In this document: in pieces, positions 1 through 64,000 of the stretch | Position numbering within the stretch: the first letter of the stretch is position 1 | Layout: each line of letters begins with the position of its first letter | Assembly (NCBI RefSeq): GCF_000304315.1 | Contig: NC_018485.1 | Span: 1,458,501-1,522,500 of the forward strand | Direction: 5' to 3' | DNA from: Methylocystis sp. SC2 | Lineage (GTDB): Bacteria; Pseudomonadota; Alphaproteobacteria; Rhizobiales; Beijerinckiaceae | Length of the DNA: 64,000 nt | The notes under the pieces: model-generated | Told to the model about the DNA's origin: nothing | The model's database searches: none | Seen by the model: the letters and a program-made list of their open reading frames with translations, nothing else | Made by a program: the position numbers and the translations under genes

Positions 1-1
1 G

Positions 2-292
2 TTTAAAGAGCGGTTGCTCGCCGACGACAAATATCTGCGGTCGGTCATGGCGGCGTCGGCCGCGCGTTGGGCGATCCTCGATCGCGGCAGAGATTGCGGA
101 ATCGTCATCGGATGCGCAGACACGACGAATCTTGTCATCGGCTGGAAATGCCGCAGCGTTCGTTTGGGACGCGAGATCGAACTCATCGAACCCGAGGAGC
201 CGCTGCCGGCGCCTCCGGATATTTTTGGCTACTTTACGCTGCAGTCCTTCGAGCTTGACATATTTCCGGGGTGGCAGAGCCTGGCGCGATGA
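2..292 (+). CDS. mbnC: C-terminal part of a protein, probably methanobactin biosynthesis protein MbnC (5' end outside window)
   Basis: The frame is open from the first bases of the window, so only the last 96 residues are present. I do not recognise a motif in the fragment itself. The assignment rests on context: its TGA stop overlaps the ATG of the next gene (ATGA), and the next three genes are a MATE exporter, an FAD monooxygenase and a sulfotransferase, the order expected downstream of mbnC in Methylocystis methanobactin operons. MbnC works with the iron enzyme MbnB to convert cysteines of the precursor peptide MbnA into oxazolone and thioamide groups. A different small protein in the same operon cannot be excluded without the upstream sequence. 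Confidence 0.55.
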   Translation, partial: FKERLLADDKYLRSVMAASAARWAILDRGRDCGIVIGCADTTNLVIGWKCRSVRLGREIELIEPEEPLPAPPDIFGYFTLQSFELDIFPGWQSLAR

Positions 293-1590
293 CAAGCGCG
301 CCGCTGTGGCGCGGATACTGGTTCCTGTTCGCCAGCACTTCCGTTGCCGCCTTCATTATGCAAATCGATCTCGCCATGGTCGCGAGACTGGGCGGCCGCG
401 CGTCGGGAGCCTATGCGATTCTGATGCGCATCGCGCTGCTCGATGTCGCGGTCACCATCGCTTGCGCCGCCGTCGCGGCGATTGCGCTCGGCCGCGCGCA
501 AAAGAATGGCGAGCCGATCGACGCGATCGAAAAGACCTGCGCGCTCGCCCTGGCGCTGGGCGCCGCGACGGCGGTTTTCGGCTTTTTCGCCTATCCGGTC
601 CTGCTTGGCGCGCTGATGGGCGACGCCGCGGCCGCTCCTTTTATCGGGGCGCCGATCATTTGGCTCGTCGCCGGCACGCCTTTTCGCGTCGTGTCGAATA
701 CGCAAGGATTTTTATTGCACACGCTCGGACGCGGCGGCTCGGTGCTCACTTGGAAGCTCGCGGAAATTCCGGCGAAGGCGGCGGCCAACATTTTGTTCAT
801 GGAGTCGCTTGGATTCGGTTTCGCCGGCTGTTTTCTGGCGGGCTGCGTCGTTGCGGCCGCCTCGTCGCTCTGGCTGTGGACGCGGCTGGAAGCGCATGGC
901 GCGCGTAGAATGCGCGTCCCGGAAATCGCATTCGTCCGCTCTTTTCTGAGCGGAACCTTTTGGGAAGCGTTGCGCGTGCTCGCCCCGCGGGCGGCGATGC
1001 TCTTCACGCTGGCCCTCTTTTCGCTCCCCTGGCAGAACGGCGCCAACGGCCAGCGTCTCGACTCCTTCGCCGCCGCCCAAACTTTCATGCTGTTCGTAAT
1101 TGGTCCGCTGATTACGCTGACCCGCTTTATCGCCATCCGCCTTCCGGCGAAAGCTCACGGCGACTGGACGCCGGCGCTCGCGCCAATGGTGCGGCTCGGC
1201 GCGCCGATCACACTGGCCGCCGCAGCCATACTGCTGTTCGGGCGCGATTGGATCGGCGCAGCCTTTTACCGCCAACATGGAGCCTGGTGGTCCGTATTCG
1301 TCGCCTGCTTGGCGCTCTCCCTGCCAATCCGTTTCGTCGGCAGTATCGTCCGAGGACTGACGCTCGCGCAGAGCTCATTCGCAGAACTGACCTCTGTCGA
1401 TGTGCTCGCGCAGTGGCTCATCGCGCCGCTGTTCATTTTATTTGGACTCGCCGTGAACCGTCCGGAGATCGCCTATCAATCTCTGATCTGGCCTGAAGCC
1501 CTCGCCGTTTTCTTGATCTGGCTTAACCTTCGATCCGCGCCCGAGGAGCCGGCTGGCGTCCCGTTGCGCTTGAAAGGACGTGTCCAATGA
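289..1590 (+). CDS. mbnM: MATE-family exporter, probably methanobactin exporter MbnM
   Basis: This 433-residue protein is very hydrophobic, with about twelve membrane segments spread over the whole length and short basic loops. That fits the MATE/MVF superfamily of cation-coupled exporters in the inner membrane. The start at 289 is chosen because its ATG overlaps the preceding stop (ATGA); a start at 271 would add only six residues. Its own stop overlaps the next ATG in the same way, so it is translationally coupled on both sides. In methanobactin operons the MATE protein MbnM is thought to export the mature copper chelator. The family is clear from the membrane pattern, and the substrate is inferred from the FAD monooxygenase and sulfotransferase downstream. 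Confidence 0.72.
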   Translation: MTSAPLWRGYWFLFASTSVAAFIMQIDLAMVARLGGRASGAYAILMRIALLDVAVTIACAAVAAIALGRAQKNGEPIDAIEKTCALALALGAATAVFGFFAYPVLLGALMGDAAAAPFIGAPIIWLVAGTPFRVVSNTQGFLLHTLGRGGSVLTWKLAEIPAKAAANILFMESLGFGFAGCFLAGCVVAAASSLWLWTRLEAHGARRMRVPEIAFVRSFLSGTFWEALRVLAPRAAMLFTLALFSLPWQNGANGQRLDSFAAAQTFMLFVIGPLITLTRFIAIRLPAKAHGDWTPALAPMVRLGAPITLAAAAILLFGRDWIGAAFYRQHGAWWSVFVACLALSLPIRFVGSIVRGLTLAQSSFAELTSVDVLAQWLIAPLFILFGLAVNRPEIAYQSLIWPEALAVFLIWLNLRSAPEEPAGVPLRLKGRVQ

Positions 1591-3233
1591 GCGTGGAACG
1601 AGTCCCTGTTCTCATTGTCGGCGCAGGCTATGCCGGGCTCTCCGCGGCGACGCTCCTCGCCTGGCGCGGCGTTCCTTGCATCCTCGTGGAGCGACGCGCG
1701 TCACCGTCGCGGCTGCCCAAAGCGCATGGGATCAACCGCCGCAGCATGGAAGTGCTGCGCGTCGTCCCCGGCTTGGAGGATGCGCTGTTCGCGGCAAGCC
1801 GCACCGGCGCAAACGATACGACGGTCATCATTGCGGAAACCGTTACGGGGCCGGCGATTGAGACGCTGGTGACCAAGATGTCGCTTGATGCGACTCGCGT
1901 GTCGCCGAGCAAGATATGCGCCGCGGGCCAGGATCGGGTCGAGCCCGTGCTGCTGCGCTTCGCTCGCGAGAACGGCGCCGATATCAGATTTTCCACGGCG
2001 TTGGCGCGCTTCTCCCAAGGCGAGGACGGCGTTGAAGCGATTGTGCGCGACGAGGCGTCGGGACGAGAAACCACCGTTTTCGCCGACTATATGATCGCCG
2101 CCGACGGCGCCGGCGGAACGATCCGCGACGCCGGCGGCGTGAAGATGGAAGGCCCGGGAGTGATCGCCGATGCGATGTCGGTGCTGTTCGAGGCCGATCT
2201 CGACGCCATCCTGCAGCGAGACGGGTTTGCTCTCTATTATTTCCGCAACACGGCGTTCAGCGGCGCCTTCGTCACTTGCGACGAGCCCAATCGCGGCCAG
2301 ATCAACATAGAATATGATTCCTCCCGCGATCAGCCATCCGATTTCGACGAAGAACGATGCCGGGAACTGGTTCGACAATCTCTTGGCGTCCCTGATCTCG
2401 CGGTCAAGATTCTCGATGTTCGCCCTTGGCGGATGGCCGCGCTTCTTGCCGATCGCATGTCCTTTGGCCGGGTGTTTCTTGCCGGCGACTGCGCGCATAT
2501 CGTGCCGCCGGTCGGCGGTTTGGGGGGACAAACCGCGATCCAGGACGCCGCGGACCTAGCTTGGAAACTGGCGCTTGTGGTGCGCGGCCATGCCGCTCCC
2601 ACGCTGCTGGACACCTACCAGATTGAGCGCAGGCCCGTGGCGCGAATCGCGATCGCAAGAGCCTTCGCCAATTACGTCGAGCGTCTCCTGCCTGATCGTC
2701 AGGAACTGCGCATTCGGGAAGACGAATACGGTTTGCTCGAAACCGCGATGGGCTATCGGTATCGCTCGGACGCGATCATCTTCGATGAAGCGGACGACGG
2801 CGCCGCGGTTGACGATCCTCTTCGCCCGAGCGGCGCGCCCGGAACGCGTCTTCCGCATGTCTGGCTGCGGCGCGGCGCGGAGACGATCTCCTCTCATGAT
2901 CTGATCGGACGCGATTTCATGCTCTTCGCCGGTCCGGACGGCGGCGACTGGATCGAGGCGGCGGAGCGCGTCGGCCTGCGTTCAGGCGCGCCGCTTGGCG
3001 TCTGCCGCCTCGGCTTCGACGCCGATGATCCCGAAGAGCTGTTGCTGCCGCGCCTGCGCGTTTCGCCCGAAGGCGCGCTGCTCGTGCGGCCAGACGGATT
3101 CATCTGCTGGCGTTCGCGAGGCCGAAGCCCCGAGGCTCTCGCGACCCTCGATGCGATTTTTGCGCGCGCGCGCGGTTTCGACGCGCGTCAATCCAGCGGC
3201 AGCCGCAAGGCTACGCTCGTCGACGCACCCTAG
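1587..3233 (+). CDS. mbnF: FAD-dependent monooxygenase, probably MbnF of methanobactin synthesis
   Basis: The 548-residue protein belongs to the PheA/TfdB class of single-component flavin hydroxylases. An N-terminal dinucleotide-binding loop GAGYAG (residues about 12-17) is followed by a DG motif (AADGAGG, near 172) and the second FAD motif GDCAHIVPP (near 294). The C-terminal 150 residues match the thioredoxin-like tail of the class. These enzymes use NAD(P)H and O2 to hydroxylate or oxidise a ring substrate. In Group II (Methylocystis) methanobactin operons a gene of this type, mbnF, is proposed to remodel the N-terminal heterocycle. Translation is coupled to the exporter gene (ATGA). The enzyme class is certain; the methanobactin role is inferred from gene order. 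Confidence 0.75.
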   Translation: MSVERVPVLIVGAGYAGLSAATLLAWRGVPCILVERRASPSRLPKAHGINRRSMEVLRVVPGLEDALFAASRTGANDTTVIIAETVTGPAIETLVTKMSLDATRVSPSKICAAGQDRVEPVLLRFARENGADIRFSTALARFSQGEDGVEAIVRDEASGRETTVFADYMIAADGAGGTIRDAGGVKMEGPGVIADAMSVLFEADLDAILQRDGFALYYFRNTAFSGAFVTCDEPNRGQINIEYDSSRDQPSDFDEERCRELVRQSLGVPDLAVKILDVRPWRMAALLADRMSFGRVFLAGDCAHIVPPVGGLGGQTAIQDAADLAWKLALVVRGHAAPTLLDTYQIERRPVARIAIARAFANYVERLLPDRQELRIREDEYGLLETAMGYRYRSDAIIFDEADDGAAVDDPLRPSGAPGTRLPHVWLRRGAETISSHDLIGRDFMLFAGPDGGDWIEAAERVGLRSGAPLGVCRLGFDADDPEELLLPRLRVSPEGALLVRPDGFICWRSRGRSPEALATLDAIFARARGFDARQSSGSRKATLVDAP

Positions 3234-3288
3234 CCGCAACCTTGTCATCCTGCTCCAAAGCAAAATCTTCGCAAAGGAGAGTGGTCGA

Positions 3289-4299
3289 ATGTCCATCCTT
3301 TCGCCGGAACTCCACGCGCCCTCCCGGCCGGAGCCGATTCCCGCAGTTGATCCGAAGCGGCTCGAAACGATCCAGACCCCCTACCAGGACTTCAACCGCC
3401 TGTCGCGGGCCAGCGGGATTTTGGAAGCCCTGCCCCTTCGGGCGAAGCGTCAATTCCGCTCCTATTACTTTTTCAATCCGCCAAAATGGCGGGTATGGGC
3501 GCGGACCCTCGGCTCCAGCCAACGCATGGCGCCGTCCTTCGCATCGATCGGCGCGGTGCGCTCCGGCACGTCGTTTCTCTCTTCCTATATTTTCCAGCAT
3601 CCGCATGTCGTGCTGCCGCTGTCGAAGGAAATCTCCTTCACGGACACGATGCGCGAACTCATGGCGCATTTTCCGACGCTCGAAGCGCAAAGGGCGGCGG
3701 AGCGGCGCAACGGCGGCGCGATCACCGGCTACTGCACGCCGGTCATGCCCAATCCCCTCTGGATTTTTTTGGCCCGGTCGATGTTTCCAGACATGCGCAT
3801 CATCTGCGTTCTGCGCGATCCGGTGGAGCGCGCCTTTTCGCACTGGCGATGGGATCAGAAGCGCTTTATCAGCCGCAAATCGCAGGACCCGCATTGGAAG
3901 GGCTTTCCGGATTTCGAAACCTTGATCGAGACCGAAATGGCGACGATACGGGGCGGCGGCATGGAGCCGCACGCGTTTTCGGGCGCGCGCGCCGGCTATC
4001 TGCGGCACAGCATCTACGCGCCCTTTCTGCGCCTGCTGTTCGAGAAATTCGGCAGAGACCGCGTTTTCATCGTCGACGCGGCGGCGTTTTTTCGAGATCC
4101 GCGATCGACCGCGAAGGAGATTTACGCCTTTCTTGGCCTTCCCAAAGTCGAGCCGCTCGTGATCGAGGAGCAAAATCCGGGTCCGCCCGGGAAGCTCGAG
4201 GACGGGCTTCGGGAGAATTTGGCCGCGTTTTTCCGGCCCTACAATGAAGAGCTCTACGCTCTTCTAGACAAGGACTTCGGCTGGGGCGCCGCCCGATAG
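3289..4299 (+). CDS. mbnS: PAPS-dependent sulfotransferase, probably MbnS
   Basis: The 336-residue protein carries the two PAPS-binding elements of sulfotransferases: a 5'-phosphosulfate loop [13 protein letters not shown] (residues about 86-98) and the 3'-phosphate element [13 protein letters not shown] (about 175-187). The ATG at 3289 is preceded by AAAGGAGAG at a good distance; an in-frame extension further upstream overlaps mbnF and has no such site. Sulfotransferases move a sulfonate group from PAPS to a hydroxyl or amine. Methylocystis methanobactins carry a sulfated threonine, and MbnS is the proposed enzyme. It lies 55 bases after mbnF on the same strand and is the last gene of the operon here. 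Family assignment is firm and the substrate is inferred from context. Confidence 0.75.
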
Positions 4300-4334
4300 A
4301 GGCCACGTCCCGCGGCAGACCTCTCCTTGCTCCT

Positions 4335-4368
4335 GTCCCAGCCCGCCAACGGGTGGGCTTCACGGGAC
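4335..4368 (+). other. Nested stem-loop between mbnS and moaA
   Basis: GTCCC AGCCC (4335-4344) pairs with GGGCT (4355-4359) and GGGAC (4364-4368), giving a two-tier hairpin with a four-base bulge on the 3' side. It ends about 53 bases before the moaA start. No run of T follows, so it is not a classical intrinsic terminator. It could be a Rho-assisted end for the mbn transcript or a structured moaA leader. I could not match it to the Moco riboswitch consensus. Confidence 0.3.
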
Positions 4369-4421
4369 GGCGTTCCGGCAATATATGGAGGACGCCGAAT
4401 TTCCGCCGGTTCGAGGTAAGG

Positions 4422-5459
4422 ATGAACGCCCACGCCAGGACGCCCGCGCCTATCGCGCCGGCGCCGCTTGTCGACCCCTTCGGGCGGACGATTTCCTATC
4501 TGCGCGTCTCCGTCACCGATCGATGCGATTTTCGCTGCGTCTATTGCATGTCGGAACATATGCAGTTCCTGCCCCGCCGCGACCTGCTGACGCTCGAGGA
4601 GCTCGACAGGCTGTGCTCCGCTTTCGTCGCGCGCGGAACCAAAAGGCTGCGCATCACCGGCGGCGAGCCGCTGGTGCGCCATGACGTGATGAAGCTGTTT
4701 CGCGCCCTCTCGCGCCACCTCGACACGGGCGCGCTGGAGGAGCTGACGCTGACGACCAACGGCTCGCAGCTTGCGCGTTTCGCGGCCGAACTCGCCGACT
4801 GCGGCGTGCGGCGCGTCAATGTCTCTCTCGACACGCTCGACCCGGACCGCTTCAGAGCCCTGACCCGCACCGGCGCGCATGCGCAGGTGCTGGCGGGAAT
4901 CGCCGCCGCCCGCGCCGCCGGCCTCAAGGTGAAGCTCAACGCCGTGGCGCTGAAAGGCGTCAACGAGGACGAATTCGTCCCGCTCGTGCGCTTCGCCCAC
5001 GACAGCGGGATGGACATGACCTTCATCGAAGTGATGCCGCTCGGCGAACTCGACGGGCCGGAACGCGCCGACCAATATCTGCCGATGCGGGAGGTGCGTG
5101 ATCGGCTGAGCGAAGCCTTCACGCTCGACGAGATCGACTATCGCACCGGCGGGCCGGCGCGCTATATGCGGGCGCGCGAGACCGGCGGGCGTATCGGCTT
5201 CATCACGCCGCTCACCCATAATTTCTGCGAGAGCTGCAACCGCGTGCGCGTCACCTGCACCGGGACTCTTTATATGTGCCTCGGCCAGGAGGACGCGGCC
5301 GACCTTCGCGCGCCGCTGCGCGAAAGCGCCGACGACGCGCTGCTGCATGAGGCGATCGAGACGGCGATTCTGCGCAAGCCCAAGGGCCATGATTTCGTGA
5401 TTGATCGAACCGCGCCGGCGCCCGCCGTCTCCCGCCACATGAGCATGACGGGCGGCTGA
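4422..5459 (+). CDS. moaA: GTP 3',8-cyclase MoaA (molybdenum cofactor synthesis)
   Basis: This 345-residue radical SAM enzyme catalyses the first step of molybdopterin synthesis, turning GTP into 3',8-cyclo-7,8-dihydro-GTP in the cytoplasm. The N-terminal Cx3CxxC cluster motif ([11 protein letters not shown], cysteines about 35, 39 and 42) binds the SAM-cleaving 4Fe-4S cluster. The C-terminal motif [13 protein letters not shown] binds the second cluster that holds GTP, and the chain ends in the conserved Gly-Gly tail (SMTGG). ATG 4422 is chosen because the protein then begins at a typical length; an upstream in-frame extension lacks homology. The cofactor is needed by two enzymes in this window, arsenite oxidase (AioA) and formate dehydrogenase (FdsA). 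Confidence 0.95.
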
Positions 5460-5462
5460 TCC

Positions 5463-6338
5463 ATGGAGTCCCCTTCCCTCGCCTTCATCGGCCTTGGCGT
5501 CATGGGCTATCCCATGGCCGGCCATCTTCATCGCGCCGGCCATAGAGTGCGGGTCTATAATCGCACCGCCGCCAAGGCGGAGAAGTTCGTGGCCGAGTTC
5601 CCCGGCGCCGAGGGATTCTCGACTCCAGCCGAAACTGCGAACGGCGCCGAATTCGTCTTTTCCTGCGTCGGCAATGACGACGATCTGCGCGCGGTGACGA
5701 TCGACGACGGCGGCGCCTTCGCCGGCATGTCGGCGGGAGCGATCTTCGTCGACCATACGACGGCCTCGGCGGAGGTTGCGCGGGAGCTCCACGCCAGGGC
5801 GGCCGAGCGCGGGTTCGGCTTCATCGACGCGCCCATTTCCGGCGGTCAGGCCGGCGCCGAAAAGGGCGCCCTCACCGTCATGTGCGGCGGCGATCCGTCG
5901 AGCTTCGCCAAGGCGGAGCCGGTGATCGCCTGCTACGCGCGGGCGTGCCGGCTGATGGGGTCGCCGGGCGCCGGGCAGCTCACCAAGATGGTCAACCAGA
6001 TCGCCATCGCCGGTCTCGTCCAGAGCCTGGCGGAGGCGCTGCATTTCGCCGGCGCCGCCGGCCTCGACGCAGAGAACGTCATCGATCTTTTGAAGAACGG
6101 CGCGGCGCAGTCCTGGCAGATGGAAAATCGGACGAAAACAATGGTCTCCGGCGAGTTCGACTTCGGCTTCGCCGTCGAATGGATGCGCAAGGACCTTGCG
6201 ATCTGCCTCGCCGAAGCGCGGCGCAACGGCGCGCGATTGCCGGTCGCGGCCCTCGTCGACCAGTTCTACGCCGAAGTTGAAAAGATGGGCGGGCGACGCT
6301 GGGACACGTCGAGCCTCATCGCCCGTCTTGAGCGATAG
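5463..6338 (+). CDS. 3-hydroxyisobutyrate dehydrogenase-family NAD(P)-dependent oxidoreductase
   Basis: The 291-residue protein has the N-terminal Rossmann signature FIGLGVMGYPMAGHL (residues about 8-22) and the substrate-binding motif DAPISGGQAGAEKG (near 125-138). The catalytic lysine lies in the motif GAGQLTKMVNQ (near 170-180), and an all-alpha C-terminal domain follows. Family members oxidise beta-hydroxyacids such as 3-hydroxyisobutyrate or tartronate, or reduce short semialdehydes such as glyoxylate or succinic semialdehyde. It starts three bases after the moaA stop, so the two genes are probably cotranscribed, although no shared pathway is obvious. The exact substrate cannot be told from the sequence. 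Confidence 0.88.
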   Translation: MESPSLAFIGLGVMGYPMAGHLHRAGHRVRVYNRTAAKAEKFVAEFPGAEGFSTPAETANGAEFVFSCVGNDDDLRAVTIDDGGAFAGMSAGAIFVDHTTASAEVARELHARAAERGFGFIDAPISGGQAGAEKGALTVMCGGDPSSFAKAEPVIACYARACRLMGSPGAGQLTKMVNQIAIAGLVQSLAEALHFAGAAGLDAENVIDLLKNGAAQSWQMENRTKTMVSGEFDFGFAVEWMRKDLAICLAEARRNGARLPVAALVDQFYAEVEKMGGRRWDTSSLIARLER

Positions 6339-6387
6339 CGCGGATTTAGGCCGAATCTTAAAATTTCGTAAAATTTATGACTGCGGC

Positions 6388-6413
6388 GGAACCATTAGCG
6401 GGGCCGCTGCGTT
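6388..6413 (+). promoter_or_regulatory. Possible EcfG-type promoter (GGAAC-N18-GTT)
   Basis: GGAAC at 6388-6392 and GTT at 6411-6413 are 18 bases apart, like the alphaproteobacterial general-stress sigma factor consensus. The next gene starts at 6501. This copy stands alone, so chance is a real possibility. Confidence 0.3.
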
Positions 6414-6500
6414 TCTCCCCGGCAAAAGAGGAAGCGTCCAGGTTCGCATCGTTCGAGTAGCGATCTGGGGAAATTCCCGATCACCCTGTGGGAGCCCTTA

Positions 6501-6818
6501 ATGGCCGTTTCGCGCGAAAGCCCTTTCGCAAGCCGCACGTCGCGGATTGTTCTCGGATTCACAGTCGCCATTTGCGCGGTTGCTGCTGTCGCAGCTGCGC
6601 CTTCAGCGTCTGATTCGAAGATTCAGTCCTCCGCCACTGGCGTCCAAGCCGCCGTGAGCCTTAGCGATGTCGGCATGCGCCCGCTTGCGCGCGGACCGGC
6701 AATCCGAGTGGGGCGCGCCTACGGCGCGGAGGATGAAGATTGCACGCTCGTCATCACGCCGAAAACTGACGAGCGGGGTCGCGTCCGTTACATGCGTAGC
6801 GTCTCCTGCGCCAATTGA
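6501..6818 (+). CDS. Small secreted protein of unknown function
   Basis: The 105-residue product has a signal-peptide-like N-terminus: a few charged residues, then a hydrophobic stretch (IVLGFTVAICAVAAVAAA, about residues 16-33) ending in small residues that suit cleavage. The mature part is about 70 residues and has one pair of cysteines near the C-terminus (DCTLVITPK and SVSCAN), which could form a disulfide. I recognise no family. GGGAG lies a short distance before the ATG, a possible stress promoter is upstream and a probable terminator follows, so it looks like a single-gene unit. Confidence 0.6.
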   Translation: MAVSRESPFASRTSRIVLGFTVAICAVAAVAAAPSASDSKIQSSATGVQAAVSLSDVGMRPLARGPAIRVGRAYGAEDEDCTLVITPKTDERGRVRYMRSVSCAN

Positions 6819-6862
6819 CGCCGAGAGTCGCGCAACCGGATTAGGCCAAAGGGCTGGCCTTG

Positions 6863-6905
6863 GGCGAGGATCGTTCGGAAACGGACGTCTTCGCCTTTTT
6901 CTTTT
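6863..6905 (+). terminator. Probable intrinsic terminator after the small secreted protein gene
   Basis: GGCGAGGA and CGTT (from 6863) pair imperfectly with AACG and TCTTCGCC (to 6895). TTTTTCTTTT follows directly. It sits 45 bases past the preceding stop codon and between convergent genes. Confidence 0.45.
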
Positions 6906-6957
6906 CCGGTCGAATGATCCGCTCGTTCCTTGCGGGCCGAACGGGATGACGAGCGTT

Positions 6958-8727
6958 TCAGGCCGGTTCAGTCGCATGCCCGGCCAGTTCGAGAAGGCGC
7001 GGCGCCCCGACCGGCTCGTCCCTCAGCAGCGGCACGACGGCGTAGCGGCGCGCGTGGGTTGTCGCGACCTTTTCCATTTCCGCCAGCTCGTTCTCGGCGC
7101 GCTTGCGTAAGAGGGGCGAGCGCGGACGCGCCGCCGCGACGCTGTTATTGATCACCCACCCCCACGGCTCGATCCCGGCGCGCCGCAAATCCGCTTGCAG
7201 ACTCGCCGCTTCAAGCACAGGCGTCGTTTCCGCCAAGGTGACAAGCAGGACCTTGGTCCGCTTCGGGTCCTGAAGCTGCATCATCGGCGTCGTGTAATGC
7301 GCGCCCTTGGCGTCCAGCATCCGCGCGACCTCGCGATGATAGGCGCCCGTCGCATCCAAGAGCAGCAGCGTGTGGCCGGTCGGCGCGGTGTCCATGACGA
7401 CGAATTTCTCGCCCGCTTCCCGGATGATGCGCGAGAAGGCCTGAAAAACAGCGATTTCCTCCGTGCAGGGCGAGCGCAAATCCTCTTCGAGCAAGGCGCG
7501 CCCCTGCGCGTCGAGCGCTGCGCCTTTCGTCTTCAGCACCTCTTGCCGATAGCGGTCGGTTTCGGCGTGCGGATCGATGCGGCTCACGGTCAGATTGTCG
7601 AGCGAACCGTGCAGCGTTTCGGCAAGGTGTGCGGCAGGGTCGGAGGTGGTGAGATGGACGGGCAGGCCGCGATGCGCCAGTTCGACGGCGACCGCCGCCG
7701 CAAGCGTCGTCTTGCCGACGCCGCCCTTGCCCATCAGCATGACGAGGCCATGACCATCGGCGGCGACGCCATCCACCAGTTCCCATAGGCTGGGCGCGTG
7801 CAGTTCGACAGCTTCGCCGACTGCCGCGTCGATGTGCGGCGGCGGCGCAATGAGGAGTTGGCGCAGCGCATCGAGCCCGACGAGATTGAACGGCTTCAAA
7901 GGCACATAGTCGCAGGGCAAGGCTCGCAGCGCATCGGGCGTCGCCGCCAAAGCGGCCTGCTCGCGCGCGTAAAGGGCGGCGGCGAGCGCATCGAGCGCCG
8001 CCTCTTCCTTTGGCAGCAGACCATTCACGACGAGGAATTGTTGATGCAGGCCTATCGCCGCCAACTCCTCATGCGTGCGCGCGGCTTCGCGCAGCGCGGA
8101 GTTTTGCGCACGGGCGACGAGGATCAGGCGGGTGCGCTGACCGTCGGCCAAAGCGGCGACGGCGGCGCTGTATTGCGCGCGCTGCTTTTCCAGTCCGGCG
8201 AGCGGCCCGAGGCAGGAGGCGTCGCCTTTTCCCGCCTCAAGGAAGCCGCTCCACGCGACGGGAAGCTGCAACAGGCGGATGGTGTGGCCGGTCGGGGCCG
8301 TGTCGAAGACGACATGGTCGTATGCCGACATAATGGCCGTGTCCGTCAACAGCGCGGTGAACTCATCGAAGGCGGCGATTTCGGTGGTGCAGGCGCCCGA
8401 GAGTTGCTCCTCAATGCCTTTCACCACGGCCTCGGGCAGCTTGCCGCGCACGGGGCCGACGATGCGGTCGCGGTACGCTTGCGCGGCGGCCTGCGGGTCG
8501 ATTTCCAGCGCGAACAGGTTCGGCACGGCGTCAATCGCCGTGATTTTATCGCCGACGCCGACCCCGAACGCCTGCCCGACATTCGAGGCCGGATCGGTGC
8601 TGACAAGCAGCACGCGGCGTCCGGCTTCCGCGAGCTCTATCGCCGTCGCGCAGGCGATCGAGGTTTTCCCAACGCCGCCTTTGCCGGTGAAGAAAAGGAA
8701 GCGCGGAGCCTGTTCAATAAATTTCAT
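6958..8727 (-). CDS. arsA: Arsenical pump-driving ATPase ArsA
   Basis: The 589-residue protein is a tandem duplication of the ArsA/GET3 ATPase fold. Each half has its own deviant Walker A loop GKGGVGKT, near residues 15-22 and near 333-340, and each has the DTAPTGHT motif that links metal binding to hydrolysis. ArsA normally docks on the membrane pump ArsB and drives arsenite efflux with ATP, receiving the metalloid from ArsD. AAGGG lies seven bases before the ATG. It is the last gene of a seven-gene minus-strand run and follows arsD by nine bases. No arsB or acr3 is present in this window, so its membrane partner must be elsewhere. Confidence 0.93.
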   Translation of the reverse strand: MKFIEQAPRFLFFTGKGGVGKTSIACATAIELAEAGRRVLLVSTDPASNVGQAFGVGVGDKITAIDAVPNLFALEIDPQAAAQAYRDRIVGPVRGKLPEAVVKGIEEQLSGACTTEIAAFDEFTALLTDTAIMSAYDHVVFDTAPTGHTIRLLQLPVAWSGFLEAGKGDASCLGPLAGLEKQRAQYSAAVAALADGQRTRLILVARAQNSALREAARTHEELAAIGLHQQFLVVNGLLPKEEAALDALAAALYAREQAALAATPDALRALPCDYVPLKPFNLVGLDALRQLLIAPPPHIDAAVGEAVELHAPSLWELVDGVAADGHGLVMLMGKGGVGKTTLAAAVAVELAHRGLPVHLTTSDPAAHLAETLHGSLDNLTVSRIDPHAETDRYRQEVLKTKGAALDAQGRALLEEDLRSPCTEEIAVFQAFSRIIREAGEKFVVMDTAPTGHTLLLLDATGAYHREVARMLDAKGAHYTTPMMQLQDPKRTKVLLVTLAETTPVLEAASLQADLRRAGIEPWGWVINNSVAAARPRSPLLRKRAENELAEMEKVATTHARRYAVVPLLRDEPVGAPRLLELAGHATEPA

Positions 8728-8736
8728 TTCGACCCT

Positions 8737-9093
8737 TCAGCAGCAGGAGGAGCCGCTACAACATGCGCCTGGTTTCGCTTCCTCGACCTCTTTGAGGCCC
8801 GCCCAGCGCGCAAGTTCCGAGCGGTTCGGATAGCGTCCGGCGAGCGCGATTTCGCCGTCAATGAGGATCAGCGGCAGAGCTTCCTGCCCCGAGCGTTCCA
8901 GGAAGCCCTTAACGCGCGCATTTTCAGCAAAGACCATGGGCTCCTGGGCGAGATTGAAGCGCTCGATCTGCGCGCCGTTCTGCTTGGCCCAATCAACGTC
9001 GGCGGCGAAGGTCACGAGCGCCTGATCGGTCTCGACGCCGCAGACGCCGGTGCTGCAACACAGGGCGGGATCAAAAACTTGAATGGTCGTCAT
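8737..9093 (-). CDS. arsD: Arsenite metallochaperone ArsD
   Basis: This 118-residue cytoplasmic protein binds As(III) and hands it to ArsA. The vicinal cysteines CC at residues 12-13 and Cys18 (in LCCSTGVCG) are the known As(III) site. A second vicinal pair and a CC end the protein (GACCSGSSCC), as in long-form ArsD. The start at 9093 places FDPALCCSTGVCG at its usual distance from the N-terminus; the longer frame upstream runs into arsC. It lies ten bases after arsC and nine before arsA. Confidence 0.92.
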   Translation of the reverse strand: MTTIQVFDPALCCSTGVCGVETDQALVTFAADVDWAKQNGAQIERFNLAQEPMVFAENARVKGFLERSGQEALPLILIDGEIALAGRYPNRSELARWAGLKEVEEAKPGACCSGSSCC

Positions 9094-9103
9094 GTTCGTC
9101 CTT

Positions 9104-9526
9104 TCAGGATTGAGCTTGAGCGGCTTTGCCGACGACGACATCGCCATCTTCCTTGGTGAATTCGCCAATGCCGGGATTGGGGAGAATGTCGAGCACGGTT
9201 TCCGAAGGACGGCACAGCCGCGCGCCCTTCGGCGTCACGACGATTGGACGGTTGATGAGGATCGGATGTTCGAGCATGAAGCCGATCAATTCCTCTTCCG
9301 TCCACTTTGGATCGCCGAGGCCCAGCGCGTCATAGGGCGCGCCCTTCTGGCGCAGCAGTTCGCGCGCTGAAATGCCCATCAGTTTGAGCAACTCGACCAG
9401 TCGCTCGCGCGTTGGCGGGTCTTTCAGATATTCGATGACCACCGGCTCTTCGCCGCTTTGGCGGATCATCGCCAGCGTATTGCGCGACGTGCCGCAGTCC
9501 GGGTTGTGATAGATGGTGATTGTCAT
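9104..9526 (-). CDS. arsC: Arsenate reductase ArsC (glutaredoxin-dependent type)
   Basis: The 140-residue enzyme reduces arsenate to arsenite in the cytoplasm with glutathione and glutaredoxin. The active-site cysteine is Cys11 in HNPDCGTSRN, and the LINRPIVV motif near residue 90 carries the conserved arginine of the family. Length and order of motifs match the E. coli plasmid R773 ArsC/Spx-like class rather than the phosphatase-like class. Its place between the arsenite oxidase genes and arsD-arsA means one operon encodes both oxidation (periplasm) and reduction (cytoplasm) of arsenic. Confidence 0.93.
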   Translation of the reverse strand: MTITIYHNPDCGTSRNTLAMIRQSGEEPVVIEYLKDPPTRERLVELLKLMGISARELLRQKGAPYDALGLGDPKWTEEELIGFMLEHPILINRPIVVTPKGARLCRPSETVLDILPNPGIGEFTKEDGDVVVGKAAQAQS

Positions 9527-9633
9527 CGCTCAGGTCTCCGCCCCATGTTACGCAAACGATCGATGAACGCCTTTCTTGCATCGCGACGTCGCCGCTGCCT
9601 TGAAACAAGCAAGGCTCTCCTCTCGCGCCGACG

Positions 9634-12096
9634 TCAGGAGGAAACATATTCCATCGATTTGAATGTGAGATGCCGCACCCCTTCCGGCGCCGCGGCAATT
9701 TTTCGAATCGCGCCCCACGTCTGCTTGAAGTTCGGCACGAGCAGCTCGTTCACGCCGGGCGACGTCACGTTGCCCTGCGCCCCGCTCGGATAGCCGAACA
9801 GCATGAAGGTCTGCTTGCGCTTGGCGGTGGGAGTCGGATAGGCGATCGCCTGAGTCGAACCATTATCATTATAGATTTCGACAAGATCGCCGGCTTCGAG
9901 CTTCAACGCCGCCATGTCTTGCGGATTCATTTCGATGAAGGGGTAAGGCCAACGATCCATGACAAAGTCGTTCTGCTGATCGAGATAGGCGCTCTGCCAA
10001 ATGTGATTGGTGCGGCCATTGTTGATGAGGAACGGCCATTTCCTGCGCTCGGCCCGCTTATCCGCGAGCTGCAAGCCGCGCCATTTTGTTGGCATAAAGA
10101 CGGCCTTGCCGTCCGGCGCATCGAATTTGCCGTCTTCATATAGGCGCTTTGACCCAATAAGCTTGCCGTCCTCGAAAGCGACGGCGGGCTCTTGGAAGCC
10201 ATTTACGCCCATCTCGCGCAGCCGCTCATAAGTGACGAAGCGTCCGCCCTTTTTGTGCTGATGGTAACCGTCCAAGAAGGCGTCTTCCTCGTTCTTCCAG
10301 TCGAACCCCTTGAATCGGTCGGCGTCTTGATTCTTGCCCTGTTCACGCAGCACACGCTCCATATTCTTGGCGATGCGCGCGGCGATCAGGCAGTCCGGCA
10401 AGGCCTGGCCCGGCGGGTCCATGTAGCGCTCGGTGAGCCGCATACGACGCTCGCCGTTCATCGAGGTCAGATTCATCTCGCCCGAGGTCGCCGCAGGCAG
10501 CCAGACGTGAGAGGCCTGACCGATTTGGCTTGGCACGATGTCGACGTCGACGGCGAAGAGTCCGCCCTTCTTGATCGCCGCGATGATATTCTTCACCAGG
10601 CGTGCGCGATCGCCGTATGGCGCGGACATGATCGCATCTTTCACGATGTCCGTGCGTTTCTTGTAGGCCTGCTTGAACTTGAACGCGTTCAGCGTCGTCT
10701 TATAGTGATCGCAGCCCCAGATGTGGTGTACGCCGCCCTTGCCCGCGATGAGAAGCTTGTCGACGTAGCGGGCCGGCCGCGGCCCCGGATAATCGGGCCG
10801 CACGTATCCTTCCTGATGGCCGCCCATGCGCACACAGCCGCCGCCCGGCCGGCCGATGTTTCCCGTCGCGAGCGCAAGGTTCACGAGCGCGCCGTTGGTG
10901 CGGTAATTGTCGTTGCCGAAGATCAAGCCCTTCTCATAGGCGAACATGGCGCGGCGCCGTTCGCCGCCGGCTTTAGGTTCGGCGATCCACGCCGCCGATT
11001 GGCGAATCTGGTCCACCGTCAGCCCTGTGATGTGCGCAGCTTCCTCGAGGCTCATCTTATTGGCGGCGCACGCCGCGTCGAAATTCCTGGTCGAAGCGGC
11101 GATGAACTCTCTGTCGATCCAGCCCTTCTCGGCGATATAGGCGAACCAGGCGTTAAGCAGCGCGAGATCCGTTCCTGGGTTGATCGCGAGATGCATCACG
11201 CGGTCCTTGCCCGCCTCAACCTCGCAGGCGTTCACCGTCACGCTTCGCCTTGGGTCGACGATGATGATACGGACAGGATCGTCTGGCGCCGATCCGAATT
11301 GAGCTTTCTTTTTTTCCGCCGTCGCGCCGCGCAGGTTGGGCAGCCAGTGATTGAGAAAATAATTGGTCTGCGTCTCGAGCGCGTTCGTGCCGACGGCGAC
11401 GATCGTATCCGCAAGCTCCGCGTCCTCATAACAATTATTAAGCTCATCCACGCCCATGTCGCGGCTCGCATGGACTTCGGAATTATAGGCAGGGCGATTG
11501 TGAATGCGAATATTCTTGACCTTTAGCGCGCCGAAATACAGCTTGCCGACGCCCCAGTTGTTTTCGTAGCCGCCGCCGGCGCCGCCGTGATCGTAAGCCG
11601 AGACGAACAGGCCGTCCTCGCCCATGTCATTGATGACGCCCACGGTCACGCGGGCGACGAGATCGAGCGCATCGTCCCAGCTCGTCGGCTGCATCTGACC
11701 ATAGCGCCAAACCATCGGATCGGTCAGACGCTGCAACTGCGTATTCCGCGCGCGCGAATAGCTCAACTCGGCCATACGGGCGCCGCGAGTCGAGGACAAA
11801 CCAGAATTGGCGACGCAATCCTCGTCGGGCTTGATGACGAGATGCACGTCTTCGCCATTCTGGCGCACGATATTGTACATCGATGGGGCGTACCACGCCG
11901 CAGCCTCGGCCTGCTGCTGCATGGCGAGATCGACGCCGAACTTGTTCTTGCTCGGCGCGGCGCCGCCCTGCTTGTTGATCGGCCAAGTGTAGGCCTTGTA
12001 GCCGCACCCGACGATGCAATAGTGGCAGACGACGCTAAACTCCTTCGCGTCCCTTGGAACTATCGGGAGTCGATCGATCTGACGCTTGTAAGCCAT
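9634..12096 (-). CDS. aioA: Arsenite oxidase large (molybdopterin) subunit AioA
   Basis: The 820-residue protein is the catalytic subunit of arsenite oxidase, which oxidises As(III) to As(V) at a bis-MGD molybdenum site. The N-terminal motif CHYCIVGC (Cys24, Cys27 and Cys31) has the Cx2Cx3C spacing that ligates the 3Fe-4S cluster of this subfamily, in place of the fourth cysteine seen in most DMSO-reductase relatives. The segment after it (GYKAYTWP) is typical of AioA. It has no signal peptide of its own and is expected to cross the membrane with AioB by the Tat route. The gene starts 11 bases after aioB, and GAGAGG precedes the ATG. Molybdenum cofactor supply fits the moaA gene about 5 kb away. 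Confidence 0.95.
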   Translation of the reverse strand: MAYKRQIDRLPIVPRDAKEFSVVCHYCIVGCGYKAYTWPINKQGGAAPSKNKFGVDLAMQQQAEAAAWYAPSMYNIVRQNGEDVHLVIKPDEDCVANSGLSSTRGARMAELSYSRARNTQLQRLTDPMVWRYGQMQPTSWDDALDLVARVTVGVINDMGEDGLFVSAYDHGGAGGGYENNWGVGKLYFGALKVKNIRIHNRPAYNSEVHASRDMGVDELNNCYEDAELADTIVAVGTNALETQTNYFLNHWLPNLRGATAEKKKAQFGSAPDDPVRIIIVDPRRSVTVNACEVEAGKDRVMHLAINPGTDLALLNAWFAYIAEKGWIDREFIAASTRNFDAACAANKMSLEEAAHITGLTVDQIRQSAAWIAEPKAGGERRRAMFAYEKGLIFGNDNYRTNGALVNLALATGNIGRPGGGCVRMGGHQEGYVRPDYPGPRPARYVDKLLIAGKGGVHHIWGCDHYKTTLNAFKFKQAYKKRTDIVKDAIMSAPYGDRARLVKNIIAAIKKGGLFAVDVDIVPSQIGQASHVWLPAATSGEMNLTSMNGERRMRLTERYMDPPGQALPDCLIAARIAKNMERVLREQGKNQDADRFKGFDWKNEEDAFLDGYHQHKKGGRFVTYERLREMGVNGFQEPAVAFEDGKLIGSKRLYEDGKFDAPDGKAVFMPTKWRGLQLADKRAERRKWPFLINNGRTNHIWQSAYLDQQNDFVMDRWPYPFIEMNPQDMAALKLEAGDLVEIYNDNGSTQAIAYPTPTAKRKQTFMLFGYPSGAQGNVTSPGVNELLVPNFKQTWGAIRKIAAAPEGVRHLTFKSMEYVSS

Positions 12097-12107
12097 CGCT
12101 TCGCCTC

Positions 12108-12623
12108 TCAGAGCACGTTGGACAGTCGGCCATAGAGAAGCTCATCGACGCCTTCCGCATAGATGTCGCCCTTGGCGTCAATGCGCAGGACATATTGCGG
12201 CAGATTTTGAGTGGCGTGACCCCAGATTTGCAGACCGCCGGCCTCGCAGTCGAAACGCGAAAAATGGGCCGGGCAATTGAATGTGCGATCATCGCCGCTG
12301 TAATCGAGCGGAAAGCCGCGATGCGGGCAGATCGTCGTGAACCCAACGATATCGCCATCGGGACCGACGCCATTTTGCGCGCGCTTGCCGAGCTTGAGCA
12401 GAACGCCCGGCGCGTCCTCGTCAGGATAAGCGACGCTCAACGGTTCATTGACCTTGAGATCGCGAATATTCGCAAGCCGGTTGGACGGGTATTCGACCAG
12501 AGCCTGCGCCTGGGCCGCTCGCGCGGGCCGCGCGGAAGGCGTCGCCGCGGCGGCGCCCGCGAGCGCAATGCTTTCAAGAAATCTTCGGCGACCGACGCCG
12601 GATGATGTGCTCTGTCTCTTCAT
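12108..12623 (-). CDS. aioB: Arsenite oxidase small (Rieske) subunit AioB
   Basis: The 171-residue protein carries the Rieske 2Fe-2S motifs CPHRGF (near residue 100) and CPAHFS (near 118) and passes electrons from AioA to a periplasmic acceptor. The N-terminus has a twin-arginine signal: basic residues, GRRRFLES, then a hydrophobic alanine-rich stretch ending in ARAAQA near residue 39. This exports the folded AioAB complex. It is the first gene of the aioB-aioA pair and lies 237 bases downstream of arsI, a gap that holds a perfect short hairpin. No aioX, aioS or aioR regulatory gene is nearby. Confidence 0.94.
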   Translation of the reverse strand: MKRQSTSSGVGRRRFLESIALAGAAAATPSARPARAAQAQALVEYPSNRLANIRDLKVNEPLSVAYPDEDAPGVLLKLGKRAQNGVGPDGDIVGFTTICPHRGFPLDYSGDDRTFNCPAHFSRFDCEAGGLQIWGHATQNLPQYVLRIDAKGDIYAEGVDELLYGRLSNVL

Positions 12624-12690
12624 CCGCTTTTCGCTTGTGTAGACCGCGGCAGATCATTTGTGCATGCCGCGTCAGACGGCGCGCTCATTG

Positions 12691-12708
12691 CCAGCCTATC
12701 AAGGCTGG
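12691..12708 (-). promoter_or_regulatory. Perfect dyad in the arsI-aioB gap
   Basis: CCAGCC and GGCTGG are separated by six bases, about 70 bases before the aioB start. It could be a regulator site or an mRNA hairpin. No T-run follows on either strand, so it is not an obvious intrinsic terminator. The remaining bases of this gap show nothing clear. Confidence 0.25.
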
Positions 12709-12860
12709 ATTTCGCGAACGGCCTGCAATCAACCCATGCCGTAATTTCGCTTCGAGAGTCGCCTGCCCACGCGATAGAGGGATCGAAACTTCTGTGATCG
12801 CCATGTCGTGCCATCTCGTTTGGGAAGCGCCGTAAGCCTGGTGGTGATCGATGGCGATGG

Positions 12861-13382
12861 CTATCGCTCAAGCGTCGGATTTGTGCCCGAGCCGGCTCCC
12901 GCGCCTGAACAACAAGCAGCTTCGATCGCTGGCGCAGGCTTCGCGCCGCAGCAGGGGGAGACCTCCCCCTTGATGGCGCTCGCGCGGAATCCCGCAAGCG
13001 CCGCGTCGTCGCCGTAAATCGTGCTTTCGCCGGTGGTCAGGAAGGACTCCCACAAAAGCCCCTGCGGGTCGGAGGTCCACGCCTTCTCGGATTTTGCGTA
13101 GCAGCAGGTCGTGGCGCCTTCTTCCAACACGGGTCGCTCTGCCTCTTGCAGGCGGCCATAGACTTCCTTCAGCTCTTCAGGCGTCTCGACCTCGATCCCA
13201 AGATGATCGACGCCCGCCTTTCCGCTGCGCGACGAAATCGCGAAGTTTACGCGCGGATCATCCAGCATCCATTTCGCGTAGTCGGGTTTGGCGACTGTCG
13301 GCTCAGATCCGAAAAGTGCGCGGTAAAAGCGGATCGACCCCGCAAGGTCATCAACGGATACGTGCACGTGCAGGCGTTTCAT
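12861..13382 (-). CDS. arsI: C-As lyase ArsI (vicinal oxygen chelate family)
   Basis: The 173-residue protein has the two-lobed VOC fold of non-haem Fe(II) dioxygenases. Likely metal ligands are His5 (RLHVHVSV), His60 (GVDHLGIEVE) and Glu112 (LLWESF). The vicinal pair Cys93-Cys94 in EGATTCCYAK is the signature of ArsI, which splits the carbon-arsenic bond of trivalent methyl- and aryl-arsenicals to give arsenite. Cadmium-induced CadI proteins are close relatives, but the setting favours ArsI. A cysteine-rich tail (SPCCGAKP and AACCSGAG) may add metalloid binding. It starts inside the 3' end of arsR (32-base overlap), so the two are coupled. Confidence 0.87.
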   Translation of the reverse strand: MKRLHVHVSVDDLAGSIRFYRALFGSEPTVAKPDYAKWMLDDPRVNFAISSRSGKAGVDHLGIEVETPEELKEVYGRLQEAERPVLEEGATTCCYAKSEKAWTSDPQGLLWESFLTTGESTIYGDDAALAGFRASAIKGEVSPCCGAKPAPAIEAACCSGAGAGSGTNPTLER

Positions 13383-13719
13383 GACGTTTCTCTGACTGGC
13401 AAGTTGAAGGCGCGGCGGCGGCGCAAGAGGCGGTTGCGCCCTGGCAGCAATTCTCGGTCATGTAGGCGAGGAGCGCGTTCATGACCGGATAAGCCGCCGA
13501 GTAGATCAGCGATCGGCTTTCGCGCCGGAAAGTCACAAGGTCCGCGTGTTTGAGTTGGCTGAGGTGGAAAGACAGCGTCGCCGGCGGGAGCGCGAGCCGC
13601 TCGCCAATTTGGCCCGCGGCAAGCCCCTTAGGTCCGGCCTGCATGAGCAGCCGAAAAATATCGAGCCGAGTTTCGTGGCCGAGCGCGACAAGGGCGGCGA
13701 TGGCGCCATGCTTTTCCAT
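13351..13719 (-). CDS. arsR: ArsR-family arsenic-responsive repressor
   Basis: The 122-residue protein is a winged-helix ArsR/SmtB repressor. The recognition helix lies in PPATLSFHLSQLKHADLV (near residues 46-63). There is no CVC motif in that helix; instead vicinal cysteines sit behind the DNA-binding domain (MTENCCQG, near 91-94, with CAAAA and TCQSE further on), the arrangement of ArsR proteins that sense As(III) at the C-terminal end. It is the first gene of the arsenic operon, and a perfect inverted repeat overlaps its start codon, which suggests autorepression released by arsenite or methylarsenite. The C-terminal 10 codons overlap arsI. Confidence 0.92.
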   Translation of the reverse strand: MEKHGAIAALVALGHETRLDIFRLLMQAGPKGLAAGQIGERLALPPATLSFHLSQLKHADLVTFRRESRSLIYSAAYPVMNALLAYMTENCCQGATASCAAAAPSTCQSEKRHETPARARIR

Positions 13720-13741
13720 ATTTCCAATATGATGGAAATAT
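13718..13741. promoter_or_regulatory. Candidate ArsR operator
   Basis: ATATTTCC (13718-13725) and GGAAATAT (13734-13741) form a perfect 8-base inverted repeat with an 8-base spacer. It covers the first codon of arsR and its 5' leader, and faces the divergent LysE-family gene 99 bases away. Size and AT-rich arms fit an ArsR dimer site. Confidence 0.5.
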
Positions 13742-13839
13742 TTGCCGAGTCAAGCCAGCCGCAAGTTCCAGCTGTTGCCCGCGACAGCGGAATTCTTCAA
13801 AATTGCGCCATGTCAGCTTCCATTTGTTTGGAGTGAAAT

Positions 13840-14460
13840 ATGAGCTTCTCGGTTTGGTTGGCCTTCGCCGCCGCGTCTGTCGTCATGGGGTTGATCCCGG
13901 GACCGGGCGTCGCCGCGATCGTCGGTTACGCTCTCGGCTCGGGCCGCAAGACTGCGTTAGCGTCCGTCGCCGGCATGACGGTGGGGAACGCGATTGCGAT
14001 GACGTTATCGCTTGTCGGCGTCGGCGCGCTACTCGCCGCCTCGGCGCTGGCGTTCTCGGCGCTCAAGTGGGTTGGCGCGTTATATCTGATTGTTCTCGGC
14101 CTCTACACATTCTTCAAAACCAGCCGCGCCACATCAGCAGAACTAAAGACCGACGCAATCTCTCCACGCACCGCATTTCTCGGGAACGTCGCCGTCGGCG
14201 TCTTTCACCCCAAGACCATCGTCTTTTACGTCACCTTCGTGCCCCAGTTCATCGATGCAAACGGTAGTTATCCGTTGCAGGCGGCGGTGCTCACGTTGAC
14301 ATTTTGCTTGATCGTGGCCGTAACAGACGCAGGTTACGCAGTGGCGGCTTCCGCAGCACGATCCTTGCTCTCCCGCTCTGATGTTGCGGTCTGGACGAAG
14401 CGCGCCAGTGGCGGCGTTCTTGTCGCCGCAGGAGTGGCGACGGCGGCGGCCAAGACGTGA
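13840..14460 (+). CDS. LysE/RhtB-family exporter
   Basis: The 206-residue inner-membrane protein has about six hydrophobic segments and the family motif LIPGPGVAAIVGYALGSG near residues 18-35. A conserved stretch NVAVGVFHPKTIVFYV lies near 112-127. LysE/RhtB proteins export amino acids such as lysine, homoserine or threonine, and the substrate cannot be predicted. GGAG precedes the ATG. It is divergent from arsR, with the candidate operator between them, so co-regulation with arsenic genes is possible, but no LysE member I know of moves arsenic. Confidence 0.88.
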   Translation: MSFSVWLAFAAASVVMGLIPGPGVAAIVGYALGSGRKTALASVAGMTVGNAIAMTLSLVGVGALLAASALAFSALKWVGALYLIVLGLYTFFKTSRATSAELKTDAISPRTAFLGNVAVGVFHPKTIVFYVTFVPQFIDANGSYPLQAAVLTLTFCLIVAVTDAGYAVAASAARSLLSRSDVAVWTKRASGGVLVAAGVATAAAKT

Positions 14461-15212
14461 GAACATCAGCAGCAACGCCCGTCGCAATTTTAAAGTTTCA
14501 TGACAAACGCAGAAGCGGCAACGGCGCAAACCGCGCGTCGAGGCTGAGCGTAAATCGATCGACGTCGCAAGGAGGACTTCAGACCAGGAATGAAGTTTTG
14601 TTTTTGCTAGGAATTCAACGCGGGGAGCGCATTTCGAGCGTTTAGACGTCGGCGATGAGGTCTGCGAGATTCGGCGACTGATCAAAGTCGACGCTGGCTA
14701 TCTGAACGGCGCCCGCATGATGCGTCCGACGCCGGACCGCTCCGTCGGCTGGCTCCGCCTGTCATCGCAACGACATATGCGCGACGGTGCTGACGCACGA
14801 ACCCCTCCGATATGTAACGCCTTTGTGAAGCGGCGGTTCAGTGACGGATGGCGCGGTCATGCCGTTTACGCTGGGTGGTCTGCTTCAGAAAGGGCGATAG
14901 GAACGGTCCATCCGCCGACGAAGCTGTGAAGTTTTTACAGCCGTATTTTGGATTAATGTCGTGAGACGATGCGCAGCGATCCACAAGCTTGACTAAGCGG
15001 CGGACGTTCATCTAAATGTGCGAAATTTTTGCGTTTCAGCCTGGCCTGAACAGCGTCGCGTACGGGCGAATTCGTTTGTTAAACACCGTGGCTGCTTTGC
15101 GCCTCTTCACGCCCTTTGGCGCCTCAGTCCGAAATCGATCGGCTTTCGGTTCCGCCGCCCTGCGGCTGCAATGCCGCAGCGAATTGAAGAAATACGACAT
15201 CAAGGAGGATTT
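14461..15212. other. Gap of about 750 bases without a convincing gene
   Basis: Short frames exist on both strands, for example at 14717-14929 on the plus strand, but none has a good ribosome site, clear homology or the codon bias of its neighbours. The last part is the leader of the gene at 15213 and ends in CAAGGAGGA before its ATG. Confidence 0.5.
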
Positions 15213-15554
15213 ATGACCGTCTTCGGAAATGCTAGTCGGCTAGTCTCTGTAGCTGCAGTCCTGGGAATCATGCTCGCCTCTCAGGGCGCTTTTGCGCAGG
15301 GTGCAAAGTCGGTCCAATTTGGATGCGATGCGCCCAAGGGGCACATTTGCCACTTCATGCTGTCTTTCGGATCGGGAATGGGCGCAAAAAGCTTCACCGT
15401 AGGAGGCGGCTTGCGCACGGTGGTCGCCAATGTCGTGCCGAATATCGACAGCTACATGGTCGCGATTGATCGCGATCCGCCGTCAAACCCTGAACAATGC
15501 GGCGTCCAATTTCCGTGCAAGCGGGTTTTCGTCAACGCCAGCTATAACAACTAG
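15213..15554 (+). CDS. Small secreted protein of unknown function
   Basis: The 113-residue product begins with a standard Sec signal peptide (basic start, then VSVAAVLGIMLASQGAFA, cleavage expected after AFA near residue 28). The mature part has four cysteines, in FGCDAPKGHICHF and EQCGVQFPCKRV, which probably form two disulfides. The family is not recognised. AAGGAGGA five bases before the ATG decides the start. It lies between the LysE gene and the first DUF2827-like gene and may belong to the cell-surface cluster. Confidence 0.7.
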   Translation: MTVFGNASRLVSVAAVLGIMLASQGAFAQGAKSVQFGCDAPKGHICHFMLSFGSGMGAKSFTVGGGLRTVVANVVPNIDSYMVAIDRDPPSNPEQCGVQFPCKRVFVNASYNN

Positions 15555-15874
15555 CTGCCAGCTCGGCCGAGCCAAGCGAGTTCAGCTTTGACGCCGTCGC
15601 CTTCTCGGGCGCTCGAGGGCGGAGTTAGCTTTCGTCGATCCGCTTGTTCTTGCGACAACTCGCGCGCGCTTGGGCCGAGTCCTGACCCCTTCCCACGCGG
15701 CGCATTCTAGAGCAATGCGCAACAGGATCGGTGGCGTGCGCCGTCGAACTTGATCAGGTTGCCTGGGCGCATTTCGCATCCCTGGCGCCAAGGCCGGTTC
15801 GTGGGTCGTCGCATAGCCCGCGTCTCTCCGAGTCCTGCGAAGCCACTGAGCGCGGAAATGAGAAAACAAGCACT
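15555..15874. other. Gap of 320 bases; leader of the first DUF2827-like gene
   Basis: I see no gene here. An in-frame extension of the next gene back to 15731 is open but lacks homology to its two paralogues. Confidence 0.5.
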
Positions 15875-16990
15875 ATGCTGCGGCCGCTCCGAATAGGCAT
15901 AACGATCGGGTTGTCGTCTCCGAACGAAAGCCTCTGGATCAATGGCATCAAGCAGAATGCGTTGTTCCTCGCGAAACTGTTTCAAAGCTCGCCCTTAAAC
16001 CATGACGTCGTGCTGTTGAACACGACCAATGTGCGTCCCGATTCACGAACAGAATGGGACATGCGCGCGTTCCCTACCGTTCAGATTGACCAATATTCCC
16101 GCGATCTCGATGTATTAATCGAGCTTGGCGGGCAGATATCCGATGCGCAAACGCAGCGGCACAAGGCGAAAGGCGGAAAGCTTGTCAGCTACTGCTGCGG
16201 TCCTGAATATGTTCAGAACATCGAGGCGATCATCTTCGAACGACGGCTGTGGGATAGCATCTTCGTCAACGCCGATTACGACGAGCTTTGGGTCATCCCT
16301 CAAGTCGCCGAATCGTCCTTGCACTTTTTGCAGACGTTCAGGCGATGCCCGGCGCGCGTCGTTCCCTTCGTATGGGATCCCATGGCGTTGACGTCCATCG
16401 CGTCAGGCTACGCTTTTGGCGGCGAGTATCGGCCATCCGGCCGACCGAAACGGCTCACGGTGATCGAACCGAACATCGATGTGTTGAAATTCTGCCTCTA
16501 CCCGATCTTGATCGCGGAGCAGGCTTTCAGGCGGGAGCCTGACGCGATCGGTTTCCTGCATGTCGCGAACGCGGATCATTTTGTGCATCGCGACACCGAG
16601 TTTGCGGGCTTGATGCGGCATCTCGACATCGTCAAGGCGAACAAGGCGAGCTTCATCGGTCGGGTGAAGACTCCAGCATTCCTCGCGGAATACACCGATA
16701 TCGTCATCTCGCATCAGTGGGGCCTGCCGCTCAACTACTTCTACTTGGAATGCTGCTGGCAGGGCTATCCGCTCATTCACAACGCCGAACTCGTCAAGGA
16801 CCTCGGCTACTATTATCCCGGTAACGACGTGGCCGTCGCGACTGAGTCGCTCGTCCGCGCGCTCCGCCAACACGATGAAGCTTGGGAGGCGTATCGCGAC
16901 GAACAGCGCGCTGGGATCCAGAAATTTCTTGCGGTGAATCCGGAATTGGTCGCGCAATACGACAATCTGCTGTTCGAGCTCTGCGGGTAA
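15875..16990 (+). CDS. DUF2827-like protein, copy 1 (putative glycosyltransferase-like)
   Basis: The 371-residue protein is one of three paralogues that flank the giant adhesin. Shared blocks are an N-terminal beta strand plus SLWINGIKQNALFL (near 20-33), GGKLVSYCCG (near 101), a central LTVIEPNIDVLKF (near 193) and a C-terminal block IVISHQWGLPLNYFYLE...YPLIHN (near 278-305). The layout of two Rossmann-like halves and an acidic EPN motif resembles GT-B glycosyltransferases, but no catalytic motif is certain. I recall similar proteins, annotated DUF2827, next to trimeric autotransporters in Burkholderia. The ATG at 15875 gives the same N-terminus as the other two copies. A role in decorating the adhesin is inference. 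Confidence 0.7.
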   Translation: MLRPLRIGITIGLSSPNESLWINGIKQNALFLAKLFQSSPLNHDVVLLNTTNVRPDSRTEWDMRAFPTVQIDQYSRDLDVLIELGGQISDAQTQRHKAKGGKLVSYCCGPEYVQNIEAIIFERRLWDSIFVNADYDELWVIPQVAESSLHFLQTFRRCPARVVPFVWDPMALTSIASGYAFGGEYRPSGRPKRLTVIEPNIDVLKFCLYPILIAEQAFRREPDAIGFLHVANADHFVHRDTEFAGLMRHLDIVKANKASFIGRVKTPAFLAEYTDIVISHQWGLPLNYFYLECCWQGYPLIHNAELVKDLGYYYPGNDVAVATESLVRALRQHDEAWEAYRDEQRAGIQKFLAVNPELVAQYDNLLFELCG

Positions 16991-17061
16991 GCGACTTCGC
17001 GCGCTGAGCGAAGACCAAACTGCATGTTCTTGCGCGTCGCTTGCAGGCGCCATGCAGCCTA

Positions 17062-18228
17062 TTATTGCTTAGCATCGTCGACCAGCTCGAGCAGCGCCGC
17101 GCTGTAGGCGGCGACATTGCGCTCGCTGCAAGGATCGAGTTTCGCGAGAAATTGGCTGGCCTTCGCCCGGTATGTCGCGAGCGACCGATCATGCTCTTGA
17201 TGGGCTTGCAACAGCGCGAGGGCGCCGTCCTCGCAATCATAATCGCCATATCTGTAGCCGCAGTCGTCCAGGAACGTCGAATTGTGAATGAGCGCGTAAC
17301 CGCCGAATAACGCCTCGTAATACAAGTAGTTTTGGCCGTTGTGCCAATGATGGGAGACGATAGCGTCTGCTTGGCCGGGAAGGACTTCGAATATCGGCAG
17401 CCGCGGCTCGAAGGTCGCGAGGCCATGGTTGACGAGATCGAGACTGCGCGCAAATCCGATGAAGCCATGATGCTCCTTGAGCTTCATGGCGTTGTAGACG
17501 CGCAGGTATTCGACGAATTGCCGATCGCGTCGGTAAGCGGCGTCGCACAGCAGCATCGGCAAATGACAGGTCTTCACCGAACAGATGTTCGGCTCCAAGA
17601 TCGCAAGGCGCCACCTGCGTTGGCCAGGGCTATAAAAAAACGAGTCGATCTTGCCGCCCTTGTTGAGCGCCTGCTCAAGGAAAAACGGGCTCCACAAATG
17701 TTGCATCACGCTTACCCGCGCGCGGAAGCCATATTCGTAATAGGCTGCGCAGGTCTTTTCGAAGGCGGGAAGAGTCCAGATGACGTCATAGGGCGCGCCG
17801 GACATCAGCACGCCGTGGGGCAGCCCGTACATCATGCGCTCGACGTCGATGATGTGATCATTGGCGACGTGCATACCGACGATTTTTCCGCCGCGGGAAC
17901 GAAATTCTCTGCCCCAATCCGGGTTTAGCTGCGCGCTCAATTCGATGACGACGTCGAGAGCCTCCATCGCCTCGCCGAGATCGATGATCGGCGCAGGAGA
18001 AGATGCGACGAAATCCCCCTGCGTCTTGGGGTCGCCTGGCCCTCCGTTCACGACGAAGCATTGCGCGACAAGAGGCGATCGCTTGAGCAGCAGCATCAGG
18101 AAGTAACAATTTTGAAAGATGCCGTTTTCCCAGATGGATTGCTGGTCGTCGCGAATGTAGAGCGTGACGCCGACGCGCAGCTTTCGCTTGGCGCTGTGCG
18201 GGTCGAGAGTAAGTTCGGGTAAGATCAT
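17062..18228 (-). CDS. DUF2827-like protein, copy 2 (putative glycosyltransferase-like)
   Basis: This 388-residue paralogue of the proteins at 15875 and 25126 shares the blocks QSIWENGIFQNCYFL, GGKIVGMHVAND, LAILEPNICSVKTC and AIVSHHWHNGQNYLYYE...YALIHN. The frame is open upstream to 18318, but those 30 extra codons lie largely inside a degenerate copy of the palindromic repeat and match nothing in the paralogues. ATG 18228 has AAGGG nine bases before it and is preferred. It is convergent with copy 1. Function is not established; glycosyl transfer to the Ser/Thr-rich adhesin is a reasonable guess from position and fold-like pattern. Confidence 0.7.
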   Translation of the reverse strand: MILPELTLDPHSAKRKLRVGVTLYIRDDQQSIWENGIFQNCYFLMLLLKRSPLVAQCFVVNGGPGDPKTQGDFVASSPAPIIDLGEAMEALDVVIELSAQLNPDWGREFRSRGGKIVGMHVANDHIIDVERMMYGLPHGVLMSGAPYDVIWTLPAFEKTCAAYYEYGFRARVSVMQHLWSPFFLEQALNKGGKIDSFFYSPGQRRWRLAILEPNICSVKTCHLPMLLCDAAYRRDRQFVEYLRVYNAMKLKEHHGFIGFARSLDLVNHGLATFEPRLPIFEVLPGQADAIVSHHWHNGQNYLYYEALFGGYALIHNSTFLDDCGYRYGDYDCEDGALALLQAHQEHDRSLATYRAKASQFLAKLDPCSERNVAAYSAALLELVDDAKQ

Positions 18229-18242
18229 TGCAACGTGCCCTT

Positions 18243-18352
18243 GGAGCGCGTCCTGATCCCATGGACTCATGTGATCGATAGGGAATCGCCCGACATCAAA
18301 ATCATGGAGCAGGTCCACGAAAAAGCCCGGTCAGCTTTCCGAGCCAGCTCTA
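18243..18352 (-). repeat. RIME-like palindromic repeat, degenerate copy
   Basis: It aligns end to end with the better copies at 33313, 48670 and 59450: GGAGCGC at the left, a damaged CCATGGACTCATGTGATC dyad, the ATGGAGCAGGT block and a final CAGCTCTA. It has many substitutions and is probably the oldest copy. Orientation is the same as the 59450 copy. Confidence 0.75.
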
Positions 18353-18828
18353 ATGCGTCGCGACAGGGTAGCGAATTCGCGATTCGATCGGCAAGGGCGC
18401 GCTAAGCCCCAAGGCGGCGCGCGCGTCGACGGAAGGCGCGAAGGGGCGGCGCACCTTGGACTCCTTGGCGACGTTGGACGGCTCTCGCCCTAATGAGAAA
18501 TCCGAATTCCGCCGGCGGGAAGCGTTTGTTGCGGTTGTCGGAGAAAGATCTGGAGGCCACGGGCGCTGCGAAAGACCAAAGCTCACGGCTGAGATTTCAC
18601 CGAAACGATCAAAAGCGACCATAGTCGCGCGGACAGGATTGATCCAATGACGACGCCCGGAGCGGCCGTCATGTCTTCATCGCCCATCGCGACTCGATCA
18701 TCGTCAAACGCTCTGAAGCTTGAGCGTGGTCATAAAGGTCATTAACCTTGCGGCACATGCACAGCGAGATGTGCTGGGTCCTAAATACATGAAACAATGT
18801 AATTATTAGGATTTCATTTGGACAAACA

Positions 18829-18858
18829 TTGACTGTGGTACTTTCGTAACAGTATTCT
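18829..18858 (+). promoter_or_regulatory. Possible sigma-70-type promoter of the adhesin gene
   Basis: TTGACT (18829-18834) and TATTCT (18853-18858) are 18 bases apart in an AT-rich patch. The rest of the 18353-19006 gap shows no gene. The distance to the adhesin frame leaves a leader of about 140 bases. Confidence 0.35.
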
Positions 18859-19006
18859 GAAATTCGTTATTGTGAACCTGTAGACAATTGCAGCGCCAGC
18901 TCTCCCTTTTGTAAAGCAACGCGTACCGGGGGAACTCCGATCCGGGGTTGGCGTTTGGCCAAGTAGAGGGAGAATTCCCACGCGCGACGCGACACGATAC
19001 GAGCGC

Positions 19007-22000
19007 TTGACCGGCGAGCGCGCCATTCGCGTGGCGGTTACGGGCGATTCGGCGCCTGGCGCGCGGGCGCGACGGCGTGTGCTCGCGATTTTGCGCAAGG
19101 CCTTCCGTGTTTTGGGCTTCAAGCGCCGATCGATCGGCCGGCTCGGCGGCCGCGGCGTGGCGATAAGCGACGTGCTGGCGTTTCTTGGACTCGGCGGGGA
19201 CCACGGCTCGCGCGCAATCCGTTCGAACGCGGGCGGTCGGGCCTCCGCTCGCCGCTGGTCGACGTCCTTATCTTGGCGATCGACGCCGGCCTTCTCGAAA
19301 GCTGTCCTCGGTTCGCTGGTTTTTACGAGTTCGAGTCTTGTTCTGAACATACAGAATGCAGACGCCACCGATCTTACCGGCGCGTTTTTTTGCGCCAACG
19401 CCAATACGCGACAGACATATTTCCGAAATAATACTGGCTTTACCAATAACCTCTCGGGCCCGTGCACGTTTGATAATCCGGGGTTTGTTCCGGGCACCAA
19501 TACCTATGCATTGGTAGGGTCCGCCGGCGTGACCGCCAATGGAACTGGTGCGGTATTTAATAATTCGACCGCTCAGATTTTGCTTTTTCCGGGTGGAACG
19601 TCGACGTCAGCCCTGACTCTCGCCGGCGGCACGGACTCGATCACCTCAGCGGCGGGGGTGACGATTTCCGGCGTCGCCGCTCAGGCGCTGTCGCCGACGA
19701 GCACCTATGCCGTGAACGGCGGTCAGCTCTATTCCGTTTCCACGAGTCTATCGACCGGCCTCTCGACGACCAACAGCACTGTGACGGCGCTATCGACCTC
19801 CGCATCCAGCGGCGTCGCCTCGCTGTCTTCGGGTCTCTCGACGACGAACAGCAGCGTGACGGCGTTGTCGACCTCCGCGTCCAGCGGCGTCGCCTCGCTG
19901 TCTTCGGGTCTCTCGACGACGAACAGCAGCGTGACGGCGTTGTCGACCTCCGCGTCGAGCGGCGTCGCGTCCCTGTCGACCGGTCTGTCAACGACGAACA
20001 GCAATGTCGCCTCGCTGTCGACATCCGCGTCCAGCGGCGTCGCCTCCCTCTCGACTGGTCTCTCGACGACCAACAGCAACGTAGCGTCGCTGTCGACCTC
20101 CGCGTCGAGCGGCGTGGCTTCGCTGTCGACCGGACTTTCGACCACCAACAGCAATGTGACGGCGCTGTCGACTTCGGCATCGAGCGGCCTCAGCACGGCG
20201 CAGTCGGGCGTCGCCTCGCTGTCAACTGGCCTCTCGACGACGAACAGCAATGTAGCGTCGCTGTCGACTTCGACATCGACGGGACTCAGCACGGCTCAGA
20301 GCGGCGTCGCCTCGCTGTCGACCGGCCTCTCGACGACGAACAGCGATCTGGCGACCCTGTCGACTTCGACATCGACGGGACTCAGCACCGTGCAAAGCGG
20401 CGTCGCCTCACTGTCTACGGGCGTCAGCACGGCGCAGTCGGGCGTCGCCTCGCTGTCAACCGGCCTCTCGACGACAAACAGCAATGTGACGACTCTGTCG
20501 ACTTCGGCATCGAGCGCCTCAGCACGGCGCAGGAGCGGCGTCGCCTCGCTGTCGACCGGCCTCTCGACGACGAACAGCAATTTGACGGCGCTGTCGACTT
20601 CGGCGTCTAGCGGCGTCGCCTCGCTGTCGACGGGCCTCTCGACAACGAACAGCAATGTGACGGCGTTGTCGACCTCCGCATCGACTGGCCTCTCGACGAC
20701 GAATAGCAATGTGACGGCGCTGTCGAGTTCCGCTTCGAGCGGCGTCGCTTCGCTGTCTTCGGGTCTCTCGACCACGAACAGCAATGTGGCAACCCTATCG
20801 ACGTCTGCTTCGAGCGGTGTCGCGTCCCTGTCGACCGGACTCTCGACAACGAACAGCAGTGTGACGGCGCTGTCGACCTCCGCTTCGAGCGGCCTCAGCA
20901 CGGCTCAGAGCGGCGTCGCCTCACTCTCGACTGGCCTTTCGACAACGAACAGCAATGTGACGGCGCTGTCGAGCTCGGCGTCGAGCGGCGTCGCCTCACT
21001 GTCTTCTGGCCTATCGACGACCAACAGCAGCGTGACGGCGCTGTCGACCTCCGCTTCGAGCGGCGTCGCCTCACTGTCAACCGGTCTCTCGACGACAAAC
21101 AGCGATCTGGCGACCCTGTCGACTTCGACATCGACTGGACTCAGCACGGTGCAAAGCGGCGTCGCGTCCCTGTCCACCGGACTCTCGACCACGAACAGCA
21201 ATGTGACTGCGCTGTCGACTTCCGCTTCGAGCGGCGTCGCCTCGCTGTCGACTGGCCTGTCGACGACCAACAGCAATGTCTCGGCGCTGTCGAGCTCGGC
21301 ATCGAGCGGCGTCGCCTCGCTGTCTTCGGGTCTCTCGACCACGAACAGCAACGTCTCTGCGCTGTCGACCTCGGCGTCGAGCGGCGTCGCCTCACTCTCG
21401 ACTGGCCTATCGACGACGAACAGCACTGTGACGGCGTTGTCGACATCCGCCTCCAGCGGCGTCGCCTCACTGTCGACCGGCCTCTCGACGACGAACAGCG
21501 AACTGGCGACTCTCTCGACTTCCACGTCGACCGGACTTTCGACGACCAACAGCAATGTCTCGGCTTTGTCGAGCTCGGCATCGAGCGGCGTCGCCTCGCT
21601 GTCTTCGGGTCTCTCGACCACGAACAGCAACGTCTCTGCGCTGTCGACCTCGGCGTCGAGCGGCGTCGCCTCACTCTCGACTGGCCTATCGACGACGAAC
21701 AGCACTGTGACGGCGTTGTCGACATCCGCCTCCAGCGGCGTCGCTTCGCTGTCGACTGGCCTCTCGACGACGAACAGCGAACTGGCGACTCTCTCGACTT
21801 CCACGTCGACCGGACTTTCGACGACCAACAGCAATGTCTCGGCTTTGTCGAGCTCGGCTTCGAGCGGCGTCGCCTCGCTGTCGACCGGACTTTCGACCAC
21901 CAACAGCAATGTGACGGCGCTGTCGACCTCCGCATCCAGCGGCGTGGCTTCGCTGTCGACGGGCCTCTCGACAACGAATAGCAATGTCACGGCGCTGTCG

Positions 22001-24877
22001 ACATCCGCCTCCAGCGGCGTCGCCTCGCTGTCTTCTGGGCTGTCAACGACGAACAGCAATGTAGCGTCGCTGTCCACCTCCACGTCCAGCGGTATGTCCT
22101 CTTTGTCGACCGGCCTGTCGACGACGAATAGCGATCTGGCGACTCTCTCGACTTCCACGTCTACCGGCCTCAGCACGGCTCAGAGCAGCGTCGCCTCTTT
22201 GTCCACCGGCCTATCGACGACCAACAGCAGCGTGACGGCGCTGTCGACCTCCGCGTCCAGTGGCGTGGCCTCGCTCTCGTCCGGCCTCTCGACGACAAAC
22301 AGCAGTGTGACGGCGCTGTCGAGCTCGGCGTCGTCCGGCGTCGCTTCGCTGTCTTCTGGGCTGTCAACGACGAACAGCAATGTAGCGTCGCTGTCGACCT
22401 CCGCGTCCAGCGGCGTCGCTTCGCTATCGACTGGGCTGTCGACGACCAATAGCGATCTGGCGACTCTCTCGAATTCCACGTCGACCGGCCTCAGCACGGC
22501 TCAGAGCGGCGTGGCCTCGCTTTCCACCGGTCTCTCGACGACGAACAGCAATGTGGCGACGCTATCGACCTCCGCGTCGAGCGGCATGGCCTCGCTCTCG
22601 ACCGGCCTCTCGACCACGAACAGCACTGTGACAGCGCTGTCGACCTCGGCTTCGAGCGGCGTGGCTTCGCTTTCGACCGGTCTCTCGACGACCAATAGCG
22701 ATCTGGCGACTCTCTCGACTTCCACGTCTACCGGCCTCAGCACGGCTCAGAGTGGCGTCGCCTCTTTGTCCACCGGCCTCTCTACGACCAACAGCAATGT
22801 CACGGCGCTGTCTACCTCCGCGTCCAGCGGCGTGGCCTCGCTGTCTTCTGGGCTGTCAACGACGAACAGCAATGTAGCGTCGCTGTCGACATCCGCCTCC
22901 AGCGGCATCGCCTCGCTGTCAACCGGTCTCTCGACGACCAACAGCGATCTGGCGACTCTCTCGACTTCCACGTCTACCGGCCTCAGCACGGCTCAGAGCG
23001 GCGTCGCCTCACTGTCGACCGGCCTCTCGACAACGAACAGCAATGTCACGGCGCTGTCGACCTCCGCATCCAGCGGCGTCGCCTCACTCTCGACGGGCGT
23101 CAGCACGGCGCAGTCGGGCGTCGCCTCGCTGTCAACCGGTCTCTCCACGACGAACAGCAATGTCTCTGCGCTGTCGACCTCCGCGTCCAGCGGCGTCGCT
23201 TCGCTGTCGACGGGGCTCTCGACGACCAACAGCAATGTGACGGCGCTGTCGACATCCGCGTCCAGTGGCGTCGCCTCGCTTTCGACCGGCCTCTCTACGA
23301 CGAACAGCAATGTCACGGCGCTGTCGACCTCTACGTCGAGCGGCGTCGCCTCATTATCCTCGGGCCTCAGCACCGCTCAGAGCGGCGTCGCCTCTCTCTC
23401 AACTGGCCTCTCGACAACGAACAGCAATGTGACGGCGCTTTCGACATCCGCGTCCAGTGGCGTCGCCTCGCTTTCGACCGGCCTCTCTACGACGAACAGC
23501 AATGTCACGGCGCTGTCGACTTCCACGTCGACGATCCTCAGCACGGCGCAGTCAGGCGTCGCTTCACTGTCCACCGGCCTTTCGACGACAAACAGCAGCG
23601 TGACGGCGCTGTCGACATCCGCTTCGAGCGGCCTCGCTTCGCTCTCGACCGGCGTCTCGACGACCAACAGCAATGTGGCGACGCTGTCGAGCTCTATGTC
23701 CACCGGCCTTTCGACGACAAACAGCACCGTGACGTCGCTGTCGACCTCGGCGTCCACCGGCGTCGCTTCGCTTTCGACGGGCGTCAGCACGGCGCAGTCG
23801 GGCGTCGCCTCGCTGTCGACCGGCCTCTCCACGACCAACAGCAGCGTCTCCTCGCTGAGCACCACGGTGTCGGCGCTGGCGAGCGGGACATTCGGGCCGG
23901 TGGTCGTGGGTAGTTCCACGTCGCAAACGCAATCGACGGCGACAGGCACGGGCGCGGTCGGCGGCGGCGACGGGTCGGAAGCGAATGGTACGGGCGCGGT
24001 GGCGATCGGGTTGAACCAGGTGTCCAACGGCAACGGCGCTGTAGCGATCGGAGATCCGAACTCGGCCACAGGCACGGGCGCGGTGGCGATCGGCGCGAAT
24101 AACATTGCGACCGGCGATGGCGCGCTGGCGACCGGCAACGGCAATTTCGCCAGCGGACAGGGCGCGATCGCGGCCGGCAACAATAGCGTGGCGAAAGGCG
24201 CCAGCGCCATCGCCATGGGCGACACGGCCAGCGCCTCGGCGGACAATGCCATTGCATTCGGCGCCGGCGCGAGCGCAACCGGCGCGAATTCGGTCGCGAT
24301 CGGCTCGGGAAGCATCGCGTCGCAGGCGGACACGGTGTCGGTCGGCGCAGTCGGCGCCGAGCGGATGATCGTGAACGTCGCGGCGGGTTCGCTCGGCGCG
24401 GGCTCGACCAATGCCGTCAACGGCGCCCAGATGAACGCATTGGGGACGAGCGTGGCGGCGGGGCTCGGCGGAGGCGCGGCGTTCAATACGCAGACCGGTT
24501 CGCTCTCGGCGCCGAACTACACGATCCTCGGCACGAGCTATAACAACGCCGGCTCGGCCTTCGCCGCGGTGGATGCGGCGCTGTCGGGCCTCTATTCCGC
24601 CACCCTGCAAATCGGGCAGGACTTGAACAAGGTTCGGCGCGAGGAGCGTGGCGGCATCGCCGCGACCGCCGCAATGCCTGCTGCGCCGATGCCCTCGGCG
24701 GCGGGCAGGACAAGCTGGGTTGGCAACGTGGCCTGGTTCAAGGATCAGGCCGGCATAGGCTTTAGTTTCGCGCATCGTCTGGACGTGAATATGCCGATCG
24801 CGATCACCGGCGCCGTCGGCGTGTCGCCTGGGACGTCGAACTTCGTCGGCCGCGGCGGTCTAATGGGAGAATTCTGA
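19007..24877 (+). CDS. Giant trimeric autotransporter adhesin (YadA-like) with Ser/Thr-rich stalk
   Basis: The frame encodes up to 1956 residues. A basic N-terminal extension precedes a signal-peptide core (SKAVLGSLVFTSSSLVLN, residues about 97-114, cleavage near ADA 121). A short non-repetitive head follows, then a neck-like AVNGGQLYS near 242. A stalk of more than fifty 25-residue repeats runs from about 244 to 1620. After it come YadA-head repeats (GTGAVAIG and variants, about 1650-1785), a second neck (TNAVNGAQMNAL, near 1808) and a C-terminal YadA anchor ending in Phe, as outer-membrane barrels do. It should form a surface trimer. No ATG lies near the 5' end: TTG 19007, GTG 19079 and others are possible starts, so the N-terminus is uncertain. 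Three DUF2827-like genes flank it. Confidence 0.9.
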   Translation: MTGERAIRVAVTGDSAPGARARRRVLAILRKAFRVLGFKRRSIGRLGGRGVAISDVLAFLGLGGDHGSRAIRSNAGGRASARRWSTSLSWRSTPAFSKAVLGSLVFTSSSLVLNIQNADATDLTGAFFCANANTRQTYFRNNTGFTNNLSGPCTFDNPGFVPGTNTYALVGSAGVTANGTGAVFNNSTAQILLFPGGTSTSALTLAGGTDSITSAAGVTISGVAAQALSPTSTYAVNGGQLYSVSTSLSTGLSTTNSTVTALSTSASSGVASLSSGLSTTNSSVTALSTSASSGVASLSSGLSTTNSSVTALSTSASSGVASLSTGLSTTNSNVASLSTSASSGVASLSTGLSTTNSNVASLSTSASSGVASLSTGLSTTNSNVTALSTSASSGLSTAQSGVASLSTGLSTTNSNVASLSTSTSTGLSTAQSGVASLSTGLSTTNSDLATLSTSTSTGLSTVQSGVASLSTGVSTAQSGVASLSTGLSTTNSNVTTLSTSASSASARRRSGVASLSTGLSTTNSNLTALSTSASSGVASLSTGLSTTNSNVTALSTSASTGLSTTNSNVTALSSSASSGVASLSSGLSTTNSNVATLSTSASSGVASLSTGLSTTNSSVTALSTSASSGLSTAQSGVASLSTGLSTTNSNVTALSSSASSGVASLSSGLSTTNSSVTALSTSASSGVASLSTGLSTTNSDLATLSTSTSTGLSTVQSGVASLSTGLSTTNSNVTALSTSASSGVASLSTGLSTTNSNVSALSSSASSGVASLSSGLSTTNSNVSALSTSASSGVASLSTGLSTTNSTVTALSTSASSGVASLSTGLSTTNSELATLSTSTSTGLSTTNSNVSALSSSASSGVASLSSGLSTTNSNVSALSTSASSGVASLSTGLSTTNSTVTALSTSASSGVASLSTGLSTTNSELATLSTSTSTGLSTTNSNVSALSSSASSGVASLSTGLSTTNSNVTALSTSASSGVASLSTGLSTTNSNVTALSTSASSGVASLSSGLSTTNSNVASLSTSTSSGMSSLSTGLSTTNSDLATLSTSTSTGLSTAQSSVASLSTGLSTTNSSVTALSTSASSGVASLSSGLSTTNSSVTALSSSASSGVASLSSGLSTTNSNVASLSTSASSGVASLSTGLSTTNSDLATLSNSTSTGLSTAQSGVASLSTGLSTTNSNVATLSTSASSGMASLSTGLSTTNSTVTALSTSASSGVASLSTGLSTTNSDLATLSTSTSTGLSTAQSGVASLSTGLSTTNSNVTALSTSASSGVASLSSGLSTTNSNVASLSTSASSGIASLSTGLSTTNSDLATLSTSTSTGLSTAQSGVASLSTGLSTTNSNVTALSTSASSGVASLSTGVSTAQSGVASLSTGLSTTNSNVSALSTSASSGVASLSTGLSTTNSNVTALSTSASSGVASLSTGLSTTNSNVTALSTSTSSGVASLSSGLSTAQSGVASLSTGLSTTNSNVTALSTSASSGVASLSTGLSTTNSNVTALSTSTSTILSTAQSGVASLSTGLSTTNSSVTALSTSASSGLASLSTGVSTTNSNVATLSSSMSTGLSTTNSTVTSLSTSASTGVASLSTGVSTAQSGVASLSTGLSTTNSSVSSLSTTVSALASGTFGPVVVGSSTSQTQSTATGTGAVGGGDGSEANGTGAVAIGLNQVSNGNGAVAIGDPNSATGTGAVAIGANNIATGDGALATGNGNFASGQGAIAAGNNSVAKGASAIAMGDTASASADNAIAFGAGASATGANSVAIGSGSIASQADTVSVGAVGAERMIVNVAAGSLGAGSTNAVNGAQMNALGTSVAAGLGGGAAFNTQTGSLSAPNYTILGTSYNNAGSAFAAVDAALSGLYSATLQIGQDLNKVRREERGGIAATAAMPAAPMPSAAGRTSWVGNVAWFKDQAGIGFSFAHRLDVNMPIAITGAVGVSPGTSNFVGRGGLMGEF
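19737..23870 (+). repeat. Tandem 75-bp coding repeats of the adhesin stalk
   Basis: The unit encodes 25 residues of the type SGVASLSTGLSTTNSNVTAL plus STSAS, with 18-residue and AQSG-containing variants. Hydrophobic residues fall in a 3-4 pattern with one longer step per unit, so the repeat can run as a continuous coiled coil. Higher-order units occur: two adjacent near-identical 279-bp blocks (21275-21553 and 21554-21832), and LSTAQSG blocks 246 bp apart around 22.5-23.0 kb. The antisense strand is also open over long stretches because of the repeat codons; those frames are not genes. Confidence 0.95.
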
Positions 24878-24900
24878 TCTTCAAAATTCCGCATGCGCGC

Positions 24901-24956
24901 GGGCGCCGCACGAAAAGGCCTTCGGTCGTTCTGAGCAAAGGCGCCCATTCCTTTTT
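24901..24956 (+). terminator. Probable terminator after the adhesin gene
   Basis: GGGCGCC (24901-24907) pairs perfectly with GGCGCCC (24940-24946), with a smaller hairpin (around GGCCTTCGGTC) in the loop. CTTTTTC follows at 24951-24957. It lies 23 bases after the stop codon. Confidence 0.45.
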
Positions 24957-25125
24957 CGAGAGCTGTTGAGGAAACATGCGGAGAATGGCGCGCGCGTCGT
25001 ATCCGACGGATCTGCGCGCATCGCCTTCAGAGAGTCCTTCAAGAATTTGCGTGGTGACTCCAAAGCTTGATGTTCCCCGCGGGCGTCTCCAATGTCCTTG
25101 ATTGAAGCGTTAAAGGGGGAATGGA

Positions 25126-26244
25126 ATGCGGGTTGGCCTTTCGGTCTTGACGCGCGCAGGTCAGAGCCTGTGGGAGAACGGCATCGGCCAAAATGTGGTG
25201 TTTTTGGCGGATCTCCTGAAGAACGCTCCACTCGTCGAGGGCGTGTGCCTGCTCGATTGCGGAGATCAGGGCGCGCTCCCGGGAGACGCGCCTGCTGAAT
25301 TTCGCTCCCTGCCGCTCATTCCGCTCGGCAGCGCCGGAGATGTCGTCGACGTCGCGATCGAAATCGCTGGCGGGCTCGATATCGAGTGGGTGAGACGATT
25401 CCGTGCGCGCGGCGGAAAGATCGTGTGCCATATCTGCGGTCAGCCCTATGCGGCGCTCGTTGAATTTTCAGTCTTCGATCGTTCGGGATACTGGGGCGAC
25501 CCGACTCGAGCGGATGAAGTTTGGATTCTGCCGAAGGACCGCGCCTTCGCCCCGATGTTGCGGAGCATGCACCGCTGCCCGGTCGAGATCGTGCCCTACC
25601 TCTGGGCGCCAAACGTGCTTGAGGATTCGATTACGAAGGCGCGCTCGGAGGGACTTGAGTTCGGTTATCGTCCCGGCCCTGGCGGCGTGAAAAGCGGCGC
25701 GCGCATCGGAATTTTTGAGCCGAACTTGTCGCCGATCAAGACATGCGTCATCAGCGCGATGATTTGCGATGCGCTCAATCGTGAAGCGGGCCCTGTCGTG
25801 GAGAGCGTGAATCTATATAATGGCGCCCACATGCAGGGGCAAACCACCTTTGATTTTTTCCGTCATTCCTTATCGTTGCACGATGAGAACAAGATCGCTG
25901 TCCATGGGCGGGAATATTTCGTTAGGGCGATGTCTAGATCTTGCAACGTTGTCATCAGTCATCAGTTGCAATGCGAACAAAACTATCTGTACCTTGATGC
26001 GCTATACGGCGATTATCCGCTCGTTCATAATTCTCCGCTCTTTGCGCATGTCGGATATTATTTTGAAGATTGCGATATCACGGAGGGAGTAAATCAACTG
26101 CGGCGCGCCTGCCTGACTCACGATGAGAATCTCGAGCGCTATCGCGCGCGCGCGCGCGCCGAGATGGATCGTTTGAGCCCTCACAACCCCGCCAACGCCG
26201 CGGCGTATGTTCGTAGGCTGATCGCGCTGAAAAGCGAATCTTGA
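25126..26244 (+). CDS. DUF2827-like protein, copy 3 (putative glycosyltransferase-like)
   Basis: The 372-residue protein is the third paralogue, on the far side of the adhesin and on the same strand. Shared blocks are QSLWENGIGQNVVFL (near 13-27), GGKIVCHICGQ (near 99), IGIFEPNLSPIKTC (near 199) and VVISHQLQCEQNYLYLD...YPLVHN (near 276-303). AAAGGGGGA precedes the ATG. A terminator-like hairpin separates it from the adhesin, so it probably has its own promoter in the 248-base gap. The three copies are only moderately similar to one another, which suggests they act on different acceptors or sugars rather than being recent duplicates. The biochemical role is not established. Confidence 0.7.
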   Translation: MRVGLSVLTRAGQSLWENGIGQNVVFLADLLKNAPLVEGVCLLDCGDQGALPGDAPAEFRSLPLIPLGSAGDVVDVAIEIAGGLDIEWVRRFRARGGKIVCHICGQPYAALVEFSVFDRSGYWGDPTRADEVWILPKDRAFAPMLRSMHRCPVEIVPYLWAPNVLEDSITKARSEGLEFGYRPGPGGVKSGARIGIFEPNLSPIKTCVISAMICDALNREAGPVVESVNLYNGAHMQGQTTFDFFRHSLSLHDENKIAVHGREYFVRAMSRSCNVVISHQLQCEQNYLYLDALYGDYPLVHNSPLFAHVGYYFEDCDITEGVNQLRRACLTHDENLERYRARARAEMDRLSPHNPANAAAYVRRLIALKSES

Positions 26245-26524
26245 GCATCGCCCGCGCAGCGGACCGGAGACGCCGATTACGTTAGCGCAGGGAACGCCGC
26301 AGCAGGTTTCAGGCGCGGCGCGATCCGCGGCGGAGCGAGGCGGAGGCGCGCCGAGCCGCATGTTAACGCGCGCCGACGGCGGCGAGGCGCTTGCGCTCGT
26401 TGGCCGAGTCAGCGCATTCGTACAGTCAGCTGCAACTTGACGGCGCCCGCCTGGAAGGCGCGGCGGCGATCGAGTAAAACGACGTCCTGTCGATTTTGAC
26501 CAACTCGGAAGCAGGATACGGCCA

Positions 26525-27802
26525 ATGGCCCTGGAGAGTCCTCGCGGCGCGTGGAAAGGCTTTATCGCGGTCGCTGTCGCCGCCGCGACGCTATTCGCCG
26601 CGACGATGTTCCTTTTCAGGGCGGAAAGCGCGCCGATCAGGGTCGGCATCCTGCACTCGCGCTCTGGGCCGATGGCGATCAGCGAAAATTCAATGGTCGA
26701 CGCGGAGCTGCTCGCGATCGAGGAGATCAACGCCAAGGGCGGCTTACTGGGACGCAAGATTCAGCCGATCATCGCCGACGGCAAATCCGATTGGCCGACC
26801 TTCGCGAAAGAGGCCGAGCGCCTGATCACACAGGAAAACGTTTCCGTGATCTTCGGATGCTGGACCTCCGCCAGCCGCAAGACGGTCGCGCCCATCATCG
26901 AAAAATATGGCCAGCTCTTAGTCTATCCTATGGCCTATGAGGGACTCGAACAGTCTCCCAACATCATCTACACGGGCGCGGCGCCCAATCAGCAGGTCAT
27001 TCCCGCGATCAAATGGAGCCTCGACCACATTGGGAAGAGATTCTACTTGATCGGCTCAGATTATGTTTGGCCGCACAGCATCAACGAAATCATGAAGGAC
27101 ACTATTCGCGCGCTTGGCGCCGAGCTCGTGGGCGAAGACTATATTTTCTTTGGCAGCGCCAACGTCTCTCGGGCGGTCCAAAAAATCAAGCTGGCGCAGC
27201 CGGATGTTATTATCAGTTCGGTCGTGGGCGATTCGAACAAGGCGTTCTATCAGGCGCTGACCGACGCTGGGCTTTCCGCGGATAAATTGCCGGTCGTCTC
27301 GGTCAGCATCGGCGAGGAGGAGCTTCGCAGCCTACCGATCGCCAGCCTCCAAGGCCATTACAGCGCCTGGAGCTATTTCGAGGCGATCAAGACGCCGGAG
27401 AACGAGCGGTTCGTTCGCGCCTTTCGTGAACGATATGGCCCCAACCGTGTGACGGGCGACGTTATTGCGACCTCATACTTCAGCGTCATTTTATGGGCGA
27501 AGGCGGTCGAGGAGGCGCAGTCCTTCGACGTTCGGAGGGTCAAACGCACCATGCTGACGGAGACCCTCGATGCGCCCGAAGGTCTGGTGTCGGTTGATCC
27601 TTACACGCAGCATACGTGGCGGTCTTTCTCTGTCGGTAAAATTCAAACTGACGGCCGGATCGAGCTTGTCTGGACGATCGATCGTCCAATCCGTCCCGTG
27701 CCCTATCCGCCGACTCGCACGAAAGCCGAGTGGGAGGAATTTCTGACCGCCTTGTACAACAGATGGGGCGGCAGATGGGCGAATCCGACAGAGGCGGACT
27801 GA
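26525..27802 (+). CDS. Urea/amide-type periplasmic substrate-binding protein (UrtA/AmiC-like)
   Basis: The 425-residue protein starts with a hydrophobic signal or anchor segment (GFIAVAVAAATLFAATMFLF, about 12-31) and continues as a type I periplasmic binding protein. Recognisable elements are VGILHSRSGPMAISE (near 40-54), INAKGGLLGRKIQPI (near 68-82) and FGCWTSASRKTVAPI (near 108-122), which match the UrtA/AmiC/FmdD group that binds urea, short-chain amides or branched amino acids. No permease or ATPase gene follows; the next gene, three bases on, is a sensor kinase. It therefore probably acts as the ligand-binding part of a signalling system, not of a transporter. Confidence 0.85.
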   Translation: MALESPRGAWKGFIAVAVAAATLFAATMFLFRAESAPIRVGILHSRSGPMAISENSMVDAELLAIEEINAKGGLLGRKIQPIIADGKSDWPTFAKEAERLITQENVSVIFGCWTSASRKTVAPIIEKYGQLLVYPMAYEGLEQSPNIIYTGAAPNQQVIPAIKWSLDHIGKRFYLIGSDYVWPHSINEIMKDTIRALGAELVGEDYIFFGSANVSRAVQKIKLAQPDVIISSVVGDSNKAFYQALTDAGLSADKLPVVSVSIGEEELRSLPIASLQGHYSAWSYFEAIKTPENERFVRAFRERYGPNRVTGDVIATSYFSVILWAKAVEEAQSFDVRRVKRTMLTETLDAPEGLVSVDPYTQHTWRSFSVGKIQTDGRIELVWTIDRPIRPVPYPPTRTKAEWEEFLTALYNRWGGRWANPTEAD

Positions 27803-27805
27803 TCC

Positions 27806-30577
27806 ATGAAGCTTCCCAGGCTCGATTTCCTCCGGCGCTCCATCGGCGCGAAGATCATCTTCTGGTTCCTTGCGATCAATATCGTCTCCTGCGGCCTCCT
27901 CGCCTGGCGAACCTATGACATTTCGCGAGAGTCTCTCGAGCAGGCGATTCAGACGTCGTTGCAGGTCGTCGCCAAGAAGAAAGTGGAGCAGCTGGAGACT
28001 CTGACGCTTGAAAAAATCCGAAGCGTCGAGTCTCTGATGCACAGCGCCTCGATCGCCGAGGCCACCCGGGAATTTTCCGAAGCCATACGGGCGAGCGGGA
28101 GAGACTCGGAATCCTATCGCCAGGCGGTCGCGAAACATGGGCCGACTCTCAAGCGCCTTTCCGACACGTTCAACTATGTCGACTGCGCGATTGTCTCGCC
28201 CGAAGGCTTTACGCTGTTCGAGCAATCGGGCGCTGTCCTTTTCAATCCAAATTCGCCCGGCGAACCGCTCAAGGGAACGGAGCTTTCGCACACGATCAAT
28301 CGGGCGCGCACATTGCTGCAGGCCGAAATCTCGGCGTTTCAGATCTATCCGGGGCTGAAAGAGCCTGCCGCCTTTATTGCGGGGCCGGTTCTGGAAAACG
28401 GCGTCGTGATCGGCGTCGTCGTCTTCCAGCTCGATAACCAGGAGCTTTACAGCCTCATCAATGACTATACGGGTCTCGGCGAGACGGGAGAGGTGTTGGT
28501 CGCCGCCCGCTTGGATCAGGGCCAAATGGTCGTTGTCAACCCGCTGCGGCACGACGCGTCCAAGGCGTTCAGCATCAAGACGCCGCTCGATGGCGGCGCT
28601 TTTCCCGCGCTCGCCAGGGCACTCGCCGGCGTGCACGGCTCGGGCCTTTTCGATGACCTCGAGAACAGGCCCGTTGTCGCCTCGTGGACCTACGTTCCCT
28701 CATTTCGCTGGGGCATGGTCGTACAGCAGAGCACGCAGGAGGCCTTCGCGCTCACCAGTGCGCAAAAGGAGGCGACGCTCTGGCTGCTGTTCTTTATGAT
28801 TCCGCCGATCATCGCTCTGGCCATGGGCGTCGCGCGCACGATCACCAAGCCCATCAAGACCGCTGTCGGCGTCGCCGAAAGGGTCGCCGCGGGAGACCTC
28901 GATGCAAATTTCGAGATCGGCAGCCGTGACGAAACGGGGCTCCTGCTGACGGCGATCCGCTCCATGACCGTGGAGCTCCGCGGACTTTACGACTCCATGG
29001 AAGACAAGATCCGGGCGCGCACACGCGAGCTTCAGCTCGCGAACGAAGAATTGTCAGTCGCGCGCGTGGCGGCCGAGGAAGCCAGCAAGACAAAAAGCGC
29101 CTTTCTTGCGAATATGAGCCATGAGCTGCGCACGCCGCTCAACGCCATCATCGGCTATAGCGAAATGCTTCAGGAGAACGCGCTCGACAACGGCGACCCA
29201 GAGCCGATCGAGGACCTGAAGCGGATCGAGAGCGCGGGCCGACACCTGCTTGGCCTGATCAACGATATTCTCGATCTTTCCAAGATCGAGGCCGGAAAGA
29301 TGGAGGTCTTCATCGAGAGGGTGGAGATCAGACCTCTCGTGAATGAGGTCCTGTCGATCGTTCAGCCCCTCGCCGACAAGAACGGCAATACGCTTGAGCT
29401 CTGTTGCCCGGACGACGTGCGCGGCTTTCTGTCCGACGAAACGAAGGTCAAGCAGTGCCTGCTCAATCTCATGAGCAACGCAAACAAGTTCACGAGCCAC
29501 GGAAAAGTCACGCTAACCGTTGAGCGGGACGCCGACGCTTCCGTGGTTTTCCATGTGTCGGACACGGGGCTCGGCATGACGCAGGAGCAGCTTGCCCGCC
29601 TCTTCCAGGCCTTCACCCAGGCGGACGCCTCGACCACGAAGCGCTTCGGCGGAACGGGGCTGGGGCTCGCGATCACCAGGCATTTTTGCGCGGCGCTCGG
29701 CGGCGATATCTCCGTTGCGAGCACGCTGGGCGCGGGTTCGACCTTCACGATCAGGCTTCCCGATCGACAGGAGCCCCTCGCGACGAAAAAAGCGGCCGAG
29801 CCGACGTCGTCCCGGTCGCTCCCGACGATACTGGTCGTCGACGACGACGCGACGGCGCGCGACCTGCTCACACGAACTTTGGAGAACAAGGGCTATCACG
29901 TCATCGCCGCCCGTAACGGGCTGGAAGCGCTGGCCCTGGCGAGACAGCACAGGCCGCATGCGATCACGCTCGATGTGATGATGCCCCAGCTCGACGGCTG
30001 GAGCGTGCTCAGGCAGCTCAAGGAGGATGACGAGCTGCGGAACATCCCGGTCATCATGGTGACGATTCTCAACGAACGCGCGCTGGCGATTCCGCTCGGG
30101 GCGGCGGAGCTTTTGACAAAGCCCATCGACCGTCAGCGCCTGACGGCCCTGATGACGCAATATTGCGGGGCTTCGAGCGAAACGACGGTGCTCATCATAG
30201 AGGACGACTCCGCGACGCGCGAGCTTCTTTGCCGCAGCGTTTCGGGCGCCGGCTACAAGGCCGAAGCCGCGATCAACGGGCGGGATGGGCTCGACTGGAT
30301 CGCTGAAAATGCATCGCCGGACCTTATCCTTCTCGACCTGATGATGCCAAAGCTCGACGGCTTCGGTTTCTTGAGGGAATTGCGCAAGCGCCGCGCCTAT
30401 GACCATTTGCCGGTCATCATCGTCACGGCGAAAGATCTCAGCGAAGAGGATATTTGCAAGCTGAAAGAATTCAGGGCTGACATCATCACAAAGGACCATG
30501 ACTATCTCGAGGAGCTGGTGACGATTATGCGTCAGTGCCTCAATCCCAGCGCGGCGGACGCCGTCCAAGCGCATTGA
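27806..30577 (+). CDS. Hybrid sensor histidine kinase with two receiver domains
   Basis: This 923-residue inner-membrane protein has an N-terminal transmembrane segment (about 15-33), a periplasmic cache-like domain of about 290 residues and a second membrane segment (near 328-345). A HAMP linker follows, then a HisKA helix with the phospho-acceptor His439 (ANMSHELRTPLN), an HATPase domain (GTGLGLAITRHF near 615) and two receivers with Asp723 (LDVMMPQLDG) and Asp844 (LLDLMMPKLDG). The preceding gene encodes a urea/amide-binding protein that could present ligand to the periplasmic domain. The next genes are a single receiver and a receiver-cyclase, likely relay partners. Confidence 0.9.
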   Translation: MKLPRLDFLRRSIGAKIIFWFLAINIVSCGLLAWRTYDISRESLEQAIQTSLQVVAKKKVEQLETLTLEKIRSVESLMHSASIAEATREFSEAIRASGRDSESYRQAVAKHGPTLKRLSDTFNYVDCAIVSPEGFTLFEQSGAVLFNPNSPGEPLKGTELSHTINRARTLLQAEISAFQIYPGLKEPAAFIAGPVLENGVVIGVVVFQLDNQELYSLINDYTGLGETGEVLVAARLDQGQMVVVNPLRHDASKAFSIKTPLDGGAFPALARALAGVHGSGLFDDLENRPVVASWTYVPSFRWGMVVQQSTQEAFALTSAQKEATLWLLFFMIPPIIALAMGVARTITKPIKTAVGVAERVAAGDLDANFEIGSRDETGLLLTAIRSMTVELRGLYDSMEDKIRARTRELQLANEELSVARVAAEEASKTKSAFLANMSHELRTPLNAIIGYSEMLQENALDNGDPEPIEDLKRIESAGRHLLGLINDILDLSKIEAGKMEVFIERVEIRPLVNEVLSIVQPLADKNGNTLELCCPDDVRGFLSDETKVKQCLLNLMSNANKFTSHGKVTLTVERDADASVVFHVSDTGLGMTQEQLARLFQAFTQADASTTKRFGGTGLGLAITRHFCAALGGDISVASTLGAGSTFTIRLPDRQEPLATKKAAEPTSSRSLPTILVVDDDATARDLLTRTLENKGYHVIAARNGLEALALARQHRPHAITLDVMMPQLDGWSVLRQLKEDDELRNIPVIMVTILNERALAIPLGAAELLTKPIDRQRLTALMTQYCGASSETTVLIIEDDSATRELLCRSVSGAGYKAEAAINGRDGLDWIAENASPDLILLDLMMPKLDGFGFLRELRKRRAYDHLPVIIVTAKDLSEEDICKLKEFRADIITKDHDYLEELVTIMRQCLNPSAADAVQAH

Positions 30578-30597
30578 CATCGGAGACGGGGTCGGTG

Positions 30598-30966
30598 GTG
30601 AAGATTTTGCTTGTCGAAGATAATGAGATGAACCGGGATATGCTGTCGCGGCGCCTCAGGCGCAATGGCTATGAAGTCGTGATCGCCATAGACGGCCAGC
30701 AGGGCGTCGAGATGGCCGCCGCCGAAGCGCCCGATCTCATCCTGATGGACATGAGCCTGCCGGTCATCGATGGCTGGGAGGCGGCCCGCCGGGTCAGAGA
30801 AAACGAAGCGACTCGCAAGATTCCGGTGATCGCCCTTACGGCCCATGCGATGGCGGGGGATCGGGAAAAGGCGATCGAAGCGGGCTGCGACGACTATGAC
30901 ACGAAGCCCGTCGAGATCACGCGTCTTCTGGGCAAGATCACGGCGCTGATTGAATCGGGCGCTTAG
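30598..30966 (+). CDS. Stand-alone CheY-like response regulator
   Basis: The 122-residue protein is one receiver domain with the acidic pair in VEDNEMNRD (about residues 7-15), the phospho-acceptor Asp51 (LILMDMSLP), the ALTAHAMAGD switch region (near 80-89) and the conserved lysine in DTKPVE (near 104). GTG 30598 is preferred as the start because it puts the first strand (KILLVEDN) at the N-terminus; an open extension back to 30535 overlaps the kinase gene. This DivK-like shape fits a phosphate shuttle between the hybrid kinase and the downstream cyclase. Confidence 0.87.
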   Translation: MKILLVEDNEMNRDMLSRRLRRNGYEVVIAIDGQQGVEMAAAEAPDLILMDMSLPVIDGWEAARRVRENEATRKIPVIALTAHAMAGDREKAIEAGCDDYDTKPVEITRLLGKITALIESGA

Positions 30967-31109
30967 CATCATCTGATCAATTGTCGTCTCGAAGCTCTCT
31001 TCGGCCATGCGCGGCCCGGTAGCCGTCGAACTCTGGCGATCCCACGGTTGAAAAGTTTATGAGAAACGACTGACGCATATGACGGCGGGCGTTGGCTTTC
31101 TGGGAAAAT

Positions 31110-32756
31110 ATGATGGTATCGCATGACTTTCAGCCGTCCGCCGACAGGAGCGATCGCGCGCTGCTTGCTTATGTGCAGCAGGAGCTGAGCGCGCCCGCCG
31201 AGGCGATTGCCGGCTATGCCGAAATTTTGCTGGATGAGGCCGAGAGGAACGGTCACCGGGAATTTCGCGACGACCTCGAGAAAATCCACGCCGCCAGCCG
31301 TTCGCTGATTGACTTCATCGCGTCGCTCGTGAGTCGGTCCCGCGCGCCGACGCGCGGGCCAAGCGAGGATTCCGAGGACTATCGTCGCGACTTGCGGCAC
31401 AATCTGCGCACGCCCATCAACGCGATAAAGGGTTATGGCGAGATGCTGCGCGAAGACGCAGCGGGCGTCGACGACGCGCGGGCGCTGGTCTCGGATCTCA
31501 ATCGACTTCTGGAGGAAGCGTCCCGCCTGCTTGATCGCATCGACGGCCTGGTCAGTTTTTCACTCCCCGAAACCGAGGCGGCGGCGACGGACGCCGAAGT
31601 CGGCGCGGGACACGTCTCCGCCATGGTCGCGCATCGCTTCGTCGCCTCTGTTCAGCCGATCTTGGAAGGCGAAGCCGACAGCGTCGCTGTATTGCCGAGC
31701 CGCATCCTCGTGGTCGACGACAACGCGTCTAATCGCGAGCTTCTGAAGCGCCGTCTCGAACGACAGGGCCACTCGGTCGCGCTGGCGGAAAATGGGTCCT
31801 GCTCGCTGGAGATGTTGAGGAAGGAGCCCTTCGATCTCATTCTCCTTGATCTGCTGATGCCCGATATCAGCGGCTTGGATGTTCTTTCGATCCTCAAGTC
31901 GGAACCTGACTTGAGAGACATCCCCGTCATTGTGATATCGGCCTTGAACGAGATCGACTCCATCGTCAGATGCATCCAAGCGGGCGCCGAAGATTATCTC
32001 GCGAAGCCTTTCGATCCGGTGCTTCTTCGCGCGCGCATCGGATCGTCACTGGAGAAAAAGCGTCTACGGGATCGAGAGCGCGAGGCGCTCGAAGCCTTGT
32101 GCATCGAAAAAGAGCGCTCCGAGCAGCTTCTTCTCAATATTCTTCCGGCGCCGATCGTCGCGCGCCTGAAGAGCGGCGAAACGGTCATCGCGGATCATGT
32201 CAACGACGTCACGATTCTGTTTGCGGATTTCGTCGGCTTCACCGAACTCTCCTCCAGACTGCCGGCGCCCGAACTCGTTGGCGTATTGGGCCGCGTTTTC
32301 TCGGCGTTCGACGGGCTCGCGCTCAAATTTGGCGTCGAGAAGATCAAGACGATTGGCGATGCGTACATGGTCGCCTGCGGGCTCTTCGACGATCGCGACG
32401 ATCACGCTCACGCCGTCGCGGACATGGCGCTGGCCATGGCCGAAACCCTGGACATTCTCAACGACGCATTGCCTGCGCCGCTTGAGATCAGGATGGGCAT
32501 GAATTCCGGCGACGTCGTCGCAGGCGTGATCGGCGCGCATAAATTCATTTACGATATCTGGGGCGACGCGGTGAACGTCGCGAGCCGGCTGGAGTCGAAC
32601 AGCCTGCCGGGCCGCATCCAGGTTTCACGATCGACCTATGAGCATCTGTGCACGGACTTCGTTTTGACGCCGCGCGACGGCCTCGAAATCAAGGGCAAGG
32701 GCGCCATGGAAGCCTTTTTTCTGACCGGGAGAAGGCAGGGCGCAGCGTCCCGATAA
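31110..32756 (+). CDS. Receiver-linked class III adenylate cyclase
   Basis: The protein has about 548 residues and three parts. The N-terminal 180 residues contain two HisKA-like helical hairpins (LSAPAEAIAGYAEIL and LRHNLRTPINAIKGYGEML); the second keeps an H-N-LRTP box, but no ATPase domain follows. A receiver comes next (RILVVDDNASNRE near 198, LILLDLLMPDISG near 246). The C-terminal catalytic domain has both metal aspartates (ILFADFVGF, near 373, and IGDAYMVACG, near 413), the lysine in EKIKTIGDA and the Asp-Asn-Arg region (DIWGDAVNVASRLE), which favours ATP over GTP. It would turn the phosphorelay signal into cAMP. A TTG start at 31092 is possible; ATG 31110 or 31113 is likelier. Confidence 0.85.
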   Translation: MMVSHDFQPSADRSDRALLAYVQQELSAPAEAIAGYAEILLDEAERNGHREFRDDLEKIHAASRSLIDFIASLVSRSRAPTRGPSEDSEDYRRDLRHNLRTPINAIKGYGEMLREDAAGVDDARALVSDLNRLLEEASRLLDRIDGLVSFSLPETEAAATDAEVGAGHVSAMVAHRFVASVQPILEGEADSVAVLPSRILVVDDNASNRELLKRRLERQGHSVALAENGSCSLEMLRKEPFDLILLDLLMPDISGLDVLSILKSEPDLRDIPVIVISALNEIDSIVRCIQAGAEDYLAKPFDPVLLRARIGSSLEKKRLRDREREALEALCIEKERSEQLLLNILPAPIVARLKSGETVIADHVNDVTILFADFVGFTELSSRLPAPELVGVLGRVFSAFDGLALKFGVEKIKTIGDAYMVACGLFDDRDDHAHAVADMALAMAETLDILNDALPAPLEIRMGMNSGDVVAGVIGAHKFIYDIWGDAVNVASRLESNSLPGRIQVSRSTYEHLCTDFVLTPRDGLEIKGKGAMEAFFLTGRRQGAASR

Positions 32757-32841
32757 ACAGGCTCCGCGCCAAATGCGGCTATCACTTTGACGCAGCAATG
32801 ACGCATGTTGTATTGCTCGCGCATAAGGAGCAGTCGTCGAC

Positions 32842-33315
32842 ATGGCCGCCGATCTTTCCGACCCGATCTTTCATGACGAACCCGCCGCGCGCAGATGGGT
32901 GGAGGCGCGGGTTTGGCCGAACGGCCCGGTTTGTCCGCATTGCAAGGAAGAGAATCGCGCGACGCTGATGCACGGCAAGACGACCCGCGCCGGCCTCTAT
33001 CAGTGCAACGCTTGCCGCCGGCCGTTCACGGTCACAGTCGGGACGCTCTATGAGCGCTCGAAAGTGCCGCTGCATACTTGGCTTGCCGTCACGTTCCTTA
33101 TGATGTCGTCCAGGAAGGGCATGTCCGCCCTTCAAATCAGCCGGATGATCGGCCGCCCGTATAAGACGGTCTGGTTTCTCTGCCATCGCATTCGCGAGAG
33201 CGTCCGCGATCACGCCGCTCCGCCCTTCGGCGGCCCGAACTCGCCTGTTGAAGCGGACGAAAGCTTCGTCGGCGGGACGGCGAAGGACCACGCCTCTCAA
33301 AGCGCCTGCGCCTAG
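32842..33315 (+). pseudogene. Truncated IS1595-type transposase
   Basis: The 157-residue remnant begins like a full IS1595-family transposase: a zinc ribbon with two CxxC knuckles (CPHCKEEN and YQCNACRRPF), the helix-turn-helix region (SALQISRMIGRPYKTVWFL) and the first acidic residue of the catalytic DDE core (VEADESFVGG). It then stops at a TAG that belongs to a palindromic repeat. More than half of the catalytic domain is missing, and I found no continuation beyond the repeat. An AAGGAG site precedes the ATG, so the fragment may still be translated but cannot transpose. Confidence 0.85.
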
Positions 33316-33425
33316 AGCAGGTTCCGAAAAAGTTGACAGACTTTTCGAGGAGAACCTGCTCCAACGGGTTGATTTTGAGCGATTCCTATCGATCACATGA
33401 TTCCATGTGATCGGGAAGCGCTCTA
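33313..33425 (+). repeat. RIME-like palindromic repeat, copy A
   Basis: This 113-bp element runs from TAGAGCAGG to GCGCTCTA. It has two dyads: AGCAGGTTC with GAACCTGCT (33316-33360) and GATCACATG with CATGTGATC (33391-33412). The form, two large palindromes in about 110 bp, recalls the Rhizobium-specific intergenic mosaic elements. Its first three bases give the stop codon of the truncated transposase. Confidence 0.9.
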
Positions 33426-33685
33426 AGAAGGCGCTTCGCTCGCCGATCGATCGGGACACGATATTGCGAAGCGTTGGGTAAATCGGAAACGGATGCGTCG
33501 GCTGAATGCATAAGCCGAAGGCAGGCCCAGAGCCGGCTTGGCGTTGCGCAACATGCTACGGGAAGCGAAAGACATCGCGTCCTCGGCGCCACGCCAATAT
33601 CGGCGTCGAGGGGTCTTTCATTGCTCAACTTGCAATCAGAGCTCTCTGACCCCAAAGGGTCGGACCCAGCAATTTGTCGAGAGCC

Positions 33686-33871
33686 TCACGCCTTCGTCTT
33701 CCCCTTATGGACGCGCCCCTTGCTCGCGGGGCGCGCTTTGTTGCCGGACGGCGGCGGCGCAATCTTGTGTTTCGGTCCGCCTTTGACAGCCGCGTCTACG
33801 GCGCGCTCGAACCGAGACCATGCAGATTCATCCGCCGCATCTCGGCCAAGCGATTTGGTGATCCTTGTCAT
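33686..33871 (-). CDS. Small basic hypothetical protein
   Basis: The 61-residue frame encodes an alpha-helical patch with the segment WSRFERAVDAAVKGGPKHK (near 19-37) and a lysine-rich tail. Short proteins with an ERAVD core and a basic tail are common beside accessory genes in Rhizobiales; I know of no function. The opposite strand is open over the same bases, but its product has no recognisable features. It lies between a broken transposase and an AT-rich gap, so it may be a leftover. Confidence 0.4.
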   Translation of the reverse strand: MTRITKSLGRDAADESAWSRFERAVDAAVKGGPKHKIAPPPSGNKARPASKGRVHKGKTKA

Positions 33872-34907
33872 GGCCGGCGATCCTGATGAGCAGCCAACGC
33901 CAGCCGCGGTGAGATATCCTGCATGCGGTTGGCGCGATGATGGTAACCGCCAGCGCTGTCGAGCGACAACTTTTCAAATTCCGCGTTTGCTAAGCCCCGT
34001 GAACGTGGTTTTAGCTCATGTTCGGCCGGGGCAGCTTGAATGAGTATAGATCACAAATCTTTATATGATCCGAATCATAGCCGCACAAATCGGTAAAGAA
34101 GCAAAAATTATCTATTTGAGAGCGCCGCGATAAACGCAGCGTTTATATGCTAATCGAGACATAAAACCGCTCGTCTGGCATTCCAGCCGTGGTAACAACA
34201 TTGTATACATTTTGTTAAGAATTAGACGCAGGCTCAGCGGCCTTATTCCCTTCCAGCACAGGGTGATCGGCGCAAAATAAATCAACGATACATCATATAT
34301 ATTGTTCGTTTCGTCGAATAAGCTTGAGTAACGCCATTTAATCTCGGGTCGCCGGACGACGCGCTGAAATGAAGCGACGCGTCGACCGACGCGACGCCCC
34401 GAAAGGGGGCAATCCTCTCAAATCGCTCGCCCCTCGCCCCAAGCCAAAAATTCTGACGCATTTCCGCATCTCTGAATCATCGAGCGCCGCACCGGCGCCT
34501 TCAATTTATCTGTGTCGACTATGTTAACGTGATAATTGCCCAAAATTTGGCAAGGGGCTGTGTTTATTACAGTCTTAACATTCGTCGGGCGGCTGGCGTA
34601 AGGACCTAAGTAAATACATGTTGACTTGTGCTGTGGTATCGAATAGCGAATATGCTGCAGTGCAACTTGGGCCAAGAAAATTACGGTCGAAGCAGCCTTT
34701 TTTGAGTTCAATCGGAGAGGCAAGGATGCCACCTGACGCCAATTGTTACAATTACGTGTCAACCGCATTCCGCTCAAGGACATCTGGTGAGGCCCTAAGT
34801 ATTTGATGTGCCTAACAAAGAATAATATTTGGGTTTGAGATAGCGCCTCGCTTGTGCGTTGAGTAACGCATGATCCGCAACGATATATATTCAGCAAGAG
34901 TCATGCC
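33872..34907. other. AT-rich gap of about 1 kb upstream of the polyketide synthase gene
   Basis: Base composition is visibly more AT-rich than in the flanking genes, above all at 34040-34360 and 34500-34900, with runs such as CATCATATATATTG. A minus-strand frame of 159 codons (34418-34897) shows no family features and is not called. The stretch probably holds the promoter of the polyketide operon and looks like acquired or decayed DNA. Confidence 0.55.
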
Positions 34908-37900
34908 ATGGACGAACGCAATCTGAATCTTCAGGCATCGGGATTACGCAGCGATGAAGTCGGAGAGTTGGAGCCGATCGCGATCATCGGAGTGGGGTGC
35001 CGTTTCCCTGGAGGAGCCGACAGCCCGGACGCCTATTGGAACCTCCTCGTCTCCGGCCGCCCCGCTATTCGCGACGTTCCGGAAGACCGCTGGAGCATGG
35101 ATCGATTCTTCAACGAAAATCCCGATAAGCCCAACAAGATCTACACCCGCAAGGGCGGCTTTCTCGACGAGGCGGTCCATCGCTTTGACGCCGCGTTCTT
35201 CAACATATCGCCGCGGGAGGCGGTCCATGTCGACCCGCAGCAGCGCCTGCTCATGGAGGTGGCCTGGGAATCTCTGGAGGACGCTGGCGTCGTTCCGGAA
35301 ACGCTCGCGGGCTCCGAAACAGGCGTCTATATCGGCGGCTTCACGCTCGACAGCATGCTCGATCAGCTGAGCCCGCATAATCGGGAAAACATCAGCATCC
35401 ATTCGGGCACCGGCGCGCTGATGACGCTGCTGTCGAATCGGCTTTCCTATTTTTTCGACCTCCGCGGCCCTAGCCTTTCGGTGGACACGGCCTGCTCCTC
35501 TTCGCTCGTGGCCGTGCATCTCGCCTGCCAGGATATTTGGCGTGGCCACGTCTCCATGGCGCTGGCGGGCGGCGTCAACGTCATGCTGCGGCCCGAATAT
35601 CCGATGATCATGGGCAAGGGCCACTTCCTGGCGCCGGACGGCTACTGCAAGAGTTTCGACGAACGCGCCAATGGCTATGCGCGCGGCGAAGGCGCCGGGG
35701 TGGTTCTGCTAAAGCCCTACGCCGCCGCCCTGCGCGACGGCGATCATGTCTACGCGACGATCCGCGGCACGGGCGTCAACCAGGACGGGCGCACCGACGG
35801 CATCACGATGCCCAGCGCGGTGGCGCAGGAGGCGCTGATCCGGCGCGTCTACGCGCAAAGCGGCGTGCCGTTTAGCGAGGTTCGCTACGTTGAGGCGCAT
35901 GGCACGGGGACGCCGGTGGGCGATCCCATCGAAGCCGGCGTTCTTGGACGCACCATTGGCGCCGGACGCGCCGCTGACGACGCCTGTCTGATCGGTTCGG
36001 CGAAATCGACGATCGGTCACCTTGAAGCGGCGGCGGGCGTCGCCGGACTGATCAAGGCGGCGCTCTGTCTCGACCGAGGGGCCGTGCCTCCGCAAGCCAA
36101 TCTGCAAAATCCCAACCCGAAGATTCCCTTCCGGGAGCTGGGCATTCGCTTGCCGACAAGCCTCGAGCCGCTTTCACAGAACGATCGCGACGTTTATTGC
36201 GGGGTCAACTCCTTCGGCTTCGGCGGCACCAATGCGCATGTGGTCCTTCAGCGCGCGGAGAAGCCGCCGTTGGAGGAGAAAAAGGATGGATCGGCGGGAG
36301 AGCAGATCCTCACCCTTTCCGGCCGCGATCCCAAAGTTCTGACCGCTCTCGCCCGCTCCTATGCGCAGATGCTCTCGCGCGGCAGGCGTGCGGCGCTTGA
36401 GGACATTTGCCATTCGGCGCGCGTTCGACGCTCGGCTCACGAATGCCGATTGAGCGTCGTCGCCGCTTCGGCGGCGGAAATGGCGACTGAGCTCGAACAG
36501 TTCGCCGCACATGGCTACAGCGACCACGTCATTCAGGGCAAGGCGCTCCGACGCGCGGAATCGCGACCCGTTTTCGTGTTTACCGGCATGGGGCCCCAGT
36601 GGTGGGGCATGGGCCGGCAATTGCTGGAGAGCGAACCGGTCTTCCGCAAGGCGGCGGAGGAGATCGACGAGATCTTCCGCCCCCTCGCCGGCTTCTCCAT
36701 TTTGGACGAAATGCGCGAGGACAAGAGCCGCTCACGGGTCAAAGAGACGCGTATCGCGCAACCAGCGAATTTCGTCGTGCAGGTCGCCTTGGCCGAACTT
36801 CTCCGTTCCTGGGGCGTCTATCCGGCGGCGGTGGTCGGACACAGCGTCGGCGAGGTGAGCGCCGCCTATGTCTCGGGGGCGCTCAGCCTCGAAGACGCCG
36901 TGGCCGTCTCTTATCATCGCAGCCGACTTCAGCAGCTGGCCGCCGGCAAGGGGCGCATGCTGGCCACCGGCCTCAATCGGGAGCAGGCCGAAAGCATTCT
37001 CGCGTCCTGTCCGGATACGGTTTCGATCGCCGCGATCAACAGCGTTTCAACGGTCACGCTGGCCGGCGACGGCGAAGCGCTGGCGTCGATCGCGGAGCAG
37101 CTCGCCAAGGATGAGATCTTCAATCGATTCCTCGATGTCGAGGTCGCCTATCACAGCCCCCAGATGGAGGAGCTGAAGCCGGAGCTGCGGAAGTCCCTGC
37201 ACGGGCTTCGCCCGCAAACGCCTCATACGCCGCTCTATTCCACCGTAACCGGTCGGCGCGTCGAAGGCCCCGACTTGGACGCGGAATATTGGTGCTCCAA
37301 CATGCGGAAGCCTGTGCTGTTCGCCGACGCGATGGCCGCCATGGTGGCCGACGGGCTGAGCGGCTTCCTCGAAGTCGGCCCGCATCCTGTGCTCTCGACG
37401 TCAATCAAGGAAGTTCTGCGCGCCAGCGAAGCGGGCGGCGTTTCGATCGCCACGTTACGCCGTGAGCATCCCGAGCGCGCGACGGCGCTCGCCGCGCTCG
37501 GCGCGCTTTACGTAAACGGTTATGACGTGAACTGGCGCGCGCTTTCTCCCGCCGGCGCGCGCTTCGTGAAGCTGCCTTTGTATCCCTGGCAGCGAGAATA
37601 TTATTGGAACGAGACGAGCGCGGGCGCGCTCGACCGACTTGGCCGCACGGAGCACCCCCTGTTGGGAAGTCGGGTGTCGTCGCCCACGCCGAGCTGGGAG
37701 CATGATCTCGGCAGGCCATCGATCTCCTATCTCGCCGATCATGTCATCGAGGGAGCGATCGTCTTTCCGGCCGCGGGCTATATCGAGCAGGGTCTGGCGA
37801 TGGCGTCGCTTCTTGACGACGGACAGGCCAGCTACACGCTCGAGGATCTGTCATTCCTCAGACCGCTCGTCTTCCCGACGCTCAAGGATCCGATCGTTCG

Positions 37901-40900
37901 CGCGACCTTCGATCGGAGCTCGAGGGAATTCCACATCTACGGCCAGACGGACGACGAGACCGACTCTTGGACCCTGCACGCGATGGGCCGGGTGCTCGCC
38001 TTGCCGCCGGCGCGGACCGGAGCCGAGTCATTGGCTGAGGTGAAGGAGAGAATGCGGGAGTCGGTCGACGTCGGCGAACTTTATGATCGGTTGGCTGCCT
38101 ACGGACTGGCCTATGGCCCGCATTTCCGCACGGTGCGCAATCTGATGCGGAACGGCGCCGAGATATTGGCGGAGCTGGAGGTCATTCAAGGGCCGTCTGA
38201 GGAGCTTGAGGCCTATCGGCTTCATCCCGCCCTTCTTGACGGCGCCATTCAAACGCTTGTGGGCGCGATCAGCCAGGGCAAGCTTCAGGAATCGACCTAT
38301 CTGCCGGCTGGCGTGGGTCGAGTGGTTTTTCACGCCGGAAGCGGCGCTCCGCTTTGGGCGCACGGACGCGTGATCGATCAGTCCTCGGACGGGTTCGAAG
38401 GCGACCTCATTCTCTATCGCGCCGACGGCAGCGTCGCGGCGGAAGTTCTCGGCGTCAGATGCAAGGCGCTCCACACGAAGAAACTCACGCCAGAGGAGCG
38501 GCTTGAAAGCCGATCCTACGGGCTCGCATGGGAGGTCAAGCCGCTCAGCGAAACCGATCAGCGTGTCGGAGACTGCCTGCTCTTCGCAGCAAATCCGGAC
38601 GCCTCGAAAGAACTCGCGGCCGCGCTTGAGGAGAATGGAGCCAAAGTCCGGACCTTGGACGCGCGGTCGCTTACCGACGTCGTCGCCGCGCGCAAGCTTA
38701 TCGAGGAAAGCCCGCGGCTTCGCGCCATCGTCTTCATGGGAGACTCGAAGCCGAGCGCGGACGATGCCGTGAGCGATCTTGGCGAAGCGAAGCGCCTCCT
38801 CCGCCTCGCGCAAGCGCTCGAAGGCCAGGACGCGGGCGACGATTGCCCCAGACTCTTCGTCGTGACGTCGCTCGCGCAGCCCTTGCCTGGTTCGCAGACG
38901 GTGAATATGGCTCAGGCCGCGCTCATCGGTCTGGCGCGCACCATCGCCGGCGAAAATCCCACTTTGAAATGCACGGCCGTCGACATCGATCCCCTCGATG
39001 AACATCGCGGTCTCCTCGCTCGGCAAATCCTCAGCGACGATCCTGAAACCGAGGTCGCGTTGCGGGGCGACGAGCGGCGCGTGCAGCGGCTCGTTCCGGC
39101 CGCCGCCCTCCGCCAGGAGGACGGCGAGGTCGAGACGCCCACCGTCTCCGCCGCCACCGTGGACGCCTTTCGCTTGACGCGAGGAACCGAGAACCGCCTC
39201 GAGAGCCTGCGCTTCGAGGAGGCCGCCCGGACCGCCCCCGCCGCCGGCGAGATCGAAATCGAGATCAAGGCCGCCGCGCTGAACTTCAAGGATGTGCTGA
39301 AAGTCTTGGGCATGTTGCCCGCCAAGGCTCTTGAGGGCTCCTATCACGGCCCAGCGCTCGGCATGGAGGCGGCGGGCGTCGTCACCGCCGTCGGCGAAGG
39401 GGTGACGGCCTATAAGGTCGGCGACGAGCTGGTGGGTTCGTTCAAAGGCTCGTTCAGCTCCCACGTGCGCGTTCCCGCCGATCACGTGCTCGCCATGCCC
39501 AAGCCGTCGTCGCTGACGTTCGAAGAGGCGGCCAGCCTGCCCGTCATCTTCATGACGGCCTATTACGCCCTGCACGACATCGCACGGCTGCGCGCCGGCG
39601 AAACCGTGCTCATTCACGCCGCAGCCGGGGGCGTGGGGCTCGCGGCGATCCAGGTTGCGAAATGGATCGGCGCGCGCATCTTCGTCACGGCGGGAAGCGA
39701 GGCGAAACGCGACTATCTGCGCACGCTGGGCGTGGAGCAAGCCTTCGACTCGCGCAGCCTCGAATTCGCCGACGGCGTCCTGAAATCGACGGGGGGCCGA
39801 GGCGTCGACGTCGTCCTCAACTCCATCGCGGGAGAGACCTTCGTCAAAAGCTTGGAAGTGACGGCTCCTTTTGGAAGATTCGTGGAGATCGGCAAGCGCG
39901 ACATCGTCGAGAACGCGCGGCTGCCGCTCCTGCCTTTCAACAAGAACCTCCTGTTCGCGGCGGTCGATCTCGATCGACTCATGGCCGAACAGCCCAATGC
40001 GATCCGAGAGCTTCTCGCTCAAATCTGGGATCGGTTCGAGCAGGGCGATTTCCGGCCCACGCCCCTCACTGTCTTCCCGTTGCACGAGGCTTCGGACGCG
40101 TTCCGGTTCATGGCGCAATCGAAGCAAACGGGTAAAATCGTCCTGTCCTTCGCCGACACTGCGCGCGTCGAAGTCGTGCCGGCGGAAGTCGAGAAAAAGC
40201 TGATCCAACCCAGCGCCACTTATATGGTCACCGGCGGCTTCAGCGGCTTCGGCCTCAACGCCGCGCGCTGGCTGGCGCAGCAAGGCGCGGAGACTCTGGT
40301 CCTCGTGAGCCGCAGCGGCGCCGCCTCCAGCGAGGCGCAACGCGCGGTGATGGCGCTCCAAGCGCAAGGCGTCAACGTCGTCAGCATCGCCGCCGACGTC
40401 AGCATCGAAGCCGACGTGGAAGCCATGATGGCGCGGATCGACCGGGAGCTTCCGCCGCTGCGCGGCGTGGTGCATTCGGCGGCCGTATTGGACGACACCG
40501 TGCTTTCCGGCCTCACCGACGAACGGTTCGACGCGGTCTATCGCCCCAAGGCGGTCGGCGCTTGGAACCTGCACCGGATGACCCGTAACGCGCCGCTGGA
40601 CTTCTTCCTGTGTTTTTCGTCCATTTCGGCGCTGATCGGCAACCCTGGGCAAGGGAACTACGTCGCGGCCAACGTCTTCCTTGACATGCTCGCGCACTAC
40701 CGCCAGAGGCTCGGCCTTCCCGGTCAAAGCGTCAACTGGGGCGCGATTGGCGACGTCGGAATGCTCACGCGCGACAAGATGGTCGCGCAGCATCTCGCAC
40801 GGGCAGGCATCCAGCCAATTTCCTCCACGGAAGCGCTCGAGGACATGGAAGCGACTCTGCTTCAGGGAACGGCGCAATTCGCCTATGTCGACGTCGACTG

Positions 40901-41270
40901 GGCCAAGTGGGCGTCCACCCATCCGGCGAGTTCGACTCCCCGCTTCGCGCCGCTGGTCAGCGAGGCCCGCGACGAGTCCGACAGCGTCATCGACCGGGTG
41001 CGCGCTGAACTGGCGCAGATCGAACCGGAACAGCGTGGTGAGCACATTGTCGGCATCGTTCGTCGCGTCGTCGGGGAGACTCTTCGCATTCCCGGCGATC
41101 GCATCGACATAGACGCTCAACTGTCGGACATGGGCATCGACTCGCTGATGGCCGTGGAACTGCAGGTCGCTGTCAAGGCGACGCTGGGCGTCGAAGTTTC
41201 TCTCATGGAGCTCATGAAGGGACGAACCGTCGCGTCGCTCGGTCGAGATTTGCTCAAGCGTCTAAGCTGA
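34908..41270 (+). CDS. Highly reducing type I polyketide synthase, one complete module
   Basis: The 2120-residue synthase has domains in the order KS-AT-DH-ER-KR-ACP. KS (about 20-450) has the active cysteine Cys196 (DTACSSS) and EAHGTGTPVGDP. AT (about 545-850) has Ser646 in GHSVGE, and its VAYHS motif matches neither the usual malonyl HAFH nor methylmalonyl YASH. DH (about 925-1195) has His945 (HxxxGxxxxP) and Asp1111 (LLDGAIQ). ER (about 1450-1755) has AAAGGVGLAAIQVAK. KR (about 1765-1960) has GGFSGFG and Tyr1918. ACP has Ser2079 (GIDSLM). No thioesterase or methyltransferase motif is seen. With all reductive domains it should build a saturated chain iteratively. AAGAG precedes the ATG. 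It is the first gene of a lipid-type operon. Confidence 0.95.
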   Translation: MDERNLNLQASGLRSDEVGELEPIAIIGVGCRFPGGADSPDAYWNLLVSGRPAIRDVPEDRWSMDRFFNENPDKPNKIYTRKGGFLDEAVHRFDAAFFNISPREAVHVDPQQRLLMEVAWESLEDAGVVPETLAGSETGVYIGGFTLDSMLDQLSPHNRENISIHSGTGALMTLLSNRLSYFFDLRGPSLSVDTACSSSLVAVHLACQDIWRGHVSMALAGGVNVMLRPEYPMIMGKGHFLAPDGYCKSFDERANGYARGEGAGVVLLKPYAAALRDGDHVYATIRGTGVNQDGRTDGITMPSAVAQEALIRRVYAQSGVPFSEVRYVEAHGTGTPVGDPIEAGVLGRTIGAGRAADDACLIGSAKSTIGHLEAAAGVAGLIKAALCLDRGAVPPQANLQNPNPKIPFRELGIRLPTSLEPLSQNDRDVYCGVNSFGFGGTNAHVVLQRAEKPPLEEKKDGSAGEQILTLSGRDPKVLTALARSYAQMLSRGRRAALEDICHSARVRRSAHECRLSVVAASAAEMATELEQFAAHGYSDHVIQGKALRRAESRPVFVFTGMGPQWWGMGRQLLESEPVFRKAAEEIDEIFRPLAGFSILDEMREDKSRSRVKETRIAQPANFVVQVALAELLRSWGVYPAAVVGHSVGEVSAAYVSGALSLEDAVAVSYHRSRLQQLAAGKGRMLATGLNREQAESILASCPDTVSIAAINSVSTVTLAGDGEALASIAEQLAKDEIFNRFLDVEVAYHSPQMEELKPELRKSLHGLRPQTPHTPLYSTVTGRRVEGPDLDAEYWCSNMRKPVLFADAMAAMVADGLSGFLEVGPHPVLSTSIKEVLRASEAGGVSIATLRREHPERATALAALGALYVNGYDVNWRALSPAGARFVKLPLYPWQREYYWNETSAGALDRLGRTEHPLLGSRVSSPTPSWEHDLGRPSISYLADHVIEGAIVFPAAGYIEQGLAMASLLDDGQASYTLEDLSFLRPLVFPTLKDPIVRATFDRSSREFHIYGQTDDETDSWTLHAMGRVLALPPARTGAESLAEVKERMRESVDVGELYDRLAAYGLAYGPHFRTVRNLMRNGAEILAELEVIQGPSEELEAYRLHPALLDGAIQTLVGAISQGKLQESTYLPAGVGRVVFHAGSGAPLWAHGRVIDQSSDGFEGDLILYRADGSVAAEVLGVRCKALHTKKLTPEERLESRSYGLAWEVKPLSETDQRVGDCLLFAANPDASKELAAALEENGAKVRTLDARSLTDVVAARKLIEESPRLRAIVFMGDSKPSADDAVSDLGEAKRLLRLAQALEGQDAGDDCPRLFVVTSLAQPLPGSQTVNMAQAALIGLARTIAGENPTLKCTAVDIDPLDEHRGLLARQILSDDPETEVALRGDERRVQRLVPAAALRQEDGEVETPTVSAATVDAFRLTRGTENRLESLRFEEAARTAPAAGEIEIEIKAAALNFKDVLKVLGMLPAKALEGSYHGPALGMEAAGVVTAVGEGVTAYKVGDELVGSFKGSFSSHVRVPADHVLAMPKPSSLTFEEAASLPVIFMTAYYALHDIARLRAGETVLIHAAAGGVGLAAIQVAKWIGARIFVTAGSEAKRDYLRTLGVEQAFDSRSLEFADGVLKSTGGRGVDVVLNSIAGETFVKSLEVTAPFGRFVEIGKRDIVENARLPLLPFNKNLLFAAVDLDRLMAEQPNAIRELLAQIWDRFEQGDFRPTPLTVFPLHEASDAFRFMAQSKQTGKIVLSFADTARVEVVPAEVEKKLIQPSATYMVTGGFSGFGLNAARWLAQQGAETLVLVSRSGAASSEAQRAVMALQAQGVNVVSIAADVSIEADVEAMMARIDRELPPLRGVVHSAAVLDDTVLSGLTDERFDAVYRPKAVGAWNLHRMTRNAPLDFFLCFSSISALIGNPGQGNYVAANVFLDMLAHYRQRLGLPGQSVNWGAIGDVGMLTRDKMVAQHLARAGIQPISSTEALEDMEATLLQGTAQFAYVDVDWAKWASTHPASSTPRFAPLVSEARDESDSVIDRVRAELAQIEPEQRGEHIVGIVRRVVGETLRIPGDRIDIDAQLSDMGIDSLMAVELQVAVKATLGVEVSLMELMKGRTVASLGRDLLKRLS

Positions 41271-41329
41271 AAGCGACTGACCGGTCCGGTTATCAGATCT
41301 GCACCTACTGAGCTCGAGGAACATAAGAA

Positions 41330-42361
41330 ATGCGCATTGATGCCGTGAAGGCGGCCTTGCCGTCGCGCAAGCTGTCGAATGAAGACGTCCTTCAGATTGT
41401 CCGGGAAAGCAGCGAAGCGACGTATGACGGAGATCTCGACGCGGCGATAAAGAGGATCGAGAGCTGGCTCGCGTATAGCGGAGCCGAGACGCGTTACCTG
41501 CTTGAGGAAAGCGAAACGCCGTTGAGCGTCTTGACCGGCGCCATCAACGCCGCGCTGGAAGAAGCGAAATGCACCAAAGAGGAAATTGACACGCTCGTCT
41601 ATGTTGGCGTCGGACGCGGATTCATCGAGCCGGCCGGCGCTTATCTCGTGGCGCATGCGCTGGGCTTCAAGAACGCGCATTGCTTCGACGTGCTGGACGC
41701 GTGCAACAGCTGGTCGCGGGGCGCGCAGATCATCTATCACTTCATGCAAACGGGAAGCTGCAAGCGCGCGATGATCGTCAACGCCGAGTTCAGCGTCACC
41801 GGCAATCGGCTCGGCAATTTCGCCCTGCGGCATGAGGGAGAGTTGAACTGGACGTTCCCGACATACACGATCGGCGAAGCGGCCACGGCGACGATCTTTT
41901 CAGCCGATCCGGGCAATGAGTGGAAGTTCCGATTCCGCTCGCGGCCAGATCTCGCGGATCTGTGCACCATCCCTGTCAACGGCTTCCAGGGCTATTGCAA
42001 TCAGACGGAGCGCATCGGCAAGAACGGCAACCGGTTCACGTCCTACGGCTATGAATTGTTCGAGGCGGCGGGCCCCGAACTCATCCAGGTGTTCCAGGAA
42101 CTCAATCCGCCGCTTGACAAGCTTCGGGCGATTTTCCCGCACGCCGCGTCGAAGAAGGCGGGCGACGACCTCGCCGACATGTTCAGCCTGCGGCATTTGT
42201 TGTCCAATGTTTATCCGCGCTGCGGCAACCTCGTTTCCTGCTCGGTGCCAGCGGCGATGGCCTTCGCGGTCGAAGAACAGCGCGTCGCGCGCGGAGACCT
42301 GCTCGCCGCGGTCGTCGCCAGCGCAGGCATGTCGTTCTCGGCATATTCCTTCGTCTACTGA
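41330..42361 (+). CDS. KAS III-like (FabH/thiolase-fold) condensing enzyme
   Basis: The 343-residue protein has the KAS III catalytic triad: Cys125 in VLDACNSW, His271 in IFPHAASK and Asn300 in RCGNLVSC. The late motif ending in AGMSFSAY replaces the usual GAGLTWG of FabH, and length and spacing fit the broader KAS III-like group used in secondary pathways for starter formation, extra condensation or chain release. It lies 59 bases after the synthase gene, which has no thioesterase, so it may prime the chain or release it as an ester or ketone. This role is inference. The next element is a short frame with a good ribosome site. Confidence 0.85.
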   Translation: MRIDAVKAALPSRKLSNEDVLQIVRESSEATYDGDLDAAIKRIESWLAYSGAETRYLLEESETPLSVLTGAINAALEEAKCTKEEIDTLVYVGVGRGFIEPAGAYLVAHALGFKNAHCFDVLDACNSWSRGAQIIYHFMQTGSCKRAMIVNAEFSVTGNRLGNFALRHEGELNWTFPTYTIGEAATATIFSADPGNEWKFRFRSRPDLADLCTIPVNGFQGYCNQTERIGKNGNRFTSYGYELFEAAGPELIQVFQELNPPLDKLRAIFPHAASKKAGDDLADMFSLRHLLSNVYPRCGNLVSCSVPAAMAFAVEEQRVARGDLLAAVVASAGMSFSAYSFVY

Positions 42362-42369
42362 AGGAGTTC

Positions 42370-42465
42370 ATGAGGATGCTCACGACGCCGCCCGCCATCG
42401 TCATTCGCATGGGTCCCGGTGCTTCGTTCCGGCGACCGTTACTTAAAAAGAGGCGGGTGAGATGA
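42370..42465 (+). CDS. Possible 31-residue basic peptide
   Basis: An ATG at 42370 follows AAGGAG by three bases, and the frame runs 31 codons to a TGA that overlaps the next gene's ATG (ATGA). The peptide ends in a very basic stretch (FRRPLLKKRRVR). It may serve only to couple translation of the deacetylase gene, or be a remnant. There is no homology that I recognise. Confidence 0.35.
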   Translation: MRMLTTPPAIVIRMGPGASFRRPLLKKRRVR

Positions 42466-43367
42466 AGGACGACCGCATCGTCGCGATCTGCGCCGACGAT
42501 TACGGCCTGTCCTACGGGGTGAGCATGGGCATTCTCGAGGCGCTGGACGCCGGCCGATTGACGGCCGTCTCGGCGCTGGTGAATGGCCCACGCTGGCCCG
42601 CCATGGGGGTCGAATTGCGCCGGCGATGCCGGAACGCGGACGTCGGCCTCCATTTCAACCTCACGCTGGGCCAACCGCTGGGACCGATGCCGACCTTCGC
42701 TTCGGAGGGGAGCTTTCCGCCGGTCTCGACCGTCGTCCGCCGCGCCATGCGCCGCAAGCTTCCCTTGGCCGAGATACGTGCGGAGATCGATCGCCAGCTG
42801 GACCGTTTCGAAACGGTGATGGGCCGCGAGCCGGATTACGTCGACGGCCATCAACATGTGCATGGGCTGCCAGGCGTCCGCGACGCGTTGATCGAGGCCT
42901 TGGCGGCCCGAGGGCTCGCCGGTCGGGTTTGGCTGCGCGACGCCGGAGACGAGCTGCATCGCATCATCCTGCGCGGCGCCCATGCGCCCAAAACGCTCGC
43001 CCTGGCGCTCGCTGTTAAAGGCCTGTCCTCGGGTTTTCGCCGCGCCGCGCTGCGTCAGGGCTTCGCGACCAATCAGGGCTTCTCCGGCCACTCGGTTTTC
43101 GATCCGGGGAAGGACTACGCACGCGCCTTCGAGACCTATCTTCGCGCGCCGGGGCGCCGCCATCTCGTCATGTGCCATCCCGGCCATGTCGATGACGAGC
43201 TCAGGGCCCAGGACTGGGTGACCGTCACCCGCGAGCAGGAGCTCGCCTTCCTGCTCTCGCCGCGTCTACCGGACATGCTGGAAGCGCGAGGATTAAGGCT
43301 TGCGCGACTCAGCGAGGCCCCACCGCGCCAATCGCCGGGCGGCGGAAGCGAGAGCGCGACTCAATGA
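42462..43367 (+). CDS. YdjC/ChbG/HpnK-family carbohydrate or lipid-sugar deacetylase
   Basis: The 301-residue protein has the metal-binding ADDYG motif (near residues 11-15), the substrate loop VGLHFNLTLGQPL (near 60-72) and the catalytic DGHQHVHGLPGV motif (near 128-139). Members remove N-acetyl groups from chito-oligosaccharides or, as HpnK, from the glucosamine head of hopanoids. It resembles HpnK-type enzymes in length and in the final MCHPGHVDDEL motif. In this operon it would deacetylate an N-acetylhexosamine placed on the polyketide lipid by the downstream glycosyltransferase. That substrate is inferred; the fold and chemistry are well supported. Confidence 0.87.
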   Translation: MKDDRIVAICADDYGLSYGVSMGILEALDAGRLTAVSALVNGPRWPAMGVELRRRCRNADVGLHFNLTLGQPLGPMPTFASEGSFPPVSTVVRRAMRRKLPLAEIRAEIDRQLDRFETVMGREPDYVDGHQHVHGLPGVRDALIEALAARGLAGRVWLRDAGDELHRIILRGAHAPKTLALALAVKGLSSGFRRAALRQGFATNQGFSGHSVFDPGKDYARAFETYLRAPGRRHLVMCHPGHVDDELRAQDWVTVTREQELAFLLSPRLPDMLEARGLRLARLSEAPPRQSPGGGSESATQ

Positions 43368-43389
43368 GCGACGCCCTGGGGATGTCCGC

Positions 43390-44310
43390 ATGAGCGAGGG
43401 CGCGAAACGGGCCGTCGTCATTACCGGCGCGTCGACGGGCATCGGCGAAGCCTGCGTCAGGCTGCTTGTCGAAAAGGACTTCCTGGTTTTCGGCTCGGTG
43501 CGCACGGCCGCCGACGCCGAGCGTCTGAAGGCGCAATTCGGCGAAAATTACGCGCCCCTCCGCTTCGATGTGACCGACGGCGATGAGGTCGCGCGTGCAG
43601 CCGTTGCGGTCGAGGAGCAGCTTCAAGGCGCGACGCTGGTGGGGCTCGTCAACAACGCCGGAATGGCCGTGGCGGGACCGCTGCTGCATGTGCCGATCGA
43701 GGAGCTCCGCCGCCAGCTTGAGGTCAATGTCATTGGCCAGATGCGGGTGACGCAGGCCTTCGCGCCGCTGCTCGGCGCCCGCGCCTCTCAGGGAGCGCCG
43801 CCGGGCCGCATCGTCAATATGAGTTCGGTGGCGGGCCGGATGGTCGGGCCGTTGATGGGCCCCTACAGCGCCTCGAAATTCGCGCTCGAAGCCATGTCCG
43901 ACGCGCTCCGCCGCGAATTGGCGGTCTATGGGATCGCGGTCGTTGTGATCGAGCCCGGCATCATCGCCACGCCGATCTGGGACAAGGCCGAATCGGCCGC
44001 CTTCGACGCCTTCGACCGGACAATCTACGGCCCAGCCGCGCGCCGTGTGCAGAAATGGGCGGTGGACCAGGGGCGCACCGCCGTCGGGCCGGAGCGTGTG
44101 GCCGAAGCGGTCCATCGCGCGCTGGTCGGGTCGCGGCCGCCGCTGCGCATCCTCGTGCTCGGCGGCAGCGCCTTCCACTACTACGCCCAGCTCCTCATAC
44201 CGCCGCGCCTCATGGACTGGCTGATGGCCCGCTATTTCGGTTTCGATCAAGTTCGGCGAACGCTGGTCTCGAGCCGCGCCGCCAAAAAAGAAGTGATCCA
44301 ATGGCCCTAG
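43390..44310 (+). CDS. Short-chain dehydrogenase/reductase
   Basis: The 306-residue protein is a classical SDR: cofactor loop TGASTGIGEA (near 12-21), NNAG (near 90), catalytic Ser in MSSVAG (near 141) and Tyr-Lys in YSASK (near 158-162). The last 60 residues form an extra tail (hydrophobic with basic patches, near 255-300) that may hold the enzyme at the membrane or lipid. It could set the oxidation state of a chain hydroxyl or ketone. ATG 43390 is chosen because the cofactor loop then has its usual distance from the N-terminus. It overlaps the glycosyltransferase gene by ten bases. Confidence 0.87.
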   Translation: MSEGAKRAVVITGASTGIGEACVRLLVEKDFLVFGSVRTAADAERLKAQFGENYAPLRFDVTDGDEVARAAVAVEEQLQGATLVGLVNNAGMAVAGPLLHVPIEELRRQLEVNVIGQMRVTQAFAPLLGARASQGAPPGRIVNMSSVAGRMVGPLMGPYSASKFALEAMSDALRRELAVYGIAVVVIEPGIIATPIWDKAESAAFDAFDRTIYGPAARRVQKWAVDQGRTAVGPERVAEAVHRALVGSRPPLRILVLGGSAFHYYAQLLIPPRLMDWLMARYFGFDQVRRTLVSSRAAKKEVIQWP

Positions 44311-45668
44311 ACCGCCCTAAGATCCTTATCGCGACCTTTGGCACGCTGGGCGATGTGAATCCGTTTATTGGATTGGCGCGCGCCCTGCAGCGGCAAGGCT
44401 GCGTCCCGGTCATCGCCACGTCAGAAGAATATCGGGATCTCGTCGCGCGAGAAGGGCTGGACTTCCGGCCTATGCGACCGGATCTGGGAGAAATCTCATC
44501 TCGGCTCAATATGCAGAAGGGCGAGATCGCGACCAAAATGTCGCGGAATAAAAGATTTCTATTTGATCAAGTCATGTTTCCGCATCTGCGCGACGCCTAC
44601 AACGACGTCATGGGACTGACAAAGGATGTTGATGGAATCGTGACGCATTGTTTAGCGTTCGGCGCCAAGGCTGCTGCGGAACAGCGGGGCCTTCCTCTCT
44701 TCAACGTGTTTCTTTCGCCCATGCTGCTGTTTTCTGCGGACAATCCTCCGTTAGGGACCCCGGCGCCGTTCATGACGTCGCGGTCGCCGCTCGCCGTCGG
44801 ATATAACTGGCTCCTGATCAAAACGCTCGAAGCGGCGTTGACTCTCCTGGCGTCGCCGCTCGCGCGATTCAGAAATGAAGTGGGTCTGCCCGGCGTACGT
44901 GGTTTTGAGCTTTTGGTGGGCGCTCCGCGCGCAGCCGCGACGATCGGACTATTCAGCTCGCTCCTGATGCCCCCGGTTTCCCAGCGGACAAGGTCGGAAA
45001 TTATTGTTGGACATAGTTTCCACGATGGGCGCCACACGCCGGCGGGCGCATCCGACCCGGAGGGGCTTCCGTCTGATTTAACAGACTTTTTGGACTCAGG
45101 GTCCGAACCTATCGTCTTCACGCTTGGGAGCCTCGTCGCGATCGATCGGATAGACTATTTCCGAGCCTGTTCGATCGCGGCTCGGTCGCTCAAAAGGCGT
45201 GCTGTTCTTTTGGCGGATAGCGCCGATGTGGACAAATTGCGCCAAGAGATGTCTTCCGAGATTTCCGTGCACGGCTACGTCCCGCATTCGCTGCTGTTTC
45301 CCAGATGTTGCGCTGTGGTTCATCACGGCGGAATGGGATCTACGGGTCAGGCGCTTCGCGCCGGCAAGCCACAACTTGTAACCCCGTTTTGTAACGACCA
45401 ATTCGATATCGCTGAGCGCCTGAGGCGACTTGGCGTTGCGCGTACGCTCAAGGCGAAAGACGTCTCCGCTGATCGATTGGCGCAGAACATTGAACGGCTA
45501 TTGTCATCGGCTAGTTATACTGACTGTGCGCGGGCGGTCGCTGATGAAATTGCATTAAACGATGGCGCGGAGTCCGCCGCGGCGTTAATATCCCAAAGGC
45601 TCAGGCGTCCAGGACCAGGAATAAGCGGTTGCGTTGTCGAAGGTGAGCCTGGAACAGAGCGCGTCTGA
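44301..45668 (+). CDS. UGT-type (GT1) glycosyltransferase
   Basis: The 455-residue protein shows the GT-B fold of family GT1. The N-terminal acceptor domain starts KILIATFGTLGDVNPFIGLA (near 7-26), with the flexible loop after the first strand. The C-terminal donor-binding domain has VHGYVPHSLLFPRCCAVVHHG followed by GMGSTGQALRAGKPQL, close to the plant-type signature that binds a UDP-sugar. Relatives glycosylate lipids, sterols, polyketides and macrolides. Here it probably attaches a sugar to the reduced polyketide chain. It overlaps the SDR gene by ten bases and precedes the exporter genes by 36. Confidence 0.9.
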   Translation: MALDRPKILIATFGTLGDVNPFIGLARALQRQGCVPVIATSEEYRDLVAREGLDFRPMRPDLGEISSRLNMQKGEIATKMSRNKRFLFDQVMFPHLRDAYNDVMGLTKDVDGIVTHCLAFGAKAAAEQRGLPLFNVFLSPMLLFSADNPPLGTPAPFMTSRSPLAVGYNWLLIKTLEAALTLLASPLARFRNEVGLPGVRGFELLVGAPRAAATIGLFSSLLMPPVSQRTRSEIIVGHSFHDGRHTPAGASDPEGLPSDLTDFLDSGSEPIVFTLGSLVAIDRIDYFRACSIAARSLKRRAVLLADSADVDKLRQEMSSEISVHGYVPHSLLFPRCCAVVHHGGMGSTGQALRAGKPQLVTPFCNDQFDIAERLRRLGVARTLKAKDVSADRLAQNIERLLSSASYTDCARAVADEIALNDGAESAAALISQRLRRPGPGISGCVVEGEPGTERV

Positions 45669-45704
45669 GGATTGCGGCGGCAATGTCTAAATCCCGATAA
45701 CGGC

Positions 45705-46739
45705 ATGGCGGCGTGTAAAATGAACCACGAATTTCGTTTCGGAGTGTCGGATGGCGCGGCCCTGCCCCGGGCGGAACGTCTGCTGCGGAATCGCATTTCC
45801 CTGCGGTTGATCCTTCAAATCATTCTCGTCGCAGCGTTAACCATCGGCGTGCCGCTTTTCGTCTGGGCAAGATATTTCGTGGGCGCCGACGAAGCGCCCG
45901 CCAAACAGATAAAGGAGACGGCGTGGGCTCCCGCAGCCCTCGGCGTCGGCGCGCTGGGCTGGATCGAACCGCGCTCGCGACTCATCCGAGTCTCGAACGA
46001 GGCGGCCGCGACCGGCGGCGTCGTCGGCGAAATACTGGTGCGGGAAGGCCAGTCCGTCAAGGCGGGGACCCGGATCGCGGTGCTCTCCGACTGGCGCCGC
46101 CGCCAAGCGGAAGTGGCGCTCGCCGCGGCGGAAATCAGCGCCGCTAAGGCGCGTCACCTTGCAGCTGAGGCCGAACTCGAGAGCGCCCAGCGGGACGCCG
46201 AGCGCAAGAAAAGCCTGTACAAATCCGGCTCCGCCACGCTTTCCGTGGTGGATGGCGTCGAGTTGCGCCTGAAAAAGGCCAAGGCGGATGTCGACGTTGC
46301 GACGGCGAGCATTCAGCAGAGCGAGGCCAATCTGGAGCTCAAACAGGCGCAGCTGTCCCAGGCGGTGTCGACCGCGCCGATCGACGGCGTCATCATCAAG
46401 ATCAATGCGCGCCCCGGCGAGCGCATCGGTCCCAATGGTGTGGCCGATATTGCGAATCTCAATGAGCTTGACGTTGTGGCTGAGGTTTACGAGACCGACA
46501 TTCCACGCGTGAAAGTCGGTCAGAAGGCGATCGTGAAACTTCCGGAGCGGAGCGCGCCTTATCCGGCAAAGGTGCGTGAGATCGCTTTTCTCGTTCGCAA
46601 AAACCGCGTCAACGACGCCGATCCGCTCGCGGACCGCGACAATAGGATCGTTGAGGTGCGATTGACGTTGGAGCGTCCAGGGATCGAACAGCTTTGGCAC
46701 CAGCTCTTCCGTCAGGTTCAGGTGCAAATAGAACGGTGA
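45705..46739 (+). CDS. DevB-like periplasmic adaptor (membrane fusion protein)
   Basis: The protein of about 344 residues has one N-terminal membrane helix (LRLILQIILVAALTIGVPLF) and a biotinyl-lipoyl-like half motif (GGVVGEILVREGQSVKAGT). A coiled-coil hairpin rich in Ala, Glu and Lys (about 130-215) and the second half motif (APIDGVIIKINARPGERI) complete the HlyD/DevB architecture. It would bridge the DevC-DevA transporter to an outer-membrane TolC channel. No start has a good ribosome site: TTG 45672, ATG 45705 and ATG 45720 are all possible. Its stop overlaps the GTG start of the permease gene. Confidence 0.83.
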   Translation: MAACKMNHEFRFGVSDGAALPRAERLLRNRISLRLILQIILVAALTIGVPLFVWARYFVGADEAPAKQIKETAWAPAALGVGALGWIEPRSRLIRVSNEAAATGGVVGEILVREGQSVKAGTRIAVLSDWRRRQAEVALAAAEISAAKARHLAAEAELESAQRDAERKKSLYKSGSATLSVVDGVELRLKKAKADVDVATASIQQSEANLELKQAQLSQAVSTAPIDGVIIKINARPGERIGPNGVADIANLNELDVVAEVYETDIPRVKVGQKAIVKLPERSAPYPAKVREIAFLVRKNRVNDADPLADRDNRIVEVRLTLERPGIEQLWHQLFRQVQVQIER

Positions 46740-47908
46740 GCGGTTTGTCTCCGGCGCTGTTCGCCGCTCGACTGGCGTGGCGCCAGCTCATATACGACAG
46801 GCCCAAACTGCTCGCCGCCACCTTGGGCGTGCTGTTCGCCTGCGTGCTCGTGTTCATGCAGCTTGGCTTTCGAGATTCGCTTTACACCAGCGCGTCTTCC
46901 GCGCCGCTGAAAATGCAGGGCCAGCTGTTTCTGCTCCACAAGCAGACCGAAGCCCTCTGGCGGCCCGTCTCCTTCGATCGAAGCATCCTGATGCGCGCCT
47001 TGGGCCTTCCGGCGGTTCGGCGAGTCGTGCCCCTCTACATGTCGCTCGGACAATTCAAGAATATGGATACCCATATCCAGCGGACGCTGATGATTTACGG
47101 GTATGATCCCACCGCCGAGCTCATTCATATCGACGACTTTGCGGCTTTCAGGTCCGAGCTGCAGCGTCAGGACACGGCGCTATTCGACGTGACCTCCCGC
47201 CCGGAGTTTGGTCCGATAAAAGAGCTGATCGCCTCCGGGCGCGACATCACCGAAATAAACGGTCGCAAGGTAAAGCTCGTCGGCACCTTCCATATGGGCA
47301 CCACTTTCGCCGCCGACGGCAATGTCGTGATGAGCGATCTCAACTTTCATCGCGTTTTTCCAATGCGATCCCTTGATCAGATCGATATCGGCTTCGTCCT
47401 GTCGGCGCCGGGCGCCGACATCGCCGCGACGCAAGCCGCACTCTTGCGACTCGTCGGGCAGGAGGTGCAAGTCTTGACCTATGAAGAGCTCGTCCGCTTC
47501 GAGCAGGCCTACTGGGAGAATTCGGCGCCGCTTGGCTTCATTTTTGGTTTCGGCACGCTCATGGGCCTGATCGTCGGCATGGTGATCGTCTATCAAATTT
47601 TGTTCACGGATATCGGCAACAACATTCCCCAATACGCCACTCTGGTGGCGATGGGATACAGCCAATCCTATCTCCGTAACATTGTCTTTGCTTCCTCCAT
47701 TTATCTGGCGGTATTCGGATTTCTGCCAGGCATGGCGCTGTCCACGTTGCTCTATCAGGTGGCGGAGCGCTCTATTTTCATCCCGTTCCCTATGACCCTC
47801 GAGCGTATCGCCAGCGTCTTCTTCTTTATCCTGACAATGTGCGCGCTGGCTGGCTTGCTGGCGATACGCAAATTGAAATCGACGGATCCGGCCGACATGT
47901 TCTCATGA
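46736..47908 (+). CDS. DevC-like ABC exporter permease
   Basis: The 390-residue protein has the MacB/FtsX-type topology: one N-terminal membrane helix (LLAATLGVLFACVLVFMQLGF, near 22-42), a large periplasmic domain of about 220 residues and three helices near the C-terminus. Length and the motif QLGFRDSLY match DevC of the DevBCA exporter. GTG 46736 overlaps the preceding stop (GTGA) and gives the standard DevC N-terminus. Such exporters push lipids or peptides from the inner leaflet or periplasm through TolC rather than importing. The end overlaps devA (ATGA). Confidence 0.87.
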   Translation: MSGLSPALFAARLAWRQLIYDRPKLLAATLGVLFACVLVFMQLGFRDSLYTSASSAPLKMQGQLFLLHKQTEALWRPVSFDRSILMRALGLPAVRRVVPLYMSLGQFKNMDTHIQRTLMIYGYDPTAELIHIDDFAAFRSELQRQDTALFDVTSRPEFGPIKELIASGRDITEINGRKVKLVGTFHMGTTFAADGNVVMSDLNFHRVFPMRSLDQIDIGFVLSAPGADIAATQAALLRLVGQEVQVLTYEELVRFEQAYWENSAPLGFIFGFGTLMGLIVGMVIVYQILFTDIGNNIPQYATLVAMGYSQSYLRNIVFASSIYLAVFGFLPGMALSTLLYQVAERSIFIPFPMTLERIASVFFFILTMCALAGLLAIRKLKSTDPADMFS

Positions 47909-48573
47909 GCATGATCGACGTGAAAGGTTTGAATTTCGCTTTTGGACAAGGCGAGTTGCGTCGTCAGGTCCTGACAAACATTCATCTTTCCATCGAAACC
48001 GGCGAAATCGTTATTCTCACCGGGCCCTCTGGCTCCGGAAAGACGACGCTGTTGACCATCCTGGGAGGACTGAGGCTCGCGACCTCCGGAAGCGTCGTGG
48101 TGCTCGGCGAACAACTGGTGCGCAGCGAAACCCGCACACGCATCGCCGTGCGGCGGCAGACTGGATATATTTTTCAGCAGCACAATCTCTTCCTCTCGCT
48201 GACCGCCACAGAGAACGTCTGCATGGCGCTTGAGCTGCACGATTGCTTTTCTGAAAAGGAACGGGTCGGGCTCGCGCATCAAATTCTGACTCAGGTCGGA
48301 CTAGAGGAGCGTCTGGAGTATCGACCCCAGCAGCTTTCCGGCGGACAGCGCCAGCGCGTCTCGATCGCGCGCGCCTTGGTTTCCCGACCGAAGATCGTGC
48401 TCGCGGATGAGCCGACCGCGTCTCTCGATAAGAATAGCGGCCATGAGGCGGTCGAGATATTAAGAAGTCTCGCCAAGCAGAATGGAACGACGATCCTGAT
48501 CGTCACCCATGATTATAGAATACTCGATATTGCGGATCGCATTGTTAATCTCGAGGACGGGATCATCAAATAA
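47905..48573 (+). CDS. DevA-like ABC exporter ATPase
   Basis: The 222-residue ATPase has Walker A GPSGSGKTTLL (near 35-45), the Q-loop (IFQQHNLF, near 83-90), signature LSGGQRQRVSIARAL (near 140-154) and Walker B IVLADEPTASLD (near 160-171). It is of the MacB/LolD/DevA type, which powers mechanotransmission-type exporters. The coupled start (ATGA) with the permease gene and the adaptor upstream make a complete DevBCA set apart from the TolC channel. It is the last gene of the operon; a palindromic repeat follows 97 bases later. Confidence 0.92.
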   Translation: MSMIDVKGLNFAFGQGELRRQVLTNIHLSIETGEIVILTGPSGSGKTTLLTILGGLRLATSGSVVVLGEQLVRSETRTRIAVRRQTGYIFQQHNLFLSLTATENVCMALELHDCFSEKERVGLAHQILTQVGLEERLEYRPQQLSGGQRQRVSIARALVSRPKIVLADEPTASLDKNSGHEAVEILRSLAKQNGTTILIVTHDYRILDIADRIVNLEDGIIK

Positions 48574-48669
48574 CAATTCGCGCCAAGCGTCGCCGATTTG
48601 CTTGCGACCGCCCCCCGCAGTCGACGCGCTTGTCGCACACGCATTTTCCGGCGCGCGGCGATGCGCCCT

Positions 48670-48784
48670 TAGAGCAGGTTCCAAAAAAGTTGACGGACTT
48701 TTTCGATGAGAACCTGCTCCAACGTTTTGATTTTGAGTGATTCCTTTTCGATCACATGATTCCATGTGATCGGGAAGCGCTCTA
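48670..48784 (+). repeat. RIME-like palindromic repeat, copy B
   Basis: This 115-bp element is in the same orientation as copy A and about 90% alike by eye, with both dyads (AGCAGGTTC/GAACCTGCT and GATCACATG/CATGTGATC). Its right end, GCTCTA, gives the TAG stop of the minus-strand gene beside it. Copies A and B bracket the polyketide operon. Confidence 0.9.
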
Positions 48785-49438
48785 GGCCTCGCCCTTCGCG
48801 AGCAGATCCCCATACGCGGCTTGGTCGATGACGCCGCCGGCGGCCGCCACACGCTCTCGATCAAGAGATGAAAGCGCATCTTGAACGATGTCGATCCGCT
48901 TCCATCCCGGCAGCGGCGCTTCATCTCCCTCTGCGGCGACATATTTGGACTGGGCGATTTTCTGGTGGGGATGAATGTAGCGCGGACAATTCACCCACAC
49001 GCTCTCGACGTCGACGCCGACGACGAATAGCGCGCCGGGATAAGAAGCGAGCAGCGACGCTTCGCGCAAGAGTCTTGCCTCGCCCTGCACGCGAAGCCGA
49101 TTGGGCGTGACGAAATCGATGAACAGCAGGCCAACCTTGCTCGTTTCCGCCAGATTTCCGGCGGAGTAAAACATACCGTTGCCGTCGAACCACGGGAAAA
49201 TGAGCGAGCTTTGACCGACGACGCGAACGAAGCCCGGAGCGCCGCCCTTATAGGAGACCGTCGGACGGCCGGCGGGATCGAGCGTCGAAAGAAAGAACAT
49301 GTCGCGAGACTGGATGAATTCGACCTCATGGGGAGCAAATTCGGCGTGCATGACGCCGCCCTCCATCAAATCGGCGAGGCGGCGCGTATCGAATTCGTCT
49401 TGAAGCTTGCGGTGCTCGGCGCCGTATAATTTTGACAT
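48782..49438 (-). CDS. Pyridoxamine 5'-phosphate oxidase-family FMN protein
   Basis: The 218-residue protein has the split-barrel FMN-binding pattern of the PNPOx-like family, with a core FIQSRDMFFLSTLDPAGRPTVSYKG (near residues 45-69) and LIFPWFDGNGMFYSAGNL. The conserved C-terminal stretch VWVNCPRYIHPHQ (near 152-164) is typical of uncharacterised pyridoxamine-phosphate-oxidase-related oxidoreductases. GGAGAGAG just before ATG 49438 decides the start; the frame is open further upstream without homology. The stop codon is supplied by the palindromic repeat, so the original C-terminus may have been slightly different. Substrate unknown. Confidence 0.82.
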   Translation of the reverse strand: MSKLYGAEHRKLQDEFDTRRLADLMEGGVMHAEFAPHEVEFIQSRDMFFLSTLDPAGRPTVSYKGGAPGFVRVVGQSSLIFPWFDGNGMFYSAGNLAETSKVGLLFIDFVTPNRLRVQGEARLLREASLLASYPGALFVVGVDVESVWVNCPRYIHPHQKIAQSKYVAAEGDEAPLPGWKRIDIVQDALSSLDRERVAAAGGVIDQAAYGDLLAKGEA

Positions 49439-49739
49439 CGATCTCTCTCCAACCGTCTGCCGAACGCGAAGTAATTTTTCAGCGCAGGGACGCCATGCCG
49501 CAGACCAGCGCGGCGTCAATGGTCCAGGAGCCGCCGGATTGTGGCAAGCAGATAAATGCCTCGTCTCACTCAGGAAATTTGCCCGAGATGCGCTCGAAGG
49601 CTCGTCGCGAGAATGGCGGGCGCCGACCCGCGCCGCGCGGCGTCGCGCGAGCCTGAATACGCCGGCGACGCTGCGCGAGGCGGCGCAGAAAATGTGGCCT
49701 TCTCTACGTCCTTTGCGCCCGACCGCCAGGCAGGATCGC
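49439..49739. other. Gap of 301 bases, nothing recognised
   Basis: It lies between two minus-strand genes. It holds the ribosome site of the gene at 48782-49438, and overlapping frames without features. Confidence 0.5.
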
Positions 49740-50606
49740 TCAGTCAGACGAACCGATGTTCGCTGCGACGCCGTTGAGCAAAGCAGTCGCCTCATCCGGC
49801 AGATCGAGTTTGGTCGCTAAGAGATTCTCCCGCAGATGAGCGAGCGACGTCGTGCCGGGAATCGGCAGAATATTGGGCGCGCGACGAAGCAGCCAGGCGA
49901 GAGCGACCTGCATCGGCGTGGCGTCAAGGCGCCGCGCGACATCCGACAGGGTCGAGGATTGCAGCGGAGTGAACCCGCCGAGCGGAAAGAAGGGCACATA
50001 GGCGACGCCGCCGACGGCGAGTTCGTCGATGAGCGCGTCGTCGACCCGGTGCGCAAGATTATAATGATTCTGCACGCAGACGATTTTGCAGATCTCGCGA
50101 CCTTCCGCGATCTGTGTGGGCGTGACGTTGCTGAGGCCGATGTGACGTATAAGCCCTTGCCGCTGTAGCTCCGCGAGCGCGGCGAGCGGGGCTTCTATGG
50201 AGCCTTCCGCCGGGCCGTGAGCACTGAACATGACGCGTAGATTGACCACATCGAGCGCATCCAGACCGAGATTGCGCAGATTGTCATGCACCGCCTGTCT
50301 GAGTTCGTCGCGTGAGAAGGCTGGCCGCCATGAACCGTCTGCGCCGCGCCGCGCGCCGATCTTGGTCGCGATGACGAGGTCATCCGGATAGGGATGCAGC
50401 GCCTCGCGGATCAACTGGTTGGTGACATGCGGGCCATAGAAATCGCTGGTGTCGATATGGTTCACCCCGGATGCGACCGCTTCGCGCAACACGGTCAGCG
50501 CCGCATCACGATCCTTGGGGGGACCGAACGCGCCGGGTCCCGCGAGCTGCATCGCGCCGTAACCTATTCGTTTCACGGTGCGGTCGCCGAAGGTGAAGGT
50601 GGTCAT
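49740..50606 (-). CDS. Aldo/keto reductase
   Basis: The 288-residue protein is a TIM-barrel aldo/keto reductase that uses NADPH to reduce carbonyls. The motif NHIDTSDFYG (near 50-59) carries the catalytic Asp and Tyr, ATKIGAR (near 80) the catalytic Lys and the C-terminal IPGTTSLAHLREN (near 248-260) binds the cofactor phosphate. ATG 50606 gives the family start (TFTFGDRTVKRIGYGAMQL). It is divergent from a TetR-type regulator gene with 71 bases between the starts, the usual layout for a repressor and its target. Substrate unknown. Confidence 0.9.
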   Translation of the reverse strand: MTTFTFGDRTVKRIGYGAMQLAGPGAFGPPKDRDAALTVLREAVASGVNHIDTSDFYGPHVTNQLIREALHPYPDDLVIATKIGARRGADGSWRPAFSRDELRQAVHDNLRNLGLDALDVVNLRVMFSAHGPAEGSIEAPLAALAELQRQGLIRHIGLSNVTPTQIAEGREICKIVCVQNHYNLAHRVDDALIDELAVGGVAYVPFFPLGGFTPLQSSTLSDVARRLDATPMQVALAWLLRRAPNILPIPGTTSLAHLRENLLATKLDLPDEATALLNGVAANIGSSD

Positions 50607-50677
50607 GGCGTCGGTCCTTGTTGCGCGCCGCTCACGCAAATATATGAAGAAACCTTCGCTTTCTGAATTCGCATTCC

Positions 50678-51370
50678 ATGAACGCCGTCGCAAAGACCTT
50701 AATTCCCAGAAAAACCCCGGCGCAGGCCCGTTCCGCCGCGACCGTCGACACGCTGCGCATGGCGGCCATTCAGGTTTTGCTCCGGGAGGGCCTGAGCCGC
50801 TGTACGACGACCCGTATCGCCGAGCGCGCGGGCGTGTCGGTCGGAAGCCTCTACCAATATTATCCCAACCGCGACGCCCTGCTCGCCGGCGTCCTCGAAA
50901 ATCATCTCGAGGGCGTCGCCGGCGCGGTCGAGCGCGCCTGCCACGAACATCGGGGCCAGCAACTGTCGCAGATGGGTTCGGCCTTCGTCGTCGCCTTCCT
51001 GGCTGCGAAGCTGCGTGAGCCAGAAGAAGCGAAGGCGCTCTACGCCATTGCGGAAGAACGGGGCGGCGCGACGCTGGCCGCCCGGATGCGCGCGCGCATC
51101 GTCGCGGCCGTCGCGGCCATGCTGGCGAGCGCGCCGGACGCCCACTTCGACGATCCCGCCATGGTTGCAAAGATCGCGCTTGGCGCCTTGGTCGAGCCGG
51201 TCCAAACCTTGCTCAAAGAACATGCGCCGGCCCATTTCAGAACGCGCCTCGAAAGGGAACTCGTCCTGCTTGTGACCGCGTATCTCCAAGCCCATCGGTT
51301 CAACCCCGAGCGCCCGGGCGCGCCGGCGGCGATCGCCGAGGCTCGCGCCGCCGCGCGCGGCCCGGCATAG
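50678..51370 (+). CDS. TetR-family transcriptional regulator
   Basis: The 230-residue protein has an N-terminal TetR helix-turn-helix (TTRIAERAGVSVGSLYQYYPNRDALL, split near residues 43-68) and an alanine-rich helical C-terminal ligand-binding domain. It is divergent from the aldo/keto reductase gene and 15 bases upstream of an alkyltransferase gene on its own strand. It probably represses itself and the reductase in the absence of a small ligand, perhaps an electrophile. The ligand cannot be told from sequence. Confidence 0.88.
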   Translation: MNAVAKTLIPRKTPAQARSAATVDTLRMAAIQVLLREGLSRCTTTRIAERAGVSVGSLYQYYPNRDALLAGVLENHLEGVAGAVERACHEHRGQQLSQMGSAFVVAFLAAKLREPEEAKALYAIAEERGGATLAARMRARIVAAVAAMLASAPDAHFDDPAMVAKIALGALVEPVQTLLKEHAPAHFRTRLERELVLLVTAYLQAHRFNPERPGAPAAIAEARAAARGPA

Positions 51371-51385
51371 AGCCGCGAACCGGCC

Positions 51386-51940
51386 ATGCAGCGCTTTCAT
51401 ATTTTTCAAACCGCGGTCGGTCCCTGCGCCCTTGCGTGGAGCGAAGAGGGCGTGACGCGATTCCAGCTGCCGGAGCGGGACGATGCAGCTTTGGCGCGAC
51501 GCATGGCGAAGGCGGATCGGTGGTCAGGCGCCCTGCCTTCGCCGATCGCGCGAGCCATCGCGGACCTCGAGCGCTATTTCCGCGGCGAGCAGGTCGATTT
51601 CTCGACCCTGCGGCTGGACCTTCGCGCCAGCAGCCCGTTTCACAAGGCCGTCTATGATGCGACCCGCGCCATTGGCTGGGGCGCCGTCGCGACCTATGGC
51701 GAGATCGCCCGTGGCGTCGGATCGCCAGGCGCCGCGCGCGCGGTCGGACATGCTCTGTCGAGAAATCCGATCGCGATCATCATCCCCTGTCATCGCATTC
51801 TGGCCGCCGGCGGAAAAATCGGCGGATTTTCCGCTCATGGCGGCACGAGCGCGAAGGCGCGCCTGCTTGAAATCGAAGGCGCGCGATTGGGCCGAGGGCT
51901 CGCCGCAAATCCTGACCTTTTCACGCCGTCATTCGGTTGA
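51386..51940 (+). CDS. ogt: Methylated-DNA-protein-cysteine S-methyltransferase (Ogt)
   Basis: The 184-residue suicide enzyme moves the alkyl group of O6-alkylguanine to its active-site cysteine in IIPCHRIL (near 133-140). The arginine-finger helix and GAARAVGHALSRNP (near 114-127) fit the DNA-binding half. An N-terminal domain of about 80 residues is of the Ogt type, without the Ada regulatory part. It starts 15 bases after the TetR gene and is probably cotranscribed with it, which would tie this regulator to alkylating or electrophilic stress. Confidence 0.93.
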   Translation: MQRFHIFQTAVGPCALAWSEEGVTRFQLPERDDAALARRMAKADRWSGALPSPIARAIADLERYFRGEQVDFSTLRLDLRASSPFHKAVYDATRAIGWGAVATYGEIARGVGSPGAARAVGHALSRNPIAIIIPCHRILAAGGKIGGFSAHGGTSAKARLLEIEGARLGRGLAANPDLFTPSFG

Positions 51941-52064
51941 GCCGCAACGCCGCGTTTCGAAAATTCCATCGCTCAGCGCGATGACGCGCGACTGTGCTTC
52001 GCCAGTTCGGTCATGCGTTGCAGCCGCGCGGTCGCTTCGGGAAGTTCCGGAAGGGTGCGAACCG

Positions 52065-52496
52065 TCAAGCGCTCGCCAGATCCTTGTAGGCCTCGAGCGC
52101 CGCGCGCTCGATCCAGCATTCCGCGAGCCGTCCGTTTTCGACACGCCAGATTGCGATCCCCGAAAACTTGATGGGGCGACCGTCGGCGGGAAGACCAAAT
52201 ATCCCATTGTTGAAACCCGTGCACATCCACCGCGAGACGACGCGATCACCCGCCGCATTGGCGAAAACCTCCAGGGTTTCGTTGCGCGCGCTTGTGAGCC
52301 CGGATTGAAAATCCGCTACCCATCGCCGGAAGGCGTCGCGTCCGCTGACGGTCTTCATGGCCGAGTGGACCTGATAGTCATCGGTCATGAGTTCATCGAT
52401 CGCGCCGAGATCATTGGCGGTCCCATTCCATACACGCGACAGAAAGGCCGTCGCCAATTCCTCGGCTTGCCTTGACGGGGCGACATCAGTCGGCAT
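52065..52496 (-). CDS. SnoaL/NTF2-like protein
   Basis: The 143-residue protein has the cone-shaped alpha+beta pattern of the SnoaL-like superfamily: a helical start, IDELMTDDYQVHSAM (near 33-47), GRDAFRRWVADF, RWMCTGFNNG and GIAIWRVENGRLAECWIERA (near 115-134). Members are polyketide cyclases, ketosteroid-isomerase-like enzymes or ligand-binding proteins of unknown role, so no reaction can be assigned. GAGGAA six bases before ATG 52496 decides the start; the open frame further upstream has no homology. Confidence 0.8.
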   Translation of the reverse strand: MPTDVAPSRQAEELATAFLSRVWNGTANDLGAIDELMTDDYQVHSAMKTVSGRDAFRRWVADFQSGLTSARNETLEVFANAAGDRVVSRWMCTGFNNGIFGLPADGRPIKFSGIAIWRVENGRLAECWIERAALEAYKDLASA

Positions 52497-52716
52497 GCGA
52501 GCTTCCTCTACTTCAGTCCGTTCTTCCCTGGATGAAATCTGACTCTCGGCGCTTCCGCGCGCCCGGCGCCGCAGGTCCTGTTCAAGCAGCTCGGGCGCCG
52601 TGAAGCGAGCCCCGTCGCCCAGGCACAGGCCATCGCGCATCGCCCATTTATTACGCGCGGCGTTTAGCAGCCGCTCGGAGCCTCGAGCGCGATACGCGAC
52701 CGCAGGGAGCCCTCTC

Positions 52717-52742
52717 GGAACATAGCGCCCTTCAAATCAGTT
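52717..52742 (+). promoter_or_regulatory. EcfG-type (general stress) promoter
   Basis: GGAAC (52717-52721), 18 bases, GTT (52740-52742). It lies about 60 bases before the CsbD-like gene at 52803. It is one of six such elements in 7 kb. Confidence 0.5.
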
Positions 52743-52802
52743 TTCATCCTGGCGGGCGGCCTTGGCCGAACCTAGGGATTGAGATTTAGGAGCACGGAAT
52801 CA

Positions 52803-53189
52803 ATGGTTGCGTTAACCGAAAATGGCGGGGACCCCATTATCTGCGCCGACGAAGAATGCGGTTTCGGCGATGCATCGACTCCACCGGCGCGGCCAGATGC
52901 AAATTCCGTCGAACTGGAGCCGCCAACACGGGCGCGCTACACGGTCGCCCAAGTGAAGGATTCGATGAGGGAGGCGATCGACAATATCGTGCAGTCAGGC
53001 GCGACCGATCAAATGCGCGGCTATGCCAACGAAGCCATGGGCAAGACCAAGTTGACCCTCGGGCTCGCCACGCAGTCGACTCATCTCACGCTCACCGGAC
53101 TGGCGCAGATCGTCGTTGGTGAATTTCAAAAATCCATCGGCGAGGCGAAGCTTGCCGAAGACGGCAAGGATATCTTTCCGGAACTGTGA
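52803..53189 (+). CDS. CsbD-like stress protein
   Basis: The 128-residue protein has a disordered acidic N-terminus of about 45 residues and a helical C-terminal half (YTVAQVKDSMREAIDN, then GYANEAMGKTKLTLGLA and VGEFQKSIGEAKLAED). The alternating K/A/G-E pattern resembles a CsbD repeat. CsbD proteins are small, abundant stress proteins of unknown mechanism. AGGAG lies ten bases before ATG 52803. The EcfG-type promoter upstream agrees with stress control. A phasin-like structural role is another possibility. Confidence 0.65.
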   Translation: MVALTENGGDPIICADEECGFGDASTPPARPDANSVELEPPTRARYTVAQVKDSMREAIDNIVQSGATDQMRGYANEAMGKTKLTLGLATQSTHLTLTGLAQIVVGEFQKSIGEAKLAEDGKDIFPEL

Positions 53190-53388
53190 CGACGGTCGCC
53201 GTAGCGCCGAGCGTGATCGGCGGCCGACTGACTCTCAATTCCGGACCTGTGTTGCTGATCTCGTGTTCTGGACAGGACTCTATTGGCCGATCGGCGCGCT
53301 TCTCCCGAAGCCTCTGCGCCGGCGCAGTGACCTTCAGCCATGTGGTCCTCGGCGCGAGATTAGCGGGCGCCGCACGGGACCGCTGCGA

Positions 53389-53413
53389 GGAACAATCAAC
53401 CGATCTGGAAGTT
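53389..53413 (+). promoter_or_regulatory. EcfG-type (general stress) promoter of the DUF883-ku-ligD run
   Basis: GGAAC (53389-53393), 17 bases, GTT (53411-53413), 42 bases before the start at 53455. Four genes follow on the same strand with gaps of 18, 45 and 6 bases, so this element may drive Ku and LigD. Confidence 0.55.
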
Positions 53414-53454
53414 CAGTATTCGCCCAGCGGGGCGATAACAGCGGAGAAGCGGGC

Positions 53455-53775
53455 ATGAGCATAACATCGCAAGTCACGAACAAGGTCCAGGAGGCGCAGG
53501 AGGCCATGACCAAGGCGTCGGCGAACGCCGCCGCGAAGGCCGCGTCCATGGCCGACGACGTCAGCGCTAAGGTCGATGAAACCATGGAGAGCGCCGACGC
53601 CGCATTGGCGACGGTCGGCGAGCAATCTCGGCAAGTCGCGGAGAAGGCGCGTTCGGCGGGCGAAGGGCTGAAGACGACGGTCGAGGGCGCCGTGCGCGAA
53701 CAGCCGGTGACGGCGCTGTTGCTCGCCATCGCCGGAGGATTCCTCGTCGGGGCCATGTGGAAGGGCCGCAGCTAA
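53455..53775 (+). CDS. ElaB/YqjD/DUF883-like membrane-anchored stress protein
   Basis: The 106-residue protein is a long amphipathic helix rich in Ala, Glu, Lys and Ser, followed by a C-terminal membrane segment (VTALLLAIAGGFLVGAMW) and a short basic end. This is the ElaB/YqjD layout, in which the anchor ties the protein to the inner membrane; E. coli YqjD associates with ribosomes in stationary phase. ATG 53455 has GGAG nine bases upstream and an EcfG-type promoter before that. Confidence 0.75.
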   Translation: MSITSQVTNKVQEAQEAMTKASANAAAKAASMADDVSAKVDETMESADAALATVGEQSRQVAEKARSAGEGLKTTVEGAVREQPVTALLLAIAGGFLVGAMWKGRS

Positions 53776-53793
53776 TCTCGGGCGGGCAAGATC

Positions 53794-54291
53794 ATGATGC
53801 TGGATCCGCTATTCCAACGGGTTGACGAGAGTATTGCGAACGCGACGCGAGGAGCGTCGCGTCTCGCCATCGTTGCGGTCCTCGCGCTGCTCGCGCTCGG
53901 CTTCGCAACGGCGGCCGCCCACGCCTACGCCATGAGAACCTGGGGAGAGATCGTCGGCAACCTCGTCATCGCCGGAGCCTTTCTCTTCGCGGCGCTTATC
54001 GTTTATCTCGCGACAAAGGAGTCCGTCGCGACGGAAACTCAAGCGCCGGCAGCCGAACTCGAACAGAGCGGCTTTCCGCAACTCCCCTTCGTTGATCAGC
54101 TGTTCAAGCCGGATGGAAGCCTGGTGCGGTCGATCGGCTCCTCGATCGGCTCGATGGCGCCCGTCGCGGCGAAAGCGGTGGCCGAACGCGTAGCGCCAAA
54201 CCTCCATCTGATCATCGGCGCCGCCGTGGGACTGATGCTTGCGTCAAAAATCTCGGAAAAGCTTGACAGTACGAGGTCTCCGGAAGCGTAA
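53794..54291 (+). CDS. Small membrane protein (holin-superfamily-like) of unknown function
   Basis: The 165-residue protein has two clear N-terminal membrane helices (LAIVAVLALLALGFATAAAHAY near 23-44 and VIAGAFLFAALIVYLATK near 57-75), a polar loop and a weaker hydrophobic C-terminal segment (LIIGAAVGLMLASK). The first helices recall the phage-holin-superfamily-III proteins found with ElaB-like genes in alphaproteobacteria. It starts 18 bases after the DUF883-like gene and is probably cotranscribed. Confidence 0.6.
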   Translation: MMLDPLFQRVDESIANATRGASRLAIVAVLALLALGFATAAAHAYAMRTWGEIVGNLVIAGAFLFAALIVYLATKESVATETQAPAAELEQSGFPQLPFVDQLFKPDGSLVRSIGSSIGSMAPVAAKAVAERVAPNLHLIIGAAVGLMLASKISEKLDSTRSPEA

Positions 54292-54336
54292 TCAGCGGGC
54301 GCGCGTTCAGCCGCCCGCGAGCGTACGAGGTTTGCG

Positions 54337-55197
54337 TTGTCGCCGAGAGCGAACTGGAAGGGCTCTCTGAAGATTGCGGAGCTCACCTGTCCGGTGGCGC
54401 TTTACTCCGCGACGTCGACATCGGACAGGATCGCATTCCACACGATCAACCGGTCGACCGGCCACCGCGTGCGGCGGACCTTTGTCGATAGCGACACGGG
54501 GGAACCTGTCGACTCCGGCGATCAAGTCAAAGGCTATGAAGTCGGCAAGAACGAATATGTCGTTCTCGAACCCGAGGAGATCGCTCAGGCGACGCCAAAG
54601 AGCGATAAAACCCTGACGATCGAGACATTCGTGGATTGCGGCGACATCGACGCCGTCTATTTCGACAAGCCCTACTATCTATCCCCGTCGCAAAGCGACG
54701 CGAACGAACTTTTCGTTCTGATACGCGAGGGCATGCGTAAGAACAAAGTCGCGGCGCTCGCGAAGACCGTGCTGTTCAGGCGCGCGCGCACCGTTCTGAT
54801 CAGCGCCTATGGCGACGGGCTTCTCGCGACGACGCTGAACTTCGATTATGAAGTGCGCTCCGCGCAGCAGGCGTTCGACGACGTGCCCGAGGTTAAAATT
54901 CAGAGCGAAATGCTTCAGCTCGCCAAGCACATTATCGATACGAAGCGGGGCGCTTTCGACCCATCCACCTTCGAAGACCGCTATGAGGCCGCCCTCGCCG
55001 AATTCGTGAAAGCGAAACTGGAGGGCAAGCCGATCGCGCCGCCGCGCAAGGCTCGGGAAACCAAGGTCGTCAATCTGCTCGAGGCGTTGCGCGAAAGCGC
55101 GGCGCTTTCCGAGCAGAGCGACAAGGCTCCGGCCAAGAAGCAAGCGGCGCAGCCTCGCAAGACCAGGACGGCCGCGACACGGCGGAAAGCGAGCTGA
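54337..55197 (+). CDS. ku: Ku protein (non-homologous end joining), first copy
   Basis: The 286-residue protein starts WKGSLKIAELTCPVALYSAT (near 7-26), the standard bacterial Ku N-terminus. It keeps the ring-forming core (LEPEEI, IDAVYFDKPYYLSPS and KTVLFRRARTVLISAYGDGLLATTL) and ends in a lysine-rich tail that contacts DNA and LigD. Homodimeric Ku threads onto broken ends and recruits the ligase encoded by the next gene, six bases on. The start is a TTG with GAGG upstream. A second, divergent Ku lies 2.6 kb away on the other strand. Confidence 0.94.
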   Translation: MSPRANWKGSLKIAELTCPVALYSATSTSDRIAFHTINRSTGHRVRRTFVDSDTGEPVDSGDQVKGYEVGKNEYVVLEPEEIAQATPKSDKTLTIETFVDCGDIDAVYFDKPYYLSPSQSDANELFVLIREGMRKNKVAALAKTVLFRRARTVLISAYGDGLLATTLNFDYEVRSAQQAFDDVPEVKIQSEMLQLAKHIIDTKRGAFDPSTFEDRYEAALAEFVKAKLEGKPIAPPRKARETKVVNLLEALRESAALSEQSDKAPAKKQAAQPRKTRTAATRRKAS

Positions 55198-55203
55198 CCT
55201 CGC

Positions 55204-57762
55204 ATGTCGCTTGCCGATTACCGCAAGAAGCGCGACTTTGCGGCGACGCGCGAGCCGAAGGGGCGAGGCGTTCGAAAGACCGGCAGCAGCTTCGTCGTCC
55301 AGAAACATGCCGCAAGGCGGCTGCACTACGATCTTCGCCTGGAGATGGACGGCGTTTTGAAAAGTTGGGCTGTGACCAGAGGCCCAAGTCTCGTGCCCGG
55401 CGAGAAGCGGCTTGCCGTTCACGTCGAGGACCACCCTCTCGACTATCGCAATTTCGAAGGCGTCATTCCGGAAGGCCAATATGGCGCCGGCGAAGTGATC
55501 GTGTGGGACAAGGGCGTCTGGATTCCGGAAGGCGACCCGCATAAGGGTTACGCCAAGGGCCACCTCGATTTCGAGCTGCGCGGCAAGAAGCTCGGCGGAC
55601 GTTGGCATCTCGTGCGCATGGCCCGAAAGCCGCGGGAGAAGCATGACAATTGGCTGCTCATCAAGGGCGATGACGAATTTGCGCGTGCGCCCGAAGATGC
55701 GGACATACTTGAGGAGTTGCCGCGCTCGGTCGACACCGGACGCACGATCGGCGATGTCGCGGATGGCAAGCGGGCGCCGCGCCCGAAGAAAAGCGCCCTG
55801 CCGAAGCAGAGCGCCGCGTCGCGCTTGGATAAAACGACTTCCCCAGCGACGCCGCAAGCGCCTGCGGTGGACACCGACCCGTCTCGTCTCAAGGGCGCAA
55901 AGAAGGCGCCGCCGCCGAATTTTATTGCACCGATGCAGGCCAGTTCCGGCACCGCGCCGGCGAGCAAGGAATGGATTCACGAAATCAAATTCGACGGCTA
56001 TCGCGTGCAGGCGCGCATCGAGGCGGGACGCGTGCGGCTGCTCTCGCGCAGCGGCCTCGACTGGACGAAGAAATTTGGCGATGAGGTCGCGTCGGCGCTG
56101 CGCGCCCTGCCTCTCGGCGCCGGGCTCATCGACGGCGAGATCGTCGTCGAGACGAGCTCAGGCGCGTCGGATTTCTCCGCGCTGCAGGCCGATCTGAGCG
56201 CCGGGCGGACCGATCGCTTCGTCTATTGGGTCTTCGATCTTCTTTACCTCGACGGCTATGATCTGCGCGGCGCGACCTTGCTGGAACGCAAACGGCTGCT
56301 GCAACGACTCTTGGGCGCCGAAAGCGACGATAAGGTTCGCTTAAGTCTTCACTTTGAGGACAGCGGCGCCGTCGTGCTGGCGCATGCCTGCCGGCTCGGC
56401 CTCGAAGGCGTGGTGTCGAAGCTGCGGGAGTCGCCCTATCGTTCCGGCCGCGTGAAGAGCTGGATAAAGGCCAAATGCTTCGCGCGGCAGGAATTCGTCG
56501 TCGCGGGCTATACGCCCTCGACGGTGTCGCGCCGGGCGATCGGCGCCCTGGTGCTTGGCGTCTACCAGAATGGCGTCCTTTGCCATGTTGGCCGCGTCGG
56601 CACGGGATTTACGGCCGACATGGCGCATGAGCTTTTCGCGAAGCTCGATCCCCTGCGCGCCTCCTCGAATCCTTTTGGCGCGCGGCTCAGCGCGGATGCG
56701 GCGCGCCATGTGCGCTACGTGCGGCCCGAACTGGTGGCCGAGGTCGAATTTCGCGGCTGGACGGGCGATCAAAATCTTCGGCACGCCTCCTTTCGCGGGC
56801 TGCGCGAAGATAAGGACGCGCGCGACGTCGTCCGCGAAAGCGCGCCGCAGGTTGAGCGGGTGACAGCGGCGAGAGCGGAGCAAAGCGTCGTGAGGCTCAC
56901 CCATCCCGATCGGCTCTATTGGCCGGATCAAGGCGTCACCAAACAGGGCCTGGCGGATTACTACGCCGACATCTGGCGCTTTATCGCGCCCTTCATCGTC
57001 AATCGCCCGCTGGCGCTGCTGCGCTGCCCCAACGGCGTCGAGGGAGAGAAGTTCTTCCAGAAACACGCTTGGAAAGGCATCGATCCGAACATCGTGCTCA
57101 TCGACGATCCGAAAGGAGAAGAAGAGCCCCTGCTCAGCATCAAGGACCTCAACGGCCTGACCGCGCTCGTTCAATCCGGCGCCTTGGAAATTCATCCCTG
57201 GGGCTCGACGGCGTCTGACTGGGAGCGCCCCGACGTCATCATCATGGATCTCGATCCCGGCGAACAGGTCGCGTGGGAGTCGGTCATTGCGGCCGCGGAA
57301 GAAACGCGGGAGCGGCTCCAAGACCTTGGGCTCGCCGCCTTCGTGAAAACGTCAGGCGGAAAGGGGCTTCATGTGGTGGCGCCCGTGAAGCCTAAAGCGG
57401 CGTGGCCAGAGGTGAAGGCTTTCACCAAAAGCATCGCCGATGCGATGACGCGTGACAGCCCGAGCAAATATGTTGCGACGATCACGAAATCGAAGCGCCG
57501 CGGCAAGATACTCGTCGACTATCTGCGCAATCAGCGCGGCGCCACGGCCGTCGCGCCCTACTCCACCCGCGCCCGTCCCGGCGCCGCCGTGTCGATGCCG
57601 CTCGCCTGGGACGAACTTAGTCCGGCGATCGGACCTGACTATTTCACGATCGCGAAAACCCTCGCCCGCCTCGAGTCGCTGCAGAACGATCCCTGGGGAG
57701 ACTTTCGTCAAGCGGCGGCGCCGATCGAAACGCCGAAGGCGCGCAAAAGGAGAAAAACCTAG
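55204..57762 (+). CDS. ligD: Multifunctional DNA ligase LigD (phosphoesterase-ligase-polymerase)
   Basis: The 852-residue enzyme joins ends held by Ku. An N-terminal 3'-phosphoesterase domain (about 1-185; FVVQKHAARRLHYDLRLEMD) trims ends. A low-complexity linker leads to the ATP-dependent ligase domain (about 245-540), with the adenylated Lys262 in EIKFDGYR and DGEIV further on. The C-terminal polymerase/primase domain (about 560-850) carries the metal motif MDLDPGE and adds nucleotides. The order PE-LIG-POL is that usual in Proteobacteria such as Agrobacterium, and differs from Mycobacterium. It ends in the same CTAG as the convergent second ku gene (stops overlap). Confidence 0.95.
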   Translation: MSLADYRKKRDFAATREPKGRGVRKTGSSFVVQKHAARRLHYDLRLEMDGVLKSWAVTRGPSLVPGEKRLAVHVEDHPLDYRNFEGVIPEGQYGAGEVIVWDKGVWIPEGDPHKGYAKGHLDFELRGKKLGGRWHLVRMARKPREKHDNWLLIKGDDEFARAPEDADILEELPRSVDTGRTIGDVADGKRAPRPKKSALPKQSAASRLDKTTSPATPQAPAVDTDPSRLKGAKKAPPPNFIAPMQASSGTAPASKEWIHEIKFDGYRVQARIEAGRVRLLSRSGLDWTKKFGDEVASALRALPLGAGLIDGEIVVETSSGASDFSALQADLSAGRTDRFVYWVFDLLYLDGYDLRGATLLERKRLLQRLLGAESDDKVRLSLHFEDSGAVVLAHACRLGLEGVVSKLRESPYRSGRVKSWIKAKCFARQEFVVAGYTPSTVSRRAIGALVLGVYQNGVLCHVGRVGTGFTADMAHELFAKLDPLRASSNPFGARLSADAARHVRYVRPELVAEVEFRGWTGDQNLRHASFRGLREDKDARDVVRESAPQVERVTAARAEQSVVRLTHPDRLYWPDQGVTKQGLADYYADIWRFIAPFIVNRPLALLRCPNGVEGEKFFQKHAWKGIDPNIVLIDDPKGEEEPLLSIKDLNGLTALVQSGALEIHPWGSTASDWERPDVIIMDLDPGEQVAWESVIAAAEETRERLQDLGLAAFVKTSGGKGLHVVAPVKPKAAWPEVKAFTKSIADAMTRDSPSKYVATITKSKRRGKILVDYLRNQRGATAVAPYSTRARPGAAVSMPLAWDELSPAIGPDYFTIAKTLARLESLQNDPWGDFRQAAAPIETPKARKRRKT

Positions 57763-58562
57763 CGACGTTTGGCGCCGCGCTTTTCCGTATCGATGCTCTT
57801 GCGGAGCGCATCCATGATATTGACGACGTTGCTCGGAGCCGCCGACGCCGGTTTTTTGCGCGCGGGCGCGCGCTCCTTCTTCTTTCCAGAAATGATGTCC
57901 AGCAATTGCGCTTGCACGGGATCATGGAGCATCGCCGGATCCCAGTGACTCTTGCGCTCCTCGATCAATTTGGAAATCAGGGTGAGAGCTTTCGCGTTCG
58001 GCGCTTCGGCGCCGATCTTGTCGAGATAGTCCTTCGGATCGCGCACCTGGTCGGCGAAGCGCAACGTCCATAACACAAGCCCCTTGTCGCGCGGCTCGAC
58101 CATCACGGCGCGTTCGCGCCGATACATCACGAGCCGCGACAGGCCGACCGTCTTCGTCGCCTTCATCGCGTCGCGAATGACGGAGAAGGCTTCGACGCCG
58201 ATCGGATCGTCGGGCGCAAGATAGTGTGGCTTATCGAACCAGATCCAGTCGACGCTCGCCGCCGGCGCGAAGGTCTCGATATCGATCGTTCGCGTGCTTT
58301 CGAGGCTTAGGGCGTCAAGCTCTTCGTCTTCAAGCAGCACGTAATCGTCTTCGCTGCGCGGATATCCCTTCGCCGCATCGTCCTCGCCGATCGGCGCGCC
58401 GGAGACCGCGTCGACATATTGGCTGACGACGCGGTTGCCGGTGTGTCGATTAAGGATGTGGAAGCGAACTTTCTCGCCTTCCGTCGTGGCCGGCGTCATC
58501 GCGACCGGACAGGTCACAAGCGAAAGCTTCAAATAGCCTTTCCAGAATGACCGCGGCGCCAT
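57759..58562 (-). CDS. ku: Ku protein, second copy
   Basis: The 267-residue paralogue of the protein at 54337 starts WKGYLKLSLVTCPVAMTPAT and keeps the core ETFAPAASVDWIWFDKPHYLAP and LSRLVMYRRERAVMVEP. A shorter basic tail follows. GGAGG before ATG 58562 decides the start; an open extension upstream lacks homology. The two Ku proteins are clearly different in sequence, so they may form a heterodimer or serve different states, as in Sinorhizobium with several Ku genes. It is convergent with ligD and has its own EcfG-type promoter, divergent from the NepR-like gene. Confidence 0.93.
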   Translation of the reverse strand: MAPRSFWKGYLKLSLVTCPVAMTPATTEGEKVRFHILNRHTGNRVVSQYVDAVSGAPIGEDDAAKGYPRSEDDYVLLEDEELDALSLESTRTIDIETFAPAASVDWIWFDKPHYLAPDDPIGVEAFSVIRDAMKATKTVGLSRLVMYRRERAVMVEPRDKGLVLWTLRFADQVRDPKDYLDKIGAEAPNAKALTLISKLIEERKSHWDPAMLHDPVQAQLLDIISGKKKERAPARKKPASAAPSNVVNIMDALRKSIDTEKRGAKRR

Positions 58563-58596
58563 TCTACACCCCTCCGAGGGCAGGGAACTCTTCAAT

Positions 58597-58621
58597 AACG
58601 TTCGTTCCAAAGCATCGTTCC
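58597..58621 (-). promoter_or_regulatory. EcfG-type promoter of the second ku gene
   Basis: On the minus strand GGAAC (58621-58617) and GTT (58599-58597) are 17 bases apart, 35 bases before the ku start. It is divergent from the element at 58649. Confidence 0.55.
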
Positions 58622-58648
58622 GCTTCCGCCCTCTTCCCGCGCGTTTTG

Positions 58649-58674
58649 GGAACATTTGGCCTTCGAATATTGTT
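58649..58674 (+). promoter_or_regulatory. EcfG-type promoter of the NepR-like gene
   Basis: GGAAC (58649-58653), 18 bases, GTT (58672-58674). It lies 86 bases before the start at 58760. Autoregulated nepR genes commonly have this arrangement. Confidence 0.55.
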
Positions 58675-58759
58675 GAATTCAAGCATGACTCTTCATCTGC
58701 CCGTTGTCACTGGAGTCGACGGCTCCCGCATCGGAAGCGCCGCCCAAGGGCTCTTCGAC

Positions 58760-58972
58760 ATGGAAAAGAAGGCCGAAAGGCAAACGACGCAGGGCCGCCG
58801 CGGCGCGCCAAGGGCGCAGCGATGCGACGCCGCCCATCACCTCTCTTTGCTTGGGATCGATGGGGAATTGACCTCTGGGCTGCGCGACATGTACGCGACG
58901 AGCCTCTTAGAACCCCTGCCGGACAAGTTTCTCGACTTACTCGTGCGACTGTCGACGCCGGTCTCCAAATAG
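58760..58972 (+). CDS. NepR-like anti-sigma factor of the general stress response
   Basis: The 70-residue protein has the NepR core near its C-terminus: GLRDMYATSLLEPLPDKFLDLL (split near 42-63), matching the usual LRxxYxxxxxEPxPDRFxxLL pattern of two helices that hold EcfG. The N-terminal part is basic and disordered. NepR binds the sigma factor EcfG and is taken away by phosphorylated PhyR under stress. No phyR or ecfG is present in the window, so this may be an extra copy. AAGGG lies about ten bases before ATG 58760. An earlier in-frame ATG at 58685 would leave almost no leader after the EcfG-type promoter. Confidence 0.72.
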   Translation: MEKKAERQTTQGRRGAPRAQRCDAAHHLSLLGIDGELTSGLRDMYATSLLEPLPDKFLDLLVRLSTPVSK

Positions 58973-59043
58973 CTGACAGGGGCGTGCGCTCCAAAACGCG
59001 CGACCGGCGCCTTGAGTTGACGAAGCGACTAGAAAACAATGGC

Positions 59044-59080
59044 CAAAAAAATGATTGCCTGTCGTTCAACAGGCAATCAT
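59044..59080 (-). terminator. Intrinsic terminator of the 53-residue gene
   Basis: ATGATTGCCTGT (59051-59062) and ACAGGCAATCAT (59069-59080) form a perfect 12-base stem with a six-base loop. On the minus strand TTTTTTGG follows. It lies 23 bases past the stop codon of the gene at 59103-59264. Confidence 0.8.
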
Positions 59081-59102
59081 CGCGGATCAATCGTCGAGCG
59101 GG

Positions 59103-59264
59103 TCATTTTCGATTGCGCAGCCAATGCTCGATCTCCGCCTGTCGCGGTTCACGAACGGGGATGAGACGCTCCCGCGGCGCTTCGCTTTGCGGCAAAAGCA
59201 GCATCCTCGCGAGCGCTTCAACTATGCGCCGCCAGTCTACTCCAAGTTTCGGCTTCGAACTCAT
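59103..59264 (-). CDS. 53-residue stress-linked protein of unknown function
   Basis: The frame starts with ATG 59264 and has AGGAGAG six bases upstream. It encodes a mostly helical, charged peptide: VDWRRIVEALARMLLLPQSE near 9-28, then a proline break, and EIEHWLRNRK at the C-terminus. I recognise no family. The unit is complete: an EcfG-type promoter 37 bases before the start, a strong ribosome site and a perfect terminator after the stop. This supports a real gene although it is short. Confidence 0.65.
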   Translation of the reverse strand: MSSKPKLGVDWRRIVEALARMLLLPQSEAPRERLIPVREPRQAEIEHWLRNRK

Positions 59265-59300
59265 TTCAGCTCTCCTTGCATCGGAGAAGGATAAGAAAAC

Positions 59301-59325
59301 AACTCTCCCTTTTTAAGAATGTTCC
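59301..59325 (-). promoter_or_regulatory. EcfG-type promoter of the 53-residue gene
   Basis: On the minus strand GGAAC (59325-59321) and GTT (59303-59301) are 17 bases apart, 37 bases before the start codon. Confidence 0.55.
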
Positions 59326-59449
59326 AAGACGCCGGCAAAGCTCGGCGGGCGCGCCTGGACGAGGAATGGCGGACGCGCGCCGATGAAAAGCTCCGAACCT
59401 AAGGTTCGGGCCGATCGAAGAGGGCGGCGCGCCAAGCTTGCGACGCGCA

Positions 59450-59562
59450 GAGCGCTTCCCGATCACATGGAATCATGTGATCGATAAGGAATCGCTCCAA
59501 ATCAAAACGTTGGAGCAGGTTCTCATCGAAAAAGTCTGTCAACTTTTTCGGAACCTGCTCTA
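59450..59562 (-). repeat. RIME-like palindromic repeat, copy C
   Basis: This is a reverse-oriented 113-bp copy with both dyads intact (GATCACATG/CATGTGATC at 59461-59482; GAGCAGGTTC/GAACCTGCTC at 59513-59560). Its right end, CTGCTCTA, supplies the TAG stop of the CsbD gene. Confidence 0.9.
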
Positions 59563-59763
59563 AGACTTCAAAGTCTTGAGCCAAGCGTCCACGTCTTCGC
59601 GAATGCGGTCCCGCCCTTCGCCGTAACGTTCTTGGAGAACGCCTTCAAACTGCTCGCGCTTGCCGTCCATGCGCGCGAGATCGTCGTCGGTCAGTTCCGC
59701 CCACTTCTCTCTCACCTTGCCCTTGAACTGTTTCCAATTGCCTTCGACACGATTCCAGTCCAT
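59560..59763 (-). CDS. CsbD-family stress protein
   Basis: The 67-residue protein matches CsbD/YjbJ: it begins MDWNRVEGNWKQFKGKVREK, continues WAELTDDDLARMDGKREQFE and ends in an RYG...REDVDAWL segment. E. coli YjbJ is one of the most abundant stationary-phase proteins; the function is not known. GGAGG precedes ATG 59763, an EcfG-type promoter lies before it, and the final TAG comes from the palindromic repeat. Confidence 0.9.
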   Translation of the reverse strand: MDWNRVEGNWKQFKGKVREKWAELTDDDLARMDGKREQFEGVLQERYGEGRDRIREDVDAWLKTLKS

Positions 59764-59803
59764 CGCCGTCCTCCCAAGGCTAAGGAGCGTTCCACGCCGA
59801 CGG

Positions 59804-59828
59804 AACGCGGGCGCAACCGCTTTGTTCC
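59804..59828 (-). promoter_or_regulatory. EcfG-type promoter of the CsbD gene
   Basis: On the minus strand GGAAC (59828-59824) and GTT (59806-59804) are 17 bases apart, 41 bases before the CsbD start. Confidence 0.55.
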
Positions 59829-59873
59829 AGGATTCTGGCGGCAGGGGAATCGATTCGTAACGCTCATCGCCGT

Positions 59874-60404
59874 TCACGCGGCGAGGCCGCAGCACTTCTT
59901 GAATTTTTTGCCGGAGCCGCAGGGACAAGGATCGTTTCGGCCCGCCTGCTTGCCCTTCACGATGGGCGCATTCTTGCGATTGGCCTCTTCGAGGAAATAC
60001 CAGCGGTCCTCCTGCGCGTCGTGTCGGAACAGCGAGCGCTCCCGATGCGCATAGCGTTCGCCTTCGCTGGAGAAATGCGCGACGAATTCGACGTAGCCGG
60101 TTTCATCGCCCTGCAGCCCCTGCTCCGTCGACAGGATTTCAAGTCCGAGCCATTGCGAGTTGCGCGACCAATGCGTAATCGCCTTTCGGTCGAAATCGTA
60201 ACGCGACTCCGGCGCCAAAGAATCCACAAGGTAATCGATGTCGCCGAGCGCAAACGCCGTATAGCGCGAACGCATCAACGCTTCGGCTGTGGGCGCGGAC
60301 GCTCCTTGTTCGATGTAGGGCGCGCAGCACGCCAAGTAGGAGAGCTTTTGCGCGTCCATCGCGCGGCAAGGGCAAGTCTGGTCGGAGCGAGTCTGGTCGG
60401 TCAT
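59874..60404 (-). CDS. YchJ-like SEC-C motif protein (UPF0225)
   Basis: The 176-residue protein has an N-terminal cysteine motif (CPCRA, then YLACCAPYI, near 11-32), a central NTF2-like domain ([21 protein letters not shown] near 42-62) and a C-terminal SEC-C zinc motif ([17 protein letters not shown]). This is the YchJ layout. SEC-C motifs bind zinc and often contact ribosomes or SecB; the role of YchJ is not settled. ATG 60404 places the first cysteine motif at the usual place; the frame is open 18 codons further without homology. Confidence 0.9.
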
Positions 60405-60479
60405 CCGCTTTGTTCGCGTAGGAATGATCTGTTCAGCGTCGGCGACGCCGGGACGCAATCCCCGACGCGGCGCGCCGGC

Positions 60480-60698
60480 TCAATGTTTGAGGCGCTTCAC
60501 GGCCTCTATTGCGATCGGATCGAGGCCGGCGCCGCCGTGATCGACATGAGCGATGATCGCGTCGCGCATGCGCGGCTCCCAGAACTTCCTCAAATGTTCC
60601 GTCATGCTCACAACGCCGTCGGGATGCTTCTGCGCCACGAAGAACGTGCCGATCTGGTTAGCCATTTTGACGAGCTTTTCGACCGAATCATGCGACAT
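60480..60698 (-). CDS. fdsD: NAD-dependent formate dehydrogenase delta subunit FdsD
   Basis: This 72-residue protein has the FdsD features: LVKMANQIGTFF near 9-20, a segment with HLRKFWEPRMRDAI near 35-48 and a C-terminal helix ending in AVKRLKH. FdsD is a small helper of the FdsABG complex that supports assembly or activity. It overlaps fdhD by 11 bases and is the last gene of the fds operon, reading away from the window end. Confidence 0.92.
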   Translation of the reverse strand: MSHDSVEKLVKMANQIGTFFVAQKHPDGVVSMTEHLRKFWEPRMRDAIIAHVDHGGAGLDPIAIEAVKRLKH

Positions 60699-61515
60699 GT
60701 GCGGAAACCTGTTCGAGAATGCGTCCTGGATGGGTGAAGATTTCGAAGTCGCGGCCGCGCATGACCGCGACGAGAGTCATGCCGCAGTGCTGCGCGTTGC
60801 GCACCGCGAGCGCGGTCGGCGCGGAGACGGCGGCGATGATCGGCGCGCCCATGCGCGCGGCCTTCTGCACGAGTTCGACGGAAACGCGGCTCGTCATCAG
60901 CACCACGCCTTGGCCGGCGGCGATGGCTTGGCGCGTCAAGGCGCCGGCGAGCTTGTCGAGAGCGTTATGGCGGCCGACGTCCTCGCGCGCGATCAGGGTC
61001 CCGGAGACGGGATTCCAGAAGGCGGCGGCGTGAATGGCGCGCGTCTCCTGATTATATTTCTGCGCCGCGGGCAGACGCTCCATCGCCTCGATCAGGGCGT
61101 CGGCGCGCACCGACAGCGCATTGTCCAGCGTCGGCAGAGAGCGCGTCGCCGCCTCCAGGCTCTCGATGCCGCAGAGGCCGCAGCCCGTCGGCCCCGCCAT
61201 CGAACGGCGCCGCTCGACATAGGCTTCCTGCCGTCCGCCCTTCAGCCAGGCGCGCAGTTCGATGCCGGCGTCGGAGACGACGATCTCGACGTCGCCCGCC
61301 TGCTCCGGCGAATCGATCAGCCCCTCGGTCAGCGCGAAGCCGATCGCGAAATCCTCGAGGTCCGCCGGCGTCGCCATCATCACCGCATGGGTGGAGCCGC
61401 CAAAGGTGAAGGCGACCGGCGTCTCTTCGGGGATCACGCGAGAAGAACGCGCCGTCACATCGTGACGGCGCGCCAGGCATTCCACCCGTAGTGTCGGCGG
61501 CGGCCTCTCCGTCAT
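60688..61515 (-). CDS. fdhD: Formate dehydrogenase sulfurtransferase FdhD (FdsC)
   Basis: The 275-residue protein carries sulfur from the cysteine desulfurase to the molybdenum cofactor of formate dehydrogenase; without it the enzyme is inactive. The conserved cysteine loop is GPTGCGLCGIES (near 105-116), and the C-terminal half has EDVGRHNALDKL (near 178-189) and TSRVSVELVQKAA. Its ATG overlaps the fdsA stop (ATGA), and its end overlaps fdsD. In fds operons this gene is also named fdsC. Confidence 0.95.
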   Translation of the reverse strand: MTERPPPTLRVECLARRHDVTARSSRVIPEETPVAFTFGGSTHAVMMATPADLEDFAIGFALTEGLIDSPEQAGDVEIVVSDAGIELRAWLKGGRQEAYVERRRSMAGPTGCGLCGIESLEAATRSLPTLDNALSVRADALIEAMERLPAAQKYNQETRAIHAAAFWNPVSGTLIAREDVGRHNALDKLAGALTRQAIAAGQGVVLMTSRVSVELVQKAARMGAPIIAAVSAPTALAVRNAQHCGMTLVAVMRGRDFEIFTHPGRILEQVSAHVA

Positions 61516-63998
61516 TCCGCCGCGTCGATCGCGCTCGCGATGCGACGGCTCTGCTCCGTCAGCTCGCGATATTGATGCTGCCAGTCGGTCGGTCCGTTGG
61601 TGGTCGAGACCTGCACCGCCGTAACCTTGTATTCAGGACAATTGGTCGCCCAATCCGAATTGTCGGTCGTGACCACATTGGCCTGAGTGGTCGGATGGTG
61701 GAACGTCGTATAGACGACGCCCGGCGCGACGCGATCCGTGATCTTGGCGCGCAGCGTCGTCTCGCCGGCGCGGCTCGCCACCTTCACCCAATCGCCGTCG
61801 CGCACGCCGCGATCCTCCGCGTCATGCGGATGGATTTCGAGGACGTCCTCGGGATGCCACTGCGAATTCTCGGTGCGCCGCGTCTGCGCGCCGACATTAT
61901 ATTGCGACAGGATGCGGCCGGTCGTGAGCAGCAACGGGAACCGCGGCCCCACCTTCTCCTCGGTCGGGACATATTCGGTGATGACGAATTTGCCCTTGCC
62001 GCGCGCAAAGCCGTCGATGTGCATGATCGGCATGCCATGCGGCGAATTCTCATTGCACGGCCACTGCACGGAGCCGTCTTCCTCTAGGCGCTTGAACGAC
62101 ACGCCGGCGAAGGACGGCGTGAGACGCGCGATCTCGTCCATGATCTCGCTGGCGTGCGCATAGTTCCAGTTGAGGCCCAGCTTGTTGGCGAGCAACTGGG
62201 TGACTTCCCAGTCGGCGTAGCCGTTCTTCGGCGACATCACCTTGGTGACGCGCTGAATGCGGCGCTCGGCGTTGGTGAAGGTGCCGTCCTTCTCGAGGAA
62301 GGTCGCGCCCGGCAGGAAGACATGCGCGTAGTTCGCGGTCTCGACCAGGAAGAGATCCTGCACGATGACGATGTCCATATTCGCCAGCGCACGCGAGACA
62401 TGGCGCGTATCGGGGTCGGACTGCAGAATGTCCTCGCCCTGAACATAAAGTCCCTTGAACGTGCCTTCGATCGCCGCGTCGAACATGTTGGGAATGCGCA
62501 GGCCCGGCTCCGGATCGAGGGAGACGCCCCAATCCTTTTCGAACGCCTGGCGCGCCGCTTCGTTGGAGATGTGGCGATAGCCCGGCAGCTCGTGCGGGAA
62601 CGAGCCCATGTCGCAGGAGCCCTGCACATTGTTCTGTCCGCGCAGCGGATTCACGCCGACGCCGCGGCGGCCGAGATTGCCGGTCGCCATGGCGAGATTG
62701 GCGATGCCCATGACGGTGGTGGAGCCCTGGCTATGCTCCGTCACGCCAAGGCCGTAGTAGATCGCTCCATTGCCGCCGGTGGCGTAAAGGCGCGCGGCGC
62801 CGCGGATGTCGGCGGCCGGCACGCCCAGCACGCTCTCCAGCGCCTCGGGGCTGTTCTTCGGCAGCGACACGAACTCGGCCCAGTCCTGATATTCGTCCCA
62901 GTCGCAGCGCGACTTCACGAAATCGAGATTGACGAGATTCTCCGTCACGATCACATGCGCCAGCGCCGCGATCATCGCGACATTGGTGCCGGGCTTGAGC
63001 GGCAGATGATAATCCGCCTCGATGTGGGGCGATTTCACGAGGTCGATGCGGCGCGGATCGATGACGATCAGCTTCGCGCCCTCGCGCAGGCGCTTCTTCA
63101 TGCGCGAGCCGAACACCGGATGCGCGTCGGTCGGATTGGCGCCCATGACGAGAATGACGTCGGCGTCGTCGACCGAATCGAAATCCTGCGTGCCGGCGGA
63201 GGTGCCGAAGGCCTGCGCCAAGCCGTAACCCGTCGGCGAATGGCAGACGCGCGCGCAGGTGTCGGTGTTGTTGTTGCGGAACCCTTGACGCGCCAGCTTC
63301 TGAACGAGGTAGCTCTCCTCATTCGTGCAGCGCGACGAGGTGATCACGCCGACGGAATTCTTGCCGTATTTCTCCTGCGCCGCCCTCAGCCGGTCGGCGG
63401 CGAAGCCGACCGCTTCGTCCCACGAGACCACGCGCCAGGGCTGGTCGATCGATTCGCGGATCATCGGATTGAGAATTCGATCGCCGTGATGGGCGTAGCC
63501 ATAGGCGAAGCGGCCCTTGACGCAGCTATGGCCATGGTTGGCCTTGCCGTCCTTCCAGGGGACCATGCGGACGACTTCCTCGCCGCGCATCTCCGCCTTG
63601 AAGGTGCAGCCGACGCCGCAATAGGCGCAGGTCGTGACCTCGGAATGCTCGGGCTGCCCGACGGCCACGACCGACTTCTCGATCAGCGTCGCTGTCGGAC
63701 AGGCCTGAACGCAGGCGCCGCAGGACACGCATTCCGATTCCATGAAGGCTTCGTCCATGCCGGGCGAAACCCGCGAGTCGAAACCGCGGCCCGAGATCGT
63801 CAGCGCGAAGGTGCCCTGCACTTCCTCGCAGGCGCGCACGCAGCGGTTACAGACGATGCACTTGGACGGATCATAGCTGAAATAGGGGTTCGACTCGTCC
63901 TTCGGCTTCCAGTTGAAATTGGCGTCGCCGCTGTTGCGCGCGAAGACGTGATTGGCGCCGTCATAGCCGTAGCGCACGTCGCGCAGGCCCACGGCGCC
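61512..63998 (-). CDS. fdsA: NAD-dependent formate dehydrogenase alpha subunit FdsA, 5' end outside window
   Basis: At least 828 codons are present and the frame is still open at the window end, so the N-terminal 2Fe-2S region is missing. Visible in order are a cysteine cluster motif CIVCNRCVRACEE, a second one (CVSCGACVQACP), the 4Fe-4S motif CAYCGVGC and the bis-MGD catalytic domain. The molybdenum ligand is the second cysteine of CARVCHSPTG, where some relatives have selenocysteine, followed by the conserved His. The enzyme oxidises formate to CO2 in the cytoplasm and reduces NAD through FdsBG. In a methanotroph it is the last step of methane oxidation. The cofactor depends on moaA-type genes. 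Confidence 0.95.
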   Translation of the reverse strand, partial: GAVGLRDVRYGYDGANHVFARNSGDANFNWKPKDESNPYFSYDPSKCIVCNRCVRACEEVQGTFALTISGRGFDSRVSPGMDEAFMESECVSCGACVQACPTATLIEKSVVAVGQPEHSEVTTCAYCGVGCTFKAEMRGEEVVRMVPWKDGKANHGHSCVKGRFAYGYAHHGDRILNPMIRESIDQPWRVVSWDEAVGFAADRLRAAQEKYGKNSVGVITSSRCTNEESYLVQKLARQGFRNNNTDTCARVCHSPTGYGLAQAFGTSAGTQDFDSVDDADVILVMGANPTDAHPVFGSRMKKRLREGAKLIVIDPRRIDLVKSPHIEADYHLPLKPGTNVAMIAALAHVIVTENLVNLDFVKSRCDWDEYQDWAEFVSLPKNSPEALESVLGVPAADIRGAARLYATGGNGAIYYGLGVTEHSQGSTTVMGIANLAMATGNLGRRGVGVNPLRGQNNVQGSCDMGSFPHELPGYRHISNEAARQAFEKDWGVSLDPEPGLRIPNMFDAAIEGTFKGLYVQGEDILQSDPDTRHVSRALANMDIVIVQDLFLVETANYAHVFLPGATFLEKDGTFTNAERRIQRVTKVMSPKNGYADWEVTQLLANKLGLNWNYAHASEIMDEIARLTPSFAGVSFKRLEEDGSVQWPCNENSPHGMPIMHIDGFARGKGKFVITEYVPTEEKVGPRFPLLLTTGRILSQYNVGAQTRRTENSQWHPEDVLEIHPHDAEDRGVRDGDWVKVASRAGETTLRAKITDRVAPGVVYTTFHHPTTQANVVTTDNSDWATNCPEYKVTAVQVSTTNGPTDWQHQYRELTEQSRRIASAIDAAE

Positions 63999-64000
63999 GG

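Follow-up and report, generated by a model that had tools for sequence, protein, structure and literature searches.

A patchily distributed polyketide synthase–DevBCA gene cluster of Methylocystis and the probable origin of its central cassette by replacement of an older gene

Organization of the locus

The stretch of DNA analysed here, referred to as the window, comprises 64,000 nucleotides of the genome of Methylocystis sp. SC2, and at positions 34908–48573 it carries eight intact, closely spaced genes, all on the + strand, in frame and without internal stops (Table 1; the coordinates depend on the start codons selected in this analysis). A first-pass annotation had counted eight or nine genes, and eight open reading frames (ORFs) were found. 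The gene content it proposed, that is, a reducing polyketide synthase (PKS), a KAS III-like enzyme, a YdjC protein, an SDR, a GT1 glycosyltransferase and DevBCA, is borne out by Pfam and NCBIfam, and its operon layout holds as well; the genes are close-set on one strand in an order that recurs in five other Methylocystis genomes. The PKS and KAS III genes are separated by 59 bases, KAS III and YdjC by 100, and YdjC and SDR by 22; SDR and GT overlap by 10 bases, GT and DevB lie 51 bases apart (3 if DevB starts at 45672), and the DevB/DevC and DevC/DevA pairs overlap by 4 bases each.

Upstream of the PKS, an ORF on the opposite strand (34418–34897, −) has no Pfam family, and a promoter scan, which is not informative for Methylocystis, gave no match at the locus. 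On the 3' side of DevA, positions 48574–48790 form strong hairpins (folding z −4.9; as stable in 0 of 200 shuffles).

Table 1. Features of the locus, with positions in the window
Feature	Position	Strand	Evidence
Long intergenic stretch upstream of the PKS, probable promoter region	34044..34907	+	Sequence read
One-module, fully reducing type I PKS, KS-AT-DH-ER-KR-ACP, 2120 aa	34908..41270	+	Pfam; orthologs
KAS III-like enzyme of a distinct subfamily, Cys125/His271/Asn300	41330..42361	+	Profile searches, alignments
Shortened stump of a lost ABC1-aminotransferase fusion gene	42362..42417	+	Match to the start of the L036 fusion
Carbohydrate deacetylase of the YdjC/ChbG type, opening the replacement cassette	42462..43367	+	Pfam, 188 bits
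SDR-family reductase	43390..44310 (ORF 43300–44310)	+	Pfam, 152 bits
GT1 glycosyltransferase, last gene of the cassette	44301..45668 (ORF 44055–45668)	+	Family profiles, solved-structure match
DevB membrane-fusion protein	45720..46739 (ORF 45672–46739)	+	TIGR02971
DevC permease	46736..47908 (ORF 46694–47908)	+	TIGR01185
DevA ATPase	47905..48573 (ORF 47839–48573)	+	TIGR02982

The polyketide synthase and its relatives

The motifs of the KS (DTACSSS, EAHGTGT and the GHLEAAAG stretch), the AT (GHSVGE), the DH (HVIEGAIVFP), the KR (SSISALIGNPGQGNY) and the ACP (DSL) are all intact in the translation of the PKS, so the module looks active and is predicted to be fully reducing. Pfam finds neither a thioesterase nor a reductase release domain in the protein. 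Full-length orthologs with 92–93% identity are present in the loci L037, L038 and L039.

The first-pass annotation had drawn a parallel with the heterocyst glycolipids of cyanobacteria and proposed a tree of the KS domain as a check. The HglEA protein used for this purpose was picked in Chlorogloeopsis (L138) by its domain content and length (1560 aa), the hglEA gene being given as 4626 bp in PMC11804610. The KS of the window is 33% identical to that of HglEA, which lies outside the window's group in the tree, beyond branches with 98/98 and 100/98 support, and the HglE-type kinship therefore fails. The PKS of the window and its ortholog belong to an unresolved, weakly supported group (91/85) together with PKSs of Persicobacter, Deinococcus and Streptomyces, one of Methylosinus, one of Cupriavidus and two that adjoin capsule genes, presumably RkpA-like. 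The midpoint root of this tree serves for drawing only; matches spanning fewer than 330 query residues were left out, among them the Thioclava PKS, and the N-terminal half-KS row of the M. iwaonis PKS was dropped.

The presence of capsule-associated PKSs in this group bears on a different view, according to which the locus makes a capsule or K-antigen lipid anchor in the manner of rkp-1, the K-antigen region of rhizobia, where an oxoamine synthase (a class I/II aminotransferase) adjoins the RkpA PKS. The KS does group, if weakly, with PKSs found beside capsule genes and a class I/II aminotransferase, and RkpA resembles the window's enzyme in being reducing and contained in a single polypeptide. 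However, neither a class I/II aminotransferase nor a capsule gene is among the eight, and the cluster has an exporter of its own in DevBCA. An rkp-1 assignment was rejected on the absence of the oxoamine synthase among the eight genes, and we regard the capsule anchor as highly improbable.

The KAS III-like enzyme

The product of the second gene aligns with a solved FabH-type enzyme across the Cys, His and Asn residues, and the residues C125, H271 and N300 do not vary across alignments of 12 and of 18 relatives. Nevertheless, it scores 68.7 bits with the FabH equivalog model TIGR00747, below the cut-off of 292.1, and a KAS III profile places OleA (121 bits) slightly above FabH (116 bits). OleA is a two-chain condensing enzyme. 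An AlphaFold model of the protein (mean pLDDT 86) gave KAS III-type enzymes for all 50 PDB matches listed; since Foldseek ranks OleA, PqsD and FabH nearly level, the structural comparison does not set condensing enzymes apart from the rest of the KAS III group, nor condensation from acyl transfer. All three have the fold and the Cys-His-Asn triad in common with the window's protein, but the identities in the structural alignments listed are 18–22%.

Among 149 sampled genomes of the family, the close KAS III occurs in that of the window only, and 56 others have KAS III matches of approximately 22–32% identity that were taken as FabH-like. Outside Methylocystis, the closest KAS III of the scan (52%) is in Chlorogloeopsis fritschii (L041, 8406–14948), where it precedes a fatty acyl-AMP ligase with an ACP and a 529-residue protein to which Pfam assigns no family. 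In Paraburkholderia and Burkholderia (L034, L044–L064, L066, L067 and L074), a KAS III of the same subfamily is directly followed by a hybrid histidine kinase, an arrangement that looks like a signal synthase paired with its sensor; a 29% relative of this kinase has the same place beside the KAS III in L043.

The YdjC-SDR-GT cassette and the stump of an older gene

The third protein of the cluster matches the Pfam YdjC family (187.7 bits, cut-off 29.7) and a solved chitooligosaccharide deacetylase (94 bits), and the genome of the window holds a second copy that is 69% identical. The label “YdjC/HpnK deacetylase” given earlier stands in its first half; the hopanoid deacetylase HpnK was rejected, as the score with TIGR03473 is 64.4 bits and the cut-off 232.6. 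For the GT1, the nearest solved structure by sequence is a sterol 3-beta-glucosyltransferase (E 1.6e-24), and the protein is also similar to macrolide glycosyltransferases.

One fusion-type relative, the locus L036 of the metagenome bin G164, has kept the PKS, the KAS III (94%) and DevBCA, and in place of YdjC-SDR-GT it carries between them an ABC1-kinase/class III aminotransferase fusion and an AraC regulator. The fusion gene (7042–9813) is an ORF of 923 residues, or approximately 870 from the start selected here. Between the window and G164, the PKS, KAS III, DevC and DevA are 94–98% identical and DevB 85%.

Traces of the fusion are found in the strains that carry the YdjC cassette. Beyond the KAS III stop, the DNA of L035, L037, L038 and L039 resembles the beginning of the L036 fusion gene (80, 89, 96 and 82% identity, respectively) over 154–158 bases of that gene, and the matches all end at its position 157 or 158; the stump of the window consists of 43 bases at 81%, followed by the final 17 bases (100%) before the same end point. 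Codon 100 of the 923-residue ORF ends at position 158, directly after the residues RMGP, and the breakpoint falls within a GP..KxGQ stretch that is conserved in four aligned fusions, including those of Streptomyces and Cupriavidus. Elsewhere in the window, and in the tested stretches of the other carriers, no remnant of fusion or AraC DNA was found at E <= 1e-5. Since a stump with a common end point survives in the YdjC-type strains, the three genes probably replaced the fusion and the AraC gene once, between an older PKS–KAS III pair and DevBCA. Inheritance of the eight genes as a single pathway seems unlikely, as YdjC-SDR-GT appear to be a replacement within an older set.

Synonymous divergence points in the same direction to some extent. 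The dS of the cassette (0.14–0.23) is lower than that of the PKS and KAS III (0.29–0.37) in three of three comparisons, a contrast that is only partial because the dS of DevBCA (0.22–0.34) overlaps that of the GT. A KAS III tree was built from the window, 31 of 49 loci and two FabH rows, 18 rows of Burkholderia and Paraburkholderia having been dropped for thinning. In it the fusion-type L036 is nested, with weak support, among YdjC-type strains and the window lies outside, which suggests that the cassette probably moved between strains as well and makes its history less certain.

A donor of the cassette was not found among the Methylocystis copies of YdjC and GT, four YdjC loci and the plasmid matches. 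YdjC is present at E <= 1e-30 in 38 of 39 Methylocystis genomes, the copies outside the cassette being 57–80% identical, and GT copies of 48–49% identity turned up in four out of five further Methylocystis that were sampled; in G114 the YdjC and GT copies lie approximately 106 kb apart. The four YdjC loci fetched have no relative of the GT or the SDR at E <= 1e-6, and the best plasmid match of the SDR (49%) is from Granulicella.

The fusion gene outside Methylocystis

An ABC1-aminotransferase fusion (ABC1 being a UbiB-like kinase) lies directly 3' of a KAS III of the same subfamily in two Streptomyces loci (L040, 10993–13683, and L042, 11041–13689) and in Cupriavidus (L069, 11083–13695), and these fusions are 47–49% identical to that of L036. 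The Streptomyces and Cupriavidus clusters share with the window a KAS III of 38–49% identity and contain the fusion gene that the window probably lost, but within 10 kb nothing there matches DevB, DevC or the full length of the PKS; L040 has a FAAL-ACP instead, and L069 has FabA-like, KS and MMPL genes. The full fusion is present in one of 39 Methylocystis genomes, and five more have matches confined to its first 100 codons. It was found in none of 398 Pseudomonadota genomes at E <= 1e-150 (two candidates per genome scored among the matches listed, in a search without its own positive control), and 80% of the gene is present in none of 72,556 plasmid records. No published name for clusters with the KAS III and the ABC1-aminotransferase, nor an account of the fusion, was found in the literature searched.

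The DevBCA exporter

All three exporter proteins exceed the curated NCBIfam cut-offs in the order B-C-A (DevB, TIGR02971, 170 bits, cut-off 129; DevC, TIGR01185, 374, cut-off 290; DevA, TIGR02982, 321, cut-off 296), which confirms the complete DevB-DevC-DevA set named in the earlier annotation. The DevC of the window is the single match of its model in the whole 3.77 Mb genome. A search of the genome for TolC-type outer membrane proteins gave 20 matches to the OEP domain; in many cases two fall in one protein, and of the 20 one is inside DevB itself and one is below the cut-off.

A DevC tree had also been proposed as a check. The window, M. rosea and L036 form a clade (100/99), to which the successive sisters are M. 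iwaonis (100/100; 68% identity) and Pseudoroseomonas (100/97). This clade is on the side that holds all the cyanobacterial rows (100/99), and 24 DevC-like proteins of the window's own order are on the opposite side (100/99); here too the midpoint root is for drawing only. The nearest relative in the tree is the exporter of a prodiginine-type cluster. The M. iwaonis locus (L096) is considered of this type because PigD, PigE and PigA are above their cut-offs and a PigJ-like protein is present, below its own (382 of 900 bits). Its biosynthetic core is wholly unlike that of the window, and no prodiginine model is above its cut-off among the eight genes (for the PKS, SDR and DevA, among the best 25 families listed). 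Having such a sister, the exporter does not name its cargo.

Other neighbourhoods of DevBCA are varied. On the M. iwaonis plasmid (L096, 2010–21898), the prodiginine-type genes are followed by a DUF1295 gene and DevBCA, and a Thioclava plasmid (L098, 1–9817), judged by annotation, likewise has prodiginine-type genes, a DUF1295 gene and DevBCA; DevBCA may be a dedicated prodiginine exporter in both. The Thioclava gene set is similar to that of L096, but its DevC is distant from the window's (36%, on a long branch). In the Chlorogloeopsis contig C54, DevC adjoins a PKS outside an hgl-like island, and in a Gloeothece plasmid (L183, 140–28252) a FAAL, an ACP, two PKSs, a sulfotransferase and DevBCA lie within 29 kb.

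Distribution and conservation

The close KAS III and its cluster are carried by seven of 39 Methylocystis genomes, including the window's. All eight genes are found in the same order in five of the six other carriers (L035, L037, L038, L039 and G156), and in the four L-numbered loci the amino-acid identity per gene is 88–98%. In L035 (G177) the PKS is cut by the contig end and YdjC is in two pieces, possibly owing to a frameshift in a fragmented bin.

In comparisons of the window with G155, G156 and G169 (the analysis took in four of the six other carriers), the dN/dS of each of the eight genes is 0.04–0.30, which indicates that the whole gene set is kept by selection there; the cassette (0.19–0.30) is somewhat higher than DevC and DevA (0.04–0.08). 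With these low values and the recurrence in five other Methylocystis, the order of the eight genes is not due to chance. In G155 and G156 the cluster is near the same flank genes (26463–32752 in the window) in the opposite orientation, a local inversion seen on comparing positions 26463–48577 of the window; the G164 fragment holds part of this flank in the same arrangement, and none of it is in the 40 kb fetched from G169. A megablast search of 72,556 plasmid records, from which records very near the window's genome were possibly excluded, gave no match to the cluster.

Proposed product and alternatives

The idea of an exported glycosylated lipid, put forward in the first-pass annotation, stands in its general form, given the gene content, the operon layout and the DevBCA family. 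We place at about even chances the reading of the locus as a patchily spread lipid synthesis-and-export cluster whose product would be an exported amphiphilic (amino)glycolipid. The PKS would act iteratively and build a reduced acyl chain on its ACP, and the KAS III-like enzyme would remove this chain by condensation or acyl transfer, most likely to give a beta-keto lipid. The SDR could then reduce the ketone to an alcohol, to which the GT1 would add a sugar, perhaps an N-acetylhexosamine; YdjC would strip the N-acetyl group from the sugar, although its substrate may be another one, and DevBCA with a TolC-type channel would carry the product outwards. The features counted in favour of a lipid are the full reduction, the lack of a cyclising or oxidising enzyme among the eight genes, the proximity of the GT to sterol glucosyltransferases and the OleA score above that of FabH.

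It has to be considered, however, that the product could be a diffusible secondary metabolite (a glycosylated polyketide, an antibiotic or a signal), in which case DevBCA would act as an exporter of the drug type and the YdjC-GT pair would serve in sugar tailoring or self-protection. The position of the closest DevBCA within a prodiginine-type cluster, the similarity of the GT to macrolide glycosyltransferases and the patchy distribution all speak for this, as does the case of Anabaena, where some DevBCA paralogs are needed for drug resistance according to PMC8277102. Nevertheless, the single module is fully reducing and none of the eight genes supplies a thioesterase, a cyclase or an oxidase, a combination that suggests a plain alkyl chain, and among solved structures the GT comes closest to a sterol glucosyltransferase; we consider a diffusible metabolite rather unlikely.

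The heterocyst glycolipid parallel proposed at first is, at best, one of function. The hgl islands with DevBCA/HgdBC exporters and the window have in common a PKS, a reductase (the SDR in the window), a glycosyltransferase and an exporter of the DevBCA family, and the DevC of the window is on the cyanobacterial side of its tree, apart from the DevC-like proteins of its own order, as would be expected if a pathway of that type had been inherited from cyanobacteria and made a cyst-coat glycolipid. Yet the window adds a KAS III and YdjC and has one reducing PKS, not a PUFA-synthase-like set, and the HglC, HglD and HglA partners (KS-CLF, KR-DH and PfaD-like), whose domains are present in L138, are absent among the eight genes. 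Descent from the heterocyst-glycolipid pathway was rejected, as the KS tree puts HglEA outside, and the sugar cassette looks secondary. The cyst-coat role finds no support and fits poorly with a cluster carried by seven of 39 Methylocystis genomes, assuming that cyst formation is typical of the genus. We judge such an inherited pathway very improbable.

Returning to the exported lipid, in the older form of the cluster the ABC1-kinase/aminotransferase fusion would aminate a chain of this kind. From the genes involved, we read the swap as a putative change of head group, from an amine to an (amino)sugar, on a PKS-made lipid. A more specific version, somewhat short of an even chance, is that one PKS–KAS III–DevBCA chassis serves two chemistries, from ketone to amine and from ketone to amino-sugar glycoside, both of which would give cationic exported amphiphiles.

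Implications

No description of such a cluster in Methylocystis, or of DevBCA with prodiginines, was recognised in the literature searched, outside which most subscription papers lay. For the DevBCA family, the prodiginine-type genes that adjoin the closest relative found mean that this exporter is an unsafe sign of a glycolipid. The two natural forms of the cluster, with near-identical PKS, KAS III, DevC and DevA, make a clean comparison of products possible. If the head-group switch is true, both forms coexist in one genus with the breakpoint still readable, and the KAS III with the fusion would be a new family of amino-lipid clusters across Actinomycetota and Pseudomonadota. If the general reading is right, methanotrophs would produce and export a glycolipid or aminolipid that has not been described, and the locus would illustrate how a polar head can be changed by the swap of a three-gene cassette while chain synthesis and export are kept.
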